From NCBI RefSeq assembly GCF_003751945.1, contig NZ_RJKL01000001.1:2852001-2916000 (forward strand): a stretch of DNA of 64,000 nucleotides, in the 5' to 3' direction. Shown in pieces: positions 1 to 64,000 of this stretch (position 1 is its first letter; each line of letters opens with the position of its first letter). The notes under the pieces were generated by a model. It ran no database searches, was not told the origin of the DNA, and was given only the letters and a program-made list of their open reading frames with translations. The position numbers and the translations under genes were made by a program. Source of the stretch: Couchioplanes caeruleus. GTDB lineage: Bacteria; Actinomycetota; Actinomycetes; Mycobacteriales; Micromonosporaceae.

Positions 1-219
1 GAGCAAGCGGGAGTGCCCAGAGCCCTCGGGATGATCCTGGCGGCGATCACCGAGACCGCGGCCACCGACAAGTGGGGCCGGCTCAAGGCCTGCCGCAACC
101 CCCCATGTCACATCGGATTCTTCGACCGCACGCGCAACGCCTCCGGCGCCTACTGCAGTTCTGGCTGCGGCTCCCAGGTCTCAATGCGCGCCCTCCGCCG
201 ACGGCGCCAGAGTCCCTGA
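1..219 (+). CDS. CGNR zinc-finger protein, C-terminal part
   Basis: The frame is open from the first base, so the gene begins upstream of the window. The visible end contains WGRLKACRNPPCHIGFFDR, then a second cysteine pair in YCSSGCGSQ and a basic tail. This is the CGNR-type zinc finger that closes actinobacterial ABATE-domain proteins, usually treated as transcriptional regulators. The canonical Cys-Gly-Asn-Arg reads CGSQ here. The function is inferred from the finger alone because the N-terminal domain is not visible. Confidence 0.75.
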   Translation, partial: EQAGVPRALGMILAAITETAATDKWGRLKACRNPPCHIGFFDRTRNASGAYCSSGCGSQVSMRALRRRRQSP

Positions 220-298
220 ACCCGGAGGCGTCCGCCACCGCATCATGTGATCCGCCGCCGTCCATGTAGGAAGCGGATGCTTTTCGGCCTGAAGCGAC

Positions 299-1786
299 TC
301 AAAGCCCTCCGACGCCGGAGCCGGCCCAGGGCACCTCGGGTGAGCGGTGGAAGGCGACGCCCTGGAAGGTCCAACGGGGACCGTAGGCGGCCAGCCGGCG
401 GCGGAACGACTCCCAGTCCCGGCTGCCCCGCGGCGACCAGCCGATCTCCGCGATGGCGGGCAGCCGCGGGAAGGTCATCGTCTGCACGTCGGTCAGGCTG
501 CGCAACGTCTCCGACCACAGCGGCGCCTCGACGCCCAGCAGGGCCTGCTCGCCGACGCCGGGGAGGCGCTCGGCCGGGTCCCACTCGTACGCCTTCCCGA
601 CGTCGAGCAGCCCCGCCCAGTCCAGCCCCAGCGGACTGTCGTCCGCATACTTCATGTCGAGGTACGTGCGATCCGCAGGCGACATGATCACTTTGCCGCC
701 GCCGGCGACGGCCCGGGCCGTGTCGTCGTCCGTGGCCTCGATGCGCCAGAACTGGGTCACGGCCGTGGGCGGCAGGTCCGCGGCGGCCATCTCGTGCCAG
801 CCGACCGGGCTCTTGCCGTACTTGGCCACCAGGGGAAGCACCCGCTGGATGAAGGTCCGGTAGTCCTCGGCGGTGGTGGCCTGCGCCTCGTCGCCGCCGA
901 TGTGCAGCCAGGGGCCGGGGGTGAGCGCGGCGACCTCGCGCAGCACGTCGTCGACGAAGGTGTAGGTCTCCTCCTTGCCGGCGACCAGCGAGCTGTAGCC
1001 GACCTCGACGTCCGTCCGCTGCGGCGGAGCGACCCCGTCGGCGGTCAGTTCCGGGTACGCCACCTGGGCGGCGTTCACGTGCCCGGGCATGTCGATCTCC
1101 GGGACGATGACGATGAACCGGCTCGCCGCGTACGCGACGATCTCCGCGTAGTCGTCCCTGGTGTAGAAGCCCGGGCCGGCGCCGTCCACGCCGGTGCCGT
1201 CGCCGCCGCTGATCGCGGTGAGCTTGGGCCAGCTCTCGATCTCGATCCGCCAGCCCTGGTCGTCGGTGAGGTGCAGGTGCAGGTGGTTGATCTTGAATTG
1301 GGCCAGCGTGTCGAGGTGGGACTTGACCTCGGCGACGGTGAAGAAGTGGCGCGCCACGTCCAGCATCGCGCCGCGGTAGGCAAACCGCGGCCGGTCGGCG
1401 ATGGTGCCGCCCGGCAGCGTCCACCGGACCGCCTGCGGCACGGTCGCGAAGATCTCCGCGGGCAGGAGCTGGCGCAGGGTCTGCACGCCGCGGAAGAGCC
1501 CGGCCGGCGCGCCCCCGGTCAGCGCGACGCCGCCATCGGTGATCTCGAGCCGGTATTCCTCCTCGCCCAGCGACGGATCGAGCCGCAGCACGATCGCGGC
1601 CGGCCCGTCGGTCACCGGCAGGTCGAAACCCGTCGCCGGTCGCAGGATGCCGGCCAGGTACGCCGCCACCTTGCGCGCCTCGAGGGCCGCGCCGATCGCC
1701 GTATCCGCATCGAGCGTGAACCGCGCCGCCGCGTCGGGCCGCACCTCGACCGGTGCCGGAATCACATCGCCCAGTTCTCTGCTCAC
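299..1786 (-). CDS. Beta-N-acetylhexosaminidase, GH20
   Basis: This 495-residue glycoside hydrolase should remove terminal N-acetylglucosamine or galactosamine from chitin-type oligosaccharides or glycoconjugates. An N-terminal GH20b-like domain (residues about 10-125) precedes the barrel. The motif WLHIGGDEA places the Asp-Glu catalytic pair at about residues 299-300, and HLHLTDDQGWR and the region around DMPGH are also GH20 signatures. I see no signal peptide, so the enzyme is probably cytoplasmic. The ATG at 1786 gives a normal family length. A divergent gene starts about 250 bases away. Confidence 0.93.
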   Translation of the reverse strand: MSRELGDVIPAPVEVRPDAAARFTLDADTAIGAALEARKVAAYLAGILRPATGFDLPVTDGPAAIVLRLDPSLGEEEYRLEITDGGVALTGGAPAGLFRGVQTLRQLLPAEIFATVPQAVRWTLPGGTIADRPRFAYRGAMLDVARHFFTVAEVKSHLDTLAQFKINHLHLHLTDDQGWRIEIESWPKLTAISGGDGTGVDGAGPGFYTRDDYAEIVAYAASRFIVIVPEIDMPGHVNAAQVAYPELTADGVAPPQRTDVEVGYSSLVAGKEETYTFVDDVLREVAALTPGPWLHIGGDEAQATTAEDYRTFIQRVLPLVAKYGKSPVGWHEMAAADLPPTAVTQFWRIEATDDDTARAVAGGGKVIMSPADRTYLDMKYADDSPLGLDWAGLLDVGKAYEWDPAERLPGVGEQALLGVEAPLWSETLRSLTDVQTMTFPRLPAIAEIGWSPRGSRDWESFRRRLAAYGPRWTFQGVAFHRSPEVPWAGSGVGGL

Positions 1787-2041
1787 CCGGAAACACTAAA
1801 CCCTCTTTCCAGTTTCCGGCGACCGTCCCTCACCCGGCGGAGGCGCGGGTACCCCGGAGACGGGCATGCCGGACAAGGCAGGCGCACCGCCCGGCGGTGG
1901 CCGGAATCAGCCCAGCCGTCACCGGCGGCACCGGCGGCCAATCGGCGCCGAAAGGGCGAGCCCGTTCGGGTGACCTCCCCGTTGACCCGTTGCGGTCGCG
2001 ACCCGAAGACTCCGAGTACCCGGCGGTGGGAGGACCGCGCA

Positions 2042-2848
2042 ATGCAGGAGCAATCCCCGTACCTGTTCGATCCCGGCGACGAGCATTTCAGCGTCACCGC
2101 GGACCCGGACGGCACGGTCATCGACGTCGCCGTGCGCGGGGCCTGGGCGGCGTCGCTGCACCCCGTCGTCTCGCGGACGCTGCGCAAGTGCCTCGCGGGA
2201 AGCCCGGCGGGAATCGTGTTCGACCTCAGCCGGATCGACGATCCCGGCCCGGGAGGCGTGCCGACGTGGCTCGGCGCCGTACGGGCCACCGCCGGCGCCG
2301 AGGCGAAGACCCGCATCGCGGTCTGCCTGCCGCCCGGCTCGGCGCGACCCCGGCCCGGCCGCGAGGACGCCGGCGACCTGCCGATCCACACCACCGTCGC
2401 GGAGGCCCACGCGGCCCTGGCCGGGCAGCTCTCCCCGGGCGAGGTCGTCCGGCTGAGCCTGCCGCCCGCCCCGAACTCCCCCGGCATGGCCCGTGACCTC
2501 ATCGGCCGCGTCTGCCAGGACTGGGACATGTCCACGCTGCTACTGCCCGCGCGGGCGGTCATGTCGGAACTGGTCACCAACGCGGTCGAGCACGCCGGGA
2601 CGTGGATCGACATCGCGGTCTCGCGCCGGGGGACGACGCTGCACATCGCCGTACGGGACCGGAATCCGGAACTGCCCCGGGTGCTCGAGCTGGCGCCGGT
2701 GCGCGGCGGCCTGCCCCTCGACGAGCGCGGGCGGGGGCTGCGGGTGGTGCACGCCGACTCCACGGCCTGGGGCGCACTGCCCACGGCGGGCGGCAAGCTG
2801 GTCTGGGCCACGGTCCGCGACCGCGCCGGACGGCCACGCCGCTGGTAG
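2042..2848 (+). CDS. STAS-like plus HATPase regulator
   Basis: The ATG at 2042 gives 268 residues. The first about 110 residues resemble a STAS (anti-sigma antagonist-like) fold. The second half has the RsbW/SpoIIAB-type ATPase motifs: VMSELVTNAVEHA (N box) and GRGLRVVHADS (G box). Such proteins phosphorylate or sequester anti-sigma antagonists in Actinobacteria. The upstream extension of the open frame lies over the GH20 gene and is not coding. The exact partner is unknown. Confidence 0.82.
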   Translation: MQEQSPYLFDPGDEHFSVTADPDGTVIDVAVRGAWAASLHPVVSRTLRKCLAGSPAGIVFDLSRIDDPGPGGVPTWLGAVRATAGAEAKTRIAVCLPPGSARPRPGREDAGDLPIHTTVAEAHAALAGQLSPGEVVRLSLPPAPNSPGMARDLIGRVCQDWDMSTLLLPARAVMSELVTNAVEHAGTWIDIAVSRRGTTLHIAVRDRNPELPRVLELAPVRGGLPLDERGRGLRVVHADSTAWGALPTAGGKLVWATVRDRAGRPRRW

Positions 2849-2960
2849 GCGCGACGGCACCCGGGTATGCCGTGGCTCACAAACGATTTCCGCTGCTCAG
2901 CGCACCACTGTGGACTAATCTGCGCGAAAATGTCACAGGGTCCCGCTAGGGTTTCCCCAT

Positions 2961-2991
2961 GCGGATCGGCGCCACGGGGGCGCCGATCCGC
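2961..2991. terminator. Bidirectional terminator hairpin
   Basis: There is a perfect 13-bp stem (2961-2973 with 2979-2991) and a 5-base loop. It lies between two genes that converge on it. No T-run follows, which is common in high-GC Actinobacteria. Confidence 0.7.
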
Positions 2992-3107
2992 GCCTGCCTC
3001 AGCCTGCCCACGCCTCGGCCGCGGGGCCGTCGGCGGCCGGGACGCCGCCACAAACCACGCCCGTCAGGAGTACGCCTCCGCGACGAATGCTTCCCATGCG
3101 GGCGTCC

Positions 3108-4073
3108 TCAGGTCGTCGAGGCCGGGGCGCCTCGGAGCAGGGCCTGCGCGGTTTCGCGGGCGCGGGCGTGGAGCTCCGGCGGTGACTCGATCGTGAAGTC
3201 CGCGCCCAGCACGCCCAGGATCATCACCGGCCAACCCAGGTCGTCGACGCTCATGCGCATCCGGCAGCTCCGCTCGGCGACCGGCTCGACGGCGGCCCAG
3301 TGACCGACCTGGCGTCGCACCACCTCGGCCGGCGCGCCGATCAGCACCGATACGTCGTAGCGGTTGGGCGCGCCGGCCAGGCGGGTGCGCATCCAGGCGA
3401 CCGGGTCGCCGCCGGGGATGTCGCGGGGGCGGAAGCGGGCACCGGTCAGTGCGGGCTTCGTCAGGCGGTCGACGCGGAAGCTGCGCCAGTCGCCCCGGTC
3501 CAGGTCCCAGGCGATCAGGTACCACCGGCGACCCAGCGACACGAGCCGGTGCGGTTCGACGTGCCGGGTGTCTCCCTCGCCGTCGCGGGGACGGTAGTCG
3601 AAACGCAGGCGCTCCTCGCCCCGGCAGGCCATGGCGATCGTGGTCAGGGTGGTCGCGTCGAGGACCGGGCCGCCACCGGGGACGGCCGGGGCGGTCGCCG
3701 CCTGCAGGGCGTCGATGCGGCGGCGCAGGCGGGGCGGCAGAAGCTGGATGACCTTCGCGAGGGCGCGTACCGATGTCTCCTCGAAACCCGCGACGGCGCC
3801 GGCGGCGGCCGTCCGCAGGCCGACCGCGATGGCGACCGCCTCCTCGTCGTCGAGCAGCAGCGGCGGCACCGCCGCCCCGGCCTGGAGCTGGTATCCCCCG
3901 GCGACACCGCGGGCGGCGTCCACCGGATAACCGAGGTCGCGGAGCCGATCGACGTCGCGCCGCAGGGTGCGCGGGCTGACCTCGAGCCGCTCGGCCAGTT
4001 CGGCGCCCGGCCAGTAGCGGTGGGTCTGCAGCAGGGACAGCAGCCGGAGCATCCTCGCGCTGGTGTTCGCCAT
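3108..4073 (-). CDS. WYL-domain transcriptional regulator
   Basis: This 321-residue protein has an N-terminal winged helix (residues about 5-60, containing ELAERLEVSPRTLRRDVDRL), then a WYL ligand-sensing domain that includes the W-Y-L segment RRWYLIAWDLDRGDWRSFRV. It belongs to the YafY/PafC-type regulators. It is divergent from the corA-like gene, with only about 70 bases between the starts, so it may act on that promoter; this is inferred from position. The ligand is unknown. Confidence 0.9.
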   Translation of the reverse strand: MANTSARMLRLLSLLQTHRYWPGAELAERLEVSPRTLRRDVDRLRDLGYPVDAARGVAGGYQLQAGAAVPPLLLDDEEAVAIAVGLRTAAAGAVAGFEETSVRALAKVIQLLPPRLRRRIDALQAATAPAVPGGGPVLDATTLTTIAMACRGEERLRFDYRPRDGEGDTRHVEPHRLVSLGRRWYLIAWDLDRGDWRSFRVDRLTKPALTGARFRPRDIPGGDPVAWMRTRLAGAPNRYDVSVLIGAPAEVVRRQVGHWAAVEPVAERSCRMRMSVDDLGWPVMILGVLGADFTIESPPELHARARETAQALLRGAPASTT

Positions 4074-4145
4074 GAGCCCAGATTCCCCTCCCTTGCGGCC
4101 AGAAAATGACCTTAATACCCAGCGTCATACCGGGCGTGCAGTGCG

Positions 4146-5315
4146 TTGCGTGCGGGCGCCTTCCGGATACCGTCGGTGCCGATCATCGTCATCGACGGGC
4201 GGGAGGCGCTGGGAATGCTGGGCTGGCGGCGGGAGCCGTACCTGATTCCGCGGACGCTCGGGCGCATCATCGAGGGCCTGAGCCGTCCGGAACCGGCCGT
4301 GCCACGGCAGCGGCGCCACAATCCCGGCGCCGTCGTGGACTGCGCCGTCTACCAGGGTGGTCGTCGCCGGCCCGGCGGCTCGCACTACGCCGAGGCCGCC
4401 CGGATCGCGCGGCGGCACCGCGGCGCGTTCGTGTGGCTCGGGCTGCACGAGCCCGACGAGGCCACCATGGCCGCCGTCGCCGAGGTGTTCGGCCTGCACG
4501 AGCTGACCGCCGCGCAGGCCGCCGACCCCGGGCACCGGCCCGCCGCCGAGACGATCGGCGACGTGACCCGGCTGGTGCTGCGAACCGCGCGCTACGTGGA
4601 GCACGAGGAGCTGACCGAGTCCTCCGAGGTCGTCGACACCGGGGACGTCACGGTGCTGCTCGGGCCCTCCTTCGTGATCACCGTGCGGCACGGGGCGGCC
4701 GGCGCGCTCGCCTCCGTACGGCGAGACCTGGAAGGCCGACCCACACTGCTCGAGACGGGCCCGTGGGCGGTCGCGTACGCGGTCTGCGATCGGATGGTCG
4801 ACCTGTATCTGGAGGTCGCCGGGCATGTCGAACACGACCTGGAGGCCCTGGAGAGCGTCGCCTTCGCGGCGGACAGATCGCCCGAGATCGGCCACATTTA
4901 CCAGTTGAAGCGCGAGATGGTGGAATTCAAACGCGCGGTGCTGCCCCTGCAGGAGCCGCTGCACCGACTTCTGGACCGCGGGGTGGTGCCGGAGGCGGTG
5001 TATCCGTACCTTGTGGACGTACGGGGTCGCCTTGCGCGTGCCGTGGAACGGGTCGCCGCCTTCGACGACCTCCTGAACTCGATCCTTCAGGCCCGGCTGG
5101 CGCAGGTCTCCGTGGACCAGAACAACGACATGCGCAAGATCGCGTCGTGGGCCGCCATCGCCGCCGTGCAGACGGCCCTCGCGGGCATCTACGGCATGAA
5201 CTTCGCGGTCATGCCCGGGCTGAACTGGAAGTACGGCTACCCCGCCGTCATCGGAGTCATGCTCGTCGCGTCCCTGCTGCTGTATCGGAGGTTCAAGAAG
5301 GTGGGCTGGTTGTGA
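4146..5315 (+). CDS. corA: CorA-family divalent cation transporter
   Basis: The long soluble N-terminal region is followed by two C-terminal membrane helices. The first ends in the diagnostic YGMNF (GMN) motif, followed by a short loop and the helix AVIGVMLVASLLLYRRFKK. Homopentameric CorA channels import Mg2+ or Co2+. The start is uncertain: the frame opens with TTG at 4146, and GTG at 4176 is an alternative that removes ten residues. Its last bases overlap the next gene. Confidence 0.9.
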   Translation: MRAGAFRIPSVPIIVIDGREALGMLGWRREPYLIPRTLGRIIEGLSRPEPAVPRQRRHNPGAVVDCAVYQGGRRRPGGSHYAEAARIARRHRGAFVWLGLHEPDEATMAAVAEVFGLHELTAAQAADPGHRPAAETIGDVTRLVLRTARYVEHEELTESSEVVDTGDVTVLLGPSFVITVRHGAAGALASVRRDLEGRPTLLETGPWAVAYAVCDRMVDLYLEVAGHVEHDLEALESVAFAADRSPEIGHIYQLKREMVEFKRAVLPLQEPLHRLLDRGVVPEAVYPYLVDVRGRLARAVERVAAFDDLLNSILQARLAQVSVDQNNDMRKIASWAAIAAVQTALAGIYGMNFAVMPGLNWKYGYPAVIGVMLVASLLLYRRFKKVGWL

Positions 5316-5818
5316 CGATCGCGGAACCGGACCCGCGCTGGGCCGAGCTGGGCCGGCAGGCGTGCGTGGCGCTGGCACCCCTGTTCACCGCGATCGAACA
5401 CATCGGCAGCACCGCGGTGCCGGGCCTGCCCGCCACGCCGGTGATCGACCTGATGGCCGCCGTCGACGACCTCGACGACGTGAACGACGACGCGCTGGAG
5501 ACGTTCGGTTACCGGATGCACCCGGCAGAGCTGCCGGACCGGCTGCTCTACCGGCGCGAGGACTACGACAGCACGGCGTACCACCTGTACGTCGTGACCA
5601 CCGACACCTGGGACACGCGCAGCGAGCGACTGCTGCGTGACCACCTGCTCACCCATCCGGGGGCCCGCGAACGGTACGCCGCCGCCAAGCAGGAGCTGAT
5701 GGACCGATTCGGCCCAGGAGAGGCGTATACGCGGGGTAAGGAGGCACTGATCCGAGAGTTGACCGATGCCGCCCGCGCCGGGCGAGGTCTCCCGCCGGTT
5801 CCGGTAAGGGAAAAATAG
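5312..5818 (+). CDS. GrpB-family nucleotidyltransferase-like protein
   Basis: The GTG start at 5312 overlaps the corA stop in a GTGA junction, which implies translational coupling. The product has 168 residues. The signature EHIGSTAVPGLPATPVIDLM is the GrpB/UPF0157 core, a fold related to minimal nucleotidyltransferases. YHLYVV and LRDHLLTHP are further family landmarks. The biochemical role of this family is not settled. Confidence 0.9.
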   Translation: MTIAEPDPRWAELGRQACVALAPLFTAIEHIGSTAVPGLPATPVIDLMAAVDDLDDVNDDALETFGYRMHPAELPDRLLYRREDYDSTAYHLYVVTTDTWDTRSERLLRDHLLTHPGARERYAAAKQELMDRFGPGEAYTRGKEALIRELTDAARAGRGLPPVPVREK

Positions 5819-5989
5819 TCCCAGGTCACATCCGTCCCAAACCTCCGCCGTTCGGTCCCGGCCCAGTCCCCCGGACCGCACCTTCTCCACTCCGGACGGC
5901 ATCCCGGATGTGCCCCCCTTTGCCATGGTCGATCAACACGTCCAGTTACTACCGTTGCGAGTCGATCACTGCAACTGGGGGCGGTAGTA

Positions 5990-8578
5990 GTGGAAAGCAC
6001 CGTAACTGAGGCCGTACCGGAGAGCCTTGATCCCGGTCCTGAGGGACCGGGCCGCACGGGGCTCGTGGCTGTTCTGCGCGGGCACCTCGACCTGTTCGTG
6101 AACGCCGGCTCGCTGATGGCGACCACGGCGCTCACCTCGCTGTTCGGATTCGCGTACTGGTGGCTCGCCGCGCGGACCGCGCCGGCCGAGGCGGTCGGCC
6201 AGGCGTCCGCGGCGGTGTCCGCGATGACCCTGATCGGCACGATCGGGATGTTCGGCATGGGCACCATGCTGATCTCGGACCTGCCCGGCCTGAAGGGCCG
6301 CAAGTGGGAGCTGATCTCCACCTGCCTGCTCGTCGCCGGCAGCGCCGCGACGCTCGGCGGGCTGATCTACGTCGCGCTGGCTCACTTCGCCGCACCCGGC
6401 CTGCGCGACGCGCTCGGCGGTACGCCCGCGACCGTGCTGCTGATCTTCGGCATCGCGCTCAACGCGATGACGCTGGTCCTGGACGAGGCCCTGGTCGGCC
6501 TCCTGCAGGGGCCGATGCAGCTCATGCGCAACGCCTGGTTCTCGCTGCTCAAGCTCGCGCTGCTCGGCGCCGTCGCGCTGCTGCCGATCACCCTGACCGG
6601 CGGAGAGCTGCTGCTGACCTGGGTGGCCGGGATGGTGCTCTCGGTCGCGATCCTCGGCCGGGCGCTGCGCCGCAAGGGCATGATCGATTCGGTACGCCCC
6701 CGCGCCTCGCTGCTGCGGGGCCGGGGCCGGTCGACGTTCGACCACAACCTGCTGAACCTCGCGACGTACCTGCCGCGGGCGGCGCTGCCGCTGGTCGTCA
6801 CCGCCGTACTGTCGGCCGAGGCCAACGCGGCGTTCTACACCGCCTTCATGGTGCTGTCGTTCCTGGCCATGGTCCCGGGCAACGTGGCACTGACGCTCTT
6901 CGCGGTGGCCAGCGGCGACAAGGCCGCCCTGCGTTCCAAGGTCCGGATGGGCCTGCTCATCTGCCTCGGTGGCGGCCTGCCCGTCTCCCTGGTGGTCGTG
7001 CTCGCCGCCAAGCCGATCATGTCGGTCTTCGGCGCGAGCTACGCGGAGGCGGCCGGTTCCGCGCTGGCCATCCTGGCACTGACCTACGTGCCGTTCGTCT
7101 TCCACCACTTCTTCCTGGCGATCTCCCGGGTGCAGGGCACGGTCCGCGGCGCCGGCATCTTCGCGGTGTTCGCCGGGGTCGCCGAGATCGCCGCCGCCTG
7201 GTACGGCGGCAGCCGCGGCAGCCTCACCGACCTGGTCACCTGGGTGGCGCTGGTGATGGCGGTGGAGACCGTGCTGGTCGCACCGACCGTGTTCCGCGTC
7301 GTCTTCGCCACGGCAGTCCCCGAAGGAGAGAACATCATGTCGAGCACCAGCCTGACCCTGCGCGAGCGCGCCTGGCTGCCGCTGGAGTACATCCGTACGG
7401 TCGGCCCGCTGACCGGAGTGACGGCCGAGCGGCTGCGCGAGGCGCTGATCGGGCTGCACGCCGCCGACCCGACGCACCGCGCGGTGTCGCGCCTCGATCG
7501 CAGCGGCGCCCGCTGGCTGCACATGGACGCCGCCGCGTTCGCCTCCTACGTCCGGGACGCCGTGACCGACCTCGGCAACGGACCGGTCGACTTCGACGCG
7601 ATGACCCGGCAGTTGCAGGCCGAGCCCCGCGCCCACCACCCCGTGCGCATCCTGGCCGGCGGCGGATACGTGGCGATGAAGGTGGCGCACGCCTACGGCG
7701 ACGCGGGCCCCGTGAACACCCTCCTCCGGGAGCTGGTGCGCGCGGCCGGCGAGCAGCGCGCCGCGGTCATCGAGCCCTCGCTGCGGCACCGCTGGGCGCT
7801 GCCCAAGGCCTGGTGGAAGCAGTTCGGCACCAAGCCGGGCCGGTGGAAGCAGGGGCTGAGCTTCGCCCGTCCGCCGCACGTGGAGCAGGGCGCGACGCAG
7901 CCGTGGACCGCGAACCTGACCGTCGAGACGGCCCGCTCGGCGGACGTGCTGGGCAAGATGCGGGTCTGGCGCGACGAGCACGCCCCCGGCGTGACCACCT
8001 CGGCGATCACCTTCGCGGCGTTCACCGCGGCGCTTCAGGAGGTGGGGCTGAACCCCGATCTGGCGGGCGGCACGTTCCTGGCCGACGCGCGGCGCTACGT
8101 CGACAAGGGCGTCAGCATCGACAGCAACTTCTGCCAGGGTCCGTACCTGGCGCCGCCGAGCCTGACCGACCCGCAGGCGATCCACACGACGCTGAAGGCG
8201 GAGCTGGCCACCGGCCGGATCTTGACGATGATGCTGCTGCGCGAGGGCAAGATCCTCGTGACCGGTGCGCCCGGCATGCCGGACCCGTACCCGACCGAGG
8301 CGCCGGCGGCGCCGCGGCCGCGGCTGACCTTCAGCAACCAGGGGCGCCACGACGTGCTCGCCGACCTGCCGTGGACGGTGGAGGCGGCCGGCCGGGTGAA
8401 CCAGAGCGTCCCGACCCTCAACGGTCCCGAGGGCATCACGCTGACCACCTCCGAGATGGGTGGCGTGCTGCATCTCGAGGCCACGTTCCACGCCTCGACG
8501 TACGACCCGGCCGTGGTGGCCCGGGCGCTGCAGCTCGTCTGCACCGACCCGGCCGCACTGATCATGGCCTCGCGGTAG
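5990..8578 (+). CDS. Flippase fused to acyltransferase-like domain
   Basis: The 862-residue product has two parts. Residues about 35-445 form roughly a dozen hydrophobic segments in the style of MATE/Wzx/MurJ polysaccharide or lipid flippases. Residues about 450-862 are soluble and resemble condensation-domain/PapA or wax-ester-synthase acyltransferases: AHAYGDAGPVNTLLREL matches the HHxxxDG motif with the second His and the Asp kept. The GTG at 5990 is the chosen start. An in-frame ATG at 7337 with a strong ribosome site falls exactly at the domain junction. A role in moving and acylating an envelope glycolipid is inference. Confidence 0.72.
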   Translation: MESTVTEAVPESLDPGPEGPGRTGLVAVLRGHLDLFVNAGSLMATTALTSLFGFAYWWLAARTAPAEAVGQASAAVSAMTLIGTIGMFGMGTMLISDLPGLKGRKWELISTCLLVAGSAATLGGLIYVALAHFAAPGLRDALGGTPATVLLIFGIALNAMTLVLDEALVGLLQGPMQLMRNAWFSLLKLALLGAVALLPITLTGGELLLTWVAGMVLSVAILGRALRRKGMIDSVRPRASLLRGRGRSTFDHNLLNLATYLPRAALPLVVTAVLSAEANAAFYTAFMVLSFLAMVPGNVALTLFAVASGDKAALRSKVRMGLLICLGGGLPVSLVVVLAAKPIMSVFGASYAEAAGSALAILALTYVPFVFHHFFLAISRVQGTVRGAGIFAVFAGVAEIAAAWYGGSRGSLTDLVTWVALVMAVETVLVAPTVFRVVFATAVPEGENIMSSTSLTLRERAWLPLEYIRTVGPLTGVTAERLREALIGLHAADPTHRAVSRLDRSGARWLHMDAAAFASYVRDAVTDLGNGPVDFDAMTRQLQAEPRAHHPVRILAGGGYVAMKVAHAYGDAGPVNTLLRELVRAAGEQRAAVIEPSLRHRWALPKAWWKQFGTKPGRWKQGLSFARPPHVEQGATQPWTANLTVETARSADVLGKMRVWRDEHAPGVTTSAITFAAFTAALQEVGLNPDLAGGTFLADARRYVDKGVSIDSNFCQGPYLAPPSLTDPQAIHTTLKAELATGRILTMMLLREGKILVTGAPGMPDPYPTEAPAAPRPRLTFSNQGRHDVLADLPWTVEAAGRVNQSVPTLNGPEGITLTTSEMGGVLHLEATFHASTYDPAVVARALQLVCTDPAALIMASR
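7323..7339 (+). promoter_or_regulatory. Internal ribosome binding site and ATG
   Basis: AAGGAG at 7323-7328 stands eight bases before an in-frame ATG at 7337. Initiation here would give the C-terminal acyltransferase-like domain alone (413 residues). The site falls at the boundary between the membrane and soluble domains. Confidence 0.55.
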
Positions 8579-8585
8579 AAGACGT

Positions 8586-8618
8586 ACGCGCGGCCGGCCG
8601 CCCCCGCCGGCCGCGCGT
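8586..8618. terminator. Terminator hairpin
   Basis: A perfect 12-bp GC stem (8586-8597 with 8607-8618) with a 9-base loop begins eight bases after the stop of the flippase fusion. It also faces the converging minus-strand GNAT. Confidence 0.7.
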
Positions 8619-8626
8619 ATCCCCGC

Positions 8627-8752
8627 TCAGTGCCCGGGGTACGCCGCGAGGACCGGCAGGGTGAGCCGGAAGCTCTTGACCTTCGCCTCGTCGGTCCTGC
8701 AGTTGGTGTAGGTCATCGTCGCCGACGTGTACGTGCCGGGGTATCCGGCTTT
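8627..8752 (-). pseudogene. C-terminal remnant of an exported-type protein
   Basis: Immediately beyond the GNAT stop, the same minus frame stays open for about 41 codons, reading AGYPGTYTSATMTYTNCRT and ending LTLPVLAAYPGH before a TGA. It has no start or RBS. The composition, with a lone Cys and beta-rich Thr/Tyr, looks like the tail of a secreted protein. The upstream part is missing and has apparently been replaced by the GNAT gene. The parent family is not recognised. Confidence 0.4.
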
Positions 8753-9238
8753 TTATAGTTTTAGGTACATTACGTGCAGACCGACGAGCCCATGCTGCAT
8801 CGAGTCGAACGCCTCCGGAATCGTGGTCATGATCTCGAAACCCAGGGACTGCCAGAGATGGACGGCGCCTCGGTTCGTCTCCACGACGGCGTTGAACTGG
8901 ATCCCGTGGTAGCCCTCGGCTCGCGCCCACTCGATGAGGCAGCGGCCCAGCGCCCGGCCGACGCCACGCCCCTGCGCCACCGGGTCCACCATGAAGCTGC
9001 CGGTGGCGATGTGCGCGCCGCGGCCCGGCCGGTTCGGGCCCATCTTGGCCGAGCCGAGCACGGCACCGCCCTCGACGGCGACCACGGTGCGGCCGGGCGG
9101 CTGTTCCATCCAGAGGGTGCGCGCCTCGTCGCTGGCGAGGCCGAGCGGATACGCGTACGTCTCCCCGGCCTCGATGATCGCCGAGAAGAACGGAAAAACT
9201 GCCGGCCAATCCCGGTCGGTCGCCTCTCTGATCTCCAT
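8753..9238 (-). CDS. GNAT-family N-acetyltransferase
   Basis: This 161-residue protein carries the acetyl-CoA binding loop in FMVDPVAQGRGVGRAL, followed by EWARAEGYHGIQFNAVVETN and WQSLGFEI, the standard GNAT motif A and B arrangement. The substrate is unknown. The 3' end is unusually AT-rich (TTTTTATAGTTTTAGG) compared with its surroundings, which together with the remnant downstream points to a recombination junction. Confidence 0.9.
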   Translation of the reverse strand: MEIREATDRDWPAVFPFFSAIIEAGETYAYPLGLASDEARTLWMEQPPGRTVVAVEGGAVLGSAKMGPNRPGRGAHIATGSFMVDPVAQGRGVGRALGRCLIEWARAEGYHGIQFNAVVETNRGAVHLWQSLGFEIMTTIPEAFDSMQHGLVGLHVMYLKL

Positions 9239-9334
9239 GGGACGACCCTATTTGGCCGTTCAAATCATTTCGGACCCGCCGACGGGCCACCATAGGGACA
9301 GCAACGACTCACGAGGATCGGAAAGGGGACGGCG

Positions 9335-9667
9335 ATGTCGCTCAGTGCGGCGCATGCGGCGGCGTTCCGCCGGGAGGTGCCCCGGGAGGGGCGGGTCTTC
9401 TCGATCCGGGACTCCGGAGGCTTCCCCGCGTCCGGCGGCGCCATGCCGTTCTGGTCCAAGCGGTCCCGGGCCGAGCGGGTCGTCGGGGCCGTGGCGGCGT
9501 ACCAGGGCTTCGAGGTCGTCGAGATCCCCCTGGCCGACTGGCTCGGCACCTGGCTGCCCGGACTGCGCAGCGACGGCCTGCTCGTCGGGGTGAACTGGGC
9601 CGGAGCCCGCGCGACCGGCCAGGACGTGGCACCGGAGCAGGCCGGCGGATGGTTCGCCACCTCCTGA
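9335..9667 (+). CDS. DUF2750 protein
   Basis: The 110-residue product matches the DUF2750 pattern: MSLSAAHAAAFRREV at the start, GRVFSIRDSGGFPA, AMPFWSKRSRAERV and GLLVGVNWAGARATG. The ATG at 9335 has GAAAGGGGAC as ribosome site. It is a small cytoplasmic protein of unknown role. Confidence 0.85.
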   Translation: MSLSAAHAAAFRREVPREGRVFSIRDSGGFPASGGAMPFWSKRSRAERVVGAVAAYQGFEVVEIPLADWLGTWLPGLRSDGLLVGVNWAGARATGQDVAPEQAGGWFATS

Positions 9668-9779
9668 GCTGCACCCTTTTGTGCATACCGTCCCACAACG
9701 CGGCATTTCATACCTGTGTCGTGTGGTATCCGAACCCGGATGCCCCCTATGCTTGCCGCACCGCAAACAAGGGGGCAGG

Positions 9780-10211
9780 GTGCGCAGTCTCGAGATCCTC
9801 GTCGTGGATGACGACGACGCCGACGCTTTCATGATCTCGGAAGCACTGGAGAGCTCGCAGAGGCAGACGACCGTCAACCGGGTCTCCGACGGCCGAGAGG
9901 CGCTCGACTACCTGCGGCGCGTCGACCCGTATGCGGATGCCCACCGCCCCGACCTCATCCTGCTGGACCTCAACATGCCCCGCATGGACGGCCGGGAGAC
10001 GCTGGCGGCCATCAAGACCGACGACGGGCTCAAGACCATCCCGGTGGTCATCCTGACCACCTCGGGCGCCGCCCCGGACATCGTCGCGAGCTATCAGCAC
10101 CGGGCCAACGCGTACGTGACGAAGCCGTTCGACCTGGAGGACTTCGAGTCGACCGTACGCACGATCGACCGTTTCTACCGCGAGGTCGCCGTCCTGCCCC
10201 CGACCGACTGA
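9780..10211 (+). CDS. Single-domain response regulator
   Basis: The GTG at 9780, preceded by AAGGGGGCAGG, gives a 143-residue stand-alone receiver domain. The acidic pocket is at Asp10-13, the phospho-acceptor is Asp63 in LILLDLNMPRMDG, the switch Thr is in ILTTS (93-94) and Lys115 is in YVTKPF. It resembles the Rcp1/CheY-like receivers that partner phytochrome or hybrid kinases. No output domain or adjacent kinase is present. Confidence 0.92.
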   Translation: MRSLEILVVDDDDADAFMISEALESSQRQTTVNRVSDGREALDYLRRVDPYADAHRPDLILLDLNMPRMDGRETLAAIKTDDGLKTIPVVILTTSGAAPDIVASYQHRANAYVTKPFDLEDFESTVRTIDRFYREVAVLPPTD

Positions 10212-10254
10212 ACAAGCCGGTTACCGCGGCGTGCGGCGGGGTACGTCCTCTGCC

Positions 10255-10599
10255 ATGCCGGACACCGAATCCGCCCCCGAGGACCTCGGGGCACCGCAGT
10301 CCTTCCTCGTCCTGGCCGACGGCACGCCGGTCTTCGACCGGGCCGGTGACCGGGTCGGCGCCGTCGAGCACGTGCTGGCCGACGACGGCGCGGACATCTT
10401 CCACGGCCTGGTCGTCAAGACCGCCGACGGCCACCGTTATGCGGCCGCCGACCAGGTCGACGGCATCTACGAGCACGGGGTGATCGTCGCCGTGAGCGCC
10501 GACCGGCTCGCCGAGCCGAGCGAGGACGCGGCCGCCCGGACCGACTCCGTCGCCGACGGCCTGCGCCGCGCCTGGAACTGGCTCGTCCAACCGAAGTAG
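10255..10599 (+). CDS. PRC-barrel-like small protein
   Basis: The ATG at 10255 gives 114 residues. The middle (about residues 20-75: GTPVFDRAGDRVGAVEHVLAD, then FHGLVVKTADGHRYAAADQVDGI) has the strand pattern of a PRC-barrel/DUF2171-type domain, followed by an acidic linker and the amphipathic end RRAWNWLVQPK. The function is not known; the assignment rests on pattern only. Confidence 0.6.
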   Translation: MPDTESAPEDLGAPQSFLVLADGTPVFDRAGDRVGAVEHVLADDGADIFHGLVVKTADGHRYAAADQVDGIYEHGVIVAVSADRLAEPSEDAAARTDSVADGLRRAWNWLVQPK

Positions 10600-10628
10600 C
10601 CGTGGTCGCCTCGGCTACAAAGAACGGT

Positions 10629-10991
10629 ATGGATGACGAACTCCGTGCCGCCGAGCGGCGGCTGCAGGCCGCCCAGGTCGCCTCCGACGTCGGTGCCCTC
10701 GACCGCTTGCTCGACGACCGCCTGGTTTTCACCGGTCCGGACGGCCAGCTCTACCGCAAGGACGACGACCTGCGGGTGCACCGCACCGGCGCGCAGGTCA
10801 TCGACGCGCTGCACGAGGAGGAACTCGATCTCGTGGTGGCCGGCGACACGGGGGTGACCTGGTTCCTCGGGAGTCTGCGCGGCAGCATCGACGGCGTGCC
10901 GTTCTCGGCGAGGATGCGCTACACCCGCACCTGGATTCGCGACGACGCGCACGGCTGGCGGATCATCGCGGCGCACGCGAGCGTGGTGTGA
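10629..10991 (+). CDS. NTF2-like (DUF4440/SnoaL) protein
   Basis: The ATG at 10629 gives 120 residues. The early helices LRAAERRLQAAQVASDVGALDRLLDDRLVF and the late strands YTRTWIRDDAHGWRIIAAHAS are the DUF4440 layout. Such cone-shaped barrels bind small ligands or act as simple enzymes; the substrate is unknown. Its TGA overlaps a GTG of the following frame. Confidence 0.8.
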   Translation: MDDELRAAERRLQAAQVASDVGALDRLLDDRLVFTGPDGQLYRKDDDLRVHRTGAQVIDALHEEELDLVVAGDTGVTWFLGSLRGSIDGVPFSARMRYTRTWIRDDAHGWRIIAAHASVV

Positions 10992-11047
10992 CCCGGGATT
11001 TCTGGACGGGCAGATCGGCGGCGCACCCAGCGCCTACGGTCAGAGAT

Positions 11048-11449
11048 GTGTCGCGATCTGCAACGATGTGCGCCCTGCTGTTGCTGGCAGTCATCGCCGG
11101 ATGCACGGAACCGGCCGGCGCCCCGGCTCCGGCACCCGCGACGGCGGCGCCGCCCAGCACGCCCGCCGTCGCCGACGAGCCGCCGGGCGCCCTCGCCTGC
11201 GGGAAGATCGGCGAAGCCGTCCGGGAGGGCAGCCTCATGCAGCCGGGAGTGATCACCGGCGTGAGCGCGTCGACCGCCACCGCCGACGCCCCGGTGGCGG
11301 ACGCGGCGGCCCGCCTCCAGCAGGCCTACGAGCAGGCCGTCAAGGCCCAGGGCGCCGAGGAGGAGCCGGACCTGGTGGCCGCGGTGAGCGGCGCCGCGGC
11401 CGAGATGGTCGCGGTGTGCTCCGACTCGGGCCTCTCCAGCGGCGGCTGA
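11048..11449 (+). CDS. Putative lipoprotein
   Basis: Starting at the GTG at 11048, the protein opens with a short signal peptide ending in the lipobox LLAVIAGC, so it should be lipid-anchored outside the membrane. An Ala/Pro linker follows, then an Ala-rich helical segment (VADAAARLQQAYEQAVKAQG) and a second Cys near the C-terminus. An upstream in-frame GTG at 10988 would put 20 residues ahead of the signal peptide and is less likely. No family was recognised. Confidence 0.7.
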   Translation: MSRSATMCALLLLAVIAGCTEPAGAPAPAPATAAPPSTPAVADEPPGALACGKIGEAVREGSLMQPGVITGVSASTATADAPVADAAARLQQAYEQAVKAQGAEEEPDLVAAVSGAAAEMVAVCSDSGLSSGG

Positions 11450-11465
11450 GAGCGCCGGCACCGCG

Positions 11466-12695
11466 TCAGATCGCGCTGCCCTTCTTGTACTCGTCCCAGC
11501 CCATGTTCCAGTCGGTCCAGCCGTTGCCGTTCTCGAGCTTGTCCTCGGTGCCGCGGACCGTGACCGGGTCACCCATCATGGTGCGCTCAAAGAGCCACTT
11601 GCCCATCGCCATCGAGACGTTGACGCAGCCGTGCGAGACGTTGCGGCGGCCCTGTTCCCCCTCCGACCACGGGGCCGCATGGATGAACTGGCCGCTCCAC
11701 GTGAGCCGCTGGGCGTAGTCGATGTTCACGCGGTACCCCTCCCCCTCGGGGAACTCGTCCAGCGTGTCGAAGACGGTCTTGCGCTTCTTCTCGATGACCA
11801 CCATGGTGCCGCTGGCCGACGGGTACTTCTTCTGGCCGAGGCTGACCGGGAGGGTCTTGACCACCGTGCCGTCCTGCGTGACGGTCATCTGCTTGGTCTT
11901 GTTGTCCACCGTCATGACGAAGGAACGCCCGATGTTGACGTTCACGGTCAGGTCGGAGCGGCCGTACCAGCCGTCGTCCATGGGCACGCCCGCCAACTGC
12001 ACCCGGTAGGAGATCTTGGTCTGCGGCTGCCAGTAGGTCTGCGGGCGGTAGTGCACCTCGGTGGGGCTGGTCCAGTGCCAGATGCCCTCCTGCGCCGGGG
12101 TCGCCGTGACCTGCATCCGGCGCTGCACGTCCGCGCGGTACTTCTCCGGGACCGAGCGACCGAACCGGACGATCAGCGGCATGCCGACGCCGACGGTCTG
12201 ATCGTCGCCGAGGAAGCTCATCACCCGGACCAGCTTCGACGGCTTGTTCATCACGGTGAAGGAGCTGGAGGCGGTGCCGCCCTTGTCGCCCGAGGGCGTG
12301 CCGGTGACCGTCACCGTGTACTTCTTGCCCCAGCCCAGCGCCTGCGCCGGGCGGAAGACCTTGGCATCCCGGTCGAGGGTGCCCTTGACCTCGTTGCCGT
12401 CGGCGTCCTTGACCTCGACCGAGGTGTTCGCGGGGTCCTCGGACGCGTACGCGATTTCGGCGCTGGCCAGGACGCCGGTCGCGTCCGCGCCCGGCGAGGT
12501 GACCGAGACGGTGCTCAGCGCGGGCTGCGCCGGGGCGCCCGAGGCGTTCGCGTCACCGTTCTGCCAGGACGGGGACTCCGGCTTGCCGTCGCCGCTGCAA
12601 CCGGCGCTGACCAACACACCCGCGGTCACCAGGGTCGCCACGGCGATGCGCCACCGCCGCGGCGCGGTCGGTCCGGTCACTCCAGGAAGTCTCAT
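11466..12695 (-). CDS. Lipoprotein L,D-transpeptidase
   Basis: The ATG at 12695 gives 409 residues. The lipobox LVSAGC anchors the protein outside the membrane. Two Ig-like beta domains (about residues 60-250) precede a YkuD catalytic domain with HAAPWSEGEQGRRNVSHGCVNVS, whose His and Cys form the active site that makes 3-3 peptidoglycan cross-links. The C-terminal WNMGWDEYKKGSA extension is typical of actinobacterial LdtMt2-type enzymes. A close paralogue lies directly upstream on the same strand. Confidence 0.93.
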   Translation of the reverse strand: MRLPGVTGPTAPRRWRIAVATLVTAGVLVSAGCSGDGKPESPSWQNGDANASGAPAQPALSTVSVTSPGADATGVLASAEIAYASEDPANTSVEVKDADGNEVKGTLDRDAKVFRPAQALGWGKKYTVTVTGTPSGDKGGTASSSFTVMNKPSKLVRVMSFLGDDQTVGVGMPLIVRFGRSVPEKYRADVQRRMQVTATPAQEGIWHWTSPTEVHYRPQTYWQPQTKISYRVQLAGVPMDDGWYGRSDLTVNVNIGRSFVMTVDNKTKQMTVTQDGTVVKTLPVSLGQKKYPSASGTMVVIEKKRKTVFDTLDEFPEGEGYRVNIDYAQRLTWSGQFIHAAPWSEGEQGRRNVSHGCVNVSMAMGKWLFERTMMGDPVTVRGTEDKLENGNGWTDWNMGWDEYKKGSAI

Positions 12696-12877
12696 GATCA
12701 GTCTCACCGCCCTGTCGTCCCGGCGACCATCATCCGTCAGCGATGGACGGGGCTCCAACCCCGCAATCGTGCCGCGATACATCGGTTCCCACTTCCGGGC
12801 TGTGGAATCCGGTCCCTTCGCGTCCTCGATCCGACCCCTTCTCCCCCTCGGCTCCGTCTGGCCTCATCCGTTGGGCC

Positions 12878-12901
12878 CCTGAGCGGCCGGAACCGCTCAG
12901 G
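12878..12901. terminator. Terminator overlapping the stop codon
   Basis: CCTGAGCGG (12878-12886) pairs perfectly with CCGCTCAGG (12893-12901) over a six-base loop. The stop codon of the upstream transpeptidase (12897-12899) lies inside the right arm. Confidence 0.6.
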
Positions 12902-14165
12902 CCTCGCCCGCCTGGGCGGCCAGCTCGGCCGGCACCGGAAGGGCGCTGCCCTTCACGAACTCTTTCCAGCTCACGTCCCACGGCGTCCAGCCGTTGCCGT
13001 AGGCCACCTCGTTCTCCGTACCCCGAATGGTGATCGGATCACCGATGAGTGTGCGTTCGAACAGCCACTGCCCGTTGGCCTGCGACACGTTCACACATCC
13101 GTGCGAGACGTTGCGCCGGCCCTGGTCGGCGACGGACCACTCTGCCGCGTGGATGTACTGGCCGGACCAGGTGAGGCGCTGGGCGTACTCGACGTCCACG
13201 CGGTAGGCGTCCTCAGCGGGGAACTCGCCTCGCGTGTCGAAGACGGTCTTGCGCTTCTTCTCCATCACCACCATGGTGCCGCTGGCCGACGGGTACTTCT
13301 TCCGGCCGAGGCTGACCGGGATGCTCTTGACCACCGCGCCGTCCTGCGTGACGGTCATCTTCTTCGACTCGTTGTCGACCTTCATGACGAAGCTGCGGCC
13401 GATCTCGGCGTCGGCGGAGCGGTCCAGGTCGCCGTAGCGCCCACCGCCGGTCGGCAGCCCCTCCACGGCGATGCGCACGCTGAGTTTGGTGCCGCTGCGC
13501 CAGAAGTTCGGCGGGCGGTAGAAGGCCTGCGTGCCACTCGAGGTCCACGACCAGGTGCCGGGCTGTGCGGGCGAACTCTTGACGAACATCCGCTTCTGCA
13601 CGGCGGCCCGGTCCTTCTGCTTGATGCCCGGGTTGAACTCGACCACGACGGGCATCGCGACGCCGTACGTGTTGCCGTCGAAGAGGTAGAGGCCGGTCCC
13701 GGTCAGCGGGCCGCCCTCCGCCCTGGTGGTGAAGGACGTGGTCTCGGTGCGGGACTGCCCGGCGGCGTCCACGGCCGTGACCGAGGCGACGTACCCCCGG
13801 CTGTTCTTCAGAGGCTTGGCCGGCACCCAGGAGGAACCGTCCTCACGCAGGGCGCCGGAGACGGTCTTGCCCTTGTCGTCCTTGAGGACGACGGCGGTGA
13901 CCTTGCCGCCGGAGAGCGCGAACCCGATCTCGGCGCTGATCGGCACGCCCTTCTTGCCCGCGACCGGAGTCACATTCAGCGACCCACCACCACCGGGCGC
14001 CACAGACGGAGCGGATGAGTCGGGCGAAACGGATGGGGCAGTCGAAGGCGCCCCAGAAGCGACCCAGGTGGCCTGCGCGGGGCGGCCCGCGTCATCCCCA
14101 CACCCGGCGAGCGCCAAGGGCGCCACGACCAGCAACGACACCACCGCCGGCAGCGAGCGCCGCAT
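12897..14165 (-). CDS. Second lipoprotein L,D-transpeptidase
   Basis: This paralogue of the neighbouring enzyme has the same layout: signal peptide with lipobox APLALAGC, Ig-like domains and a YkuD domain with GRRNVSHGCVNVSQANGQWLF. The ATG at 14165 was chosen because it leaves a short signal peptide; the ATG at 14174 is equally possible. The C-terminal tail differs (KEFVKGSALPVPAELAAQAGEA). Tandem copies suggest duplication of peptidoglycan 3-3 cross-linking capacity. Confidence 0.93.
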   Translation of the reverse strand: MRRSLPAVVSLLVVAPLALAGCGDDAGRPAQATWVASGAPSTAPSVSPDSSAPSVAPGGGGSLNVTPVAGKKGVPISAEIGFALSGGKVTAVVLKDDKGKTVSGALREDGSSWVPAKPLKNSRGYVASVTAVDAAGQSRTETTSFTTRAEGGPLTGTGLYLFDGNTYGVAMPVVVEFNPGIKQKDRAAVQKRMFVKSSPAQPGTWSWTSSGTQAFYRPPNFWRSGTKLSVRIAVEGLPTGGGRYGDLDRSADAEIGRSFVMKVDNESKKMTVTQDGAVVKSIPVSLGRKKYPSASGTMVVMEKKRKTVFDTRGEFPAEDAYRVDVEYAQRLTWSGQYIHAAEWSVADQGRRNVSHGCVNVSQANGQWLFERTLIGDPITIRGTENEVAYGNGWTPWDVSWKEFVKGSALPVPAELAAQAGEA

Positions 14166-14328
14166 CCCGATCATCCCCAGCCCCGTTCTCGCGTTCTGCG
14201 GGCACATCCTGCCCTAGAAACCGGGTCGGCGGTGGCCCCTGTGTGCGGGGTCGCCTCCGGCGATCATGCGGGAGGGCCGATTTTCAGGGCCGCCGGAGCG
14301 CGTGTTAATGTTTCTCCGTTGCCAGCGA

Positions 14329-14401
14329 GCGCCGCTAGCTCAATTGGCAGAGCAGCGGACTCTTAATCCGCGGGTTGTAGGTTCAAGTCCTACGCGGCGC
14401 A
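14329..14401 (+). tRNA. tRNA-Lys (CTT)
   Basis: The gene folds into a complete cloverleaf: a 7-bp acceptor stem GCGCCGC/GCGGCGC, a D arm GCTC/GAGC, an anticodon stem GCGGA/TCCGC with loop CTCTTAA (anticodon CTT), a T arm GTAGG/CCTAC with loop TTCAAGT, and discriminator A. CCA is encoded in the DNA at 14402-14404. Its 3' part doubles as the attachment site of the element that follows; the integration left the tRNA intact. Confidence 0.97.
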
Positions 14402-14402
14402 C
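14360..14402 (+). repeat. attL core in tRNA-Lys 3' end
   Basis: These 43 bases, from the anticodon loop to the start of CCA, recur exactly at 35392-35434 and, with one base missing, at 51330-51371. They define the left boundary of the integrated element. Confidence 0.93.
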
Positions 14403-14415
14403 CAGCAGTAATACC

Positions 14416-14454
14416 CAGGGCCGGTCTCCCAGAGACTGGCCCTGACCCCTTTTT
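14416..14454 (+). terminator. Terminator after tRNA-Lys/attL
   Basis: A 12-bp stem (14416-14427 with 14433-14444, one G-T pair) is followed by a short T-run at 14450-14454. It ends tRNA transcription and may also terminate int transcription from the other side. Confidence 0.7.
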
Positions 14455-14466
14455 GTGACCCCAACG

Positions 14467-15695
14467 TCACGCCTCGAACAGATAACCCAGCCGGTCGGCA
14501 GTCGCTCGCTGCGACTGCTTGGTGACGTCTACGTAAACCAGTTTGGTGATCGTGGAAGAGCTGTGGCCGAGGACGTCCTGAATCTTCTCGATGGGCACGC
14601 CCTGTTCATACAGCAGCGTCGCGCACGAGTGGCGCAGGTCATGAAACCGGATACGGCGAAGGCCGGCGCTGTCGAGCAGACCTGCGAAGTGGCGGTTGAC
14701 GTTGCGCGGCTCGATCGGGGTGCCGATGCCGGTGGTGAAGACGAAGCCGGTCTCCTTCCAGTCCCTGCCCTTGAGCTTGCGCTCAGCGTTCTGGGCCACT
14801 CGATGCTGGCGAAGTGCGTCGATGCACGGCTCGGGCAGACCGATAACTCGCTCGGAGTCGTCGGACTTGACCGGGCCGACCACGAGCTTGCCGCCGAGGC
14901 GTTGCAGGCTCTGCCGGACGTACAGACGCCGTCGACCAGGTCCACGTCGTGCCATCGCAGGCCCAATGCCTCACCACGCCGCAATCCGAGTGATAGGGCT
15001 ACCGCGTAGAGCGCGTACAGCCGGTCACTACGAGCGGCTCGCAGGAGCGTCTTCGCTTCGGCCCCGGTCAGTGGGGTGAACCGTGGTCGGTACCTATGGG
15101 ACAGTCGAAGATTCCGCGCCGGGTTCTCTGCGATGAGCCCGTCGACCACGGCGTCTTGAAGTGCCGCTCGCACCATCCGGTGTAGATGCCGGATCGTTCC
15201 GTCGGACGGCTTCTGCTCGCAACAAGCCCGAGGACGCCGGGCGCAGCATCGAGCCGGCTCACCCTTGGCAACCCGGGCAGTGTCCTTGCCCTGGGCGCAA
15301 CACTGGCAGGTGTCCTTCGCCCGGTTGAAGAACGCGCGCAAGGTGGGCGGCTGCACCTTGCTGAGCCGCTGGTTGCCGATCATCGGTACGACGTAGCAGC
15401 GTGACAGCCAGTCGTAGGTCCGCATGGTGCTGGGGCGAACCCGATCCCGGACGACTTCGCGCAGCCAATAGGCCATGAAGTCACTCACCGACTGGATGGT
15501 TCCGGCGACCCGGACACCGGCCTGCGACTTCGCTTTGAGTGCGGTCAGCTTCTCGTGTGCCTCCTCCCAGGAGCTGCCGTAGACGCTCCTCCGCACCTCC
15601 CGGCCGTCGCTGGTGTAGACCCAGGCGCGGCCCTCCCATCGGCCGTCTGGGCGTTGCCGTATGTTCCCTTCCCCGTTCACGTTGCGCCGGGGCAT
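14467..15695 (-). pseudogene. int: Tyrosine integrase, frameshifted
   Basis: The start ATG at 15695 overlaps the xis stop. The N-terminal frame gives an arm-binding segment (MPRRNVNGEGNIRQRPDG), a Cys-rich insertion and the catalytic Arg in SLGLRRGEALGLRW, ending at HDVDLVDG. The rest (RLYVRQSLQRLGGKLVVGPV, HDLRHSCATLLYEQ, LGHSSSTITKLVYVDV) continues in another frame, so about one base is missing near 14928. All catalytic motifs exist but are split. Without frameshifting the enzyme would be inactive, which would lock the element in the tRNA gene. Confidence 0.88.
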
Positions 15696-15955
15696 CAGGC
15701 GGCCTCCTCGATCAAACGCGCCTTGTATGCCTCGACGGACTCGGGGATAACGCGCCGGGCGCGTCCCACTTGTACGCCGACGATCTGGCGGGTCTTGATC
15801 AGCCGGTAGACCGTCCAATACGAGACGTTCAACATGGCGGCCACCTGATCAATCGTTAGCCAGGCGTTGTCGTTCTTCACCTCTACCTCCTTCCTTGTTG
15901 CGGAGTTCGGACGAGTCGGGCGCGCCGCGACGGCGGCCTGTGGGGAATCGGTCAT
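15695..15955 (-). CDS. xis: Excisionase-like HTH protein
   Basis: This 86-residue protein has a winged helix-turn-helix WLTIDQVAAMLNVSYWTVYR followed by RARRVIPESVEAYKARL, typical of Xis/AlpA-type DNA-bending factors of AICEs. The ATG at 15955 has GAGGAGA upstream and was preferred to an earlier in-frame ATG. It overlaps both neighbours (the rep stop upstream, the int start downstream), so rep-xis-int form one translationally coupled unit. Confidence 0.9.
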   Translation of the reverse strand: MTDSPQAAVAARPTRPNSATRKEVEVKNDNAWLTIDQVAAMLNVSYWTVYRLIKTRQIVGVQVGRARRVIPESVEAYKARLIEEAA

Positions 15956-16074
15956 GAGATGTCTCCTCGTGCTGGTGTGATGAGTGCTTCTCGTGTAGGC
16001 GGTGATGAGTGCTTCACGAGCAGGGCGCATCGACTGTGTGGAATATGTCGCTGTGGAGTTGTCAAGGAACGCTT

Positions 16075-16090
16075 TGACACGTACGTGTCA
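16075..16090. repeat. 16-bp palindrome, copy 1
   Basis: TGACACGTACGTGTCA is a perfect palindrome located inside the rep C-terminal coding region (it encodes DTYVS there). Identical copies lie at 21218-21233 and 23507-23522. Confidence 0.9.
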
Positions 16091-17598
16091 GGCAAGGTGG
16101 GTTGGGCCGACGGGTTGGGATCGTCGGCGTAGTCGCGGGCGGTGTCGGCGCGGCGGCGGGCGGCGTCGGCGGCGCTGTTGGCGAGCAGGGCGTCGCCGGT
16201 GGTGATCCATCCGGTGGCGTGGTAGCCGAGGCGGTAGACGACGAGGTCGGCTTGTTGGTCGTCCCAGAGGTGGGGGAAGCCTTGGGTGCGGCGCCAGATG
16301 GTGCGTTCGAGGCGTTTGAAGGCGTAGGTGACCGAGAAGCCTCGGGATTTGGTGGTGACGTGTCCGCCGACGCCGAATTGGTGGGCGTAGCGGCGCAGCG
16401 GGTGCCAGCCGTCGGCGGTGCCGAGGTCCCAGCAGGCGCGGATGAGGCGGCCGAGGTGGGTGTCCGGTCCGGCGTACAGCTCGATGGTGAGGTCGTCGAC
16501 GCGGCGGTAGATGGCGCCAGTGACTTCGGTGCTCTTGGTGACGTACTTGGCGAGGTAGCCGGTGAGCTTGCTCAGGTTGGCATCGTCGCCGGCGGCGTTG
16601 ATGGGCACGATGTCCAGGCCCTTGTCGCCCCAGGCCATCCGCCAACCTCGACCGTTATTCGCCGGATGTGACCGGGTGGTGTAGCTGGTCTTGGCGAACG
16701 CTTCTTCCAGAACGCTGGCAAACATGGCGCGGGTGACGATGCGGTCGGGTGGGACGATCGCGTCGGGGCAGTCGGGGTGGTAGCCGTCCAGGCGGATGAC
16801 CGCGTGGTAGTGGATCACCCCCCGGGCCTGGAACTCGTAGACCTTGACGTAGCGGCGGCGCAGGGTGACCCCGAGGCGTTTGCCGAGCCGTTCGAGCTCG
16901 CGGTCGAATTCTTGGATGGTGCGGCGCCACAGTTCGGGGGCTTCGTTGTTCCAGACGACCTGGGCGTGATGGTCGTAGCAGTCCAGGCACAGCGGCGTCC
17001 CGAGCGCGGGATCTGTAGTCGCGTGCCGGGCGGTGCAGCGCATCTCGGCGCCGTGCGGGCAGGTCTTGCCGAACGGCCGGCAGAGTGAGGCCCGGCAGGT
17101 GCAGCGGTCCTTGCTGCGGCAGTCGGCCGCGTGGGTCTTCACGACCCGGTGATGCACGGGGCCGAACGAGGGCGCTGTGGCGGTGAGGAACACGGCCAGG
17201 TGCTGGCCGAGTGGGGGCAACCCGTAGCGTCCGCCTTCGAGCCCAGCTCGGATGATCTGGTAGGTGTCGCGGCGGTACACCTCCGCACACGACGGGCACA
17301 CGGAGGCGCGGCGGTTGCCACACGGGGTGTAGATGACGCCGTCGGGCATGGCGTCGGTGTCGATCGTGGCGCATGAGCGTGCCGTCGGGGTTCTTCACGT
17401 CGATCGCACCAGTCAGCCGGATCGGGCGGGTACACGCGGCGGCGGCACTGACATGGTCGAGCCATTCGGGGAACTCACCCGAACGCACTCGATTGCGGGC
17501 GGTGATGACTTCGGCCGGGTCGAAGCCGTGCCGGGCGTCGGGGTGTGTGGCGGCGGGGGTGGGGGTGGCCCAGGGCCAGGTCTCGGCGTTCTCCCCCG

Positions 17599-17625
17599 CA
17601 CCCACAGCCGTGGTGGCGGTGGGTG
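17599..17625. repeat. Hairpin in rep 5' coding region
   Basis: The arms 17599-17609 and 17615-17625 pair with one mismatch. The same position in a duplicated copy of this leader (18067-18093) also forms a hairpin, with different but compensating bases. It is a candidate structured element for rep control or a replication origin. Confidence 0.5.
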
Positions 17626-17649
17626 TGAGAGGCAGCGTCGAGCTGGTCA

Positions 17650-18018
17650 TTAGGCGGTGGCCTTCGGGTTCGAGGTGACGTCGGTGCCGGTCGGCGTCGT
17701 CGGGTGGGTGATGTGGTCCGGGCAGGCGCAGCCGGAGGGTTGGATCAGGTCGTGTGCGGCGGAGACCGCGTTGAGGTCTCTGATCAGGCCGCAGATCAGG
17801 CACTCGGCGCTGGTGCAGGAGGGGGTGTGCCGGGAGTCGACGAGCCAGATCCGTTCCTCAAACAGCAACACGAGGGTGGGCCAGTACACCTCCGGGTTGT
17901 GCAGGTGTGGTCGCAAGAAGTCCTGCGCAGTCACGATGGCCGCCGGTTCGGGACGGCCGTTGTCGTGCGTGTCGTCCATGTCGAAGCCTTCCGGTGCGTG
18001 GGGCAGTGAGCTGGTCAT
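17650..18018 (-). CDS. Small Cys-containing AICE protein
   Basis: The ATG at 18018 (ribosome site AAAGGACC) gives 122 residues. The stop overlaps the rep start in a TAATG junction, so the two are coupled. Central HNPEVYWPTLVLLFEERIWL and a Cys cluster CTSAECLICGLIRDL plus CACPDH suggest a small metal-binding protein. No family was recognised; its place directly before rep hints at a replication accessory role. Confidence 0.65.
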   Translation of the reverse strand: MTSSLPHAPEGFDMDDTHDNGRPEPAAIVTAQDFLRPHLHNPEVYWPTLVLLFEERIWLVDSRHTPSCTSAECLICGLIRDLNAVSAAHDLIQPSGCACPDHITHPTTPTGTDVTSNPKATA

Positions 18019-18048
18019 TGCGGGTCCTTTCGGGATGCCGTCGAGGGG

Positions 18049-18120
18049 TCTCGGCGTTCTCTCCCGCACCCACAACCAAGTTGGTTGTGGGTGTGAAAGG
18101 CAGCGTCGAGCTGGTCATGC
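18049..18120 (-). repeat. Duplicate of the rep leader
   Basis: About 70 bases closely match 17580-17650, the first 24 codons of rep (here MTSSTLPFTPTTNLVVGAGE). The copy is not followed by rep sequence. It contains a perfect 13-bp inverted repeat with a one-base centre (18067-18079 with 18081-18093). Confidence 0.8.
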
Positions 18121-19005
18121 AGAAACTTCGACGGTGCTGCCGTTGTGCGGCTTCGTGTTTGCCGCCGTGGGCGGGTTGTCGGTGAGTTGGGTCAGGATGT
18201 CGGCCGCGATCGGGGTCGGGACGCGCAGCCTGACGGCGAGTTGGTTCGCTTTGATGTCTTCGCCGTGGGTGTCGCGGTGCGAGACGGCGATGGTGCGCGC
18301 GTTGGCCAACAGCGGCGCCGGGAAACGCTCAACCGGTTCAGCAGGGGCCGGGGCAGAAGCCGGTGCGGGCACGGCAGGAACGGGTTCCGCGGTTGCCGGT
18401 GTGGTGGTCTTCGTGGCCGGTGTCCGTCGTGCGGGTGTCTTCTTGGCCGGTGCGGTTTTCTTGGCGGCGGTGGCCCTGGTCTTGGTGGCTGCGGCGGCCG
18501 GGCGAACCTGCGCGCGCGGGATGTCGGGTGACGGGGCGGGCGAGGTGGCCGGCGTAAGTGCCGGGACCGGGTGGGTGGGCCGGGGTGGTGCGGTGGCGGT
18601 GAAGACGAGCTTGGACAGGGCGAAGAAGGCCAGCGCCGGGAGGGCGGAGACCATCCAGCCGAACACGCCGGGCTTGGCCACGGCGAGCTGTGCGGTGAGT
18701 GAGACGGCGACGGCGGCCACGAGCAGGCCCATCGGGTAGCGCACGGACGCCTGCGGGTGGTGACGTCGGCGGCGGCCGATCTCGATCAGCGATGCGGTCG
18801 GGATCAGTTCGCTGATGACGGCGTTGGCCCAGCCGAACCAGTCCGCGGTTCCGGCCGGACTGTTGGTGATGGTGAAGTCGTGGACGTGGTGGAACGAGGC
18901 AGCGCCGGCCATGGCACCGGTGAGCAGAACGATGATGAGCAGGATGCCGTCGCGGAGACGGTCGACGCGGGTGAGCGCCGGTCGACGGGTGTCGGTCGTG
19001 GTCAT
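18115..19005 (-). CDS. DUF2637 membrane protein, SpdB-like position
   Basis: The ATG at 19005 with CAGGAGG upstream gives 296 residues. Four hydrophobic segments fill about residues 15-150 (the first is GILLIIVLLTGAMAGAASF), the DUF2637 layout found in AICEs and actinobacterial plasmids. A long Ala/Pro/Lys linker follows, then a C-terminal helix-turn-helix-like stretch, ANQLAVRLRVPTPIAADILT. A role in plasmid spread or membrane attachment of DNA is inferred from position. Confidence 0.8.
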   Translation of the reverse strand: MTTTDTRRPALTRVDRLRDGILLIIVLLTGAMAGAASFHHVHDFTITNSPAGTADWFGWANAVISELIPTASLIEIGRRRRHHPQASVRYPMGLLVAAVAVSLTAQLAVAKPGVFGWMVSALPALAFFALSKLVFTATAPPRPTHPVPALTPATSPAPSPDIPRAQVRPAAAATKTRATAAKKTAPAKKTPARRTPATKTTTPATAEPVPAVPAPASAPAPAEPVERFPAPLLANARTIAVSHRDTHGEDIKANQLAVRLRVPTPIAADILTQLTDNPPTAANTKPHNGSTVEVSA

Positions 19006-19030
19006 GGTCGGGCCTCCTGGTGAGCGGCGG

Positions 19031-19327
19031 TCAGTGCAGGTAGCAGCACGGGCCGATGAGTCCGCGGCGGTTGCGGGTCGGGTAGGCGTCTTCGCCACGC
19101 AGGATCGGGCCGCGACAGCGGCTGCACTTGGTTGCCCGGGTGGGGCGTACTTGGCCGTCGAGAAGGCCAGGGGTGAACCGCAGCGGCTTACGGCGCCGGT
19201 TGCGGCGGCTGCGGTTGCGGGAGGAAGGCCGGCGGGTGGTCGGACGGTCGAGGGCCTTGATGGGCAGGTAGCGAACAGCGAGAAGCGCGGCGAGAAGGAC
19301 GATCGCGACGATCAGGTGGATGAACAT
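19031..19327 (-). CDS. Small membrane zinc-ribbon protein
   Basis: The 98 residues begin with one membrane helix (MFIHLIVAIVLLAALLAVRY), followed by a very basic stretch and a zinc ribbon-like Cys set (KCSRCRGPIL ... GPCCYLH). The ribosome site GAAGGGA is seven bases upstream. Single-helix basic proteins like this are common in AICE spread operons; the function is unknown. Confidence 0.65.
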   Translation of the reverse strand: MFIHLIVAIVLLAALLAVRYLPIKALDRPTTRRPSSRNRSRRNRRRKPLRFTPGLLDGQVRPTRATKCSRCRGPILRGEDAYPTRNRRGLIGPCCYLH

Positions 19328-19348
19328 GGCAGTGGTCCCTTCGGGGTT

Positions 19349-19564
19349 TCAGACGAAGTCGGTCTTGAGGCGGGCGCGTACCGGGCGCACGGCGAGGATG
19401 TGCAGGCGGCGGCTGCTGACGGCGATGCCGATGAGGTGTTCGGCGATGTCGGCCAGGTCGGTGGGGTCAGTGACGTGGTTCGGGTACGTGAATTCGCGAG
19501 TTTCGGTGGCGGGTTGGCCGTCGCGGGTTTCGTAGGTGAAGTCGGCGCTGTAGATGTAGATCAC
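19349..19564 (-). CDS. Small AICE protein
   Basis: The GTG at 19564, with GAAAGGA upstream, gives 71 residues beginning MIYIYSADFTYETRDGQPA and ending RARLKTDFV. The longer open frame beyond the GTG overlaps the neighbour and is not needed. I do not recognise the family; the operon position suggests a transfer or spread accessory. Confidence 0.55.
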   Translation of the reverse strand: MIYIYSADFTYETRDGQPATETREFTYPNHVTDPTDLADIAEHLIGIAVSSRRLHILAVRPVRARLKTDFV

Positions 19565-19577
19565 CGGAGAGGTCCTT

Positions 19578-19841
19578 TCACAGGCTGGAGCCGAGGGAGA
19601 TGACGGCGATGACGCCGTAGCAGCCGGGGCAAAAGACCGGGGCCAAGCGCAGGGTGAGCAGGTCGATGACCAGTTCGGTCGGGGTGTCGTAGTTCGTGGG
19701 GTAGACGGCGATGCCGTCACAGAAGCCGCACGGGATGCGGCAGGCGGGACAGGTTTCGAAGAGTTCGCCCATGGACTCGTCACGTCCGGCGGGCATGTGT
19801 CCCTCGATGCAGAACAGACAGTCGGAGACAGCGGCGGTCAT
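19578..19841 (-). CDS. Small zinc-binding AICE protein
   Basis: The 87 residues carry several Cys pairs (CLFCIEGH, CPACRIPCGFC, CPGC), consistent with one or two zinc ribbons. The start overlaps the stop of the upstream 58-residue gene (ATGA), indicating coupled translation. The function is unknown. Confidence 0.65.
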   Translation of the reverse strand: MTAAVSDCLFCIEGHMPAGRDESMGELFETCPACRIPCGFCDGIAVYPTNYDTPTELVIDLLTLRLAPVFCPGCYGVIAVISLGSSL

Positions 19842-20014
19842 CGGGTGTTCCCCGGGCGGTGGGTGCTGGCGGCGCAGGTGGCCGAGATGGTGAAGGCGAC
19901 GGCGGCGGTGGCGAGCAGCGGTCGGCCGGTGCCGGTGGAGTGGTAGGCCAGGGCGGCGAAGGCCAGGGCGAGGGCGGCGAGGATGTGCCAGCCGCGGATG
20001 GCGGGCTTGGTCAT
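19838..20014 (-). CDS. 58-residue two-helix membrane peptide
   Basis: The ATG at 20014 with GGAGGTCCCTC directly upstream encodes a small protein with two hydrophobic stretches (HILAALALAFAALAY and LLATAAVAFTISATC). It overlaps its neighbours by ATGA-type junctions at both ends, which strongly supports it as a real gene. It resembles the short hydrophobic Spd proteins of AICEs. Confidence 0.65.
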   Translation of the reverse strand: MTKPAIRGWHILAALALAFAALAYHSTGTGRPLLATAAVAFTISATCAASTHRPGNTR

Positions 20015-21258
20015 GAGGGACCTCCGGGGGTGCAGTCGAGGCAGGCGCCGCTACGGCGCGGGATTTGGTAGGGCTTGAACTGGCCGCAGGCGGGACAGAT
20101 GCGCTTGGCGCGGTTGGCCTTGTCGAGGGCAGCGAGTTGCGCGGGGGTCGCGGTGCGTTTCGGCTTGGCGAGGTCGATGCGGTAGAGGTAGGCGACGCGT
20201 TTGCCGCGACGCCACATCAGTTGCGCCGCAACGGATTGCCCGCCAGGGCGCAGATTTTGGGTGTGGAGCTGGCGCAGGGTGGCCAGCCCGTCGGGGGCGA
20301 ACCGGTACGGGAAGGTGGGGATGCCGTAGCGCTCGCCGGTGGGGTCGTAGAACACCATCGGGTCCTCCGGGCCGGAGTCGATGTCGCAGCGGGCTTCGCA
20401 GGCTTTGCCGTCGATGCAGACGAACAGCGGGCCGCGCGGATCTGGGTTTGTGGGCCGCATGACGGGCACACCGGAGGTCCCGCAGACGTGGCAGTCGCCG
20501 AACTCGTAGGTACGGGCTGGGGTGTCGCCGTGGGTGCAGGCGGGTCCGAACGTGGGATGCGAGTAGGTGTCGCGGTCGACGGTCTCGGGCAGGAACGCCG
20601 TGTTGCAGTCGGCGCAGACGATCGGGCCACCCTCTTCAAAGGCGGTCTTGGAGAGCCGGATTTTGCGGGGGCACTCGCATTCGGCGCTGACGCCGTTGTT
20701 GTTGTTCGTGCGCTGTTTGCCGTTGCCGGTGGGTTCGGGGTGGCGGTAGGCGCGCAGCGCGGCGGCGAGGGTGGTGATGGTGGCCGCGTACTCAGCAGCG
20801 GCGGTGTCGGTGAGGGTGCAGGGTGAGTAGCCGAACTTGTCGTCCTTACGGGCGGTGAGGCCGAGTTCGGCGGCGAGGGTGGCGAACTTCTTGTTGTGCC
20901 AGCGGCCCTGGCGGCTGGTGTCTTGGATGCCGCGGGTGTCGGCCAGGCCGTGGGTGGCCTCGTGTAGCAGGGTGGTGAAGACTTCGGCGGGGGTGCGTTG
21001 GAGTCCTTCGCCGGAGACGAGGACTTCCGGGAGTTGGGTGTCGCCGGATTGCCAGCGCAGTGAGGCGAAGTGGCCCCACTTCATCGATTGGCTGCCCTTG
21101 GCGGGTGAGCCGGAGCCAACGACCAGGACAGCGTCCGGGACTTCCGGGTGGCGGGTGCGGATGGCCGTCCAGGCGGTTTCGAGGGCGGTCAGCAGTCCGG
21201 CGGTGGTGAAGGTGGGTTGACACGTACGTGTCAGGTCGGTGATCTCGGTGGTGGTCAT
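20011..21258 (-). CDS. SprT-like metallopeptidase with RRQRL-type zinc finger
   Basis: In this 415-residue protein, residues about 25-160 look SprT-like with the zinc-protease motif LLHEATHGLAD. The middle has paired cysteines (CECPRKIRL ... CADC). The last about 150 residues match the RRQRL-motif zinc-binding proteins of AICEs (PYRFAPDGLATLRQL, RIDLAKPKRTATPAQ, CPACGQF ... CLDC). It overlaps genes at both ends. The 16-bp palindrome lies in its codons 7-13. Processing of a DNA-bound protein during transfer is speculation. Confidence 0.78.
   Translation of the reverse strand: MTTTEITDLTRTCQPTFTTAGLLTALETAWTAIRTRHPEVPDAVLVVGSGSPAKGSQSMKWGHFASLRWQSGDTQLPEVLVSGEGLQRTPAEVFTTLLHEATHGLADTRGIQDTSRQGRWHNKKFATLAAELGLTARKDDKFGYSPCTLTDTAAAEYAATITTLAAALRAYRHPEPTGNGKQRTNNNNGVSAECECPRKIRLSKTAFEEGGPIVCADCNTAFLPETVDRDTYSHPTFGPACTHGDTPARTYEFGDCHVCGTSGVPVMRPTNPDPRGPLFVCIDGKACEARCDIDSGPEDPMVFYDPTGERYGIPTFPYRFAPDGLATLRQLHTQNLRPGGQSVAAQLMWRRGKRVAYLYRIDLAKPKRTATPAQLAALDKANRAKRICPACGQFKPYQIPRRSGACLDCTPGGPS
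21218..21233. repeat. 16-bp palindrome, copy 2
   Basis: TGACACGTACGTGTCA sits within the first codons of the SprT-like gene, read in a different frame from copy 1 in rep. Confidence 0.9.
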
Positions 21259-21452
21259 ACGGCGGTCCTCCTAGGAGTGCGGCCGGTGAAGAAGTGCAGT
21301 TCGACGCCCAAGGGCACCGGCTCCGCCTGCTCAGCGGTGGTGTCGGGTTCGCGGGAGTAGCCGAAGCCCAGGTCAGCAGCGGGCGCAGCGGGAATGGCGT
21401 GGTGGCAGCGGATGCAGAGCCGCTGAAGCTTGATGAGGGTGGCGGTGCTCAT
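21255..21452 (-). CDS. 65-residue small AICE protein
   Basis: It starts at 21452 (MSTATLIKLQRLCIRCHHAI) with overlaps of four bases to both neighbouring genes. One CIRC pair suggests metal binding. No family was recognised; it is supported mainly by the tight coupling. Confidence 0.55.
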   Translation of the reverse strand: MSTATLIKLQRLCIRCHHAIPAAPAADLGFGYSREPDTTAEQAEPVPLGVELHFFTGRTPRRTAV

Positions 21453-21928
21453 CGCAGGGACCCGTGGGTGCGGTCGTATTCGTCAGCGGCGGCGCGCAGG
21501 GTGGCGATGACGTGCTCGGCGGTTTGGCCGGCGTGGTCGTTCCAGGCGTAGAGGTCGAAGTCCCACTCCGGGGTGGGGTCGCCGCTGGCGGGGTCGTAGG
21601 TGTCTAGGGCGATCTGCATCTGATCGGTGCGGTAGGTGCAGAAGAAGTCGACGGCGCGCTGGTAGTCGCGCAGGCCCTCACGGTCGACGCGGGGGTCGGT
21701 GTTCAGGTAGAGCAGGTCGACGCAGCGACCGAAGGCAGCCATGCCGATGGCGCCGGCGACGCAGGCAGGCGGGAACGGCTTGTAGCCCTCGGCGTAGTAG
21801 TTGCGGCGGTTCCAGCCGTGTTCCTCGAGGTAGTAGGCGGCGCCGCGCAGGATGTCAGCCGGGGTGACAACCACGGTGGGGCTGTCGGTGTCGGCGGCGG
21901 TGCCGGTCGGGTTTTGGGTACGGTTCAT
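21449..21928 (-). CDS. DUF6197-like protein
   Basis: The 159 residues include TPADILRGAAYYLEEHGWNR, PPACVAGAIGMAAFG and a C-terminal YAWNDHAGQTAEHVIATLRAA, which fit the DUF6197 family found on actinobacterial plasmids and AICEs. The start at 21928 has GAAAGGACGTGGCGTC upstream. The function is unknown. Confidence 0.7.
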   Translation of the reverse strand: MNRTQNPTGTAADTDSPTVVVTPADILRGAAYYLEEHGWNRRNYYAEGYKPFPPACVAGAIGMAAFGRCVDLLYLNTDPRVDREGLRDYQRAVDFFCTYRTDQMQIALDTYDPASGDPTPEWDFDLYAWNDHAGQTAEHVIATLRAAADEYDRTHGSLR

Positions 21929-21960
21929 GACGCCACGTCCTTTCGTGGGCGGTGGTGGTG

Positions 21961-22007
21961 GCCGACGGACCGGGCAGCTTTCCTAGGGCGTGGTCCGGTT
22001 CGTCGGC
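21961..22007. repeat. Intergenic inverted repeat
   Basis: The arms 21961-21973 and 21995-22007 match at 12 of 13 positions around a 21-base loop containing CCTAGG. It lies in the gap between two operon genes; it could be a terminator or a regulatory hairpin. Confidence 0.45.
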
Positions 22008-22054
22008 TGTTCCTATGGGGTCGTGCAGGTGTTGCCTTCCGGTAGATGTGCGGG

Positions 22055-22312
22055 CTATCGCAGCGGCTTGCCGCGGGGGTAGCGGGGGTTGGGCGGCAGG
22101 TGGCCGGGCTGTTTGCGCCAGCAGGGGCACTCGGTCAGGTCGAAGTCGTTCGCGTTGCCTAGCAAGTGGCATGCGCTGTCGTCCGCGATGGCCTTGTCGC
22201 ACAAGGCTTTCGAGCAGCAGTCGCAGTCGGGGCACGGAGTGGGAGCCGGTTTCGCCCAGGTGTGGAAGTCATCCGGTGGAGGCGGGAAGTCGACGGGCAC
22301 CCACTCGGTCAT
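22055..22312 (-). CDS. Cys-rich small AICE protein
   Basis: The 85 residues begin MTEWVPVDFPPPPDDFHTWA and contain a dense Cys cluster (CPDCDCCSKALCDKA, then ECPCW). It probably binds metal. The start ATG at 22312 follows GAAGGAGC. No family was recognised. Confidence 0.6.
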   Translation of the reverse strand: MTEWVPVDFPPPPDDFHTWAKPAPTPCPDCDCCSKALCDKAIADDSACHLLGNANDFDLTECPCWRKQPGHLPPNPRYPRGKPLR

Positions 22313-22332
22313 GTCCGTAGCTCCTTCGTGAG

Positions 22333-23196
22333 TTAGGCGACCGCGCCGAGTTCCGCGGCGGTCGTCGTGGTGGTGGTTCGGCGGGTGCGGCGGGTCCAGG
22401 CGGCGTAGTCGGCGACGCGGATGATGTCGTCGTTGCTCATGTAGGCGCCCTTGACGCGCGCGGGAATACCGCCGTGAGCGAGTAGGAGTCCTTCGCCGCG
22501 GTTGTCCGGGTCGATGCTGGCGGCGGAGAAGCCGCGGGCGGCCCAGCCGCGTCCGAGGACGACGTCGGACGATGACTCGTCGACGCAGCGGCCGGCGAAG
22601 CGCCAGGCGAACAGGAACCGCAGCGAGGTCGGGATGATGTCCGAGCTAGGGCGTTGGGTGGCGGAGGCGTCGATGATGCCCACGGCCCGGCCACGGGAGG
22701 CGATGTCGCGGTTGAGGGCGGAGAAGTACTCCTGCTCGGTCTTGGTGCCCACCGTGGCAGAGAAGAACGCGAGCTCGTCGATCGCCAGCAGGATCGGGTC
22801 GAAGTCGTCACCCTGATGGATCTTCTGGCGGCGCTGGGACAGCAGGTAGGCGTACCGGTTGTCCATCACCTCCTGCAGCCGTTCCAGGGTGTCGATCGCG
22901 TGGTCGAGGTCGGGTCCGACGAACACGTCGGCGCAGTCCTTCCACAGGCCGAGCTCGACCTGTTTGCCGTCGATGAGCACCAGGTCGACGTCGGCGCACA
23001 GCGCGGCGTGGCCGACGATGGTGTTGAGCAGGCTGGACTTGCCGGCGCCGGGCTCACCGCCGATCAGGATGTTGCGGTAGATCAACGGCAGGTAGACCGG
23101 GTGGCCGTACTCGTCGATGCCGAGGAACAGCGGGTCGAACATGGACAGGCCGGTGCCGACCGGGATGCTCGGCGGGGCCGTGGTGAGGTCACTCAT
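22333..23196 (-). CDS. traB: FtsK/TraB-type DNA translocase
   Basis: The 287-residue protein has Walker A NILIGGEPGAGKSSLLNTIV (about residues 45-60), DGKQVELGLW, Walker B ILLAIDELAFF and a sensor-like SATQRPSSDIIPTSLR, the FtsK-HerA signature of the pSAM2 TraB family that moves double-stranded DNA between mycelial cells. It is shorter than full TraB and has no N-terminal membrane helices, so the membrane part may come from the neighbouring 314-residue protein. The start overlaps the truncated duplicate upstream. Confidence 0.85.
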   Translation of the reverse strand: MSDLTTAPPSIPVGTGLSMFDPLFLGIDEYGHPVYLPLIYRNILIGGEPGAGKSSLLNTIVGHAALCADVDLVLIDGKQVELGLWKDCADVFVGPDLDHAIDTLERLQEVMDNRYAYLLSQRRQKIHQGDDFDPILLAIDELAFFSATVGTKTEQEYFSALNRDIASRGRAVGIIDASATQRPSSDIIPTSLRFLFAWRFAGRCVDESSSDVVLGRGWAARGFSAASIDPDNRGEGLLLAHGGIPARVKGAYMSNDDIIRVADYAAWTRRTRRTTTTTTAAELGAVA

Positions 23197-23426
23197 GGCA
23201 GGGGCTCCGATTGGGCCGTGTCGACGTCGGCGCACAGCGCGGCGTGACGGACGATGGTGTTGAGCAGGTTGGACTTCCCGGCGCCGGGCTCACCGCCGAT
23301 CAGGATGTTGCGGTAGATCAGCGGCAGGTTGACGGGGTCGGTGGGCTGAGGCGGTGCGGTGGTGGTGAGCTTGGACGGGCCTGCGCCGACCGGAATGCTC
23401 GGCGGGGTCGTGGCGAGATCGGTCAT
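23193..23426 (-). pseudogene. Partial 5' duplicate of traB
   Basis: The 77 residues repeat the start of traB almost exactly (MTDLATTPPSIPVGAG ... IYRNILIGGEPGAGKSNLLNTIV), including Walker A and the ribosome site, then break off after ALCADVD. Walker B is absent. The stop overlaps the traB start (ATGA). It either arose by tandem duplication and decay or encodes a short nucleotide-binding peptide. Confidence 0.8.
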
Positions 23427-23452
23427 GGCAAGGGACTCCGATCGGATCGGTG

Positions 23453-23493
23453 TCCGGCGTGACGCTGTTGACCTGAGTCGAGGTCACGCCGGA
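23453..23493. repeat. Inverted repeat before the traB duplicate
   Basis: A perfect 11-bp inverted repeat (23453-23463 with 23483-23493) has a 19-base loop. It lies 14 bases from the third 16-bp palindrome, in the only longer gap of this part of the operon. It is a candidate terminator, operator or transfer locus. Confidence 0.55.
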
Positions 23494-23506
23494 GCAAGCG
23501 GGGTGT

Positions 23507-23522
23507 TGACACGTACGTGTCA
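23507..23522. repeat. 16-bp palindrome, copy 3
   Basis: This is the only intergenic copy of TGACACGTACGTGTCA, placed between the membrane protein gene and the traB duplicate. Confidence 0.9.
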
Positions 23523-23529
23523 GCGACGG

Positions 23530-24474
23530 TCAGGCGTAGTCGGACGGGTCGAAACCAGGCGAGGGCGGCGCGGCCGACGGGCGCGCGTTGCGCGGGTTGC
23601 GCGGCCGGTCCTTGGTGTTGTTGTTGCTCGCGCGGGTGCTGCGCGGGGCGGGTACCTCGGCGAGGTTCACCCCGACTGGTGGCACGGCCGGGGACGCCGG
23701 TGCGGTGGCCGGCATGTGCGCGGGAACGTGGTCCGGCAGGGTCGACAGGACCGTGTCGGTCAGCGGTTCACGGCGGGTGATGTCGACACGGATGAACGGC
23801 GCGTACTTACGCGAGGCGCGGCTGACGCGGACCTCGTTGGCCCAGCAGGCGACCGCGAGTTTCTGCACCTGGCCGGGTTGTTCCAGGTCGTGCAGCGACA
23901 GGCCGGGGCGCAGCCACAGCCACACCCGTTCCCCGGCCCGGGCCGGTCGGGCGAGCAGGATGAACGGCAGCGTGCCTTGCCGGTTGTGCGCGACGAACGC
24001 GGCGAAACACATCCGCAGCCGGTGCCGCACCGTCAGGCACCAGAACAGCGACAGCACGGCCCGGCGGGTCGGGCCGTAGGCGGCAGGGCCACCCACGATC
24101 ACGGCCAGAATCAGCAGAGACAGCCACACCGGGGTGGCGAACATCAGCGACTGCCAGCCGTAGATCAGGAACGCGGCGAGCAGGATTTCGGGTAGCCAGT
24201 GCCAGATCATCCGCAGCACGGGCCAGATGATGATCAGAACGGCCAGAGCACCACCCGACAGGGCGCCGAACACAATCCCGAGCAGACCACCGAGGATCGG
24301 GTGCATGTAGTGCGCGGCGATAGTGCCGCCCAACAGGGCGACGATCACTGCGGTGACCCAGAACGCGACGATGGCCTTGCGGCGCTGGTTGTAGCGGGTC
24401 GGGGCCTCGATGACCGTGACGGTCTGCCCCCGAGTGTGCGATCCGAACAGGCGCCGGCCGGTAGACTTGGACAC
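23530..24474 (-). CDS. AICE membrane protein before traB
   Basis: The GTG at 24474 with AAGGGAGGAATCATC upstream gives 314 residues. Hydrophobic segments occupy about residues 35-155, in several helices (e.g. AIVAFWVTAVIVALLGGTIA and SLLILAVIVGGPAAYG). A soluble domain with GTLPFILLARPARAGERVWL and WANEVRV follows, then a Pro/Asn-rich tail. This arrangement recurs upstream of short FtsK-like TraB proteins in AICEs, so it may supply the membrane anchor; that is inference. Confidence 0.72.
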   Translation of the reverse strand: MSKSTGRRLFGSHTRGQTVTVIEAPTRYNQRRKAIVAFWVTAVIVALLGGTIAAHYMHPILGGLLGIVFGALSGGALAVLIIIWPVLRMIWHWLPEILLAAFLIYGWQSLMFATPVWLSLLILAVIVGGPAAYGPTRRAVLSLFWCLTVRHRLRMCFAAFVAHNRQGTLPFILLARPARAGERVWLWLRPGLSLHDLEQPGQVQKLAVACWANEVRVSRASRKYAPFIRVDITRREPLTDTVLSTLPDHVPAHMPATAPASPAVPPVGVNLAEVPAPRSTRASNNNTKDRPRNPRNARPSAAPPSPGFDPSDYA

Positions 24475-24515
24475 GATGATTCCTCCCTTGTCAGGGCTGG
24501 ATGAGTTCGAACAGG

Positions 24516-24556
24516 TGCGGGGCCGCACTCGGACGCCAATCTCTGGCGGCCCCGCA
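24516..24556. terminator. Intercistronic hairpin
   Basis: A perfect 11-bp stem (24516-24526 with 24546-24556) with a 19-base loop lies between the 24.6-kb gene and the membrane protein gene. It may be an attenuating terminator that lowers expression of the downstream transfer genes. Confidence 0.5.
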
Positions 24557-24596
24557 TCCTGCGGTCACTGGCTTCGAGAGCCAGACAGGTAAGGGT

Positions 24597-24980
24597 TCAG
24601 GCGGCCTTGATCGCCGGGACGGACACCACCTCCAGGCCCGAGGCCTTGAACGCGACACCGCTGCGGGTCTTGCCGTTCTGCTCCGACACCCACGGCAGCG
24701 CTTCCAGGTCGTGCGGGATGACCTGGTCGCCGTCCTCGGCGGCCGGCTTCTCCGCCGCGACGATCGTGACGTTGAGCTGACCGGACCACTTGCGGCCGAC
24801 TGCGCGGCCACGGCCGAACATCGGCGCGGTCCACATCGGCAGCCCGGTGTCCCGGGTGTCGATCTTCTGCGCGCCCTTGTCGTCGAGCTTGGGCACGATG
24901 TCGTCCGCCATCTCGAAGATGACGTTGGTGATGTCCAGCATCAGACGCGGCTGAGTACTGATACGAGGCTGATTCGACAC
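24597..24980 (-). CDS. First gene of the transfer operon, conserved small protein
   Basis: The GTG at 24980 (MSNQPRISTQPRLMLDITNV) has GAGGAG upstream. Its 127 residues include FGRGRAVGRKWSGQLNVTIV and a C-terminal SGLEVVSVPAIK. I do not recognise a named family, but its position first in the operon, just after a palindromic control site, is consistent with a conserved AICE protein. Confidence 0.65.
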   Translation of the reverse strand: MSNQPRISTQPRLMLDITNVIFEMADDIVPKLDDKGAQKIDTRDTGLPMWTAPMFGRGRAVGRKWSGQLNVTIVAAEKPAAEDGDQVIPHDLEALPWVSEQNGKTRSGVAFKASGLEVVSVPAIKAA

Positions 24981-25055
24981 GACTGGCTCCTCATGTTGGT
25001 GACGGCGCGGGCCTCAGCGCCGAGGTCTCTCGGGGCGGTCGCCCCAGGAGCAGAG

Positions 25056-25072
25056 TACAAACTAGGTTTGTA
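25056..25072. promoter_or_regulatory. Operator-like palindrome before transfer operon
   Basis: TACAAAC-TAG-GTTTGTA is a perfect inverted repeat with 7-bp arms, AT-rich in a GC-rich setting, about 75 bases upstream of the first operon gene. It is probably the binding site of the element's repressor, overlapping the promoter. Confidence 0.55.
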
Positions 25073-25165
25073 TTTGGCAAGCATCGCAGGTCGCTGACAT
25101 TGAGTACGATCGCTTGCACAACCCAAGGTTGCCGCCGATCGACTCCATCGAGGAGGGCGCACTTA

Positions 25166-26062
25166 CTGCCCCTAACACGATCTCTGGGTGGTCCAGTTGA
25201 TCAGTCTGCGCCAGCAGATCAGGATGCAGGCGAGGCTGACGAAGCCGTCGTGGATGTCGAGGCGTCGTTCCCAACGCACGGCCAGACGGCGGAACTGATG
25301 CAGCAGTGCGAAAGTCTGTTCCACGACGTAGCGCAGCTTGCCCAGGCCCTTGATGCCGGTTGTCTTGGGCTTCGGGATGATCGGTTCGGTGCCGCGCTCG
25401 CGGCAGGCGTGGCGGAAGCCTTCGCTGCTGTATCCCTTGTCGGCCAGCAGCGTGGCGAAACGCCGCCGTGGGCGGCCCGGGCGCCCGGCAATCGGTGGGA
25501 AGCCGTCGAGAAGTTCGAGGGCACGGCTGATGTCGGGCACGTTCGCGCCGCTGGTGAGCACGTAGATCGGGGTGCCGTGGCCGTCGCAGATCAGGTGGTG
25601 TTTCGAGCCGGGCTTACCGCGGTTGACCGGCGACGGGCCTGTCCCGGCGCCCCTTTTTTCGCGTCGATGTGACTGCCGTCCATCGCCGCCCTCGACCAGT
25701 CGATCCGGTTCGCCGCGTTCAATCTGGCGAGCAGGATCTGATGCACCTGATCGAACACCCAGGCCTCGCTCCAGCGCTGCAGCCGCCGCCAGCAGGTCAT
25801 GCCCGAGCCGAATCCGAGTTCCTGCGGCAGGTCTTCCCAGCCGATCCCGGTGTGCAGCACGAACAAGATGCCCTGCAGACACAACCGGTCCGGAACCGGG
25901 CGCGGCCCCGGAGCCTTGTCCGGCCACGTCGGCAGCAAGGGCTCGATCAACTCCCACAGGCCGTCGTCGACGATCCACGCCTTGCTCATGCCCGTCGAAC
26001 GAGACTGATCTTCACATCGCCATGCTGATCAACATCGATTCAGCAGATCGTGTTAGGGACAG
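25166..26062 (-). mobile_element. IS5-family insertion sequence (IS1031/IS427-like)
   Basis: The 897-bp element has terminal inverted repeats (25170-25183 perfectly matching 26045-26058, imperfect outward). It is flanked by TTA on both sides (25163-25165 and 26063-26065), the TNA target duplication of this IS5 subgroup. It landed between the transfer-operon control region and the divergent regulator gene. Confidence 0.88.
25172..25989 (-). CDS. IS5 transposase, two frames joined by slippage
   Basis: The first frame (ATG at 25989, MSKAWIVDDGLWELIEPLLP) runs to AMDGSHIDAKKG, the second continues GPSPVNRGKPGSKHHLICDG to the stop. The frames meet at a run of six A then G (minus strand, near 25656-25662), the usual slippery site for programmed frameshifting in this group. 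DDE-type residues are visible: Asp in AMDGSH, Asp in LLADKGY and Glu in YVVEQTFALL. The transposase therefore seems functional. Confidence 0.85.
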
Positions 26063-26110
26063 TTAGGGGCGCACTCGTGCAAACGCAGTTGCAGTGACGG
26101 GAGGGCCGCA

Positions 26111-27480
26111 TTGCCGCAGCGCAACGAGCAACTTGCCCGGGTCCTCAGTGAGGCCGCGCTGTCCCATAAAGCGTTCGCGCGAGCAGTGCGTGAGGTGTCC
26201 GCACGCCATGGTCAGCCGGTCAACTGCGACCACACGTCGGTCAGTCGCTGGCTCAGCGGATGCGCCCCCGTGGGCGAGTCCCGATGTACATCGCCGAGGC
26301 CCTGAGCACCCGACTTTCACGAAGTGTCACACCGGCAGAGGTCGGCTTCCCCTCTGCGGAAATGCTGCCCGACGACTTCGGGACGAGATATGAAGACTCC
26401 GTTGACGTCGCCACCGAGACGCTTGCTCAACTTTGGCGCGCGGATGTGGCCGATGATCCACAGATCCTCCGCGTGCCGGCACACGGGACTGCGGGTGTCG
26501 CTGCGGCGCTGTCATGGCTTGTCCGGGGATACAGCGCTGTCCCGCGAACAGCGGCGGGACGACGTGTAGGACTGCCTGACATCCAGGCGTTCCGAGCCAC
26601 CGTCAATGCCTTTTCGAACCTCGACAATGCCTATGGAGGCGGGCAGGCGCGCAAGGCGCTCGTCCAATTCCTTGGCACCGAAGGTACTGCGTTACTCAGA
26701 GGCGCCTACTCCGACCCGGTTGGGCGCCAGCTCCATGCGGCAGTCGCCGAGGCCACCCTCCTTGCCGGCTGGACTGCATACGACTCGGGGGTTCACGGCG
26801 CTGCGCAGCGCTACTTCATCCAAGCTCTACGCCTCGCTCAGGAGGCCGGAGACACCTTGCTCGCGGGCAGCGTGCTCGACGCGATGAGTCACCAGGCGAC
26901 CTTCCTGCGACGGCACCGAGAGGCAGTCGACCTCGCGCGCGCAGCTCGGACCGGGACCCAAGGCAAGGCGACAGCCACCCTGAGCGCCCACTTCTACGCC
27001 ATGGAGGCTCGCGCCCTCGCCTGCGGAGGCGACGCGAGAGGAAGCCTTTCCGCGCTTTCCGAAGCGTCCCGGCTATTCGAACAGCGACGGCCGGGTGACG
27101 ACCCAGATTGGATCGCGTACTTCGACGAAGCCGAGTTGAACGCCGAGTTCAGCCACTGCCTACGAGACCTCGGTCGTCACCGAGAAGCTGCAATGTATGC
27201 AAGCGAGTCTTTGACGAACGCCGGAGCGTCCACGCGGAGCGACTTCTTCGTGTCGATGGTTCTTGCATCCGGACATGCGGGCCAAGGCAACCCGGAAGCG
27301 GCGTTTCGTGCAGCCGGAGAGGCGCTGACGGCGGGGCTGTCGCTGAAGTCCGCGAGGTGCCTGGACTACGTGCGCCACTTCCGATCCCTCATCGTTCCCT
27401 TCGAGGAATGTTCGGCAGCCAAGGAGTTCATCGAATCCTTCGCAGAGAACGAGATGTGGGTTTTGTCAGCTCAGCGTTAG
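26111..27480 (+). pseudogene. HTH regulator with TPR-like region, frameshifted
   Basis: A TTG start at 26111 (GGGAGG upstream) opens MPQRNEQLARVLSEAALSHK with an HTH ending CDHTSVSRWLSG. The next residues, MRPRGRVPMYIAEALSTRL, lie in another frame, so one base is missing near 26258. The 400-residue C-terminal part is helical and TPR-like (AQRYFIQALRLAQEAGDTLL, DLGRHREAAMYASESL). Such regulators often control actinobacterial integrative elements. An ORF from the ATG at 26260 could still express the part without HTH. Confidence 0.8.
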
Positions 27481-28379
27481 AGCGGCTTCCAGTCTCGGCG
27501 ACTACCGTCCGTCCGCAGCGCGTGGATCCGTTTCGCGAATTCCTGTCGGGCTGAGTCGCTTGCTGCCACATTCTGCGAAAGCCATGCAACCATGGAGAGT
27601 TCGCGGGTATCGGCCAACACCTTGTAGCCGTCCCACTGCATGACATCTACGCCGTAGGTGTCGACGAATGCGCGGTACTCGTCGTCCGTGTGCCACCCAT
27701 ATCGCTCGAAGAACATTGCCGTCAGCAGCAAGTCCCACTCTCGCGACCCGTGGGCAAGCCCGTCCAGGTCGGACAACACAGCGGTGCCGGTCCAGGTTCG
27801 CAGGACGTTGCCAACGCTGGCGTCCCCATGAACGACCCCGACGCCCAACGGAAATTCCAGCCGCTCGTAGGCCGCGAACAGTTCGCGGGTACGCCGGAGC
27901 AGAAACTCGCGATCCGTTTCATTAAGTGCCAGCGCAGATCGAATCCGCGCTTCAAGACGGTCGAATGGTCGCAATTCGGGAAGCGTGATGCCCTGGGGGA
28001 CACTCAGTTGATGGAGTGCCCGAAGGAGACGACCCAACTCGGAGGTCGTCCCGTACGCCTCGCGATCTGACACCGACTCCCAGAAGGTGACGACATGCTC
28101 GCCAACCACGACCGGCTGAGCCACCTCAAGAGCGACGACGGCCGGGACACCCGCTCCAGCGAGCCACTTGGAAACCGCGATCTCATTCACGGCCACAGGC
28201 AGCAGGTCGAGCGACCGCGAAACCCGTGCAACGATGGTTCGGCTACTAAGCCAGTAGACCGCCGCAGACCCGATCCGGATCAACTCAGCATCATCGGAGC
28301 AGATGCCAAGCCGCGAAGCAGCAGCCGCCAGGGAGACGTCAGCAGTGGTCTTGTCGAAGGACGGTGCCGCTGTTGCCAA
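27477..28379 (-). CDS. Aminoglycoside-phosphotransferase-like kinase
   Basis: The 300-residue protein has the APH/choline kinase core: catalytic loop VGVVHGDASVGNVL, metal-binding LSDLDGLAHGSREWDLL and an N-lobe with AVNEIAVSKWLAGAGVP. The stop overlaps the end of the converging regulator by four bases. Being AICE cargo next to an HTH protein, it may phosphorylate a small molecule or regulator; there is no direct evidence of antibiotic resistance. Confidence 0.82.
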   Translation of the reverse strand: MATAAPSFDKTTADVSLAAAASRLGICSDDAELIRIGSAAVYWLSSRTIVARVSRSLDLLPVAVNEIAVSKWLAGAGVPAVVALEVAQPVVVGEHVVTFWESVSDREAYGTTSELGRLLRALHQLSVPQGITLPELRPFDRLEARIRSALALNETDREFLLRRTRELFAAYERLEFPLGVGVVHGDASVGNVLRTWTGTAVLSDLDGLAHGSREWDLLLTAMFFERYGWHTDDEYRAFVDTYGVDVMQWDGYKVLADTRELSMVAWLSQNVAASDSARQEFAKRIHALRTDGSRRDWKPL

Positions 28380-28392
28380 GATCCTGACGCTC

Positions 28393-28662
28393 CTACTCCT
28401 CGGTTCCGTCGCTTTCCGTGCGCTTAGAGGAAGGCCGGCCGCCGACGCCTGGACGGGGCCGAGACGCGTGCCACTCGATGATGGTTGACGGCTTCCAGGC
28501 TTGGGTCCGACCGAGCCTCATTTCCGGCTCCGGCATTTGGCCCCGGTTGCGGTAGCCGCTCACGGTCGCCACCTGCACTCCGAGGTAAGCAGCCACGTCG
28601 GAGGTTGTCCACCACTCCGCCGTCGTATCCGCTGCCACAGGACGAAGCCTACCGTCAGCCAT
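28393..28662 (-). CDS. MerR/AlpA-type HTH protein
   Basis: The ATG at 28662 gives 89 residues containing WWTTSDVAAYLGVQVATVSG and RLGRTQAWKPSTIIEWHASR, an excisionase/MerR-like winged helix, followed by a polar tail. It is 13 bases upstream of the phosphotransferase gene, so the two are probably one operon. It is divergent from the PP2C-like gene. Confidence 0.78.
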   Translation of the reverse strand: MADGRLRPVAADTTAEWWTTSDVAAYLGVQVATVSGYRNRGQMPEPEMRLGRTQAWKPSTIIEWHASRPRPGVGGRPSSKRTESDGTEE

Positions 28663-28762
28663 GCACGCTGTGAGAACCACAGCACCTGGAACGCTGGCTG
28701 CAGAACTTGCCGGTCGTAGGTTCGAGGCCCGGCCGGCACGAAGTGACGGAGGTACCCGCCGA

Positions 28763-29569
28763 GTGTTCGCGCTAGCCACCGATACCGCTCCCGGCCGCCC
28801 CAACGAGGACTTCGTCGTAGCGACCCCGGAGATCGCCGTCGTCGTCGACGGCGCAGGAATCCCGTACGGCGGCTGCCACCACGGAGTCGCCTGGTACGCC
28901 AAGCAGCTCGGCGTCAGAACCTTGGCAGCGTTAACCCAGAATCCCGACATCTCGCTGACAGACGGACTCGCGACGGGCATCGCGACGGTCGCCAGCATGC
29001 ACGTTGCCACCTGCGATCTTGCCAACCCCGGTACGCCGTGCGCGGCCATCGGAATTCTGCGCGTGGGGGAGCACCAGGTCGACACCCTGGCGCTATCCGA
29101 TGTCAGCATCGTCGTGGATCTCGAATCAGGCCTCGAAGTGACGTGCGACCTATCGATCGAACACATCAGCGGGACCGAACCCGACGCCGTCGCAGGCCTC
29201 CGCTTCGGCACCGACGGGCACCAGGCAGCCCTGGCCGACCTCGTCGCCAGACAGACCGCCACACGCAACCGCCCGGACGGCTGGTGGGTGGCAGCAGCCG
29301 ATCCAGATGCAGCTCAGTACGCGCATGTCAGGAGCTATCCCAGGACAGCGATGCGGCGAGCAAGCGCCTTCACCGACGGCGCGACACGTCCGGTCGACCA
29401 AATGCGGTGCTTCGAATGGAGCACCTACCTGGACCTCCTCGACAAGCTCGGTCCCGCAGGCTTGATCCAACAGGTTCGCGCCATCGAGATCGCCGATCCG
29501 GACGGTGAACGCTACCCCCGAACCAAGCGGCACGACGACGCGACCATCGCCCAGTTCCAGCCGGTCTAA
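28763..29569 (+). CDS. PP2C-like phosphatase
   Basis: The GTG at 28763 has GGAGG upstream and gives 268 residues. It was preferred to the ATG at 28661, which would overlap the start codon of the divergent gene. The motifs GRPNEDFVVATPEIAVVVDG and LALSDVSIVV are the metal-binding positions of PP2C/SpoIIE-type phosphatases. The last Asp motif is in KRHDDATIA. It probably reverses a Ser/Thr phosphorylation; pairing with the kinase-like neighbour is suggestive only. Confidence 0.78.
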   Translation: MFALATDTAPGRPNEDFVVATPEIAVVVDGAGIPYGGCHHGVAWYAKQLGVRTLAALTQNPDISLTDGLATGIATVASMHVATCDLANPGTPCAAIGILRVGEHQVDTLALSDVSIVVDLESGLEVTCDLSIEHISGTEPDAVAGLRFGTDGHQAALADLVARQTATRNRPDGWWVAAADPDAAQYAHVRSYPRTAMRRASAFTDGATRPVDQMRCFEWSTYLDLLDKLGPAGLIQQVRAIEIADPDGERYPRTKRHDDATIAQFQPV

Positions 29570-30013
29570 GCCTCGGCCACGACCGTCGGGCGTCGGGCGT
29601 CGGCGAGCCCCAGTGTGGTCCACACTAATCCGCGACACCTGTTCGTCTACTGATGTGCGCCAAGGTCCGGTCACCTGCGAGAAGGTTCGCCACCGACGCA
29701 ACGTCTTGTCATGCCGAGGAGAGTGCATCCGATCAAGCCGTGCGGCTCTTATGCATAGGTCGCCCACATCCGGGCTCACTGCTTATTCAGTTCGCACGCT
29801 AGTTGGGCGAGAAGATGCTGATTCTTCGGCATCCAGGTCCCAGCCGGTGCTGTGAGGTACGCGACAACCTCCGAGCCCGGCATCGCGATTGGCTCTCGCA
29901 CCACCCCAGCGGACACTGACAGCTATAAAGCAGTTGCCGGGCCCGATGCAGTCGTACCGTCATGCCGCTGAGTACCCACGCCGATCATTAAGCCTTGCAT
30001 CGGTTCGCGTGCC
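29570..30013. other. Intergenic, no convincing gene
   Basis: I see no supported gene in this stretch. A minus-strand frame of about 47 codons around 29780-29923 (containing PGSEVVAYLTAPAGTWMPKN) has a GTG but no good ribosome site. It could be a gene fragment. Confidence 0.4.
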
Positions 30014-30370
30014 TCAGAAAGAGCCTTCAGACCGGATTCCAGCGCTCGTGATGTCGCCGCTGCGGACAAGCTCCCGTATCGCAGCGGTCATCACGGCGAT
30101 CCCGGGCGCCGGCACGATGACGGCGTCGACACCATAGAAATAGCTGCCATTCGCCACTTCGCCGGTCTCCCGCCACACCCCGAGGAGCCGCCGGACTTCG
30201 TCGACCGTGAAAATTGTCAGCACCCAGCAGGAGGCGTCCGGCAGGTCGACGAACGCGTCGACGTTCGCCACCGACTCTTCGGAATCAGCCGGGTCTAGAA
30301 GGAACCGCGCCACGAACGTCGGCTCTTCAACCAGCAGGTACGGACTGGAGCTGCTCACGAGAGTCATCAT
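30014..30370 (-). CDS. Hypothetical protein
   Basis: Starting at one of two adjacent ATGs (30370/30367), the product has about 118 residues with SSSSPYLLVEEPTFVARFLL, CWVLTIFTVDEVRRLLGVW and IVPAPGIAVMTAAIRELV. It looks like a folded alpha/beta protein, but I do not recognise a family. It is a lone gene in the cargo part of the element. Confidence 0.6.
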   Translation of the reverse strand: MMTLVSSSSPYLLVEEPTFVARFLLDPADSEESVANVDAFVDLPDASCWVLTIFTVDEVRRLLGVWRETGEVANGSYFYGVDAVIVPAPGIAVMTAAIRELVRSGDITSAGIRSEGSF

Positions 30371-30568
30371 GCCGTGGCCAGCCTCAAGGGTCCGGCTCAT
30401 TGGCCGACGGCGCAGATCTCATGGCAACGACCGCTCATCATGCCCGAACGCACTGATCTGCCGCAGTCCGTGCGCGCCGGCTGCGCTCAGCAGGTCACAC
30501 GCCGTAGTCGGAGCTCGCTCGCCGCTGACATCCGGATACCGAGACGAGGGCGTTCGATTGGAGAATGT

Positions 30569-31207
30569 GTGAAGATGCGGCGCGTGGAATTCTCTCGCGA
30601 CGTACTTCAATCGGCTGCAGCCGATCCCGCCTCTGCGGCGTGGAGCACCATCTGGCAGCAGTCGTGCCATCAAGGAACCTGTGACCCCGCGAGCGCTGTT
30701 CTCCTGCCCTGGCTCTCGACGACGATTGCCGCGTTCCCTGCGGACCGACGCGAAACTCCATTGGCGCTGGCTGGTTTCATCGCGTTGGACGCCACTGATG
30801 CCGACCGCGCAACCTACGCCGACGACATCGCGGCTCTCCGCACGATGGCGGTCGAGCGCTTGCCGGAGGTATCCGACGATCCGGCATTCGTCTACCTTTT
30901 GCAGGCGATCCTGGGCTTCGACGGCGACGAGACGTGGGGCAAGGAACTCGATCACCTCAACGACGGAGAAGTAGAGGTACGGTGCCCAGAATGCGATGAG
31001 GAAGCACTGGTGGACCTGTCCGGCGACGACCCTGAAATCCTGCCTGGACTGTCCAGTGAACTGGCTGAACGCCTTCATGCCGAGGCGACGCACACCGGTC
31101 GAGGAGCGGTGGGCACAGGCATGACCCGCTTGTTCGGCCGGATGGACTGTCCGAGCTGCGGCATTCGATTCAACGTGGCCGACCACTTGGCGGGTTCATT
31201 CACGTGA
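30569..31207 (+). CDS. Zinc-ribbon hypothetical protein
   Basis: The GTG at 30569 (GGAG upstream) gives about 212 residues; the ATG at 30575 is an alternative. The first half is helical (ALAGFIALDATDADRATYAD). The second half has two CxxC pairs, RCPECDEEALVDLSG and DCPSCGIRFN, which would close a zinc ribbon. No family was identified. Like its neighbours it resembles immunity-type cargo, but that is inference. Confidence 0.65.
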   Translation: MKMRRVEFSRDVLQSAAADPASAAWSTIWQQSCHQGTCDPASAVLLPWLSTTIAAFPADRRETPLALAGFIALDATDADRATYADDIAALRTMAVERLPEVSDDPAFVYLLQAILGFDGDETWGKELDHLNDGEVEVRCPECDEEALVDLSGDDPEILPGLSSELAERLHAEATHTGRGAVGTGMTRLFGRMDCPSCGIRFNVADHLAGSFT

Positions 31208-31441
31208 TCCGGCGGCATCCGGATCTGCCGCGACTAACGCGCGTAGAGGTTCCCCTCAGTTGGCTGACCGCTGCCGCATGCCAGTCGACAGAGGACAAGG
31301 TGCAAGCCAGATGTCGGGCTCCACTTGATGCGTTACGAATCTGGGTCAGATGATCCGTAACAGCTCCGGCTAGACGATCTTGCTTGCCGTGTCGCGGGCC
31401 CCTTATGGTTGCGCGGTTGATGCCCCTGGGAGGCTGAGGGA

Positions 31442-32047
31442 GTGGAAGAGTCTGCGTGGACTGAGGTCTCGGCGCTGGCAGCAGCAGCTCCATATCCGGT
31501 GGAGGTGCTGTCGACCGACCCTGAACGGGCGTCGGCCTGCCTGACGGCTCTGGGGATCACCACCAGGTCATGGCTCGGCGCGGTGGTGGCCAACAGCGGC
31601 GGGCTGGTGATCGATCACGGTTGGCTTCGGGTGCTCGGCGGTGGGCACGACGGGCTGCCGGAGGTGGCTGCCGATGATGGCCGCCTGGTCGTTGCCTTCG
31701 ACGTGATGGGTGGACAGTTCGCGTGGTTGTCGACAGAGCCAGGCGCGAGACCGACGGTGCATTACTTCGGCCCAGAGGACCTAGCGTGGCAAGATCTTGA
31801 GTTCGGGTACGGCGATTGGCTGCATGCGATGCTTGCTGGTGCGGTGACGCAGTTCTATGCGGGTCTGCGCTGGCCGGGGTGGGAAGCCGAGGTGGCCGGC
31901 GTCGCTCTGGACGAGGGAATCAGCGCGGTGCCGCCGCCGTGGACCAGGGAGGGGAAGGATCTCTCGGTGGTGTCCCGTAGACCGATCCGGCTCACTGAGC
32001 TCGTTTCGGTTCAGCAGGAGACTGCCCGTCAGCTCGGCTTCCTCTAG
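31442..32047 (+). CDS. DUF2625 protein
   Basis: The GTG at 31442 gives 201 residues matching the DUF2625 pattern: VVANSGGLVIDHGWLRVLGG, VAFDVMGGQFAWLS, TVHYFGPEDLAWQDLEFGYG, FYAGLRWPGWEAEV and PPPWTREGKD. This family is related to SMI1/KNR4-like immunity folds. The role is unknown. Confidence 0.85.
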   Translation: MEESAWTEVSALAAAAPYPVEVLSTDPERASACLTALGITTRSWLGAVVANSGGLVIDHGWLRVLGGGHDGLPEVAADDGRLVVAFDVMGGQFAWLSTEPGARPTVHYFGPEDLAWQDLEFGYGDWLHAMLAGAVTQFYAGLRWPGWEAEVAGVALDEGISAVPPPWTREGKDLSVVSRRPIRLTELVSVQQETARQLGFL

Positions 32048-32719
32048 AACATCGCCGCCTTTCCGGTCGACGCCCCCGAACGCGGTGCCAACGGGGCTTC
32101 CTTCAGGCAGGCCGGTCCATCACGTTCATCGCCACAGCACTCGGCGGGGTGTCACGCGTCAACTGCAGTCGCCGTGTAACGCATCAAGCGAAGTACGACA
32201 AAGGTGCAAGCCAGAACTTGTGAGAAGTTTCTGTACGGGTTCAAGGCGGCCCGCTTCGCAGGCCGCTCGCGCCGCCCAGCAGGGCCGGGCCTACGGCCCG
32301 CCGCTCGGATCCGCGCCCATGCCTTCGGCGGGCGCGGACCCGGCGGTTCAGCCCTGCGGCAGGCGCGAACACGAAGAAGCCCCGGGCCGCCGGGGTAGCC
32401 GGCAGATCCGGAACTTACAAGCTTGTGAAGGCATGACGCCTCCGGCGGGGAGCTCGGGCGCTCTGGGATGGGGGTGCCATCCCGACACCCTTCGTCCAGG
32501 CAAAGCCGAGCAGACAGGGCCTGCCTGGTCAAGGTCGTTCAGACGTAGGGTGCTCCACCTTGACCAGGCAGGCCCTGTCTGCCCCACGATGTGTGGACGA
32601 AGGCCGACGGGATGGCGTGGCAGCAGAATGCTGGATCGATCAATCACTGGCCATTCATCAAGGACTTGTACTCTATGCTGTGACGTCCCACATTCTTCCG
32701 ACATGCATGAGGAAAGCTC
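32048..32719. other. Long structured non-coding region
   Basis: I find no convincing coding frame. The part at 32210-32440 is very GC-rich and full of short inverted repeats (for instance TCCGCGCCC pairing with GGGCGCGGA). At 32510-32582 stands the large inverted repeat described separately. The segment near 32177-32216 shares short blocks (GGTGCAAGCCAGA; GTAACGCATCAAG in opposite orientation) with 31289-31330 on the other side of the DUF2625 gene. Confidence 0.6.
32510..32582. repeat. Perfect 26-bp inverted repeat
   Basis: The arms 32510-32535 and 32557-32582 are exact reverse complements around a 21-base loop. No T-run follows. It could be a strong terminator, the stem of a structured RNA or the end of a small non-autonomous element. 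Confidence 0.85.
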
Positions 32720-33364
32720 ATGAATGAGGTATCGCCCCTCCAGAGGAACGTTGAGATCTTCCTGTCGGAAGAGAACGCCGATCCGGAGGATCTTCGCGTT
32801 TATCTCTCCAGGATCGCGTCGCGGATCGAGAGTTACGCCGCACGCATGAGGCGCTACTCTTTGACTATTGTTCTTTCCGCAGGGGTGTTCGCATTGCTGT
32901 CCAGCGGGGGGCTGACGGAAGCCGAGCTGTTCGGCATTAAAGTGCAGAATTTTATCCTCTTCCGTGTGAGCATCCCTGTAGTGATGGCCTATCTGCTCGC
33001 AAGCGTAAGCTTGTTGGCGATCAGGCGCGCTCGGTTACGCAACCTATACCATGAGATTGTCAAGAAGCGATTTCCTCGGTGGTCGGAATCGGGGCTAGAT
33101 CTTGCTCCGGTGGATGACGTGCAGTTCCTCTTCGTCTATGGAGAGGGGCTGTCGTCAAAGCGATCGGAATCCTGGGGAGACGTAGTAATGTGGACCGATC
33201 TCGCTGTTGTTTTCCTTACTCCTGTCATTTTTGGAATCGCCGCTTACGTGAATCTCTTCCTGGACGATCGAGTCCCGATGGGTTACTCCGTAATATCGCT
33301 GGCGCTAACTTCGGCGCTAATCGGTATGGCTTACCTCAGTGTGCACCTGTGGGCAGACGGCTGA
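32720..33364 (+). CDS. Four-helix membrane protein, AT-richer cargo
   Basis: The ATG at 32720 (GAGGAAAGCTC upstream) gives 214 residues. A helical cytoplasmic N-terminus (SRIASRIESYAARMRRY) precedes two hydrophobic helices, a charged middle and two more helices (DLAVVFLTPVIFGIAAYVNL; VISLALTSALIGMAYLSV). Codon use is visibly less GC-biased than the flanks, which suggests recent acquisition. I do not recognise the family; the layout is reminiscent of membrane effectors in defence cargo. Confidence 0.7.
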   Translation: MNEVSPLQRNVEIFLSEENADPEDLRVYLSRIASRIESYAARMRRYSLTIVLSAGVFALLSSGGLTEAELFGIKVQNFILFRVSIPVVMAYLLASVSLLAIRRARLRNLYHEIVKKRFPRWSESGLDLAPVDDVQFLFVYGEGLSSKRSESWGDVVMWTDLAVVFLTPVIFGIAAYVNLFLDDRVPMGYSVISLALTSALIGMAYLSVHLWADG

Positions 33365-33620
33365 GTGCGAGAAACAGCCGGCGGGCGGCGACGTGCCGCA
33401 GTTGGCCGGTCTTGACCAACCTGTGCCAGCCATTTCGGATAAGCAGCCAAAGCGATAGTCTTTTAGGCGCTCCGTCTTGAACTAGGTTCGAGGGACAGAG
33501 GTGACACGCTGCCGACCGGAGATGGCTCCTGACCTGCGGTTGGTGCCGCGTCCACCCTCACTGCCGGCACTCCTTAGATTCAGGCCAGACCAGGCCAGCG
33601 CCAGGAAGTGCGCTGGGGAA

Positions 33621-33806
33621 TCAAGGCGCCTGGTCGTTCAAGTCCGGCCGATGCTGCTTGATCCAGGCTTCAACGTCATCTCGTCGCCATACCTTGCCCT
33701 GGATCAGCTCGTCGTAGGGTGCCGGCCAGTCCGACCGGTGCGTGAGCTGGTAGACGCGCTGACGGCTGATCCCTCCGAGTCGTAAGCGGATTTCGGCTGC
33801 TCCCAT
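33621..33806 (-). CDS. Small HTH DNA-binding protein
   Basis: The ATG at 33806 (another at 33821) gives about 61 residues: MGAAEIRLRLGGISRQRVYQ, then GKVWRRDDVEAWIKQHRPDL. This is the AlpA/excisionase-like helix-turn-helix with a C-terminal wing. It could be a second excisionase or a regulator, and lies near relic arm sites. Confidence 0.7.
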   Translation of the reverse strand: MGAAEIRLRLGGISRQRVYQLTHRSDWPAPYDELIQGKVWRRDDVEAWIKQHRPDLNDQAP

Positions 33807-34183
33807 GAGATCTCTGGGCATACGACTACCCTACAAGCGACAACTGCCAAACATTTCACCCAGTCGATGGAACTTCGCTGGGCGCTTCGACGCCGCAGGC
33901 CGGCCGCCCGTGGCCCCCACACGCCGAGCGTCGTACAGCCACCCGTACAGCCAAGCCTCCACGCTGGGACCGACATCACCCGACACCGACAGACAGGCTG
34001 AGCAGGGACGCCACTCCCCTGCCAGTCCGTCCTGATCTACTTCTAATCCGCGGGTCCGCTATTGGCGATGTCCCATTGACGGTTTGTCCAGACCTCGATC
34101 GTGCCTTCGGTCAACGGCCGTAGCGCCCGAACCGTCCGCTCGTTGGGGGCCATACAGGTACCCCTCGGCGGATGGTGATCTAC
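33807..34183. other. Possible relic attachment region
   Basis: No gene is supported here. GTACAGCC occurs twice (33933-33940 and 33945-33952), and 34044-34055 repeats 12 bases of the att core (TAATCCGCGGGT). The same GTACAGC pairing occurs upstream of the right att site. Confidence 0.45.
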
Positions 34184-34951
34184 ATGGACGAAGTAGCGAT
34201 CGTGGCAGGCCAGGACACTCAACCGGTAATCGAAGATCCGGCTGCGGTGATCGCCCCACGGAAGCCGGCCGCTCGTTCTGCTCCTAAGTGGGAGACCGAC
34301 GCGCGAGACCGCGTCCGAACGGCTGTGCGCCGCTTCAGCAAGCCCCTGGCCGATCTAGTCGCCCGTGACGCCAACGAAGGCGACACACGTCTTCTTGTCA
34401 CCGACTTCCTGTGCGAGGGACTCGGCTACGACAAGTATGAGGACCTGACGACCGAGTACCAGGTCAAGGGCGAGTTTGCCGACTACGGGGTCCGCATCGA
34501 CAGGCAGCTGACCGCATTCATCGAGGTTAAGCGCTGCGCGACCAAGTTGAACGCCAAGCATCTACGGCAGGTTGAGATGTATGCCGTCAATGAAGGCGTC
34601 GAGTGGATGGTGCTGACCAACGGCCAGGTGTGGCAGGTCTACCACCTGACCGCGGGCTTGCCCGTGGTCATCGATCTCGCCTTGGAAGTGGATCTGTTGG
34701 GCGACGGCGGTCCGGCGCACAAGGGCGACGCCCTCTTCCCCTTGTCGAAGGAGGCGTTCAAGCGACGCGTCATCGATGATCTATGGCGGGCCAAGGCGGC
34801 TACCTCGCCCAAGTCCCTGGCATCCGTTCTGCTATCTGACGCGGTGTTGGAATCGGCTCGCAAGGAATTGCGCCGGCAGACCTCCCACAACATCGACGCC
34901 AAGGAACTCGGCCGCTTGCTGCAGACGACAGTCCTGCGCGATTCGCTCTGA
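34184..34951 (+). CDS. Type I restriction HsdR N-terminal-like nuclease
   Basis: The ATG at 34184 (34172 also possible) gives about 255 residues. FLCEGLGYDKYEDLTTEYQV and DYGVRIDRQLTAFIEVKR form the HSDR_N/PD-(D/E)XK core, with the Asp and Glu-Val-Lys catalytic signature, followed by MYAVNEGVEWMVLTNGQVWQ. No helicase domain and no HsdM or HsdS gene is nearby, so it is a stand-alone nuclease-like protein, perhaps defence cargo. Confidence 0.82.
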   Translation: MDEVAIVAGQDTQPVIEDPAAVIAPRKPAARSAPKWETDARDRVRTAVRRFSKPLADLVARDANEGDTRLLVTDFLCEGLGYDKYEDLTTEYQVKGEFADYGVRIDRQLTAFIEVKRCATKLNAKHLRQVEMYAVNEGVEWMVLTNGQVWQVYHLTAGLPVVIDLALEVDLLGDGGPAHKGDALFPLSKEAFKRRVIDDLWRAKAATSPKSLASVLLSDAVLESARKELRRQTSHNIDAKELGRLLQTTVLRDSL

Positions 34952-35391
34952 GGAACCCGTCGGTGCGAGTCCAACTGCCTTCGTGGCAGCGGCAACGAGG
35001 ATGTGCGGCGCCGGTGAGCAGCGACTAAGGCCGAGCATCTGGTTGCAGCTCCCGCCGTCCTACGAACCTTTCCGACGGTCGTACCGCTCTGCGGCCAGCC
35101 AGTGAGGTGGCCGGTCGGGCGGCTGGTCGAGTCGTACAGCAGAGAAGTACAGCAACCAGCCACACCGCACCGGACCATCGGAGGCGCGCACACCACGTCT
35201 GACCTCGCACGCGACCCTCAGCGACCGTCTTGCGTGAACTTGACACGGAAGAGGTCAGTGCGGCCGGCTGCTGGGCGACGAGAGCCTGACCCCCGTCTGA
35301 CCCCAACCGGCCGCAATGCCTGCAAGAGGAGCGCGTTCGCTCAGCCAACTGGATGCAGGTAGGAGCGGCTGACCACGGTCGAGAGCGAGTC
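34952..35391. other. Right end of the element, arm-type repeats
   Basis: No gene is supported. GTACAGCA occurs twice in direct orientation (35134-35141 and 35147-35154) about 240 bases before the right att core, the expected place for integrase arm sites. Confidence 0.5.
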
Positions 35392-35434
35392 CTCTTAATC
35401 CGCGGGTTGTAGGTTCAAGTCCTACGCGGCGCAC
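35392..35434 (+). repeat. attR core (second tRNA-Lys 3' copy)
   Basis: This is an exact 43-bp copy of the tRNA-Lys 3' region at 14360-14402. The 5' half of the tRNA is missing, so it is not a functional tRNA gene. It marks the right end of the AICE and the left end of the following island. Confidence 0.93.
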
Positions 35435-35442
35435 AGGTGATC

Positions 35443-35481
35443 ATGGCCCCGACCAGGCTTTATACGTTTGGTCGGGGCCAT
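35443..35481. terminator. Terminator after the second att copy
   Basis: A perfect 13-bp stem (35443-35455 with 35469-35481) with a 13-base loop lies nine bases after the att core. It is related in sequence and position to the hairpin after the third att copy. Confidence 0.75.
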
Positions 35482-35504
35482 TTCTGTGTCCCTTGTGGAC
35501 GCTT

Positions 35505-35523
35505 GCGTGATCCATGCGTGATC
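35505..35523. repeat. Arm-like direct repeat, left copy
   Basis: GCGTGATC-CAT-GCGTGATC is two direct repeats separated by three bases, about 70 bases after the att core. An identical 19-mer lies at 51181-51199, and a 15/19 match at 51442-51460. Confidence 0.75.
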
Positions 35524-35864
35524 TGGAGACGCTGAGACCTGGCGACAGCGGGAAGCATCCACCGCAACGACGGCCCGCTGGTGATCCATCTTACCCTGCC
35601 GAACCGGCGCCATTACCGCCCGGATCCTTCGTTGACGAGCCCGTATGCCAAGGCGGGGTGTGGCTCATCAAGGACGTCGAGGGCGTGGATCAGGGAGAAG
35701 CGCCCCAAGAGCTGAGTCAGAGCATGACGGGCACCACACCAGAACCACCACGGGCGCCATACCGTCAGAACTGTCTCGTACTACCCCCGTCCGGGCCAAG
35801 GCAACTTAAGTTCGTCCTCAGGCAGCCGATGGGGTGGCGGTCCGATGCTCGAGAGGTGGCGGTG

Positions 35865-36806
35865 GTGACTGCGGGGCGTACACGCGCAGTGCTGCGCTGG
35901 CCAGCAGGGTTCGCCGTCCTGATGTTCGTCCTCACCGCAGCCGGATCGGTGCCCGCACAGGCGGGACGAGGCGACGATGACGAGGCGTTGTACGCGCAAT
36001 GCCGCAAGGCCGGGCAGGAACTGGCCGACGAGTACCGCCAAGTCGAGAACGCCTCGTTCATGCTCATCTGCCAACGGCCGGACGGCACAATCGTGGACCC
36101 GAAGCTGCTATGGCCGGCCCCACCGACCCGGCCGGCGCCGACCCGGCCGATCACCGCGGGCCAGGCAGGTTGCGTCGCCGGTCCCGGCCGGCCAATGGTC
36201 GACACGACACTCACCAGCGTCTCGGCGACGGCCGGGCCCGGCGAAGCGATCACCTACCAGTACCAGCAGCTCCACGGCGGCGAACCCATCAACGCATCCG
36301 GCATGGAGGTCCTGGAGTTCGATCCAGGCGAGCTGGCGCCGGGCGAAAGCTACCGCTGGCGGGCACGAGCCGACGACCGCCAGGAACAGGCCCGCAACCC
36401 CATCTCCTTCAACGCCCCGGACGACGAGCAGGGCTGGTCGCCCTGGTGCGAGTTCACCGTGTCCCCGGACGCCATCGACTACCGCGGACTGGGCGACGTC
36501 AGCCTTGAAGCGTTGAACGAGCTCGGCCTGCGTCCCGACCGCGCTTACACAATCAGGCTGACCGGCCGTCAGCAACGCCTGCTCCGCGCCGGCACGAACG
36601 TCGGCCGGACCCATGCCCGGATGACGCTGACCGGCCCGCGCTGGACCGACCTACTCCTCCAACTGACCGAATCGGCCTTCATCGCGGACGAGGTCGCCGC
36701 CGAAGCCGACGAGGACCACCCAGCGCCGGACGGCACCGCCTACCGCACGCTCGTGGACGCCATCTCCGTCAAACTCGGCGGACCGCACCATCCCCAGCTC
36801 AGCTAG
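35865..36806 (+). CDS. Secreted protein, unknown role
   Basis: The GTG at 35865 gives 313 residues with a Sec signal peptide (RWPAGFAVLMFVLTAAGSVPAQA). The mature part has an N-terminal helix (YAQCRKAGQELADEYRQVEN), a Pro linker and a fibronectin-like beta domain ending GWSPWCEFTVSPD, as seen in large secreted Rhs-type proteins of this group, then a helical C-terminus. It is probably exported to the cell surface or medium. An open frame upstream of the GTG lacks coding character. Confidence 0.7.
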   Translation: MTAGRTRAVLRWPAGFAVLMFVLTAAGSVPAQAGRGDDDEALYAQCRKAGQELADEYRQVENASFMLICQRPDGTIVDPKLLWPAPPTRPAPTRPITAGQAGCVAGPGRPMVDTTLTSVSATAGPGEAITYQYQQLHGGEPINASGMEVLEFDPGELAPGESYRWRARADDRQEQARNPISFNAPDDEQGWSPWCEFTVSPDAIDYRGLGDVSLEALNELGLRPDRAYTIRLTGRQQRLLRAGTNVGRTHARMTLTGPRWTDLLLQLTESAFIADEVAAEADEDHPAPDGTAYRTLVDAISVKLGGPHHPQLS

Positions 36807-37123
36807 CCGCTGCCCTCGTGTGTCGCACCCACGGTCAGTGACGAAGAATCGTCAGCACGCAGGCTCAGCGGCTTGGGCAGTCCCTTGGTCTGATCCGCAG
36901 CATGCCGAGACCATCGTCGGCAGAATCCGTGAGAGTTTGAGAGGCTCGTCCTCAGCTCCGGACCGCCGAGGCGCCCGATCGGGCCGGTCGCGGCGATCAG
37001 CCGTGGCTGCTGCAAGCCGAATTTCCGCCAACCGCCGCGTTCAGCGCGACCTTCGCCGCGCACCCTGCTCGGCCCTGGCGAACGTGTTCTTGGCCTCGCG
37101 GCTGTCCCTCGGCAACGCCAGGC
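36807..37123. other. Intergenic, nothing supported
   Basis: There is no convincing gene on either strand between the secreted protein and the IS5 inverted repeat. Confidence 0.5.
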
Positions 37124-38014
37124 TAAGAGATCAGTTCAGAAAGAGCGGACGCGGCGTCCGTCGATGTACTGACCGCCCGTCGGACGCTGAGGTTCATGCC
37201 CGACCGGATCCTGACTGACGAACTGTGGGCGCGGCTGGAGCCGCTCCTGCCGGCGCTGCCGCCCCGCCGGTTCCGTTACCCGGGGCGGCGGCGTACCGAC
37301 AACCGGGCGGCGTTGGAAGGCATCCTGTTGGTGGTGCGGACCGGCATCGCGTTCAACGACCTGCCCACCGCGGCGTTCGGGGCCTCCGGCGCGACCTGCT
37401 GGCGGCGGCTGACAGTGGCACGCCGCCGGTGTCTGGCAACGGCTGCACGAGCGGCTGCTGGCCGAACTACGCGCCGCGGGCCGCATCGACTTGGCCCATG
37501 CCGTGGTGGACTCCTCCCATCTACGGGCGCGGAAAGGGGGGATCACACCGGGCCGAGCCCGGTCGACCGGGGCCGACGAGGCAGCAAACACCACCTGATC
37601 ACCGACGCCGCGGGTACCCCCTTGGCGGTGACCCTGACCGGCGGGCACCGCAACGACGTCACCCAACTCCTGCCCCTGGTCGAGGCCATCCCGCCGATCC
37701 GCGGCCTGGTCGGCCGGCCGCTGCGCCGCCCGCGGCGGATCTACGCCGACCGCGGCTACGACCACGACAAGTACCGCCGGCTGCTGCGCCAACGCGGCAT
37801 CACTCCAGTCATTGCCCGCCGCGGCACCGCGCACGGCTCCGGACTGGGCACCAAACGCTGGGTCGTGGAGCGCACCTTCGCCTGGCTACACGCCTTCAAA
37901 CGCCTCCGCACCCGCTCCGAACGCCGCGCCGACGTCCACCAAGCCATGCTCAGCCTCGCCTGCGCCGTCATCTGCCTACGCAAGCTTCTAGCCTCTTTCT
38001 GATGTGACCTCTTA
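37124..38014 (+). mobile_element. IS5-family element, second type
   Basis: Imperfect terminal inverted repeats (37124-37145 and 37993-38014, about 19 of 22 matching) bound an 891-bp unit with one transposase gene. It differs from the IS at 25.2 kb. A target duplication could not be fixed with confidence. Confidence 0.75.
37196..38002 (+). pseudogene. IS5 transposase with frame disruptions
   Basis: The N-terminal frame (MPDRILTDELWARLEPLLPA) is normal up to CWRRL. The middle (WHAAGVWQRLHERLLAELRA ... AVVDSSHLRARKGG) reads in another frame after an apparent extra base near 37412. The C-terminal part (GPSPVDRGRRGSKHHLITDA ... VVERTFAWLHAFKR) returns to the first frame at a run of A3G6 (37533-37541), which looks like a programmed slippage site. 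The extra base probably inactivates the enzyme. Confidence 0.8.
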
Positions 38015-38036
38015 TCAGACCTTGTTGACCAGCCGT

Positions 38037-38513
38037 TCACCGTAGCCGCTGGAAATGGTCGCCCTCGTCGGTTTCCAGGATCACGGCGGGGCTGAAGCCG
38101 GAGTCTTTCGGCACCATGGCATAGAACTGGATGGTGCCGGGCCGCGGGACGTGCGAGTTGTCGGCGTCGAGCAGTTCGTCGAAGTCGAGCGCGGCCTTCC
38201 GGGAGGTCGGCGGCGAGTCGTTCGACGGGTCGTCGAGCTTCCAGTGGCCGTGGCCGTGGAACGGACCCACCCGGCCGGTGCGTTCGTAGAGGTCGCCCAG
38301 CTGGCCGGCCGGAACGCCGGTCGCAGTGAAGGTGCCGTCGGATCGCAGGTCGTAGTGGGCCGAACTCTGGTAGCCGGCCCAGACGTCGACGAAGGTGGCG
38401 GCGTCCACCTCCCACGGGGCCGTAGGACCGTCGTTGAGCATGTCGGCGAGGCCGCCGCAGGCCGCGGTCAGTAGCAGCGCGGGTATGGCCAACGCGATGC
38501 TTCGCTTCTTCAT
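38037..38513 (-). CDS. Lipoprotein, paralogue 1
   Basis: The 158 residues begin with a lipoprotein signal peptide (MKKRSIALAIPALLLTAACG). The mature part includes ATFVDVWAGYQSSAHYDLRS, DGTFTATGVPA and VGPFHGHGHWKLDD, a lipocalin-like beta pattern shared with its upstream neighbour. It overlaps that gene by four bases (ATGA). The function is unknown. Confidence 0.75.
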   Translation of the reverse strand: MKKRSIALAIPALLLTAACGGLADMLNDGPTAPWEVDAATFVDVWAGYQSSAHYDLRSDGTFTATGVPAGQLGDLYERTGRVGPFHGHGHWKLDDPSNDSPPTSRKAALDFDELLDADNSHVPRPGTIQFYAMVPKDSGFSPAVILETDEGDHFQRLR

Positions 38514-38980
38514 TTCTTGGTCATCCAGTCCTCGCCATGGGCCAGCGTGATCGGCTTCAGGGGATCGTCCGGCGGTTCGCTGACCCACTGCTTCGCGTCG
38601 AAGGTCACGCCGGGCGGCTGCGGGTACGGCTGCCTGTCGTGCTCGTCGCGGATGGAGGTGACGTCGAGCACGAGCAGATGGTGGTCCTCGGCGATGCGCC
38701 AGGAGCCCCGGCAGTGGAACGGCCCGAACGGTCCACCGATGCGGAACGACTTGTCGTCGAAGGTCGCGGATGGCACGCCGACGGCGTCGAACGTGCCGTC
38801 GGGGGCGAATGTGTAGGTGGCGCCGCTGAGGTGGCCGACCCAGACGCCGGCGACGATGTCGGCGGTCAGGTCGACGTTGCGCTGCTCCGTGCGGGGCAAG
38901 GACGGCAGGCGACCCCCGAAGCACGCGCCACCGAGCACCGCCACCATGACCCACGTCGCCGTTCGCAATCCCCGCTGCAC
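38510..38980 (-). CDS. Lipoprotein, paralogue 2
   Basis: The 156 residues have a signal peptide with Cys in VLGGACFGG, then ADIVAGVWVGHLSGATYTFA, DGTFDAVGVPS and GGPFGPFHCRGSWRIAEDH. It shares spacing and motifs with the downstream lipoprotein, so the pair arose by duplication. Its stop overlaps the paralogue's start. Confidence 0.75.
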   Translation of the reverse strand: MQRGLRTATWVMVAVLGGACFGGRLPSLPRTEQRNVDLTADIVAGVWVGHLSGATYTFAPDGTFDAVGVPSATFDDKSFRIGGPFGPFHCRGSWRIAEDHHLLVLDVTSIRDEHDRQPYPQPPGVTFDAKQWVSEPPDDPLKPITLAHGEDWMTKK

Positions 38981-39420
38981 GCGATCAACGTAGGCACCTG
39001 TCGTCGCGCTCCGCCACGGCCTTCACATGATCCTCACAAGCTCTGAACTTGATCCTCATGTTCCGCGCACGAACCCATCAGACGAGCCACGCGAGGACAC
39101 CCGCCAGGATCAGCAGCCCGGAGGCCGTTGGCGAGCACCGTGAGCGCGGACTTCAGCCGTTCGGCCTTGGTCCGCAGCAGGTCCTCGTTGCGCGGGCGGG
39201 CCCCCGGCCGCCGGTCGAGCGCGGGCGTGCAGGCCCGCCACGGCCTGCCCGGGGTCGAGGCGCTTGTACGCGGCCGGCGCCACCGTCGACGCGACCGAAC
39301 ACCGTGTCCGACACCGCACGAGCGGTGATCACCTTGCCGGATCACTCAACCCGACAGCCGACTCATTTTGAACTGATCTCTAAGGCCAGGTGACCCTGGC
39401 CGTCCCGAAGCAGGGCCTTA
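38981..39420. other. Degenerate intergenic region
   Basis: There is no intact gene. On the minus strand (about 39077-39319) coding-like pieces occur in different frames, such as RNEDLLRTKAERLKSALTVL followed out of frame by SGLLILAGVLAWLV and a stop. They may be a heavily frameshifted small membrane protein gene. Confidence 0.35.
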
Positions 39421-39462
39421 CGAAGTAGCCCCCGCACCAGTCCTGGTGCGGGGGCTACTTCG
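39421..39462. terminator. Strong bidirectional terminator
   Basis: A perfect 19-bp stem (39421-39439 with 39444-39462) has a 4-base loop, the strongest simple hairpin in the window. Confidence 0.85.
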
Positions 39463-39473
39463 TGGTGTGCCGC

Positions 39474-39755
39474 CTACGGGACAGTCTCCGTGTGCTTGAT
39501 CCGGAAGGAGCGGAACATCGCACGGACCCGTTTAAGGATCATGAAGATCGTCATGAGCAGGTGTATCCCGGTGAAGGCGATGAGCGCTGTCGGGAGTCGG
39601 CCGAGTGGCTCGTCGGTGTCACTGAACATGACCACGGCACCGAGCAGGCCGGTCAGCGAGATTCCTACTAAGACGGCATAGCTGACGTTCGCCCGCAGCT
39701 CGTCGGCGAGCTCATCAACGAAGAGGCGGACCTCGGGGGGAAGCTTGAGAGGGAC
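39474..39755 (-). pseudogene. 5'-truncated membrane protein
   Basis: The minus frame ending at TAG 39474-39476 reads LPPEVRLFVDELADELRANV, then hydrophobic VSYAVLVGISLTGLLGAVVM and LIAFTGIHLLMTIFMILKRV, then a basic tail. No ATG, GTG or TTG opens it. It meets an unrelated plus-strand fragment at about 39750, so its 5' end has been lost at a junction. Confidence 0.55.
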
Positions 39756-39895
39756 TGGTCGAGCACCACCAGGACGCGGACACCGCCGACTACCGCCTCA
39801 CCACCGCCGGCAGTGAACTGGTCGCTCTGCTTGCCGAACTCGAACGATGGACACGGGAACACCGCACCGAAGACCGCGACGAGGATGACCGGTAG
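39749..39895 (+). pseudogene. HxlR/MarR-like regulator, 3' fragment
   Basis: The frame starts abruptly after a stop and reads EGLVEHHQDADTADYRLTTA, then GSELVALLAELERWTREH. This is the wing and last helix of an HxlR-type winged-helix regulator. The DNA-recognition half is missing. Confidence 0.55.
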
Positions 39896-39898
39896 CCG

Positions 39899-40100
39899 GT
39901 GAACACCTTCGCCGCGAGCGGCCTCGCCGTCGTGGGCGCGCTTGCCGGAATCCCGGTCGCGGCTATCGCCTACTCGGTGCCTGCCCAGGGTGGCATCCGT
40001 CTACCGAAGGTGGTGGCTCGGCGCATCCGCACGACCGGCCTGGACCGTCGTTCCCGCGCTCCTGACCGGTGCAGCAGCCGGAATCGTCGCGGCCGAGCTG
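39899..40100 (+). pseudogene. A24 prepilin peptidase-like, 5' fragment
   Basis: The GTG at 39899 begins NTFAASGLAVVGALAGIPVA then IAYSVPAQGGIRLP. A one-base shift near 40010 leads to RWWLGASARPAWTVVPALLT and GAAAGIVAAELG. This resembles the N-terminal helices of actinobacterial A24 leader peptidases; the catalytic Asp region is absent. It directly follows the HxlR fragment. Confidence 0.5.
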
Positions 40101-40243
40101 GGTCAACATCTGCAGCACCTGGCACAGCAGCAGGTTCACCAACGACGCGTTCACGACCCCGCAGCCTGACAGCCCGCCGAGAGTCAGATCGCGCACAGAC
40201 CCGCACGTCAGGCCACAGAAACCGGGTTTACGAGCCGCACACG

Positions 40244-41161
40244 TCACTTCACCGAGCCGCTGAGCAGACCGTGCGCGAAATATCGCTGCAGACCGAAGAA
40301 CACGGTCAGCGGCACCACCATCAGGACGAAGGCGCCGGCGGCGAGCAGGTGCCATTCGGTGCCGAACTCGCTGAGCAGACCCTGGATCTGTCGTGTCATG
40401 GGGCTCGCGGCCGGGTTCTGCGCGTACACCAACGCCATCAGCAGGTCGTTCCAGACCCAGAGGAACTGGAAGATGCCGTAGGACGCGATCGCCGGCGTGG
40501 ACAGAGGCACCACGAGGGTACGGAAGATGCGGAACTCACCGGCGCCGTCGAGCCGGGCCGCCTCGATGATGCTGCTGGGCAGGCCGACGAAGAAGTTCCG
40601 GAGCAGGAAGACGCCGAATGGCAACGCGTACGCCGAGTGCACGAGCCAGATCCCCGTGAAGTTCTGCGTGAGCCCAGCGTCGCCGAGCAGATGGAGCAGT
40701 GGGATGAACCCGAGCTGGACCGGCACCATCATGAGCGCCACGATCACCATGAAGATCGTGTCACGGTACGGAAAGCGCAGCCAGGCAAACGCATACCCGG
40801 CGAAAGCGGCGACGACCAGCGGGATGAGCGTGGACGGGATGGTGATCTGCAGACTGTTGAGCAGGGCGCCGAGCATGCCGTGGGAGCCGAGCACCTCGGC
40901 GTAGTTGTCGAAGGTGAACCGGGGCTGGACCACCGCGGCCCACCAGCCCGTCGACAGGATGTCGGACTTGGGGCGCAACGATGTGATCAGCAGGCCGACG
41001 ACGGGGGCCAGCCACGCGAGGGCGATGGCCCACAGGGCGAGGTGGAGCGGGGCCCGGCGGACGAGCCGCTCCGCCCTGCGCCACCGCCCGGCGGCGGGGG
41101 CAAGCGTGCGGCGCGCGGTCGATGCGGCCAGGGGGCGCTTGGGCGTGATCAGGGCGGTCAT
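40244..41161 (-). CDS. Sugar ABC transporter permease (MalG-like)
   Basis: The 305 residues carry about six membrane helices and the ATPase-docking EAA loop EAARLDGAGEFRIFRTLVVP. The start overlaps the stop of the other permease (ATGA), so the two inner-membrane subunits are made together. No ATPase gene is in the operon; a shared MsiK-type ATPase encoded elsewhere is usual for actinobacterial sugar importers. Confidence 0.92.
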   Translation of the reverse strand: MTALITPKRPLAASTARRTLAPAAGRWRRAERLVRRAPLHLALWAIALAWLAPVVGLLITSLRPKSDILSTGWWAAVVQPRFTFDNYAEVLGSHGMLGALLNSLQITIPSTLIPLVVAAFAGYAFAWLRFPYRDTIFMVIVALMMVPVQLGFIPLLHLLGDAGLTQNFTGIWLVHSAYALPFGVFLLRNFFVGLPSSIIEAARLDGAGEFRIFRTLVVPLSTPAIASYGIFQFLWVWNDLLMALVYAQNPAASPMTRQIQGLLSEFGTEWHLLAAGAFVLMVVPLTVFFGLQRYFAHGLLSGSVK

Positions 41162-42108
41162 GAGCTGACGTTCTCCGTCCGGAAACGCTTGACGTTGTAG
41201 GCGATGACCGGGATCAGCAGCGCGAGCATGATGACGGCGACGGCGGCGCCGTAGCCGTAACGCCCGGCGGGAATCGACTCCTGGTACATCGTGAAGGCAA
41301 TGACGCGGCTCGACGCGCCCGGGCCACCGAGCGTCATCACGTAGATCAGGTCGAAGAGTTTGATGACGTTGACGACGAGCGTCACGGCGAGCACGGTCGC
41401 GGGCAGGCGCACCATGGGCAGGAGGATCCGCCAGAAGAGCTGTGCCTCGCCGGCGCCGTCGGTGCGGGCCGCCTCCAGGATCTCGGTGGGGATGCCCTTC
41501 AGCGCCGCGGACAGCACGACGGTGGTGAAGCCGACGGTGCTCCACACGCCCACCGCCATGAGCGCCCAGTTGACGGTGTCGGTCCGGCCGAGCCACGACA
41601 CCGGGTCCACGCCGACCCTGCCGAGGACGGCGTTGAGCAGCCCGATCTCCGGGTTGGGGGCGTACATCAGGGTCCAGATCACGGCGAGGGCCGTCGCCGA
41701 GACGGCCATCGGCATGAACATGATGGCCTTGATCAGTGCCTCGTACCGTACCCGGCCGGCGAGGACCGCGACGAGCAGCCCGAGCATGAGACAGCCGCTG
41801 ACGTACACGACCATCCAGAGCACGTTGTTGAGCAGTGCGCCGGACGGCGGGAACGTCGATAGGTCGAGGAACAGCGGGTCGTCGGTGAACAGCCGGATGT
41901 AGTTGTCGATGCCGACGAATCCGTCGAAGCGTCCCAGCCGGCCCCGGAAGAAGCTCAGCCCGACGGTGTACAACGCCGGATAAACCAGGAACACGAGCAG
42001 AAGAAACAGTGCGGGGGCGAGAAACACCAGGGCCGTCCAGCCCTTGCGGTGCAGGCGGGCCTGGCCGGCTCGGCGCGGCTCGGCGGCGGCCGGGGTGGTG
42101 GCGGTCAT
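41158..42108 (-). CDS. Sugar ABC transporter permease (MalF-like)
   Basis: This 316-residue protein has six helices, with the EAA loop EAARTDGAGEAQLFWRILLP and the typical N-terminal segment ALVFLAPALFLLLVFLVYPA. It follows the binding-protein gene by about 80 bases. It forms the channel with the MalG-like partner. Confidence 0.92.
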   Translation of the reverse strand: MTATTPAAAEPRRAGQARLHRKGWTALVFLAPALFLLLVFLVYPALYTVGLSFFRGRLGRFDGFVGIDNYIRLFTDDPLFLDLSTFPPSGALLNNVLWMVVYVSGCLMLGLLVAVLAGRVRYEALIKAIMFMPMAVSATALAVIWTLMYAPNPEIGLLNAVLGRVGVDPVSWLGRTDTVNWALMAVGVWSTVGFTTVVLSAALKGIPTEILEAARTDGAGEAQLFWRILLPMVRLPATVLAVTLVVNVIKLFDLIYVMTLGGPGASSRVIAFTMYQESIPAGRYGYGAAVAVIMLALLIPVIAYNVKRFRTENVSS

Positions 42109-42185
42109 CGCGGGTACTCCTTCGTCAGGTCACCGGATGCGAGTGGGTGGCGGGTGGCCGAGGCCGGCCCGCCACCCATCGGGGG

Positions 42186-43481
42186 TCAGCCGCGCTCGTC
42201 GTTCCAGGCGTCGGCGACCTGCTCCTGGAACTGGGCCAGCGGCGGGTTGCCGCCCTTGATCGCGGTCTGCAGCAGGGCGCCGAAATCGGGCCCGGCCGGC
42301 AGCAGGTCCGATCCGTCGTAGCGGACGGCGCTGGCCGACGCCACCTGCTGCGCCTCCTTCTTTGTCAGCGCGCTGGGGTAGGAGCCCGGGTCGACGGTCT
42401 TGAGCGGGGTTACGAACGTGCCGTCCTTCGCGACCACATCGCCGCTTTCCGGGCTGGTGATGAACTGGAGGAACTCCTTGACCCCCGGCTTGTCGGTGAA
42501 GGCTGCGGCGAGGTCACCGCCGACGACGATCTGCGTGGCGTCGCCGCCGTCGAAGCCGGGGAACGGGAAGAAGTCGATCCCCTTGCCGACGCTCAGCTGC
42601 GGATTGACCTGTTCCAGTACGAGTGGTCCCACGAACCCGCCCTCGTAGAACATCTCTGCCGCCGGCTTCCCGCCGAACGTCTGGCCCATGGCGTCGACGA
42701 AGCCGGTGCCGAGCGCGCCGTTGATGCCACCGGCGACGTGTTCCTCGTTGATGATCTGCTTCACCGTGTCGATGGCGCGGCTGACGGACGGATCGGTCCA
42801 GGGCAGCTTTCCGCTGAAGAGATCGTCGTACTTGCCCGGCCCGGCTTGGCGCAGGTACACCATCTCGAACCAGTCGGTGAGGGTCCAGCCGTCCTTCGCG
42901 CCCACCGCCCACGGGATCTTGCCTTTGGCCTTGTACGCCTTGGTGACGCTCACCAGGTCCGCGAAGGTCCGCGGCGGCTGGAAGCCGTCGGCGCGGAACG
43001 ACTCGGGCTTGTACCAGACAGTGGCCTTGGAGTTGAGCTTAAGCATGACCGCGTACAGCTCGCTGTCGACCGTACCGACGTCGAGGATGCCGGGCGGGTA
43101 GTTGCCCTCGATCGCGGCGCGTTCCACGCCGTAGTTCTTCAGCGGCTTGGCGAGTCCGTCGCGGACCAGCCCGCGCAGGTAACCGATACCCGGAATGACC
43201 GCCACGTCCGGGGCGTTGCCGCCGGCGATACGGGTCCGCAGGACGGTCGCGTAATCGGAGCGCTGGGGTTCGTAGCGGACGTCGACGCCGGTCTTCGCGG
43301 TGAAGGCGCGGAGCAGGTTCTCGAACGCCTTCTGCTCGGCGCCGCCCCACACAGCCGTGACAACGATCTGGCCGTCCTTGCCCGCGTCCTGCTGGTCTTT
43401 GCCCACGTCGCCCGCGGCGCAGGAGGACAGGAACAGGACGGTGGTGAAGGCCCCGGCGAGGAGTTTGGGCAGGCGCTTCAT
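42186..43481 (-). CDS. Sugar ABC transporter solute-binding lipoprotein
   Basis: The ATG at 43481 gives 431 residues with lipobox LFLSSC, then a family 1 extracellular binding fold: VVTAVWGGAEQKAFENLLRA, PDVAVIPGIGYLRGLV, WYKPESFRADGFQPPRTFAD and KEFLQFITSPESG. With the adjacent alpha-glucosidase and ROK regulator it probably captures an alpha-linked oligosaccharide. A longer frame upstream of the ATG lacks coding character. Confidence 0.92.
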   Translation of the reverse strand: MKRLPKLLAGAFTTVLFLSSCAAGDVGKDQQDAGKDGQIVVTAVWGGAEQKAFENLLRAFTAKTGVDVRYEPQRSDYATVLRTRIAGGNAPDVAVIPGIGYLRGLVRDGLAKPLKNYGVERAAIEGNYPPGILDVGTVDSELYAVMLKLNSKATVWYKPESFRADGFQPPRTFADLVSVTKAYKAKGKIPWAVGAKDGWTLTDWFEMVYLRQAGPGKYDDLFSGKLPWTDPSVSRAIDTVKQIINEEHVAGGINGALGTGFVDAMGQTFGGKPAAEMFYEGGFVGPLVLEQVNPQLSVGKGIDFFPFPGFDGGDATQIVVGGDLAAAFTDKPGVKEFLQFITSPESGDVVAKDGTFVTPLKTVDPGSYPSALTKKEAQQVASASAVRYDGSDLLPAGPDFGALLQTAIKGGNPPLAQFQEQVADAWNDERG

Positions 43482-43612
43482 CTGGTTCCCATCTATTGGA
43501 AGTGTCGTTCGGCGGTTTCGGCGCGCGGCCGATGCGCGACCGGAATGGTGAGGGATATGCCAGTCCAGGGCAGTCGACGACCACGGCAGAAGGCGCCCGA
43601 CCGGCAAAGAGA

Positions 43613-43641
43613 CGCTTTTATAAGTGGGTTTTTGTAAAGCG
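43613..43641. promoter_or_regulatory. Operator-like repeat before the transporter
   Basis: CGCTTT (43613-43618) and AAAGCG (43636-43641) flank an AT-rich centre in the 322-base gap between the binding-protein start and the ROK gene. It is the likely promoter and ROK operator; the rest of the gap shows nothing else. Confidence 0.45.
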
Positions 43642-43803
43642 GGTGCAGGAAGGATGCAACACGCTGGCAACGCCGTCAATAGCCCCGGCGAAGAAGATCG
43701 CGGTGGCGCTCGGCCACGCCGTTGCGACGCCCGCGAGCGCCCCTGTGTGCCCGATCCGGGCCAGCGTCCACGGCCGGCCCCGGCAGGCTTGTCCGGCCGG
43801 ACG

Positions 43804-45036
43804 TCACGCCGCGGCGAAGCCTTCCAAGAGCCGACCTTCGGCGTGGTCCAGAGCGGCCCGCACCGCGCCGATGGTCACGGCACGGTGTCCCAGCGCGGAC
43901 GCCGCCAGCCGGGGCGGGTCCGGGGTGATTTCGGCGAGCCGGCGGCGCAGCGGGCCGAGGAGTACGTCCTCGGCGTTGGCGACGCCGCCGCCGACGACGA
44001 CCAGCTCGGGATCCAGGAGCAGGACCATCGTGCCGGCGGCCTTGGCCACTTGGCCGACGACGCGCTCGAGGATCGCCCCGGCGACCTCGTCGCCCGCGCG
44101 GGCGGCCGCGAAGACGGTTTCGGCGTCCACCCTGCGCGGATCGCCCCCGACCAGCTCACGCAGGGAACCGGGGGCCGGCACGGCGGGCACGTGCTGCGCC
44201 GCCATCCGGGCGACCGCCTCCGCGCCGAGCGTGCGCGCCAGCGCCGCGACGCCGTCCGCCGTGCAGGCGGGATCCATCAGGCCGAGGAACCCCATCTCGC
44301 CGGCGCCGCCGCCGCGCCCGCGGACGAGCCGGCCGCCGACCACGATGCCGGCACCCAGCCGCTCCGCGGCCAGCAGGACGATGAAGTCGTCCACCTCCGC
44401 GGCGACTCCGCGCCACTGCTCGCCGATCGCGGCCAGGTTGGCGTCGTTGTCGACGACGACGGGCCAGCCGAACCCGTGCTCCATCGCCTCGCGCAGTTTG
44501 ACGTTGATGAAGCCGGGGATGCCGCTGCGAAACTTCACCACGCCGTCGCGGGGGTCGACGGTGCCCGCCGCGCCGACGCACATCGCCATGACGTCGGCCG
44601 GATCGACGCCGGCTGCGGTCAGGGCGGCCACGACGGTCCTGCGTACCGCGGCGATCCTGGCGGCGGCGGGCTGGTGCGGATCGGTGAACGCGTGCTGCCG
44701 CTCGGCCACCGGGTCGCCGCGCAGATCCGCGACCATGACCCCGGTCCGGTGAGCGCCTATGTCCACACCCACCACGTAGCCCGCGTCGGCCCGGAACTCG
44801 TAGCGCCGGGCCGGCCGCCCCCGGCGTGACCCGGGCACCTCATCCCCGGGCAGCTCCCGAATCCGTCCCAGCCGCATCAGCGCGTCGGCCACGGCATGCA
44901 CGGTCGGGCGGGACAACTGCGTCTGCGCCATCAGATCTGTCACGGTCATCGGGCCGGATGCCCGCAGAGCGTCGAGGACGAGCCCGGCGTTGAGCCGGCG
45001 CAGCAGGGGCGACGTCGCGGTGCCCTCCAGCTCCAC
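43804..45036 (-). CDS. ROK-family transcriptional repressor
   Basis: The 410 residues comprise a winged helix (LMAQTQLSRPTVHAVADALM) and a sugar-kinase-like ROK domain (VVGVDIGAHRTGVMVADLRG, VDNDANLAAIGEQWRG, GGGRGGGAGEMGFLG-type loop, LDPELVVVGGGV). The usual zinc motif CxCGxxGC is replaced by a stretch with a single Cys (DPACTADGV). It is flanked by the sugar transporter and the divergent glucosidase and probably represses both in the absence of the sugar. Confidence 0.9.
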   Translation of the reverse strand: MELEGTATSPLLRRLNAGLVLDALRASGPMTVTDLMAQTQLSRPTVHAVADALMRLGRIRELPGDEVPGSRRGRPARRYEFRADAGYVVGVDIGAHRTGVMVADLRGDPVAERQHAFTDPHQPAAARIAAVRRTVVAALTAAGVDPADVMAMCVGAAGTVDPRDGVVKFRSGIPGFINVKLREAMEHGFGWPVVVDNDANLAAIGEQWRGVAAEVDDFIVLLAAERLGAGIVVGGRLVRGRGGGAGEMGFLGLMDPACTADGVAALARTLGAEAVARMAAQHVPAVPAPGSLRELVGGDPRRVDAETVFAAARAGDEVAGAILERVVGQVAKAAGTMVLLLDPELVVVGGGVANAEDVLLGPLRRRLAEITPDPPRLAASALGHRAVTIGAVRAALDHAEGRLLEGFAAA

Positions 45037-45087
45037 TGACTCCTCCTTGACACGGCCAGCCCGTCGAGGGCACGCTACCTCAGACCG

Positions 45088-45120
45088 ATTTACTAAGTGT
45101 CGTTAACTTTATCTTCTCGG
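45088..45120. promoter_or_regulatory. AT-rich divergent promoter region
   Basis: A markedly AT-rich stretch (TTTACTAAGTGTCGTTAACT) stands between the divergent ROK and glucosidase genes. It probably holds promoter elements and a ROK-type operator. Confidence 0.4.
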
Positions 45121-45255
45121 CCCGACCGCCCGGTATGCCGCCGGTCCAGCAATGACGCCGGCCCGCCGCCCCGGCAGCGCCCGTCCACCGGCACACCGCG
45201 GGCGAGGCTCAGCAAAACCCCACCAGCACGCCCAAGACCGCTAGGGAGCGATACC

Positions 45256-46980
45256 ATGGCCCCCATTGTGCGCACCGAGGTTGCCGACCTCGAACGCGAG
45301 CCCATTCCCGTAGCCGCCGAGGCGCCGGCCATCGAACCCGCGCAGTGGTGGCGCAGTGCCGTCATCTACCAGGTCTACATCCGCAGCTTCGCCGACGGCG
45401 ACGGCGATGGCCTGGGAGACATCGCGGGCGTCCGCTCCCGGCTGGGTCACCTCGCGGCCCTCGGCGTGGACGCCCTGTGGATCAACCCGTGGTACCCGTC
45501 GCCGATGGCCGACGCGGGCTACGACGTTGTGGACTACCGGGCGGTCGCACCCGAGTTCGGCACGCTCACGGAGGCCGAGGCGCTCGTCGAGGACGCCCAC
45601 CGGCACGGCCTACGGGTCATCCTCGATATCGTCCCGAACCACACCTCCGACCGGCATCCCTGGTTCCAGGAGGCGCTCGCCACCGGGCCCGGCTCAGCGG
45701 CGCGCCGCCGATACCTGTTCCGACCTGGCCAGGGTCCGGAGGGAGACCGTCCCCCGAACGACTGGCGCAGCGTGTTCGGCGGTCCCGCCTGGACCAGGGT
45801 CGCCGAACCGGACGGCAGTCCCGGCGAGTGGTACCTGCACCTGTTCGCCCCGCAGCAGCCCGATCTGAACTGGGAACACCCGCAGGTGCGATCCGACTTC
45901 GAACAGACACTGCGCTTCTGGTTCGACCGCGGCGTCGACGGCTTCCGGATCGATGTGGCCACCGCGCTGGTCAAGCAGGACGGCCTGCCCGATCTCGGCC
46001 TCGACGCGGAGGAGCTCCTCGCACCGCCGGACCGACAAGACCATCCGCACTGGGACCGCGACGAGGTGCACGACATCTACCGGTCCTGGCGCGCGATCGC
46101 GGACTCCTACACCGAGCCGCGGGTATTCGTGGCCGAAGCGTGGCTGGACCGGCCCGACCGACTCGCCCGGTACGTGCGGCCTGACGAATTGCACACCGCC
46201 TTCAACTTCGACTTCCTCCGCGCCCCGTGGCGCGCCGCGGATCTCCGCGCGGCGGTCGACCGGTCCACGACCCACCTCGGGACCGTCGGGGCGCCGGCGA
46301 CCTGGGTCTTGTCCAATCACGACGTCGCGCGGCACGTCTCCCGGTACGGCCGTCCCCAGTCCCACCGGCCCGTCCACTCGCTCGCCGAGATCGGCACGGA
46401 GCCGGTCGATCCGGCGCTGGGGCGGCGCCGGGCCCGCGCGGCCGCCCTGCTGATGCTCTCCCTGCCCGGCGGCGCCTACGTCTACCAGGGCGAGGAGCTG
46501 GGCCTGGAGGAGGTCGAAGACCTCCCTGAGGAGGTGCTCCAGGATCCCGTCTGGCACCGCTCCGGCCACCGGGACCGCGGCCGCGACGGCTGCCGCGTCC
46601 CACTGCCATGGGAGGGTGACGCGCCGCCGTTCGGCTTCAGCCCGGCCACGGCGGCGAAGCGACCCTGGCTGCCACAGCCCGACGGCTGGCGGCGACTGAC
46701 CGCGGCCGCGCAGACCGGCGACACGGGCTCCACACTGGAGCTGTACCGGTCAGCGCTGCGGATCCGACGCGCGCACCCGGCGCTCGGCGACGGCGGGATG
46801 CGCTGGCTCCCGGCACCCGAGGGCGTCCTGCTGATCGCTCGCGACCCCGGCTTCGTCTGCGCCGTCAATCTGTCCGCCGACGACTTCGCCCTGCCGGCCC
46901 ACGAGACAAGTCTCCTGGCGAGCGGGCCGCTGCGTGGCCAACTCCTGCCACCCGACACCGCGGCTTGGCTCGCGACTTGA
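45256..46980 (+). CDS. GH13 alpha-glucosidase
   Basis: The ATG at 45256 with AGGGAGCG upstream gives 574 residues. The GH13 barrel is complete: DIVPNHTSDRHPWF, nucleophile Asp233 in GFRIDVATAL, acid/base Glu294 in VFVAEAW and Asp356 in VLSNHDVARH. The segment YVYQGEELGLEEVEDLP is typical of oligo-alpha-glucosidases. It has no signal peptide, so it should hydrolyse imported maltose-type sugars in the cytoplasm. Confidence 0.93.
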   Translation: MAPIVRTEVADLEREPIPVAAEAPAIEPAQWWRSAVIYQVYIRSFADGDGDGLGDIAGVRSRLGHLAALGVDALWINPWYPSPMADAGYDVVDYRAVAPEFGTLTEAEALVEDAHRHGLRVILDIVPNHTSDRHPWFQEALATGPGSAARRRYLFRPGQGPEGDRPPNDWRSVFGGPAWTRVAEPDGSPGEWYLHLFAPQQPDLNWEHPQVRSDFEQTLRFWFDRGVDGFRIDVATALVKQDGLPDLGLDAEELLAPPDRQDHPHWDRDEVHDIYRSWRAIADSYTEPRVFVAEAWLDRPDRLARYVRPDELHTAFNFDFLRAPWRAADLRAAVDRSTTHLGTVGAPATWVLSNHDVARHVSRYGRPQSHRPVHSLAEIGTEPVDPALGRRRARAAALLMLSLPGGAYVYQGEELGLEEVEDLPEEVLQDPVWHRSGHRDRGRDGCRVPLPWEGDAPPFGFSPATAAKRPWLPQPDGWRRLTAAAQTGDTGSTLELYRSALRIRRAHPALGDGGMRWLPAPEGVLLIARDPGFVCAVNLSADDFALPAHETSLLASGPLRGQLLPPDTAAWLAT

Positions 46981-46989
46981 CGTCCACCA

Positions 46990-47199
46990 CCGCCGCTCGG
47001 CGGTAAGCGAGGACGAGCGGTCGATCTGCTGCCATAGCTCTCGGGCCTCGCTCGATAGGGATGCAGCGTCGGTGAAACCCGTGGCCGTAGCAAAAGCATC
47101 GGTTGGCCTGGCTGGCCCGCCCCAATCCAGCAATCCGGCACGCAGGACTTCGCGCTCGTCTGCGTTCAGTTGAACGTGAATGGGCTCGGCGCTGGACAC
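46990..47199 (-). pseudogene. 3'-truncated hypothetical gene
   Basis: The GTG at 47199 opens MSSAEPIHVQLNADEREVLR, AGLLDWGGPARPTDAFATA and EARELWQQIDRSSSLTAERR, a coherent N-terminus of an actinobacterial hypothetical protein. The frame then runs antisense into the end of the glucosidase gene with no further coding character. The 3' half appears to have been replaced. Confidence 0.5.
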
Positions 47200-47388
47200 C
47201 CGGCGATCATCCCACGTGGCAGTCACGCCCCGCGCGGCCGTCGGCATGATCGGGTGCGCGCTCATCGGCACGAGCGTGTGCCCAGCACGCCGCGACGGCG
47301 ACACGGAGCGTGACGCTACGGCGGAGCCGGCGCGCACGATCGGCGGCCAGATCAGTGCAGCCCTGGCGCCCATCGGCACGAGAGCTCT

Positions 47389-48018
47389 TCAAGCGCCGTC
47401 GCCGCCGCTGGCAGCGGCCTGGATCGACTTGTGCAGGGCGGGCCCGATTGGTCCGGTGGTTTCGCTGAGTTCCTGGATGCGCCGTTTGTTGTCGCGTCTG
47501 GTCTTCCGGTCGACGACGAGATTGAGCTCCGCCGCGGCGACGATGGTCACGAGCGCGGCGTCGGCGGGATCGACTCTGCCGGCGGGGGTCCGGAAGGCGC
47601 CGTTGACCCGGCTCATGAGTTCCTTGCGGACCCGAGGGTCGCGGAGGGTCACTTTGGTCGCGGGGAAAAGACCGAGGATTCTGTACCGCTGGCAGCGCGC
47701 CCAGCCGCCGTCCTCGAGTTGCTGGCGGACCGCGCCGACGGTGGTGCGCTGTCGCTTGCCGATCCAGTATTGCCATTTGCGGGGCTTGGAGCCGGCGATC
47801 TCCTCGAGGAGTCCGGCAAGGACGGAATCGCTGCACGGGTGCTGGTCGTTGATGGCGGCGCGTCCGCGCACGTCGGTGAGTTGGCCCTTGATGTAGAGGT
47901 CGGCGAGGGCGCCCGCGCGCAGCATGGCGCCGAGTTCGGTGCCTATGCCGACTTTTCCTTTGGCGGGGTTGTAGGCCAGGAGGTAGATGCGTTGGGGAAG
48001 GCTGCTGGGCAGTGCCAT
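47389..48018 (-). CDS. GPP34 (GOLPH3-like) protein
   Basis: The ATG at 48018 gives 209 residues with LPQRIYLLAYNPAKGKVGIG, GAMLRAGALADLYIKGQLTD and YRILGLFPATKVTLRDPRVR, the GOLPH3/VPS74 fold. In eukaryotes these bind phosphoinositides; bacterial versions are widespread in Actinobacteria with unknown roles. It is the last gene of an operon with an SPFH protein and a ribbon-helix-helix protein. Confidence 0.85.
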   Translation of the reverse strand: MALPSSLPQRIYLLAYNPAKGKVGIGTELGAMLRAGALADLYIKGQLTDVRGRAAINDQHPCSDSVLAGLLEEIAGSKPRKWQYWIGKRQRTTVGAVRQQLEDGGWARCQRYRILGLFPATKVTLRDPRVRKELMSRVNGAFRTPAGRVDPADAALVTIVAAAELNLVVDRKTRRDNKRRIQELSETTGPIGPALHKSIQAAASGGDGA

Positions 48019-48019
48019 C

Positions 48020-48235
48020 TCATTCCTCGTCCGGGTCGGTTTCGGCTGGGGGCCTGCCGGGGCCGCGCATCCGGCTGACTCCTCCGGGAAGGCGACCGGC
48101 GTCGGCGAGGGCTTTACGCAGCAGATACTCGATCTGGGAGTTCGTGCTGCGCAGCTCGTCTCCGGCCCACCGTGCGAGTGCGTCGTGCACGGCGGGGTCG
48201 AGCCGGAGGAGAAGCTTCTTCCGTTCGGTAGCCAT
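48020..48235 (-). CDS. Ribbon-helix-helix protein
   Basis: The 71 residues contain KKLLLRLDPAVHDALARWAG and LRSTNSQIEYLLRKALADAG, an Arc/MetJ-type ribbon-helix-helix, plus an acidic Pro tail. It is one base from the GPP34 gene and five from the SPFH gene. It probably represses its own operon through the palindrome near 49193. Confidence 0.82.
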   Translation of the reverse strand: MATERKKLLLRLDPAVHDALARWAGDELRSTNSQIEYLLRKALADAGRLPGGVSRMRGPGRPPAETDPDEE

Positions 48236-48239
48236 GCGC

Positions 48240-49151
48240 CTATGAGTAGAGGGTGCCCGCGTTGACCACGGGCTGGGCGTCCCGGTCGCCGCACAGGACC
48301 ACCAGCAGGTTGCTGACCATCGCGGCCTTGCGTTCCTCGTCGAGGTCGACGACGTCGTGCTCGGCGAGGCGGACCAGCGCCATCTCCACCATGCCGACCG
48401 CGCCTTCGACGATGCGGGTGCGGGCCGCGACGATGGCGTTCGCCTGCTGTCGGCGGAGCATGGCGTGGGCGATCTCGGGTGAGTAGGCGAGGCGGGTCAG
48501 CCGGGACTCGATGATCTTCACTCCGGCGGCGGCGACCCGTATCCCGATCTCTTCGGATAGCCGGGCGGTGATCTCGTCGGCGTTGTCGCGCAGCGACATC
48601 CGGGCGGTGTCGTGGGAGTCGTAGGAGTAGCTGTTGGCGATGTGCCGTACGGCGGTCTCGGTCTGGATGGCGACGAACTCGATGAAGTCGTCGACTTCGA
48701 AGACGGCCCGGGCGGTGTCCTCGACCTGCCAGACGACGACAGAGGCGATCTCGATGGGATTGCCGTCGGCGTCGTTGACCTTGAGCACGTCGGTCTCGTG
48801 GTTACGGATCCGGGTGGAGACGCGGCGCCTGGCGGTGAGCGGGTTGACCCAGCGGAGTCCGTCGGTGCGGACGGTCCCGGTGTAGCGCCCGAGAAGCTGA
48901 AGGACGCGAGCCTCACCGGGCGCGACTGGCGTGAGACCGGCTAGGGCGATCAGAGCGGTCAGCCCGAACAGGAAGCTGACGCCGACGACGCTGAGAACGA
49001 CTGCGTCACCCTCCTGCTGTAGGCCGGTGATGAAGCCGGCGCCACTGAGCACCAGCACTAAGGCGGACACGGCGAGGACCGGCCAGCCCGAGACACCCCG
49101 AGCGATGCGTTCACGAACCTGCGGGGCGGGCAGGTCGAGGTGTTCCGTCAT
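48240..49151 (-). CDS. SPFH/Band 7 membrane protein
   Basis: The 303 residues have two N-terminal membrane helices (about 22-75) and an SPFH domain ([60 protein letters not shown]), then a helical tail. Such proteins oligomerise on the membrane as microdomain scaffolds. It is the first gene of the operon with the RHH and GPP34 genes. Confidence 0.9.
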
Positions 49152-49182
49152 ATGAGCCTCCCTCAGCGTGGCAATGTCATGA

Positions 49183-49213
49183 CGCTATCAATGTGATATC
49201 ACTTTATCAAGTG
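49183..49213. promoter_or_regulatory. Palindromic operator before the SPFH operon
   Basis: GTGATATCAC (49193-49202) is a perfect palindrome. TATCA on the left and TTATCAA on the right add further TATCA units, in an AT-rich patch about 40 bases before the start. It fits autoregulation by the ribbon-helix-helix protein. The remaining gap to 49505 shows no gene. Confidence 0.55.
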
Positions 49214-49505
49214 GGTGCCTCGTGAGCGGTGTCGCCGAACCGGCAGGAACGCGGTCGGGCACTGGCGACGCGTTCACTGCCGGCCGGCGCGCAGGCCGGC
49301 TCACCTCAAGCGCCCTCGGCGCGGTAGATCAGTACGTCTTCCCGTGCCTGCGCTGGGGTGCCGTGTCGCCCGTCATCCCCTTGGCCGCCCCACTTGAGCT
49401 ACAGACAGCTACGCCGCCGCCCGGCTCACAGACAGGTAGACGAAGAATCGGCGAAGCGGTATCTCGCTACCAGACTGTGCGCCGGGGAGCGCGTACTCTT
49501 CCGTC

Positions 49506-49859
49506 GTGGCACGGCCTCGTATCAGGAGCATTGTCGTCGAGGACATCGCCTACCGATGGACCGTCGGCCTGGTCGATCCCGGCCATGTCAAGGTCAAGAT
49601 CTGGCGCGACGGACCCGAGCCTGGCGGTGCGTTGGAGGTCCTGGCGACCTTTGATGACCCATGGCTGAACTATGGACCGATCATCACCGCACCTGCCGGC
49701 CGAGCGGCCGAAGTGTTCGAACTGAGCCCGATCGCCCCGGCTCTGGTCGCGAAGATCGTCCGGCAGGCCCTCGACGCGGGCTGGCAGACATATGACAACG
49801 GAACGATGCGGCTCCAACTCAGCCGCGACCGCGAGCGGTTGGAGCCATCACCCGAGTGA
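49506..49859 (+). CDS. Hypothetical protein
   Basis: The GTG at 49506 gives 117 residues: MARPRIRSIVVEDIAYRWTV, KVKIWRDGPEPGGALEVLAT and IAPALVAKIVRQALDAGWQT. It is coherent and soluble, with beta strands followed by a helix. I do not recognise a family. Confidence 0.65.
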   Translation: MARPRIRSIVVEDIAYRWTVGLVDPGHVKVKIWRDGPEPGGALEVLATFDDPWLNYGPIITAPAGRAAEVFELSPIAPALVAKIVRQALDAGWQTYDNGTMRLQLSRDRERLEPSPE

Positions 49860-50338
49860 CAGGGCGTCGGACGCGACCGTTGTTCGCGGCATGATAGCCA
49901 AATCGATCTTGGCGATATCCGACTCGCCGTTGCGCTTACAACGAACCGATCGTGCGAGTCGGATCGGGCAGGACTTGTCCGTGTGAATCAGTATTAGCTG
50001 AGCGCTTTCAGGCTCCAGATTCGAATTCCGTGGCGCCCCAACGGTCTGCCGGGAACCAGGTCGAAGGGCTCGGGGCAGGTACCGCTGTGTGGCGTGATGC
50101 CCGGCGGGCGGTGGATCGCGGCGACGCGGGAGCTTCTGCCGGCCCCTGCGCCCACCTCACCACTGCGCGGCGGCGCAGTAGTTGAGGGTCATCTTTGCTT
50201 CGCTACGGAGACCGGCCACCTCGGCAAGGTTGAACTCAAGGCCGAGGTCACCGCCCTCGTCGACCTTGATGGCATGAAGGAGCGGGGCCTCGCTCCTCGT
50301 GACTCCCGGCGGGATGCTCGGGGTACTCACGTCAATCG
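49860..50338. other. Intergenic, nothing supported
   Basis: There is no convincing gene between the hypothetical protein and the IS110 remnant. The left end of the IS110 unit is probably in this stretch but cannot be fixed by eye. Confidence 0.4.
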
Positions 50339-50356
50339 ATGAAGGAGGCCCCACAT

Positions 50357-51180
50357 GTAGCAGAGTACGACGGTCAGCAGATCGTTGGCATCGATCTGCA
50401 CCGTCGCCGTTCGGTGATGGTGCGGATGACCGAGACCGGCGAGCACTTCGCGAATGTGCATATCGACAACAACCCGATGGCCCTGGCGGCCGAAATGCCG
50501 GGCGAACAGCCGCAGGTCGTGTTGGAAGCGACCTACGGCTGGTATTGGGCCGTCGACGTGCTGACCGACGCCGGCGCCGACGTCCACCTCGCGCACCCGT
50601 TGGGCGTGAAGGGTTCGCCTATCGCCGAGTGAAGAACGATGTCCGCGATGCCGCCGATCTGGCGGATCTGCTACGGATGGGCCGGCTACCCGAGGGCTGG
50701 ATCGCCCCGCCGGAGGTCCGCGAGCTGCGCGAGCTGGCCCGTCATCGGGCGAAGCTGGTCGCGTGGCGCAGCGCGTTGAAGGCGTCGGTGCACGCTGTGC
50801 TGGCCAAGCAGGGTCTGCACCTGGGCGTGTCTGACCTGTTCGGTGTCGGCGGCCGGCAGTTGCTCGCTGCGGCGCCGTTGGATACGGCGTATCGGTTGCG
50901 GGTCAACGCGCTTGTGCGGTTGATCGACGCGATCGACTTTGAGATCCGCGCGGTCGCCGGCCCGCTACGCGCCGGCCTGGCCGGGCATGCCGGGTTCCGG
51001 GCCGTGCAAGCCGTGCCGGGTGTCGGACCGGTGCTCGGGGCGATCTTCGTCGCGGAGATCGGCGACGCGCACCGCTTCGCCAGCCCCGCGATGGACACAT
51101 CCGCGCCCTCGACCAGACGGCGATGCACCGAAGCCGGCTTGCGCACGGCATCGGCGCGTGGCGGCGTCCACGGGCAGTAC
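50357..51180 (+). pseudogene. IS110-family transposase, dead
   Basis: AEYDGQQIVGIDLHRRRSVM carries the first Asp of the DEDD site, and VKNDVRDAADLADLLRMGRL the later ones; VQAVPGVGPVLGAIFVAEIG is the C-terminal HhH region. Three lesions are visible: the start is GTA where GTG is expected after the ribosome site GAAGGAGG, one base is missing near 50616, and the homology stops after AHRFASPA, before the serine motif. Confidence 0.85.
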
Positions 51181-51199
51181 GCGTGATCCATGCGTGATC
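51181..51199. repeat. Arm-like direct repeat, right copy
   Basis: This 19-mer is identical to 35505-35523 and lies about 130 bases before the third att core. A diverged version follows that core at 51442-51460. Confidence 0.75.
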
Positions 51200-51324
51200 G
51201 ACGATTCTGGCGTGGAACAACACTGCCTGGCACGAGTCGGCAGCCGCGCCCCGCAACCAGCAGGACGAAACGATCTCAGCCGACAGAAAGCGGCACAGCC
51301 CAGCAGTTCCCAACAGCCATGATC

Positions 51325-51371
51325 GCGGACTCTTAATCCGCGGGTTGTAGTTCAAGTCCTACGCGGCGCAC
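51325..51371 (+). repeat. Third copy of the tRNA-Lys 3' end
   Basis: It matches tRNA-Lys from GCGGAC of the anticodon stem to the CCA start, with one G missing in the T-arm (GTAG-TTCAAG). It is not a functional tRNA. It marks the right end of the second island. Confidence 0.9.
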
Positions 51372-51379
51372 AGGTGGTC

Positions 51380-51418
51380 AAGGCTCTGATCAGGCGTTTT
51401 ACGTCTGATCAGAGCCTT
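51380..51418. terminator. Terminator after the third att copy
   Basis: A perfect 14-bp stem (51380-51393 with 51405-51418) with an 11-base loop begins nine bases after the att core, like the hairpin after the second copy. Both are followed by a TGTCCCTTGTGGACGC block. Confidence 0.75.
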
Positions 51419-51492
51419 GTTGATGTCCCTTGTGGACGCCCGTGTGATCGATGTGTGCTCTAGAGCTTTGAACACGTCCCGCATCGCCCACC

Positions 51493-51608
51493 GCGCATGG
51501 TGCCCCGCTAGCCAACAGTGATGTCGCCGACATCGTCACGGTCCGTTGCGACGCGGCCAGGGCCCATGCGGCCCTACCGTTGGAGGTGACGGACTTGACT
51601 CAGGATCA
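51493..51608 (+). repeat. 116-bp diverged repeat, copy A
   Basis: It aligns without gaps to 58627-58742 at 84 of 116 positions by hand count. Both copies keep an open frame with the pattern SDxAxI, then HAA and PLEVxDLT. The pair brackets the glycerol gene cluster. The rest of 51422-51848 shows no gene. Confidence 0.75.
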
Positions 51609-51848
51609 CCCCCGTTACCCGCCCGCTCCGCAGCGGGCGGGCGGCAGGTGCCGCAACCACCTTTGGCATCACCCGGCGATTTGATCGATAGCCGCCGGCA
51701 CGTCAACCTGACGTCGGGACCGGCTGCGAGTACGCCGAGCTCTACTGGCCGGGGACGGTGCGGGGCGGAACCCGCTGACGAACAAGAACGGCGACCGCTG
51801 AGCCCGGCGATGCGGCGGTGTGCCGGGTCGGCACACCGCCGGCGCCGG

Positions 51849-53573
51849 TCAGGCCGACAGCGCGGCCGTCGGCACCACCTCGGGCGCCGCCGAGCGGGCC
51901 GCGTCGGCGGACTCGTCGTCGGGCTGCTCGTGGGCGGCGCGCTCCGCCTGGACCCGCGCGGTGTAGTGGGCCACCTCGAGGTCCACCTGCTCGGCCGTCC
52001 AGCCGAGCGGCTCGGCCATAAGCCCCGCGACGCCCCGGGCCGCCAGCAGGCCCCGGTCGAAGGTCTCGATCGAGATGTGGGTCCGCCGGGTGAGCACGTC
52101 CTCCAGGTGCCGGGCCCCCTCGGCGGTGACCGCGTACACCACCTCGACCCGCAGGTAGTCCTCCGCGCCCTCCAGCGGCTCGGCCAGCGTCGGGTCGTCG
52201 CGCAGCAGTTCCAGCACCTCGTCGACGGCGGTGCCGTAGCGCCGCAGCAGATGCTCCATCCGCTGCACAGGCATGCCGTGCTGCTGCGCCAGTCCGCGGC
52301 GCTGGTTCCACCGGGCCACGTACCCCTCGGCACCCAGGAGCGGCAGCCGGTCGGTGCAGGACGCGGGCAGCCCGCCACCGAGGCCGCGCACCGCCTGATC
52401 CACGGCGTCGCGGGCCATCACCCGGTAGGTCGTGTACTTGCCGCCCGCGATCACGACCAGGCCGGGCGCCGGAGTAGCCACGGAGTGCTCCCGCGACAGC
52501 TTGGCGGTCAGCTCCGACTCACCGGAGACCAGCGGGCGCAGCCCGGCGTACACGCCCTCCACGTCGTCGCGGGTCAGCGGGTCGGCCAGCACCTCGTTGA
52601 CCCGATCGAGCAGGTAGTCGATGTCGCTGCTGGTCGCGGCGGGGTGGGCTTTGCTCAGGTCCCAGTCGGTGTCGGTGGTGCCGATCAGCCAGTGCCGGCC
52701 CCACGGAATGACGAACAGCACGCTCTTGTCGGTGCGCAGGATCAGTCCGGTGTCGGACTTGATCCGGCCCCGCGGCACCACAAGGTGGATGCCCTTGGAG
52801 GCGCGCACCTGGAAGTGCCCCTGCTCGCCCAGCAGGGCCTGGGTGTCGTCGGTCCAGACGCCGGTGGCGTTGATGACCTGCCGGGCCCGCACCTCGTACA
52901 CCTTGTCGGTCTCGAGGTCGTGTACCCGGGCCCCGACTACCCGGGCGCCGTCGCGCAGAAAGCCGACCACCCGGGCCCGGGAGACGGGGTGCGCGCCGTA
53001 CTGCGCGGCGGTGCGGACCAGGAACGTCACGAGCCGGGCGTCGTCGACCTGGGCGTCGTAGTACTGCAGCGCGCCGGTCAGCGCGTCCGGGCGCAGCGAC
53101 GGGCAGGCCCGCAGAGCGCCGCGGCGGCTCAGGTGCCGGTGCCCGGGCACCCCGCGGGCGTTCCCGCTGGAGATGCCCATGGTGTCGTACAGCAGGACGC
53201 CGGCGCCGGCGTACAGCCGCTCCCAGCCGCGGTGGCGCAGCGGGTAGAGGAAGGGCACAGGGTGCACCAGGTGCGGGGCCAGCCGCTGCACGAGCAGGCC
53301 GCGTTCGCGCAGGGCCTCCCGGACCAGCCCGAAGTCGAGCATCTCGAGGTAACGCAGGCCGCCGTGGATCAGCTTGCTGGACCGGCTGGAGGTGCCACTG
53401 GCCCAGTCGCGGGCCTCGACGAGTCCGACCGACAGGCCCCGGGTGACCGCGTCGAGCGCGCAGCCGGCCCCGGTGACGCCGCCGCCGATCACCAGGACGT
53501 CCAGTTCCTCGCCGCTGCCGAGGACGGCCATGGACCGCTCGCGGGCGGCCGGTGACAGTGTCGCGGAGTACAT
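51849..53573 (-). CDS. glpD: Glycerol-3-phosphate dehydrogenase
   Basis: The 574 residues begin with the FAD-binding Rossmann motif LVIGGGVTGAGCALDAVTRG, then SSRSSKLIHGGLRYLE and GGKYTTYRVMARDAVDQAV, all GlpD landmarks. It oxidises glycerol 3-phosphate to dihydroxyacetone phosphate at the membrane and feeds electrons to quinone. It is the last gene of the glpF-glpK-glpD operon. Confidence 0.95.
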   Translation of the reverse strand: MYSATLSPAARERSMAVLGSGEELDVLVIGGGVTGAGCALDAVTRGLSVGLVEARDWASGTSSRSSKLIHGGLRYLEMLDFGLVREALRERGLLVQRLAPHLVHPVPFLYPLRHRGWERLYAGAGVLLYDTMGISSGNARGVPGHRHLSRRGALRACPSLRPDALTGALQYYDAQVDDARLVTFLVRTAAQYGAHPVSRARVVGFLRDGARVVGARVHDLETDKVYEVRARQVINATGVWTDDTQALLGEQGHFQVRASKGIHLVVPRGRIKSDTGLILRTDKSVLFVIPWGRHWLIGTTDTDWDLSKAHPAATSSDIDYLLDRVNEVLADPLTRDDVEGVYAGLRPLVSGESELTAKLSREHSVATPAPGLVVIAGGKYTTYRVMARDAVDQAVRGLGGGLPASCTDRLPLLGAEGYVARWNQRRGLAQQHGMPVQRMEHLLRRYGTAVDEVLELLRDDPTLAEPLEGAEDYLRVEVVYAVTAEGARHLEDVLTRRTHISIETFDRGLLAARGVAGLMAEPLGWTAEQVDLEVAHYTARVQAERAAHEQPDDESADAARSAAPEVVPTAALSA

Positions 53574-53677
53574 CTTTTCTCACTTTCGGGTCGGGCACCC
53601 TGGGTGGGGCGCCGCTGGGTGCCGGACGGCAGGCGCGGGGGTCGCCTGCCGTCCGGGGTAGAGGGGGCGAGCGCAGG

Positions 53678-55195
53678 TCAGTCGACGTCGACCCAGTCGA
53701 GGGTCCGCTGAACGGCCTTCTGCCACCTGGCGTAGCCGTTCTGGCGCCGCTCCGACGACCAGGTCGGCTGCCAGCGCTGGCTTTCGTTCCAGTTCTCCCG
53801 CAGCTCATCGGTGTTCTTCCAGAACCCCACGGCCAGGCCGGCGGCGTAGGCGGCGCCCAGCGCCGTGGTCTCCGCGACCACCGGTCGGCTCACCGGCACG
53901 CCGAGGATGTCGGCCTGCAGCTGCATGCACAGGTCGTTGGCGGTGACCCCGCCGTCGACCTTCAGGGTTTCCAGGTGTACGCCGGAGTCCTGCTCCATCG
54001 CCTCGGCAACGTCCCGGCTCTGGTAGCAGATGGACTCCAGGGTGGCCCGGGCGATGTGGGCGTTGGTGTGGTACCGGGACAGGCCGACGATCGCTCCCCG
54101 GGCGTCGGAACGCCAGTAGGGCGCGAAGAGCCCGGAGAACGCCGGCACGAAGCACACGCCGTCGGTGTCGTCGACCTGCCTGGCCAGCGTCTCGCTCTGC
54201 GACGCGCCGCTGATGATGCCGAGCTGGTCGCGCAGCCACTGCACCGCCGAGCCGGTGACCGCGATCGAGCCCTCGAGTGCGAACACGGGCGCGTCGTCGC
54301 CGAACTGGTAGCACACCGTGGTGAGCAGGCCCGCCTTGGACCGGACGATCTCGTGGCCCGTGTTGAGCAGCATGAAGTTGCCGGTGCCGTAGGTGTTCTT
54401 TGCCTCGCCCGGGGCGAAGCAGACCTGCCCCACCGTGGCGGCCTGCTGGTCGCCGAGATCACCGGTGATCGGTACGGCCCCGGCGAACGGACCGGTTTCC
54501 AGGGTGCTGCCGTACGAGCGGGGGTCGGACGACGGGCGGATCTCCGGCAGCATGGCCCGGGGGATACCGAAGAACGACAGCAGCTCGTCGTCCCAGTCCA
54601 GCGTCTCCAGGTTCATCAGCATGGTGCGGCTGGCGTTGGTCGGATCGGTGACGTGCACGCCGCCCTGGACGCCGCCGGTGAGGTTCCACAGCAGCCAGGT
54701 GTCGGTGTTGCCGAAGATCGCCTCGCCCCGCTCGGCGGCCTCGCGGACCCCGTCGACGTTCTCCAGGATCCACTGGATCTTTCCCGCGGAGAAGTACGTG
54801 GCCGGCGGCAGGCCGGCCTTGCGCCGAATGACGTCGCCCTTGCCCTCACGCTCCAGCGCCGAGGCGATGCGGTCGGTGCGGGTGTCCTGCCAGACGATGG
54901 CGTTGTAGTAGGGCCGGCCGGTGTGGCGGTTCCACACCACGGTGGTCTCGCGCTGGTTGGTGATGCCCAGCGCGGCCAGGTCGGAGGCGGTCAGGCCGTG
55001 GGCGTTCATCGCGGTCTGGACGACCGTGAAGGTCCGCTCCCAGATCTCCAGCGGGTTGTGCTCGACCCAGCCGGCGCGCGGCAGGATCTGCTGGTGCTCG
55101 AGCTGGTGGCGGCCCACCTCGTTGCCGCCGTGGTCGAAGATCATGAATCGGGTGCTGGTGGTGCCCTGGTCCACGGCGCCGACGAAGTCAGCCAT
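53678..55195 (-). CDS. glpK: Glycerol kinase, operon copy
   Basis: The 505 residues include [47 protein letters not shown] and [20 protein letters not shown], the FGGY-kinase signatures. It phosphorylates glycerol entering through GlpF. A second glycerol kinase is encoded at 57.1 kb on the other strand. Confidence 0.95.
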
Positions 55196-55237
55196 GCGGG
55201 TCTCCTTAGTGAAAGGTGCGGATGGGGTGGCGACGGG

Positions 55238-56059
55238 TCAGGCTCGAGCGGGCTCGACCGCGGGCTCGGTGGCGAGCGTGCCGGGCTCGGGCTCGTCCTC
55301 CTTGGGCAGGAAGCGGCCGATCGCCAGCTCGTAGAGGCCGGCGCCGATCACGCCGCCGACCAGTGGGCCGACGATGGGCACCCAGAAGTACGGGTAGCCG
55401 CTGGCGTCCTGGAACGCGGTTTCGTAACCGGTGAGGAACGAGGCGAGGCGGGGACCGAAGTCGCGGGCCGGGTTGATGGCGTAGCCGGCGTTGACGGCGA
55501 ACGCCATGCCGATGGCCACCACGATGAGGCCGACGATCAGCGGCGCCATGTTGCCGCCGGGCAGCGAGTTGCGGGCGTCGGTGACGGCGAGGACGAGGAA
55601 CAGCAGCAGGGCGGTGCCGATGATCTGGTCGCGCAGCGCTCCCCACTCGGTGATGCCGGCGCCGGGCAGGGTGGAGAAGACACCCTGGCTCTTGCTGGTG
55701 AAGCCGGGGTCGAAGCGGGACAGCACCTCGCTGTAGTTCCACCGGATGATCAGGGCGGCGACGAACGCGCCGGCGGTCTGGGCCAGCGCGTACGGCATGA
55801 CCTTGCGCCACTCGAAGCCCTTGAAGACGGCCAGGGCCAGGGTGACGGCCGGGTTGAGGTGCGCGCCGCTGATCCGGCCCGCCACGTACACGCCCAGGGT
55901 GACGCCGAGACCCCAGGCCCAGGCGATGCTGTCGAACTCGCCGGTGCCCCCGGCGGCCACCTGGACTACCACGCCGACGCCGAACAGAATGAGGACGGCT
56001 GTGCCGGCGAATTCGGCGGCGAGTTCGCCGAGAAGCCCGGGCACCTTCGGTATTGTCAT
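55238..56059 (-). CDS. glpF: Glycerol facilitator, aquaglyceroporin
   Basis: The 273 residues have six helices and both half-helix motifs, SGAHLNPAVTLAL and AINPARDFGPR; Asp after the second NPAR is typical of glycerol-permeable members. It is the first gene of the operon, divergent from the regulator gene. Confidence 0.95.
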   Translation of the reverse strand: MTIPKVPGLLGELAAEFAGTAVLILFGVGVVVQVAAGGTGEFDSIAWAWGLGVTLGVYVAGRISGAHLNPAVTLALAVFKGFEWRKVMPYALAQTAGAFVAALIIRWNYSEVLSRFDPGFTSKSQGVFSTLPGAGITEWGALRDQIIGTALLLFLVLAVTDARNSLPGGNMAPLIVGLIVVAIGMAFAVNAGYAINPARDFGPRLASFLTGYETAFQDASGYPYFWVPIVGPLVGGVIGAGLYELAIGRFLPKEDEPEPGTLATEPAVEPARA

Positions 56060-56198
56060 GCTTACTCCTGGTATCGAAAGCGGCGGCCCTGGCGTCGGGC
56101 AGAGAATGGATCGCCCGGTCCGGTGGCGCCGCGGTGGCGTGTGTTAACCGTGCGGCGAACCGTAAGAAACATCACGGCAACAGGTCAACGAACGCCGG

Positions 56199-56211
56199 TC
56201 GACATTGTCGA
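56199..56211. promoter_or_regulatory. IclR-type operator in glpF/iclR gap
   Basis: TCGAC-ATT-GTCGA is a perfect inverted repeat between the divergent glpF and regulator genes, 42 bases before the regulator start. It is the likely binding site by which the IclR-type protein controls both directions. Confidence 0.55.
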
Positions 56212-56252
56212 ACACTGTTGCGTCAGCCCGAACGACCGTTACGATCGCGCCC

Positions 56253-57020
56253 ATGCCAGGGCAGGTGCAGTCCATCGCACGGGCCGCGGCGATCCTCCGC
56301 CTGCTGGCCAGCAGTTCCGGCCGCCTCGGCATCGGCGAGATCGCCCGGTCCCTCGACCTGCCCAAGGGCACCGCGCACGGCATCGTGCGCACCCTGCAGG
56401 ACGTGGGCTTCGTCGAACAGGACAAGACCTCCGGCAAGTACCAGCTCGGTGCGGCGCTGCTGCACCTGGGCACCAGCTACCTCGACGTCAACGAACTACG
56501 GTCCCGCTCCATCAACTGGGCCGACCCGCTTGCCGTACGCAGCGGGGAGGCGGTGCGCATCGGCACCCTCCTGGAGGGCAAGGTGCTCGTGGTGCACCAC
56601 GTCTTCCGCCCCGACGACACCCTCCAGACCCTCGACGTGGGCACGCTGCTGCCTCCGCACGCCACCGCGCTCGGCAAGGTGCTGCTCGCGTACGACGTGG
56701 GCGCGGCCAACGCGGTCCTGCAGGGCGAGCCTGAGCCGTACACCCGCCGCACGCTGGTGGCCCCGCGCAGCCTCGCCAAGGCGCTCGGCGAGATCCGCGA
56801 CCACGGCTGGGGCTTCGAGGTGGAGGAGATGACCCCCGGCGAGGCCGGCATCGCCGTGCCGATCCGGGGCTACGGCGGACTCGTCGTCGGCTCGATCGGG
56901 CTCTCAGGGCCGGTCGAGCGGGTCTGCACCGCGCAGGGCAGTCCCCGTCCGACCCTGGTGGCGTACGTCCGCGACGCCGCACGTGCCGTTTCCCGAGACC
57001 TCGGCGGAGCGCGCTGGTGA
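56253..57020 (+). CDS. IclR-family regulator of glycerol genes
   Basis: The ATG at 56253 gives 255 residues: a winged helix ([40 protein letters not shown]) and an IclR effector domain ([54 protein letters not shown]). The position matches GylR of Streptomyces, the glycerol-responsive repressor. A longer in-frame start at 56205 overlaps the operator and is less likely. Confidence 0.92.
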
Positions 57021-57063
57021 GCCGGCCGGCCGCTCTCCCATCCCCGTCAGACGAGGACGCACC

Positions 57064-58587
57064 ATGACTGAGAGCTACGTCGTCGCCATCGACCAAGGCA
57101 CCACCTCGACCCGGTGCATCGTGTTCGACCGGCGAGGCAATCTGGTCGCGGTGGCTCAGCGCGAACATCATCAGCACTTCCCCCGGCCCGGCTGGGTCGA
57201 GCACGACGCCCTGGAGATCTGGCGCAACGTCGGCAAGGTCGTGCCGCGGGCCCTGTCCCAGGCCGGCATCGGCGCCGACGAGGTGGCTGCCATCGGTATC
57301 GCCAACCAGCGGGAGAGCACCGTGGTGTGGGACCGGCGCACCGGCGTGCCGGTGGCCCCCGCCATCATCTGGCAGGACACCCGCACCGACACCCTCGTCG
57401 AAACGCTCACCTCGGCGGCCGGGGCCGAGGACGTGCAACGCCGCTGCGGGCTGCCCATGGCCACGTACTTCTCCGGACCCAAGCTGCGCTGGCTGCTCGA
57501 CGCCACGCCCGGGCTGCGCGAGCGGGCCGATCGCGGCGAGGTGTTGTTCGGCACCATGGAGACCTGGCTGATTTGGAACCTGACCGGCGGTCCCGACGGC
57601 GGGCTGCACCTCACCGACGTCACCAACGCCAGCCGAACCATGCTGATGGACCTGCAGAGCCTGCGCTGGCACCCCGACTCGTTGGCCTTCTTCGGCATCC
57701 CGGCAGCGATGGTGCCCGAGATCCGCTCCTCCTCGGAGGTGTACGGCACGGCGACCGCGGTGCTGCCCGGCGTGCGCATCGCCGCCGCCCTCGGCGACCA
57801 GCAGGCCGCGCTGTTCGGGCAGACCTGCTTCGACCCCGGGGACGCGAAGTGCACCTACGGCACCGGCAGCTTCCTGTTGCTCAACACCGGCACCGAGGCG
57901 GTGCACTCCACGCACGGCCTGCTCACCACCGTCGGCTACCAGATCGCCGGCCAGCCCGCCGTGTACGCCCTGGAGGGCTCGATCGCGATCACCGGCTCCC
58001 TGGTGCAGTGGTTCCGCGACCAGCTGGGGCTCATCACCAGCGCCCCGGAGATCGAGACCCTGGCCCGCAGCGTGGCGGACAACGGTGGCTGCTACATCGT
58101 GCCGGCCTTCTCCGGGCTGTTCGCCCCGCACTGGCGCAGCGAGGCGCGCGGGGTGATCGTCGGGCTCACCTCGTACATCACCAAGGGACACCTGGCGAGG
58201 GCGGTGCTGGAGGCCACCGGCTGGCAGACCCGCGAGGTGGTCGACGCCATGAACGCCGACTCCGGCCTGGCGCTGACCTCGCTGCGCGTCGACGGCGGGA
58301 TGACCGCCAACAACCTGCTCATGCAGTTCGTCGCCGACGTGCTCGACGTGCCGGTGGTGCGTCCCATGGCCGCCGAGACGGTCTCCCTCGGCGCCGCGTA
58401 CGCGGCCGGGCTGGCCGTCGGATACTGGCCCGACCTCGACGGCCTGCGCCGAAACTGGCATCGGGCCGCCCGGTGGGTGCCGCAGATGGACGACCGGCAC
58501 CGCGCCGAGGAGCACGAGAACTGGCAGCGGGCGGTGGAGCACACGTTTGGCTGGATCAAGTCGGAGGCCCGGACCGACCGGCGCTGA
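57064..58587 (+). CDS. glpK: Second glycerol kinase
   Basis: The ATG at 57064 (ACGAGGACGCACC upstream) gives 507 residues with [50 protein letters not shown] and [20 protein letters not shown]. It is clearly diverged from the operon copy, so it is an old duplicate or was separately acquired. It lies 43 bases after the regulator and may be co-transcribed with it. Confidence 0.94.
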
Positions 58588-58626
58588 GGCCGCGGCGGCT
58601 CGCCGGCCGTCGCGCTGGCGTATCCG

Positions 58627-58742
58627 GTGCATGGCGGCCCGTCGACGGATAGTGACGCTGCCCACATCGCCGCGATTAGCCGCGGCGTGGCTGGGACCCA
58701 TGCCGCCCCGCCGTTGGAGGTGTCGGACTTGACTCGGGATCG
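58627..58742 (+). repeat. 116-bp diverged repeat, copy B
   Basis: This is the partner of 51493-51608 (about 72 percent identity), in the same orientation at the other side of the glycerol cluster. Confidence 0.75.
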
Positions 58743-59090
58743 ACGACGAGGCCCTCAGCGCCGGTCACCCCGAACTCGTCGAACCACAGCCGGGCCACGT
58801 CCACGTCCGCGGTCTGAGGACACAGCGCCAGCGCGGCCGGGGCTCCTGCCAGCAGCCGCGCGAGCCGGGCTCGGCGCTCCCGCAGCGGTCGGCCGGTCAC
58901 GTCCTCGCCCGTGTCGGCGAGTAGGTCGAACAGCATCATGCTCGCCGGCCGCACTGCCACCTCGCACCAGCCGCCGACCGGCGGTGACCCGGCCGAGCAG
59001 CGCCGCGAACGACGTCCGCCCCGTGTCAGGGTCGAGGACGATCAGCTCGCCGTCGACCACCGTGCCCGGCGGCAAGCGCGCCCTCGGATC
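58740..59090 (-). pseudogene. ATP-dependent DNA ligase fragment
   Basis: One frame reads LPPGTVVDGELIVLDPDTGR then TSFAALLGRVTAG; another continues VAVRPASMMLFDLLADTGED, VTGRPLRERRARLARLL and FGVTGAEGLVVD. Together they match the adenylation domain of actinobacterial ATP-dependent ligases, with at least one frameshift and both ends missing. The catalytic Lys motif is not present. Confidence 0.7.
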
Positions 59091-59272
59091 TCCCCGCGGC
59101 CGTCTGGCGGCGGCGGGCGGGTTGTCGCGAGGAATCCGGTACTTCCGCGACGACTCTACGACGCCCGTCAACTAGCGAGTAGGACCGCACTATTCGCATT
59201 GAGGCGACCGAGTCACTGCGGAGGCTTGAAGATATCTCCAGGCCTCCGCTCCGACCAGTGCAGGGAAGAGAA

Positions 59273-59435
59273 ATGTTGAAGAGAACGCGATCCGTGGCCG
59301 TGGCGGCATCGGCCATGGCGATCGCGACGACCCTGGCAGGATGCACCTCCGTCCGACTCTCGGATGGTCAACAGCTTTTCGATCGCGCGTGGTATCCGAC
59401 AGTGAAGTCAAACTGGGCGATGCAGTCATCGCGTT
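59273..59435 (+). pseudogene. Lipoprotein gene, 5' fragment
   Basis: The ATG at 59273 (AGGGAAGAGAA upstream) begins MLKRTRSVAVAASAMAIATT, then LAGC as lipobox and SVRLSDGQQLFDRAWYPTVK. The coding pattern ends at about 59430, where the XRE/recombinase pair begins, so insertion of that pair probably cut the gene. Confidence 0.55.
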
Positions 59436-59729
59436 GTGCTGGCGCAGCACAAAATCTTCACCGCCACCGACGTGATGCCGCTGCTGCGCGATCGTGGCAT
59501 CGACCTGTCCGCCTCGCAGGTCCACCGACTCGTCTCCGGCACCCCCGAGCGGCTGTCGCTGCAGGTGCTGTCCGCGTTCTGCGACATCCTCGGCTGCACC
59601 CCCGCAGAGCTGATCACCACCAGCGCCCAGAACGCCGGCGTCCGCAAGACCGCCACCGGCGACCTGCCCGCCCCACCCACCGGCGGAAGGTTCCGGCCCC
59701 GCCCGGCCCTGATCCTGCCCGACGAATGA
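59436..59729 (+). CDS. XRE-family HTH regulator
   Basis: The GTG at 59436 gives 97 residues with KIFTATDVMPLLRDRGIDLS, ASQVHRLVSGTPERLSLQVL and SAFCDILGCTPAELI, a Cro/C1-type helix-turn-helix, then a Pro-rich tail. Its stop overlaps the ATG of the recombinase-like gene, so the two are coupled. Confidence 0.85.
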   Translation: MLAQHKIFTATDVMPLLRDRGIDLSASQVHRLVSGTPERLSLQVLSAFCDILGCTPAELITTSAQNAGVRKTATGDLPAPPTGGRFRPRPALILPDE

Positions 59730-60496
59730 GCCCCGCCTACACCGCCGAGCAGTACGAACGCTGGCACAAGCGCGACTGCGCCCGCTGCGGCCGCTGGCTC
59801 GCCGCCCGAGGTCGCGCGCTCGCCGACTGCACTCAGGCCGACGTCGACGCATGGGCCGTCGAGCACAGCATCAGCGACCGCGCCAACGTCCGGGCCTTCC
59901 TGCAGTGGTCAGCCTCGAACCGGCTCAGCCCACGATTCGAGCTGCCCGCCACCCAAGGACCGGGCGGCACGCCGCTGCCCGAACGCGACCGGACCCAGCT
60001 GCTCGGCCAACTCCTCACCGACGACCGCACCCCGCTGCGCACCCGGGTCGCCGCGGTGATCCTGCTGCTCTACGCCCAACCCGTCACCCGGATCACCCGG
60101 CTGACCGTCGACGACATCATCCACGACGGCGACCAGATCCTGCTGCGGCTCGGCGACCCACCCTCACCGATGCCGGAACCGGTCGCCGCCCTGCTGCTCG
60201 AGTACCTCGGCCAGCGCACCAACATGCGCACCGCCACCAACCGCAACTCACGCTGGCTGTTCCCTGGCCGCCGCGCCGGTCAACCGCTCCAGGCGCGCAC
60301 CCTGCCGCCACTGATTCACGAACTCGGCGTCCCGACCACCGCCGCCCGCACCGCCGCGATCCGCCAGCACGTCCTCGACCTGCCCGCCCCGATCGTCGCC
60401 ACCGCATTCGGCTACCACCACGTCACCACCACCCGTCTCGCCGCCGAAGCCGGCACCACCTGGTCCAACTACGCCCCGAGCGATCACGGCCGTTAG
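59726..60496 (+). CDS. Tyrosine-recombinase-like protein, degenerate catalytic site
   Basis: The ATG at 59726 gives 256 residues. The core-binding-like N-terminus (CARCGRWLAARGRALADCTQ) precedes a catalytic-domain-like region (VAAVILLLYAQPVTRITRLT, RWLFPGRRAGQPLQARTLPP, HVLDLPAPIVATAFGYHHVT and GTTWSNYA). The HxxR box is not recognisable. Such proteins occur with an XRE partner in actinobacterial integrating units; a full-length partner recombinase is missing here. Confidence 0.65.
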   Translation: MSPAYTAEQYERWHKRDCARCGRWLAARGRALADCTQADVDAWAVEHSISDRANVRAFLQWSASNRLSPRFELPATQGPGGTPLPERDRTQLLGQLLTDDRTPLRTRVAAVILLLYAQPVTRITRLTVDDIIHDGDQILLRLGDPPSPMPEPVAALLLEYLGQRTNMRTATNRNSRWLFPGRRAGQPLQARTLPPLIHELGVPTTAARTAAIRQHVLDLPAPIVATAFGYHHVTTTRLAAEAGTTWSNYAPSDHGR

Positions 60497-60587
60497 CCAT
60501 TGCCTTGTCCCTCAGCAGAACCCCGCGACGGTCGGCTCAGGACCGTCGCTTCCTGACCTTCCGGCCTGTCGAGTTAGAAGCCCTGCA

Positions 60588-61547
60588 ATGATGATCGCCG
60601 TGGATGTGACAGGCAGCGAGGGCGAAACCGTCTCTGCAACCACGGGCCAAGGGCAGGCCGCCGCCCTTCACCCCTCATGCCGGCAAGCGCTGCAGCACGT
60701 CGCCACTTTGTCAGCCGGTCCACCCCTCGAGGCGTCCCTGCGGATCACACTCAACTTTCATCCCGACCGCATAGCCGCTGGCCAGCCTCTCCTCCAAGCT
60801 CTCGGCGCCGATGGGAGCTACCTATCGCAGTTTGTCACCGGCACCAGCAACGGTGGACTGACCGCCCATCACGGCGGCGACCGATGGCGCTGGGAACACA
60901 CCATGTTCGGCGGAGCCTACGACGACGCCCCCGCCCGAGTCCGGCCCATCTACGGAGCGTTGAACTTCCGCCACAAAATCGTTGGCGCGGCACCCCGCTT
61001 CGGATCCGCCCACCTGCGGCTAACGGCAGCGGCCCTGGCACGGGCGACGTTCTGCTACCCGGACAGCCACCTGGAACCCACCGCCTTCGCGGTCGCCAGC
61101 CGCATGTCGCTCATCGACCTCGCCCTGGCCGATCAACAAGACGAGCTGGACGACTACATCGAGGCCCAGGTCCACGGCGAAGTCCGCCTCGACCGCGACG
61201 TCGAAGCCCTCGTGCTCGACCCCAGTTACCGAAACACCGACGTGGAAACCGCCGCCCTGCAGCTGCCCTGCCCACTGGAATGGCACCCCGGATTCCGGCT
61301 CTCCGTCGCTGAACTCAACCGGCACCCCGAATACCGCGGTCAGCGATACGTCGACCTCGGCGCCCGACTTGCCGAGGACGCCCACCTCACGCCCCGACTG
61401 ATCGGTGACGCTGCCCGCAGCGGCCACTACGACCAGCAGGACCTCAAGCGGGTCTGGCACTACCTCGCACGATTTGGCGCACCGAAGCTTTCCTCACCCA
61501 CGATCACGAACGGGGCAGACGAGAGAGCTGCCAGCTACACAACGTAG
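60588..61547 (+). CDS. DUF3626 protein
   Basis: The 319 residues match the DUF3626 pattern closely: ITLNFHPDRIAAGQPLLQAL, YLSQFVTGTSNGGLTAHHGG, DRWRWEHTMFGGAYDDAPA and YGALNFRHKIVGAAPRFGSA. Two adjacent ATGs (60588/60591) can serve as start. The function of this family is unknown; the conserved His, Asp and Arg residues suggest an enzyme. Confidence 0.88.
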   Translation: MMIAVDVTGSEGETVSATTGQGQAAALHPSCRQALQHVATLSAGPPLEASLRITLNFHPDRIAAGQPLLQALGADGSYLSQFVTGTSNGGLTAHHGGDRWRWEHTMFGGAYDDAPARVRPIYGALNFRHKIVGAAPRFGSAHLRLTAAALARATFCYPDSHLEPTAFAVASRMSLIDLALADQQDELDDYIEAQVHGEVRLDRDVEALVLDPSYRNTDVETAALQLPCPLEWHPGFRLSVAELNRHPEYRGQRYVDLGARLAEDAHLTPRLIGDAARSGHYDQQDLKRVWHYLARFGAPKLSSPTITNGADERAASYTT

Positions 61548-61811
61548 TCGTCCGAGTGGCGTCATCGCCTCAGTAGAGAACCCGCGACAGTTGAATAGGC
61601 CGGCCTCACCAGTCTCAACGGCCAGTTCGAGCGCAAGGACGGCCGGGCATTCGGATCAGGATGAGTCTCGGTGGCTTCCGCTCAACGGCGGGCGATGCCT
61701 CGGACGTGGAAGCCGCGCTGCGCCGCCTCGCGGTCACCTCTCGGGCGGCCGAGCCGGCCGGCGCGCGCGTGGGCCAGCAGGCTTGCTGCATCGTTGTGCG
61801 ACGCTCGATCG

Positions 61812-62636
61812 GTGACTGCCAAGACGCCGTACGACGACGACCGCTCCCGGTTCTCGCGCCGAGCCCTCGCTCGGCTGGTGCTCTCCCACGAGGCCAGCGG
61901 CCTGTCCGATGCCGCGGGAAGTCTGGCGGTCACCCGCTACGACGAGTTCTCTGGCGCCGGCGGTCGGGTCAGTGAGGCAGCGGCGGTGGCCGGTCACGCG
62001 GATCGGCTCGTCACCAGCGCGGTGATCTACGAACGGGAACGCGGCAGCTCCTGGGCGGACATCGGCCGGCACCTCGACCTCAGCGGTCCCGCGGCGGAAG
62101 AGCGTTTCGCGCCGGCTGTCGAGCAGTGGCGGGCCGCGTTCGACGTCCCCTACCGCCTCGACGAGACGGGCCGAAAGCGCATCCCGCAGCTGCCGACCGC
62201 CGCCTACGATCCCGCTCGCGTAATCCGCAATCTCGACCTCTGGGCGGCCGCGCGTGTCGGGTACGACGACAAGCACGCCGTAAGCGGTGGCCTGCAGCCG
62301 GGCCATGACGATGAGGAGGAGACGTGGCCGGAGACGAGAGGCACGGAAATCGACGGGCGGATCCGGCTACCGCACCTCGGTGCCTTCCTCGACCTGCTGT
62401 CCGAGTACGCCCTGCACCGCCCGGCCGACAGTGCCCGCGACGTAGTGGCACGAGCGATGGAGAGCAGCAAAGCTGAGGATCAAGCCACCTGGCATTCGTA
62501 CGCCATGGTCGGGACCTTCGAATCGCTCGACATCCGCTTGGCGGTCCACGACGACCTGGTCTCCGTCACTGTCGCCGGCGCGCACTCGCCGGCGCTGCGG
62601 TTGCGGATCAGTACGCTCCTGGACGTCTTCGTCTGA
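61812..62636 (+). CDS. Hypothetical protein with HTH-like segment
   Basis: The GTG at 61812 gives about 274 residues. RALARLVLSHEASGLSDAAG and YERERGSSWADIGRHLDLSG (helix-turn-helix-like) lie in the first third; the second half is helical. The upstream part of the longer open frame has poor coding character. A short diverged repeat (GCGACAGTTGAA ... CTCACCAGTC) lies before (about 61584) and after (about 62692) the gene. Confidence 0.55.
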   Translation: MTAKTPYDDDRSRFSRRALARLVLSHEASGLSDAAGSLAVTRYDEFSGAGGRVSEAAAVAGHADRLVTSAVIYERERGSSWADIGRHLDLSGPAAEERFAPAVEQWRAAFDVPYRLDETGRKRIPQLPTAAYDPARVIRNLDLWAAARVGYDDKHAVSGGLQPGHDDEEETWPETRGTEIDGRIRLPHLGAFLDLLSEYALHRPADSARDVVARAMESSKAEDQATWHSYAMVGTFESLDIRLAVHDDLVSVTVAGAHSPALRLRISTLLDVFV

Positions 62637-62758
62637 CCGCCGGACCTGATCACGAAAGATGATCAACGGCGACTCGATGCCGAGAAACTGGCGACAGTTG
62701 AACAGACGCTCTCACCAGTCGGCCAGGCCCACCAGATCCCGGAGGCCGGACCGGGCAG

Positions 62759-62833
62759 GTCCTCACCGCCGCTCTCGCCGTCGGCTACCGGGCCATCGAC
62801 AGCGCAGCGGCCTACGGCAACGAGAAGCGGTGA
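62759..62833 (+). pseudogene. Aldo/keto reductase fragment
   Basis: Twenty-four codons read VLTAALAVGYRAIDSAAAYG then NEKR before a stop. This is the AKR motif with the catalytic Asp and Tyr, normally near residue 50 of a 280-residue enzyme. Nothing else of the gene remains. Confidence 0.6.
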
Positions 62834-62877
62834 CGCCGCCACGCCGGAGAATAGCCCGGCGCATGCTCCTCCATGGA

Positions 62878-63606
62878 CTATCGGCCGCCGGTGATCTTTT
62901 CTCCCTGCGGGCTGACAACGAACCACGAGCCCGCCACACCCTGGCCCTTAAGGTCTCCGGGCTTCGAGTCCTCCGCGAAGCGGTAGACCGGCCAGCCGCC
63001 GATGGTGAGCTGGATGGCGCCGTCCTCACGGCGGATCGCCCCTACCTGCTCCGGGTCGACACCGGCCAGGTACACCTTCCCGTCCTCCTGGATGGTCACC
63101 GGCGGCCACTTCATGGCGCAGGCATCGTTGCAGTTGGATCGGGACGGCTTCGAGGTGTCGTCGTCGAAGCGGTACAGCACCGCCTGGTTGATGTTGATCA
63201 GGTGTGGAACGTTCAGCGCCGGCGACGTCACCGCCGACAGCTGCACCCACTGAGGTGGGGTCGCCTGCACCGCGACTCCGACCACGGTGCCGCCGTCGCC
63301 GGTCTTGCCGTCCTGCGCGGCGGTGGAGTCGACCACCTGTAAGGCGTTGTTCCCGGCGTTCTGGCCCGCCTGGTCCGCCGCGGCCGCCGACGACGCGGCC
63401 GCCGACGACGCGGCCGCGGTGGTCGCCGGGCTGGAGTCGCCGATGCTGACGGTTTTTCCGCAGCCGGAGGTGACCGCGACGGCGCTGAGGGCGAGCACGG
63501 CGGCGGCGACGGCGCGGCCCGCAGGCCGAGTCCGCCACGGTGGGGGGAAAGCAAGACTCAATGGCATACCGGACACACGAGACCGGGCCCGCCGAAGGTT
63601 CATCAC
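62878..63606 (-). CDS. COG4315-type secreted-repeat lipoprotein
   Basis: The 242 residues begin with a lipoprotein signal peptide (ALSAVAVTSGC), then a low-complexity Ala/Ser linker. Two copies of the YxF-type repeat follow: VLYRFDDDTSKPSRSNCNDA with CAMKWPPV, and WPVYRFAEDSKPGDLKGQGV. The family sits on the outer face of the membrane; its function is unknown. An ATG at 63567 is an alternative start. Confidence 0.85.
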   Translation of the reverse strand: MMNLRRARSRVSGMPLSLAFPPPWRTRPAGRAVAAAVLALSAVAVTSGCGKTVSIGDSSPATTAAASSAAASSAAAADQAGQNAGNNALQVVDSTAAQDGKTGDGGTVVGVAVQATPPQWVQLSAVTSPALNVPHLININQAVLYRFDDDTSKPSRSNCNDACAMKWPPVTIQEDGKVYLAGVDPEQVGAIRREDGAIQLTIGGWPVYRFAEDSKPGDLKGQGVAGSWFVVSPQGEKITGGR

Positions 63607-63716
63607 CGCCGGGGCTCTCGCCGCGAGGGCGCAGCGATTGAACCCAGGGATAACCCGATCCCGTGTGTATGCCGGGATGACGGGCCGTCGTCAACCCAGC
63701 GGAGGAAAGGGGCGGG

Positions 63717-64000
63717 ATGGCCGCGGACGTGAACATTCCCGGGGACGAGCTCAAGGAAGCGCAGGACATGCTCGCATTCGTCCATGACTTCATCGACATC
63801 GGTCACCACACGTTCGACTTCGACGCGGCGTTCGGGCCGGAGCTGTCGCGCGGCTCGGCCCAGAACTTCGAGAACAAGTGGGAGGACGGCAAACACCAGC
63901 TGCAGAGGCAGGTGAAGGAACTGCGCGACGCGATCGGCAGCATCCTCGACTCCTTCGACAAGACCGACCAGGACGCCGCGAAGAGCCTCGACGCCGGGCA
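63717..64000 (+). CDS. Small helical (WXG100-like) protein, 5' part
   Basis: The ATG at 63717 has GGAGGAAAGGGGCGGG upstream. The visible residues (MAADVNIPGDELKEAQDMLA, then NFENKWEDGKHQLQRQVKEL and AIGSILDSFDKTDQDAAKSL) form two helices in the style of ESX/WXG100 proteins, although the turn has KWED rather than WxG. The gene runs off the window end. Confidence 0.6.
   Translation, partial: MAADVNIPGDELKEAQDMLAFVHDFIDIGHHTFDFDAAFGPELSRGSAQNFENKWEDGKHQLQRQVKELRDAIGSILDSFDKTDQDAAKSLDAG

Follow-up and report, generated by a model that had tools for sequence, protein, structure and literature searches.

We believe that a perfect 16-bp palindrome, TGACACGTACGTGTCA, found three times in an integrated element of Couchioplanes caeruleus, is an operator of a mobile-element regulatory circuit and that it would be bound by the element's own SprT-like protein. 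We put the probability of this reading at roughly 0.6. Across plasmids, phages and integrated elements, related switches vary in step with the SprT-like protein, and this pattern in the sequences suggests that the protein reads the switch.

Three copies of the palindrome in one AICE

The first-pass annotation had reported three perfect copies, and searches of the window (the whole 64,000-nucleotide stretch that was analysed) and of the genome confirmed them at 16075-16090 (S1), 21218-21233 (S2) and 23507-23522 (S3). There is no fourth copy in the whole window at up to 3 mismatches, a setting at which shuffled windows gave a mean of 0.23 matches and 0 of 100 shuffles reached 3. From base composition, the window should hold 4.6e-6 exact copies and the genome 6e-4. 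Chance as the origin of the three copies was rejected on the shuffle controls and the genome search. The host genome (8.43 Mb, 2 contigs) has exact copies at these three places only, so within this genome the exact site is confined to the element as had been claimed, and a search for many copies scattered over the chromosome did not find them. One relative with 2 mismatches, TGACACTTAAGTGTCA, lies elsewhere in the genome, close to the end of contig C2. We did not find the 16-mer in the open-licence PMC literature.

All three sites are inside one integrated element because they fall between 43-bp exact repeats of the 3' end of tRNA-Lys. The left repeat, attL (14360-14402, + strand), lies in the 3' end of the tRNA-Lys gene itself (14329-14404), and attR (35392-35434, + strand) is identical to it over 43 bp. 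The 21-kb element bounded by these att repeats is an AICE of the RepSA type: a tyrosine integrase gene (int, 14529-15695, - strand) sits beside the tRNA with the att site duplicated, and the element has its own putative replication initiator (rep, RepSA, PF20199, 15952-17349, - strand, with its 5' part in another frame) and an FtsK-like TraB (traB-like FtsK/SpoIIIE ATPase, PF01580, 22333-23196, - strand). It also has a gene for an SCO3933-family (Pra-like) regulator (24597-24992, - strand), which scored 39.5 bits, under the family cut-off of 80; SCO3933 is linked to Pra in an excerpt of PMC8584621.

S1 falls in the 3'-terminal part of rep; 119 bp downstream of it comes the ATG of xis (HTH_17, 15698-15955, - strand). 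S2 occupies codons 9-14 of the SprT-like gene (20011-21258, - strand). S3 is intergenic: on one side of it is a 314-aa gene (23530-24474), and on the other is the traB region, where an ORF starts 80 bp further on, at 23426. That ORF (23193-23426, - strand), directly behind S3, is a partial duplicate of the 5' end of traB. By eye, no TANNNT that could serve as a -10 box is present at the expected offsets at S1-S3; S1 and S2 are intragenic. The palindrome is translated as PDTYVSK in rep and as LTRTCQ in the SprT-like gene, so the earlier observation of different reading frames holds. We agree that the constraint acts on the DNA, and sister elements keep the site at the same places. The invariance of the S2 codons was not counted as evidence, as the loci were selected by the exact word and the argument would be circular.

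The same site in sister AICEs and other elements

Conservation in sister elements was present where we searched for it: related Micromonosporaceae AICEs have the site in the 3'-terminal part of rep ahead of xis-int, as at S1, at the start of the SprT-like gene, as at S2, and before traB, as at S3. In Nocardia and Actinomadura, too, the word is found at SprT-like genes. In the wider frame TTGAC-N8-GTCAA, it accompanies SprT-like homologues in Nocardia, Actinomadura, actinobacterial plasmids, one prophage and the Actinoplanes phage phiAsp2. These sites travel with the SprT-like gene; in many elements they are at its start, and they are also found at other operons of the same element. L093, L096, L129, L187, L188, L191 and L226 speak against this reading, with sites that lie away from the SprT start. 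The SprT-like protein is the sole family that we found common to all contexts. Because the single-linkage cluster that contains it (c0) is mixed with integrases (HExxH in 54 of 111 members), SprT was re-identified by HExxH and tblastn.

In phages the TTGAC-N8-GTCAA sites are many per element and overlap promoters, which gives these relatives the near-identical repeated sites at promoters that are expected of an operator. A de novo motif scan of 38 viral stretches ranked TTGAC-N8-GTCAA 1st of 14,336 candidates (125 against 0 in shuffled sequence). The 38 stretches were selected by SprT. DTSRQGR was one of the two peptide patterns by which the viral loci had been picked up, so their Gln is no test of the covariation described below. 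A search that demands a symmetric core did not find a symmetric palindrome right at the SprT start in most viral loci. A repeated-palindrome search found no TTGAC sites in the phages Samy (described in an excerpt of PMC11302927) and Attoomi, whose SprT genes are distant.

The SprT-like protein

The 415-aa protein has a Spartan-like metalloprotease domain (residues ~20-165), a zinc ribbon (~188-222) and a C-terminal RRQRL zinc-binding part (NF041638). The predicted protein has the HExxH motif, the third His and the SprT fold, and H99, E100, H103 and H121 are invariant in 26 aligned sequences. Structurally, the protein matches Spartan entries best, but these came up in the VIA second look only, Foldseek by itself having no hit at E <= 0.001; searching PDB chains by sequence yielded no relative that convinced (best E 0.22). 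The Pfam SprT-like model matched weakly (E 0.019-0.075) in 2 of 4 proteins, and the window's protein had no match. The catalytic Glu is missing in three homologues (L227, L244 and L245). The family is phrog_6361, listed as function unknown, and has no recognised HTH. The loop DTSRQGR, with the proposed base-reading residue Gln117 (codon 20908-20910, - strand), sits between HExxH and the third His. We know of no SprT-fold protein that reads a DNA sequence, and literature searches for SprT with conjugation and SprT-like with operators returned nothing relevant by title among the matches listed (open-licence PMC).

Covariation of residue 117 and the half-site

Residue 117 predicts the operator half-site. 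Gln117 is present in 69/69 TTGAC loci and in 0/16 loci of other classes, where the TTGAC class means at least one such site anywhere in the fetched stretch and the other classes are defined by a palindrome before the gene. The test started from 92 loci, of which 91 have SprT and 85 were used; L061, L227, L244, L245, L403 and L413 were left out because they had no assigned class, and the palindromes of L236, L247, L400, L404 and L408 were read by eye. The covariation is partly shared descent because protein and operator are linked on the DNA, and the other half-site classes, seven in number, are few events. Among the loci selected by protein, Thr74 marks another column that splits the classes as well as Gln117 does.

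Homologues with other palindromes exist. In 11 distant homologues, a palindrome lies directly before the gene in 6 and ~190 bp before it in 1, and there is none in 4. We see about an even chance that the Spartan-fold proteins, as a whole family, regulate phages, plasmids and AICEs by binding specific DNA sequences, with the loop from HExxH to the third zinc ligand as a reading head that follows a partial code and with SprT-less elements as satellites. The family-wide code would pair DTSRQ[GN]R with TTGAC, DTSRGGR with TTG(T/G)C, DTSR(D/S)GNR with TTGGC, DTS(C/S)AGR with TAGCG, DTCDEGNR with TTCCC, DCNAAQ with TTCTCGCG and DCS(A/I/V)SQ with CTCACCTC.

Proposed circuit

In the proposed circuit the SprT-like protein would bind the site as a dimer, with the 18-mer TTGACACGTACGTGTCAA as its candidate target, and Gln117 would contact the A of TTGAC. 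The bound protein would repress, or at least gate, its own gene, xis-int and traB, with the outcome that excision, transfer and SprT synthesis would be switched together. The protease may have a role in the switch through self-cleavage or through cleavage of a DNA-bound protein, either of which could give release. SprT-less int-xis-rep elements with the same operator may be satellites responding to a helper AICE.

Against this circuit speaks that small int-xis-rep elements (L364 and L370, and also L075 and L078) retain the site without SprT, and that a profile search likewise found no SprT in 12 genomes from the family in which the exact word occurs. We hand-picked 20 SprT-less RepSA control regions, taking L370 in the knowledge that its genome carries the word, and 18/20 have no TTGAC-N8-GTCAA; excluding L370 the count is 18/19, and the exception, L364, has three. 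A lone TGAC-N8-GTCA occurs in each of three regions, L357, L359 and L366.

Operator networks on mobile elements are already known, and a human relative of the SprT-like protein repairs DNA-protein crosslinks. If our reading is true, sequence-specific regulators would gain a new kind, one with a metalloprotease fold, phrog_6361 would be linked to the control of horizontal transfer, and the switches of many actinobacterial phages, plasmids and AICEs could be recognised and predicted from it. One purified protein and a small set of oligonucleotides would suffice to test the claim, because the proposed reading residue and the half-sites are named.

Other candidate readers

The annotation had suggested that an element-encoded protein binds the site, and the best reading is indeed a regulator that the element itself carries and that controls transfer and excision genes. 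Its proposal to look among the element's HTH proteins was probably misdirected, because the GntR helices are very different from each other and the SprT-like family is the one that all contexts have in common. GntR/KorSA was rejected as reader after comparing 16 proteins in 15 of the clustered loci, whose recognition helices are too different. We consider it improbable that another regulator, either a diverged element-encoded one or one of the host, binds the site with SprT as merely one target gene. The AICEs do encode Pra-like, GntR and XRE regulators, and the retention of the site in SprT-less elements would fit; the Gln117 covariation and a site that stays constant while GntR recognition helices differ widely argue against it. 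We see no host regulon, since among the matches listed for TTGACANNNNNNTGTCAA (67 congeners) and TTGACNNNNNNNNGTCAA (20 relatives) none is found again in another genome except within mobile elements, and with no recurring chromosomal targets in those matches a host regulator was rejected.

A little more probable, but still unlikely, is that the palindrome is bound by a separate repressor, against which the SprT-like protein acts as anti-repressor protease, as in ImmA/ImmR and IrrE/DdrO; with the SprT gene behind the operator, the switch would be self-reinforcing. A repressor or wHTH gene is adjacent to the SprT gene in Samy and Attoomi. By BLAST, which a diverged repressor could escape, no repressor family is common to the contexts, and neither within Nocardia nor across elements does the protease gene have a conserved neighbour. 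The neighbours of the Nocardia copies are unrelated to each other, two operator versions coexist within one host, and an anti-repressor gives no reason for a loop residue to track the half-site. The remaining idea, that the site is a TraB recognition sequence, a partition site or part of a replication origin next to rep, is very improbable. It would suit S1, which adjoins a conserved CTTGACAACTCCACAGCG block near rep, and one copy in Microbacterium elements, which follows parA and its partner ORF. The annotation's TraB and partition suggestions are unsupported because the word accompanies SprT-like genes of Nocardia and Actinomadura as well, and the frame occurs in phages, with no shared TraB or ParA by BLAST. 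TraB, ParA and RepSA were not seen in the Nocardia, Actinomadura and phage contexts, and the promoter spacing in phages and the SprT-less RepSA regions counted above speak against these functions too. With several contexts lacking those genes, TraB, partition and origin were rejected as general explanations.

Comparison with known systems

Spartan/SPRTN (PDB 6mdx and 6mdw) acts on DNA-protein crosslinks according to the entry titles, and we know of no sequence-specific operator for it. KorA and KorB are of HTH and ParB type. The arrangement here is like the KorA/KorB network of IncP plasmids, with short operators at several backbone operons and element-encoded global regulators (excerpts of PMC4889941 and PMC11790492). 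Unlike in that network, the proposed reader is a metalloprotease-fold protein. The half-site resembles TGTCAA of the stoperators of cluster A mycobacteriophages. As with those stoperators, there are many sites spread across a phage genome (excerpt of PMC9283540). Stoperators have no symmetry, and the repressor that binds them is a monomer, whereas here the palindrome TTGAC-N8-GTCAA is linked to a SprT-like gene.

The pSAM2 KorSA/Pra system shares the AICE, the Pra-like gene and the control of rep-xis-int; in the two sections of PMC8584621 consulted, SprT is not mentioned and the KorSA-like SCO3932 binds AC[TC]T[AG]TT[GC][TG][GT]ACG, not the present palindrome. In ImmR/ImmA and IrrE/DdrO a zincin metalloprotease is tied to a mobile-element switch or a damage response. 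ImmR/ImmA belongs to ICEBs1 and its relatives (excerpt of PMC10233336). Unlike in both of these systems, we found no conserved linked repressor by BLAST, and it is the metalloprotease itself that covaries with the operator.

The palindrome in the window's genome

There are exactly three copies of TGACACGTACGTGTCA in the window, at S1 (16075-16090, the 3' end of rep), S2 (21218-21233, the start of the SprT-like gene) and S3 (23507-23522, before traB), with no additional copy at up to three mismatches. A search of the whole genome returned these three exact copies and a single two-mismatch relative on another contig, C2, where composition predicts 6e-4 exact copies. The AICE around the palindrome carries tRNA-Lys, integrase, xis, RepSA and FtsK-like TraB, and is bounded by the two copies of a 43-bp repeat, at 14360 and at 35392. 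The first-pass annotation had confined the three copies to this element and had them translated in different frames in two genes, and both claims hold: the genome has no other exact copy, and the peptides are PDTYVSK in rep and LTRTCQ in the SprT-like gene (20011-21258, minus strand).

We also observed several features of the region itself. The att core has a third copy at 51325-51371 (97.9% identity), so a second island or element may occupy 35434-51371 as a tandem integration at tRNA-Lys. Because the 5' part of rep (17340-17650) is out of frame with the remainder, the AICE may be replication-defective or rep may contain a sequence error. The 5' end of traB is briefly repeated between S3 and traB (23193-23426), and a DDE transposase gene is inserted near the element's regulatory end (25172-25978). 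A block conserved in sister AICEs, CTTGACAACTCCACAGCG (16049-16066, minus strand), which the window has at a distance of 8 bp from S1, is possibly an xis promoter or a Rep-protein nick site.

Sister elements and host range

Within the genus, 9 of 67 genomes contain the exact word, and within the family 43 of 354 do, counting the window's own; as a control, the same letters reversed were found in none of the 354. Split by the SprT-like gene, the family count is 31/34 genomes with it versus 12/320 without. A scan of public genomes gave at least 80 stretches, with hosts that include Actinoplanes, Couchioplanes, Micromonospora and Dactylosporangium; among the matches listed were also Nocardia, Actinomadura, Microbacterium and Agromyces, and a few unrelated bacteria, possibly by chance.

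Sister AICEs keep copies at the same three positions, so the site is conserved in related elements as had been anticipated. At least three sites within two mismatches were found in 20 of 27 SprT-bearing AICE loci. The loci with fewer are L042, L043, L061, L062, L079, L230 and L232; of these, L043, L062 and L079 are interrupted by contig ends. Where L051, L058, L068 and L229 lack an exact copy, a variant that differs at one or two positions takes its place (for example TTGACACCTACGTGTCAA and TTGACACGTAGGTGTCAA in L051), and in L223 all four sites have moved jointly to a CG-YR-CG core. S1 belongs to xis-int: in L058 it precedes the xis match by 14 bp, and in L075 it overlaps the called xis start.

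Other contexts of the SprT-like gene

Outside AICEs, the palindrome stands directly upstream of stand-alone SprT-like genes, with tandem copies spaced by 34-35 bp in several Nocardia and a single one in each of two Actinomadura and one Pseudonocardiales MAG. All six fetched plasmids with the gene (two from Microbacterium, and those of Brachybacterium, Amycolatopsis FU40, pA387 and Natronoglycomyces) carry sites in the same frame, pA387 having eight within two mismatches. The frame common to these contexts is TTGAC-N8-GTCAA. When contigs were fetched by the word alone, the gene was visible within the pieces fetched in 33 of 62, and in 3 of 12 viral contigs, which were short pieces only. A protein search turned up 11 distant homologues (L174-L183, L185). 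A different palindrome lies immediately upstream of the gene in six of them (L174, L175, L176, L180, L182, L183) and about 190 bp upstream in L181; L177, L178, L179 and L185 have no palindrome of that kind before the gene.

Streptomyces plasmids with SprT-like genes (L402, L405, L406, L407, L409) have a longer palindrome, CTCACCTCTTAAGAGGTGAG, about 30 bp before the gene, with one arm variable. In Microbacteriaceae elements (L096, L089, L092, L158, L095, L157) a CTCGAG block lies about 10 bp from the site on one side, and in L089 and L158 one site copy is flanked by parA and its partner ORF on one side and by a small wHTH gene on the other.

The Actinoplanes phage phiAsp2 encodes the SprT-like protein as pas43. 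The 40 kb fetched of its 58.6 kb hold 27 TGAC-N8-GTCA sites versus 0.75 expected, one immediately before the pas43 ribosome site; 13 are intragenic and 14 lie at most 120 bp before a gene, three falling in both counts. The prophage-like region L224 has nine TTGAC-N8-GTCAA sites (0.05 expected), seven within called genes. Of 38 IMG/VR loci found by protein, all have TGAC-N8-GTCA and 30 have TTGAC-N8-GTCAA, which ranked first in a scan of all 5-mers at gaps 0-13 and occurred 125 times versus 0 with one shuffle per locus. Across 266 non-redundant sites scanned in both orientations, a TANNNT box stands 17 bp behind TTGACA in 94 cases, where the average over offsets is 4.4, and a second peak of 38 falls immediately before the site. 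This spacing places the phage sites at operator positions. In phages Samy and Attoomi (L244, L245) the gene that directly follows the SprT-like gene is either annotated as a putative immunity repressor or has a product resembling a wHTH protein.

Which protein reads the site

When ORFs of the phage, prophage, plasmid, AICE and stand-alone loci were compared by BLAST, the SprT-like protein was left as the sole common family; since most of these loci had been picked because they carry SprT or the word, the informative point is that nothing else is shared. Among the matches listed for 67 congeners and 20 relatives, sites in the TTGAC-N8-GTCAA frame do not recur in chromosomes, and the scattered copies that would have told against an element-specific site did not appear. 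The window's genome has two site versions, with a CGTACG core in the AICE and a CTTAAG core on C2, each with a SprT gene on its own replicon. From these two observations it follows that the reader is element-specific. On C2 (L227, 124 kb) the second homologue has HHxxH in place of HExxH and the operator version is TTGACACTTAAGTGTCAA.

Elements that keep the site without the gene count against the SprT-like protein as reader. Two of 20 RepSA controls lacking SprT do so (L364 and L370, the latter included in the knowledge that its genome has the word), the other 18 having no TTGAC-N8-GTCAA, and so do the small int-xis-rep elements L075 and L078. All four are integrated int-xis-rep elements without TraB or SprT, with operator copies at xis and rep. 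A SprT profile search of 15 genomes already SprT-less by prior search, 12 with the exact word plus G071 with a variant, found no SprT, although an empty profile answer alone is little proof. We infer that such elements may be satellites, perhaps responding to a helper AICE, or remnants. The phiAsp2 helicase led to 37 loci, of which the 21 with SprT have 2-15 sites each. The stretch shows no SprT in the other 16: 13 of these, with 1-8 sites, are truncated before the place where SprT usually lies, and L309, L310 and L320 are free of sites. L309 and L310, probably one phage, do include that place (the L309 contig extends past the stretch), and no alternative repeated palindrome in them is clearly above shuffles.

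No candidate other than the SprT-like protein was found in every context that offers a full element. We regard the site as real, as conserved and as regulatory, and we are highly confident that the word serves as an operator in a switch that is carried by the element and linked to the SprT-like gene. The first-pass annotation was probably right to propose an element-encoded binder, but the HTH proteins and TraB that it named give way to the protein encoded at copy 2, which we consider the most likely reader (probability roughly 0.6). How it binds, in which direction it regulates and what proteolysis contributes we infer.

Changes of the half-site go together with changes in the loop that follows HExxH. 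DTSRQGR or DTSRQNR goes with TTGAC, DTSRGGR with TTGTC (L410) or TTGGC/CTGTC (L247), DTSR[DS]GNR with TTGGC, DTSCAGR (DTSSAGR in L181) with TAGCG, DTCDEGNR with TTCCC, DCNAAQ with TTCTCGCG and DCS[AVI]SQ with CTCACCTC. L410 and L247 are nested within TTGAC clades in a tree built without the loop. The covariation is partly shared descent. Gln117, in the loop DTSRQGR, is the only column of 183 that separates 69 TTGAC proteins from 16 others. The separation holds without viral loci (33 vs 15) and in a set made up of the window and loci selected on protein similarity (17 vs 15), where Thr74 separates equally. Glutamine is well known to pair with adenine in DNA readout, and by that analogy Gln117 would fit a contact with the A at the fourth base of TTGAC.
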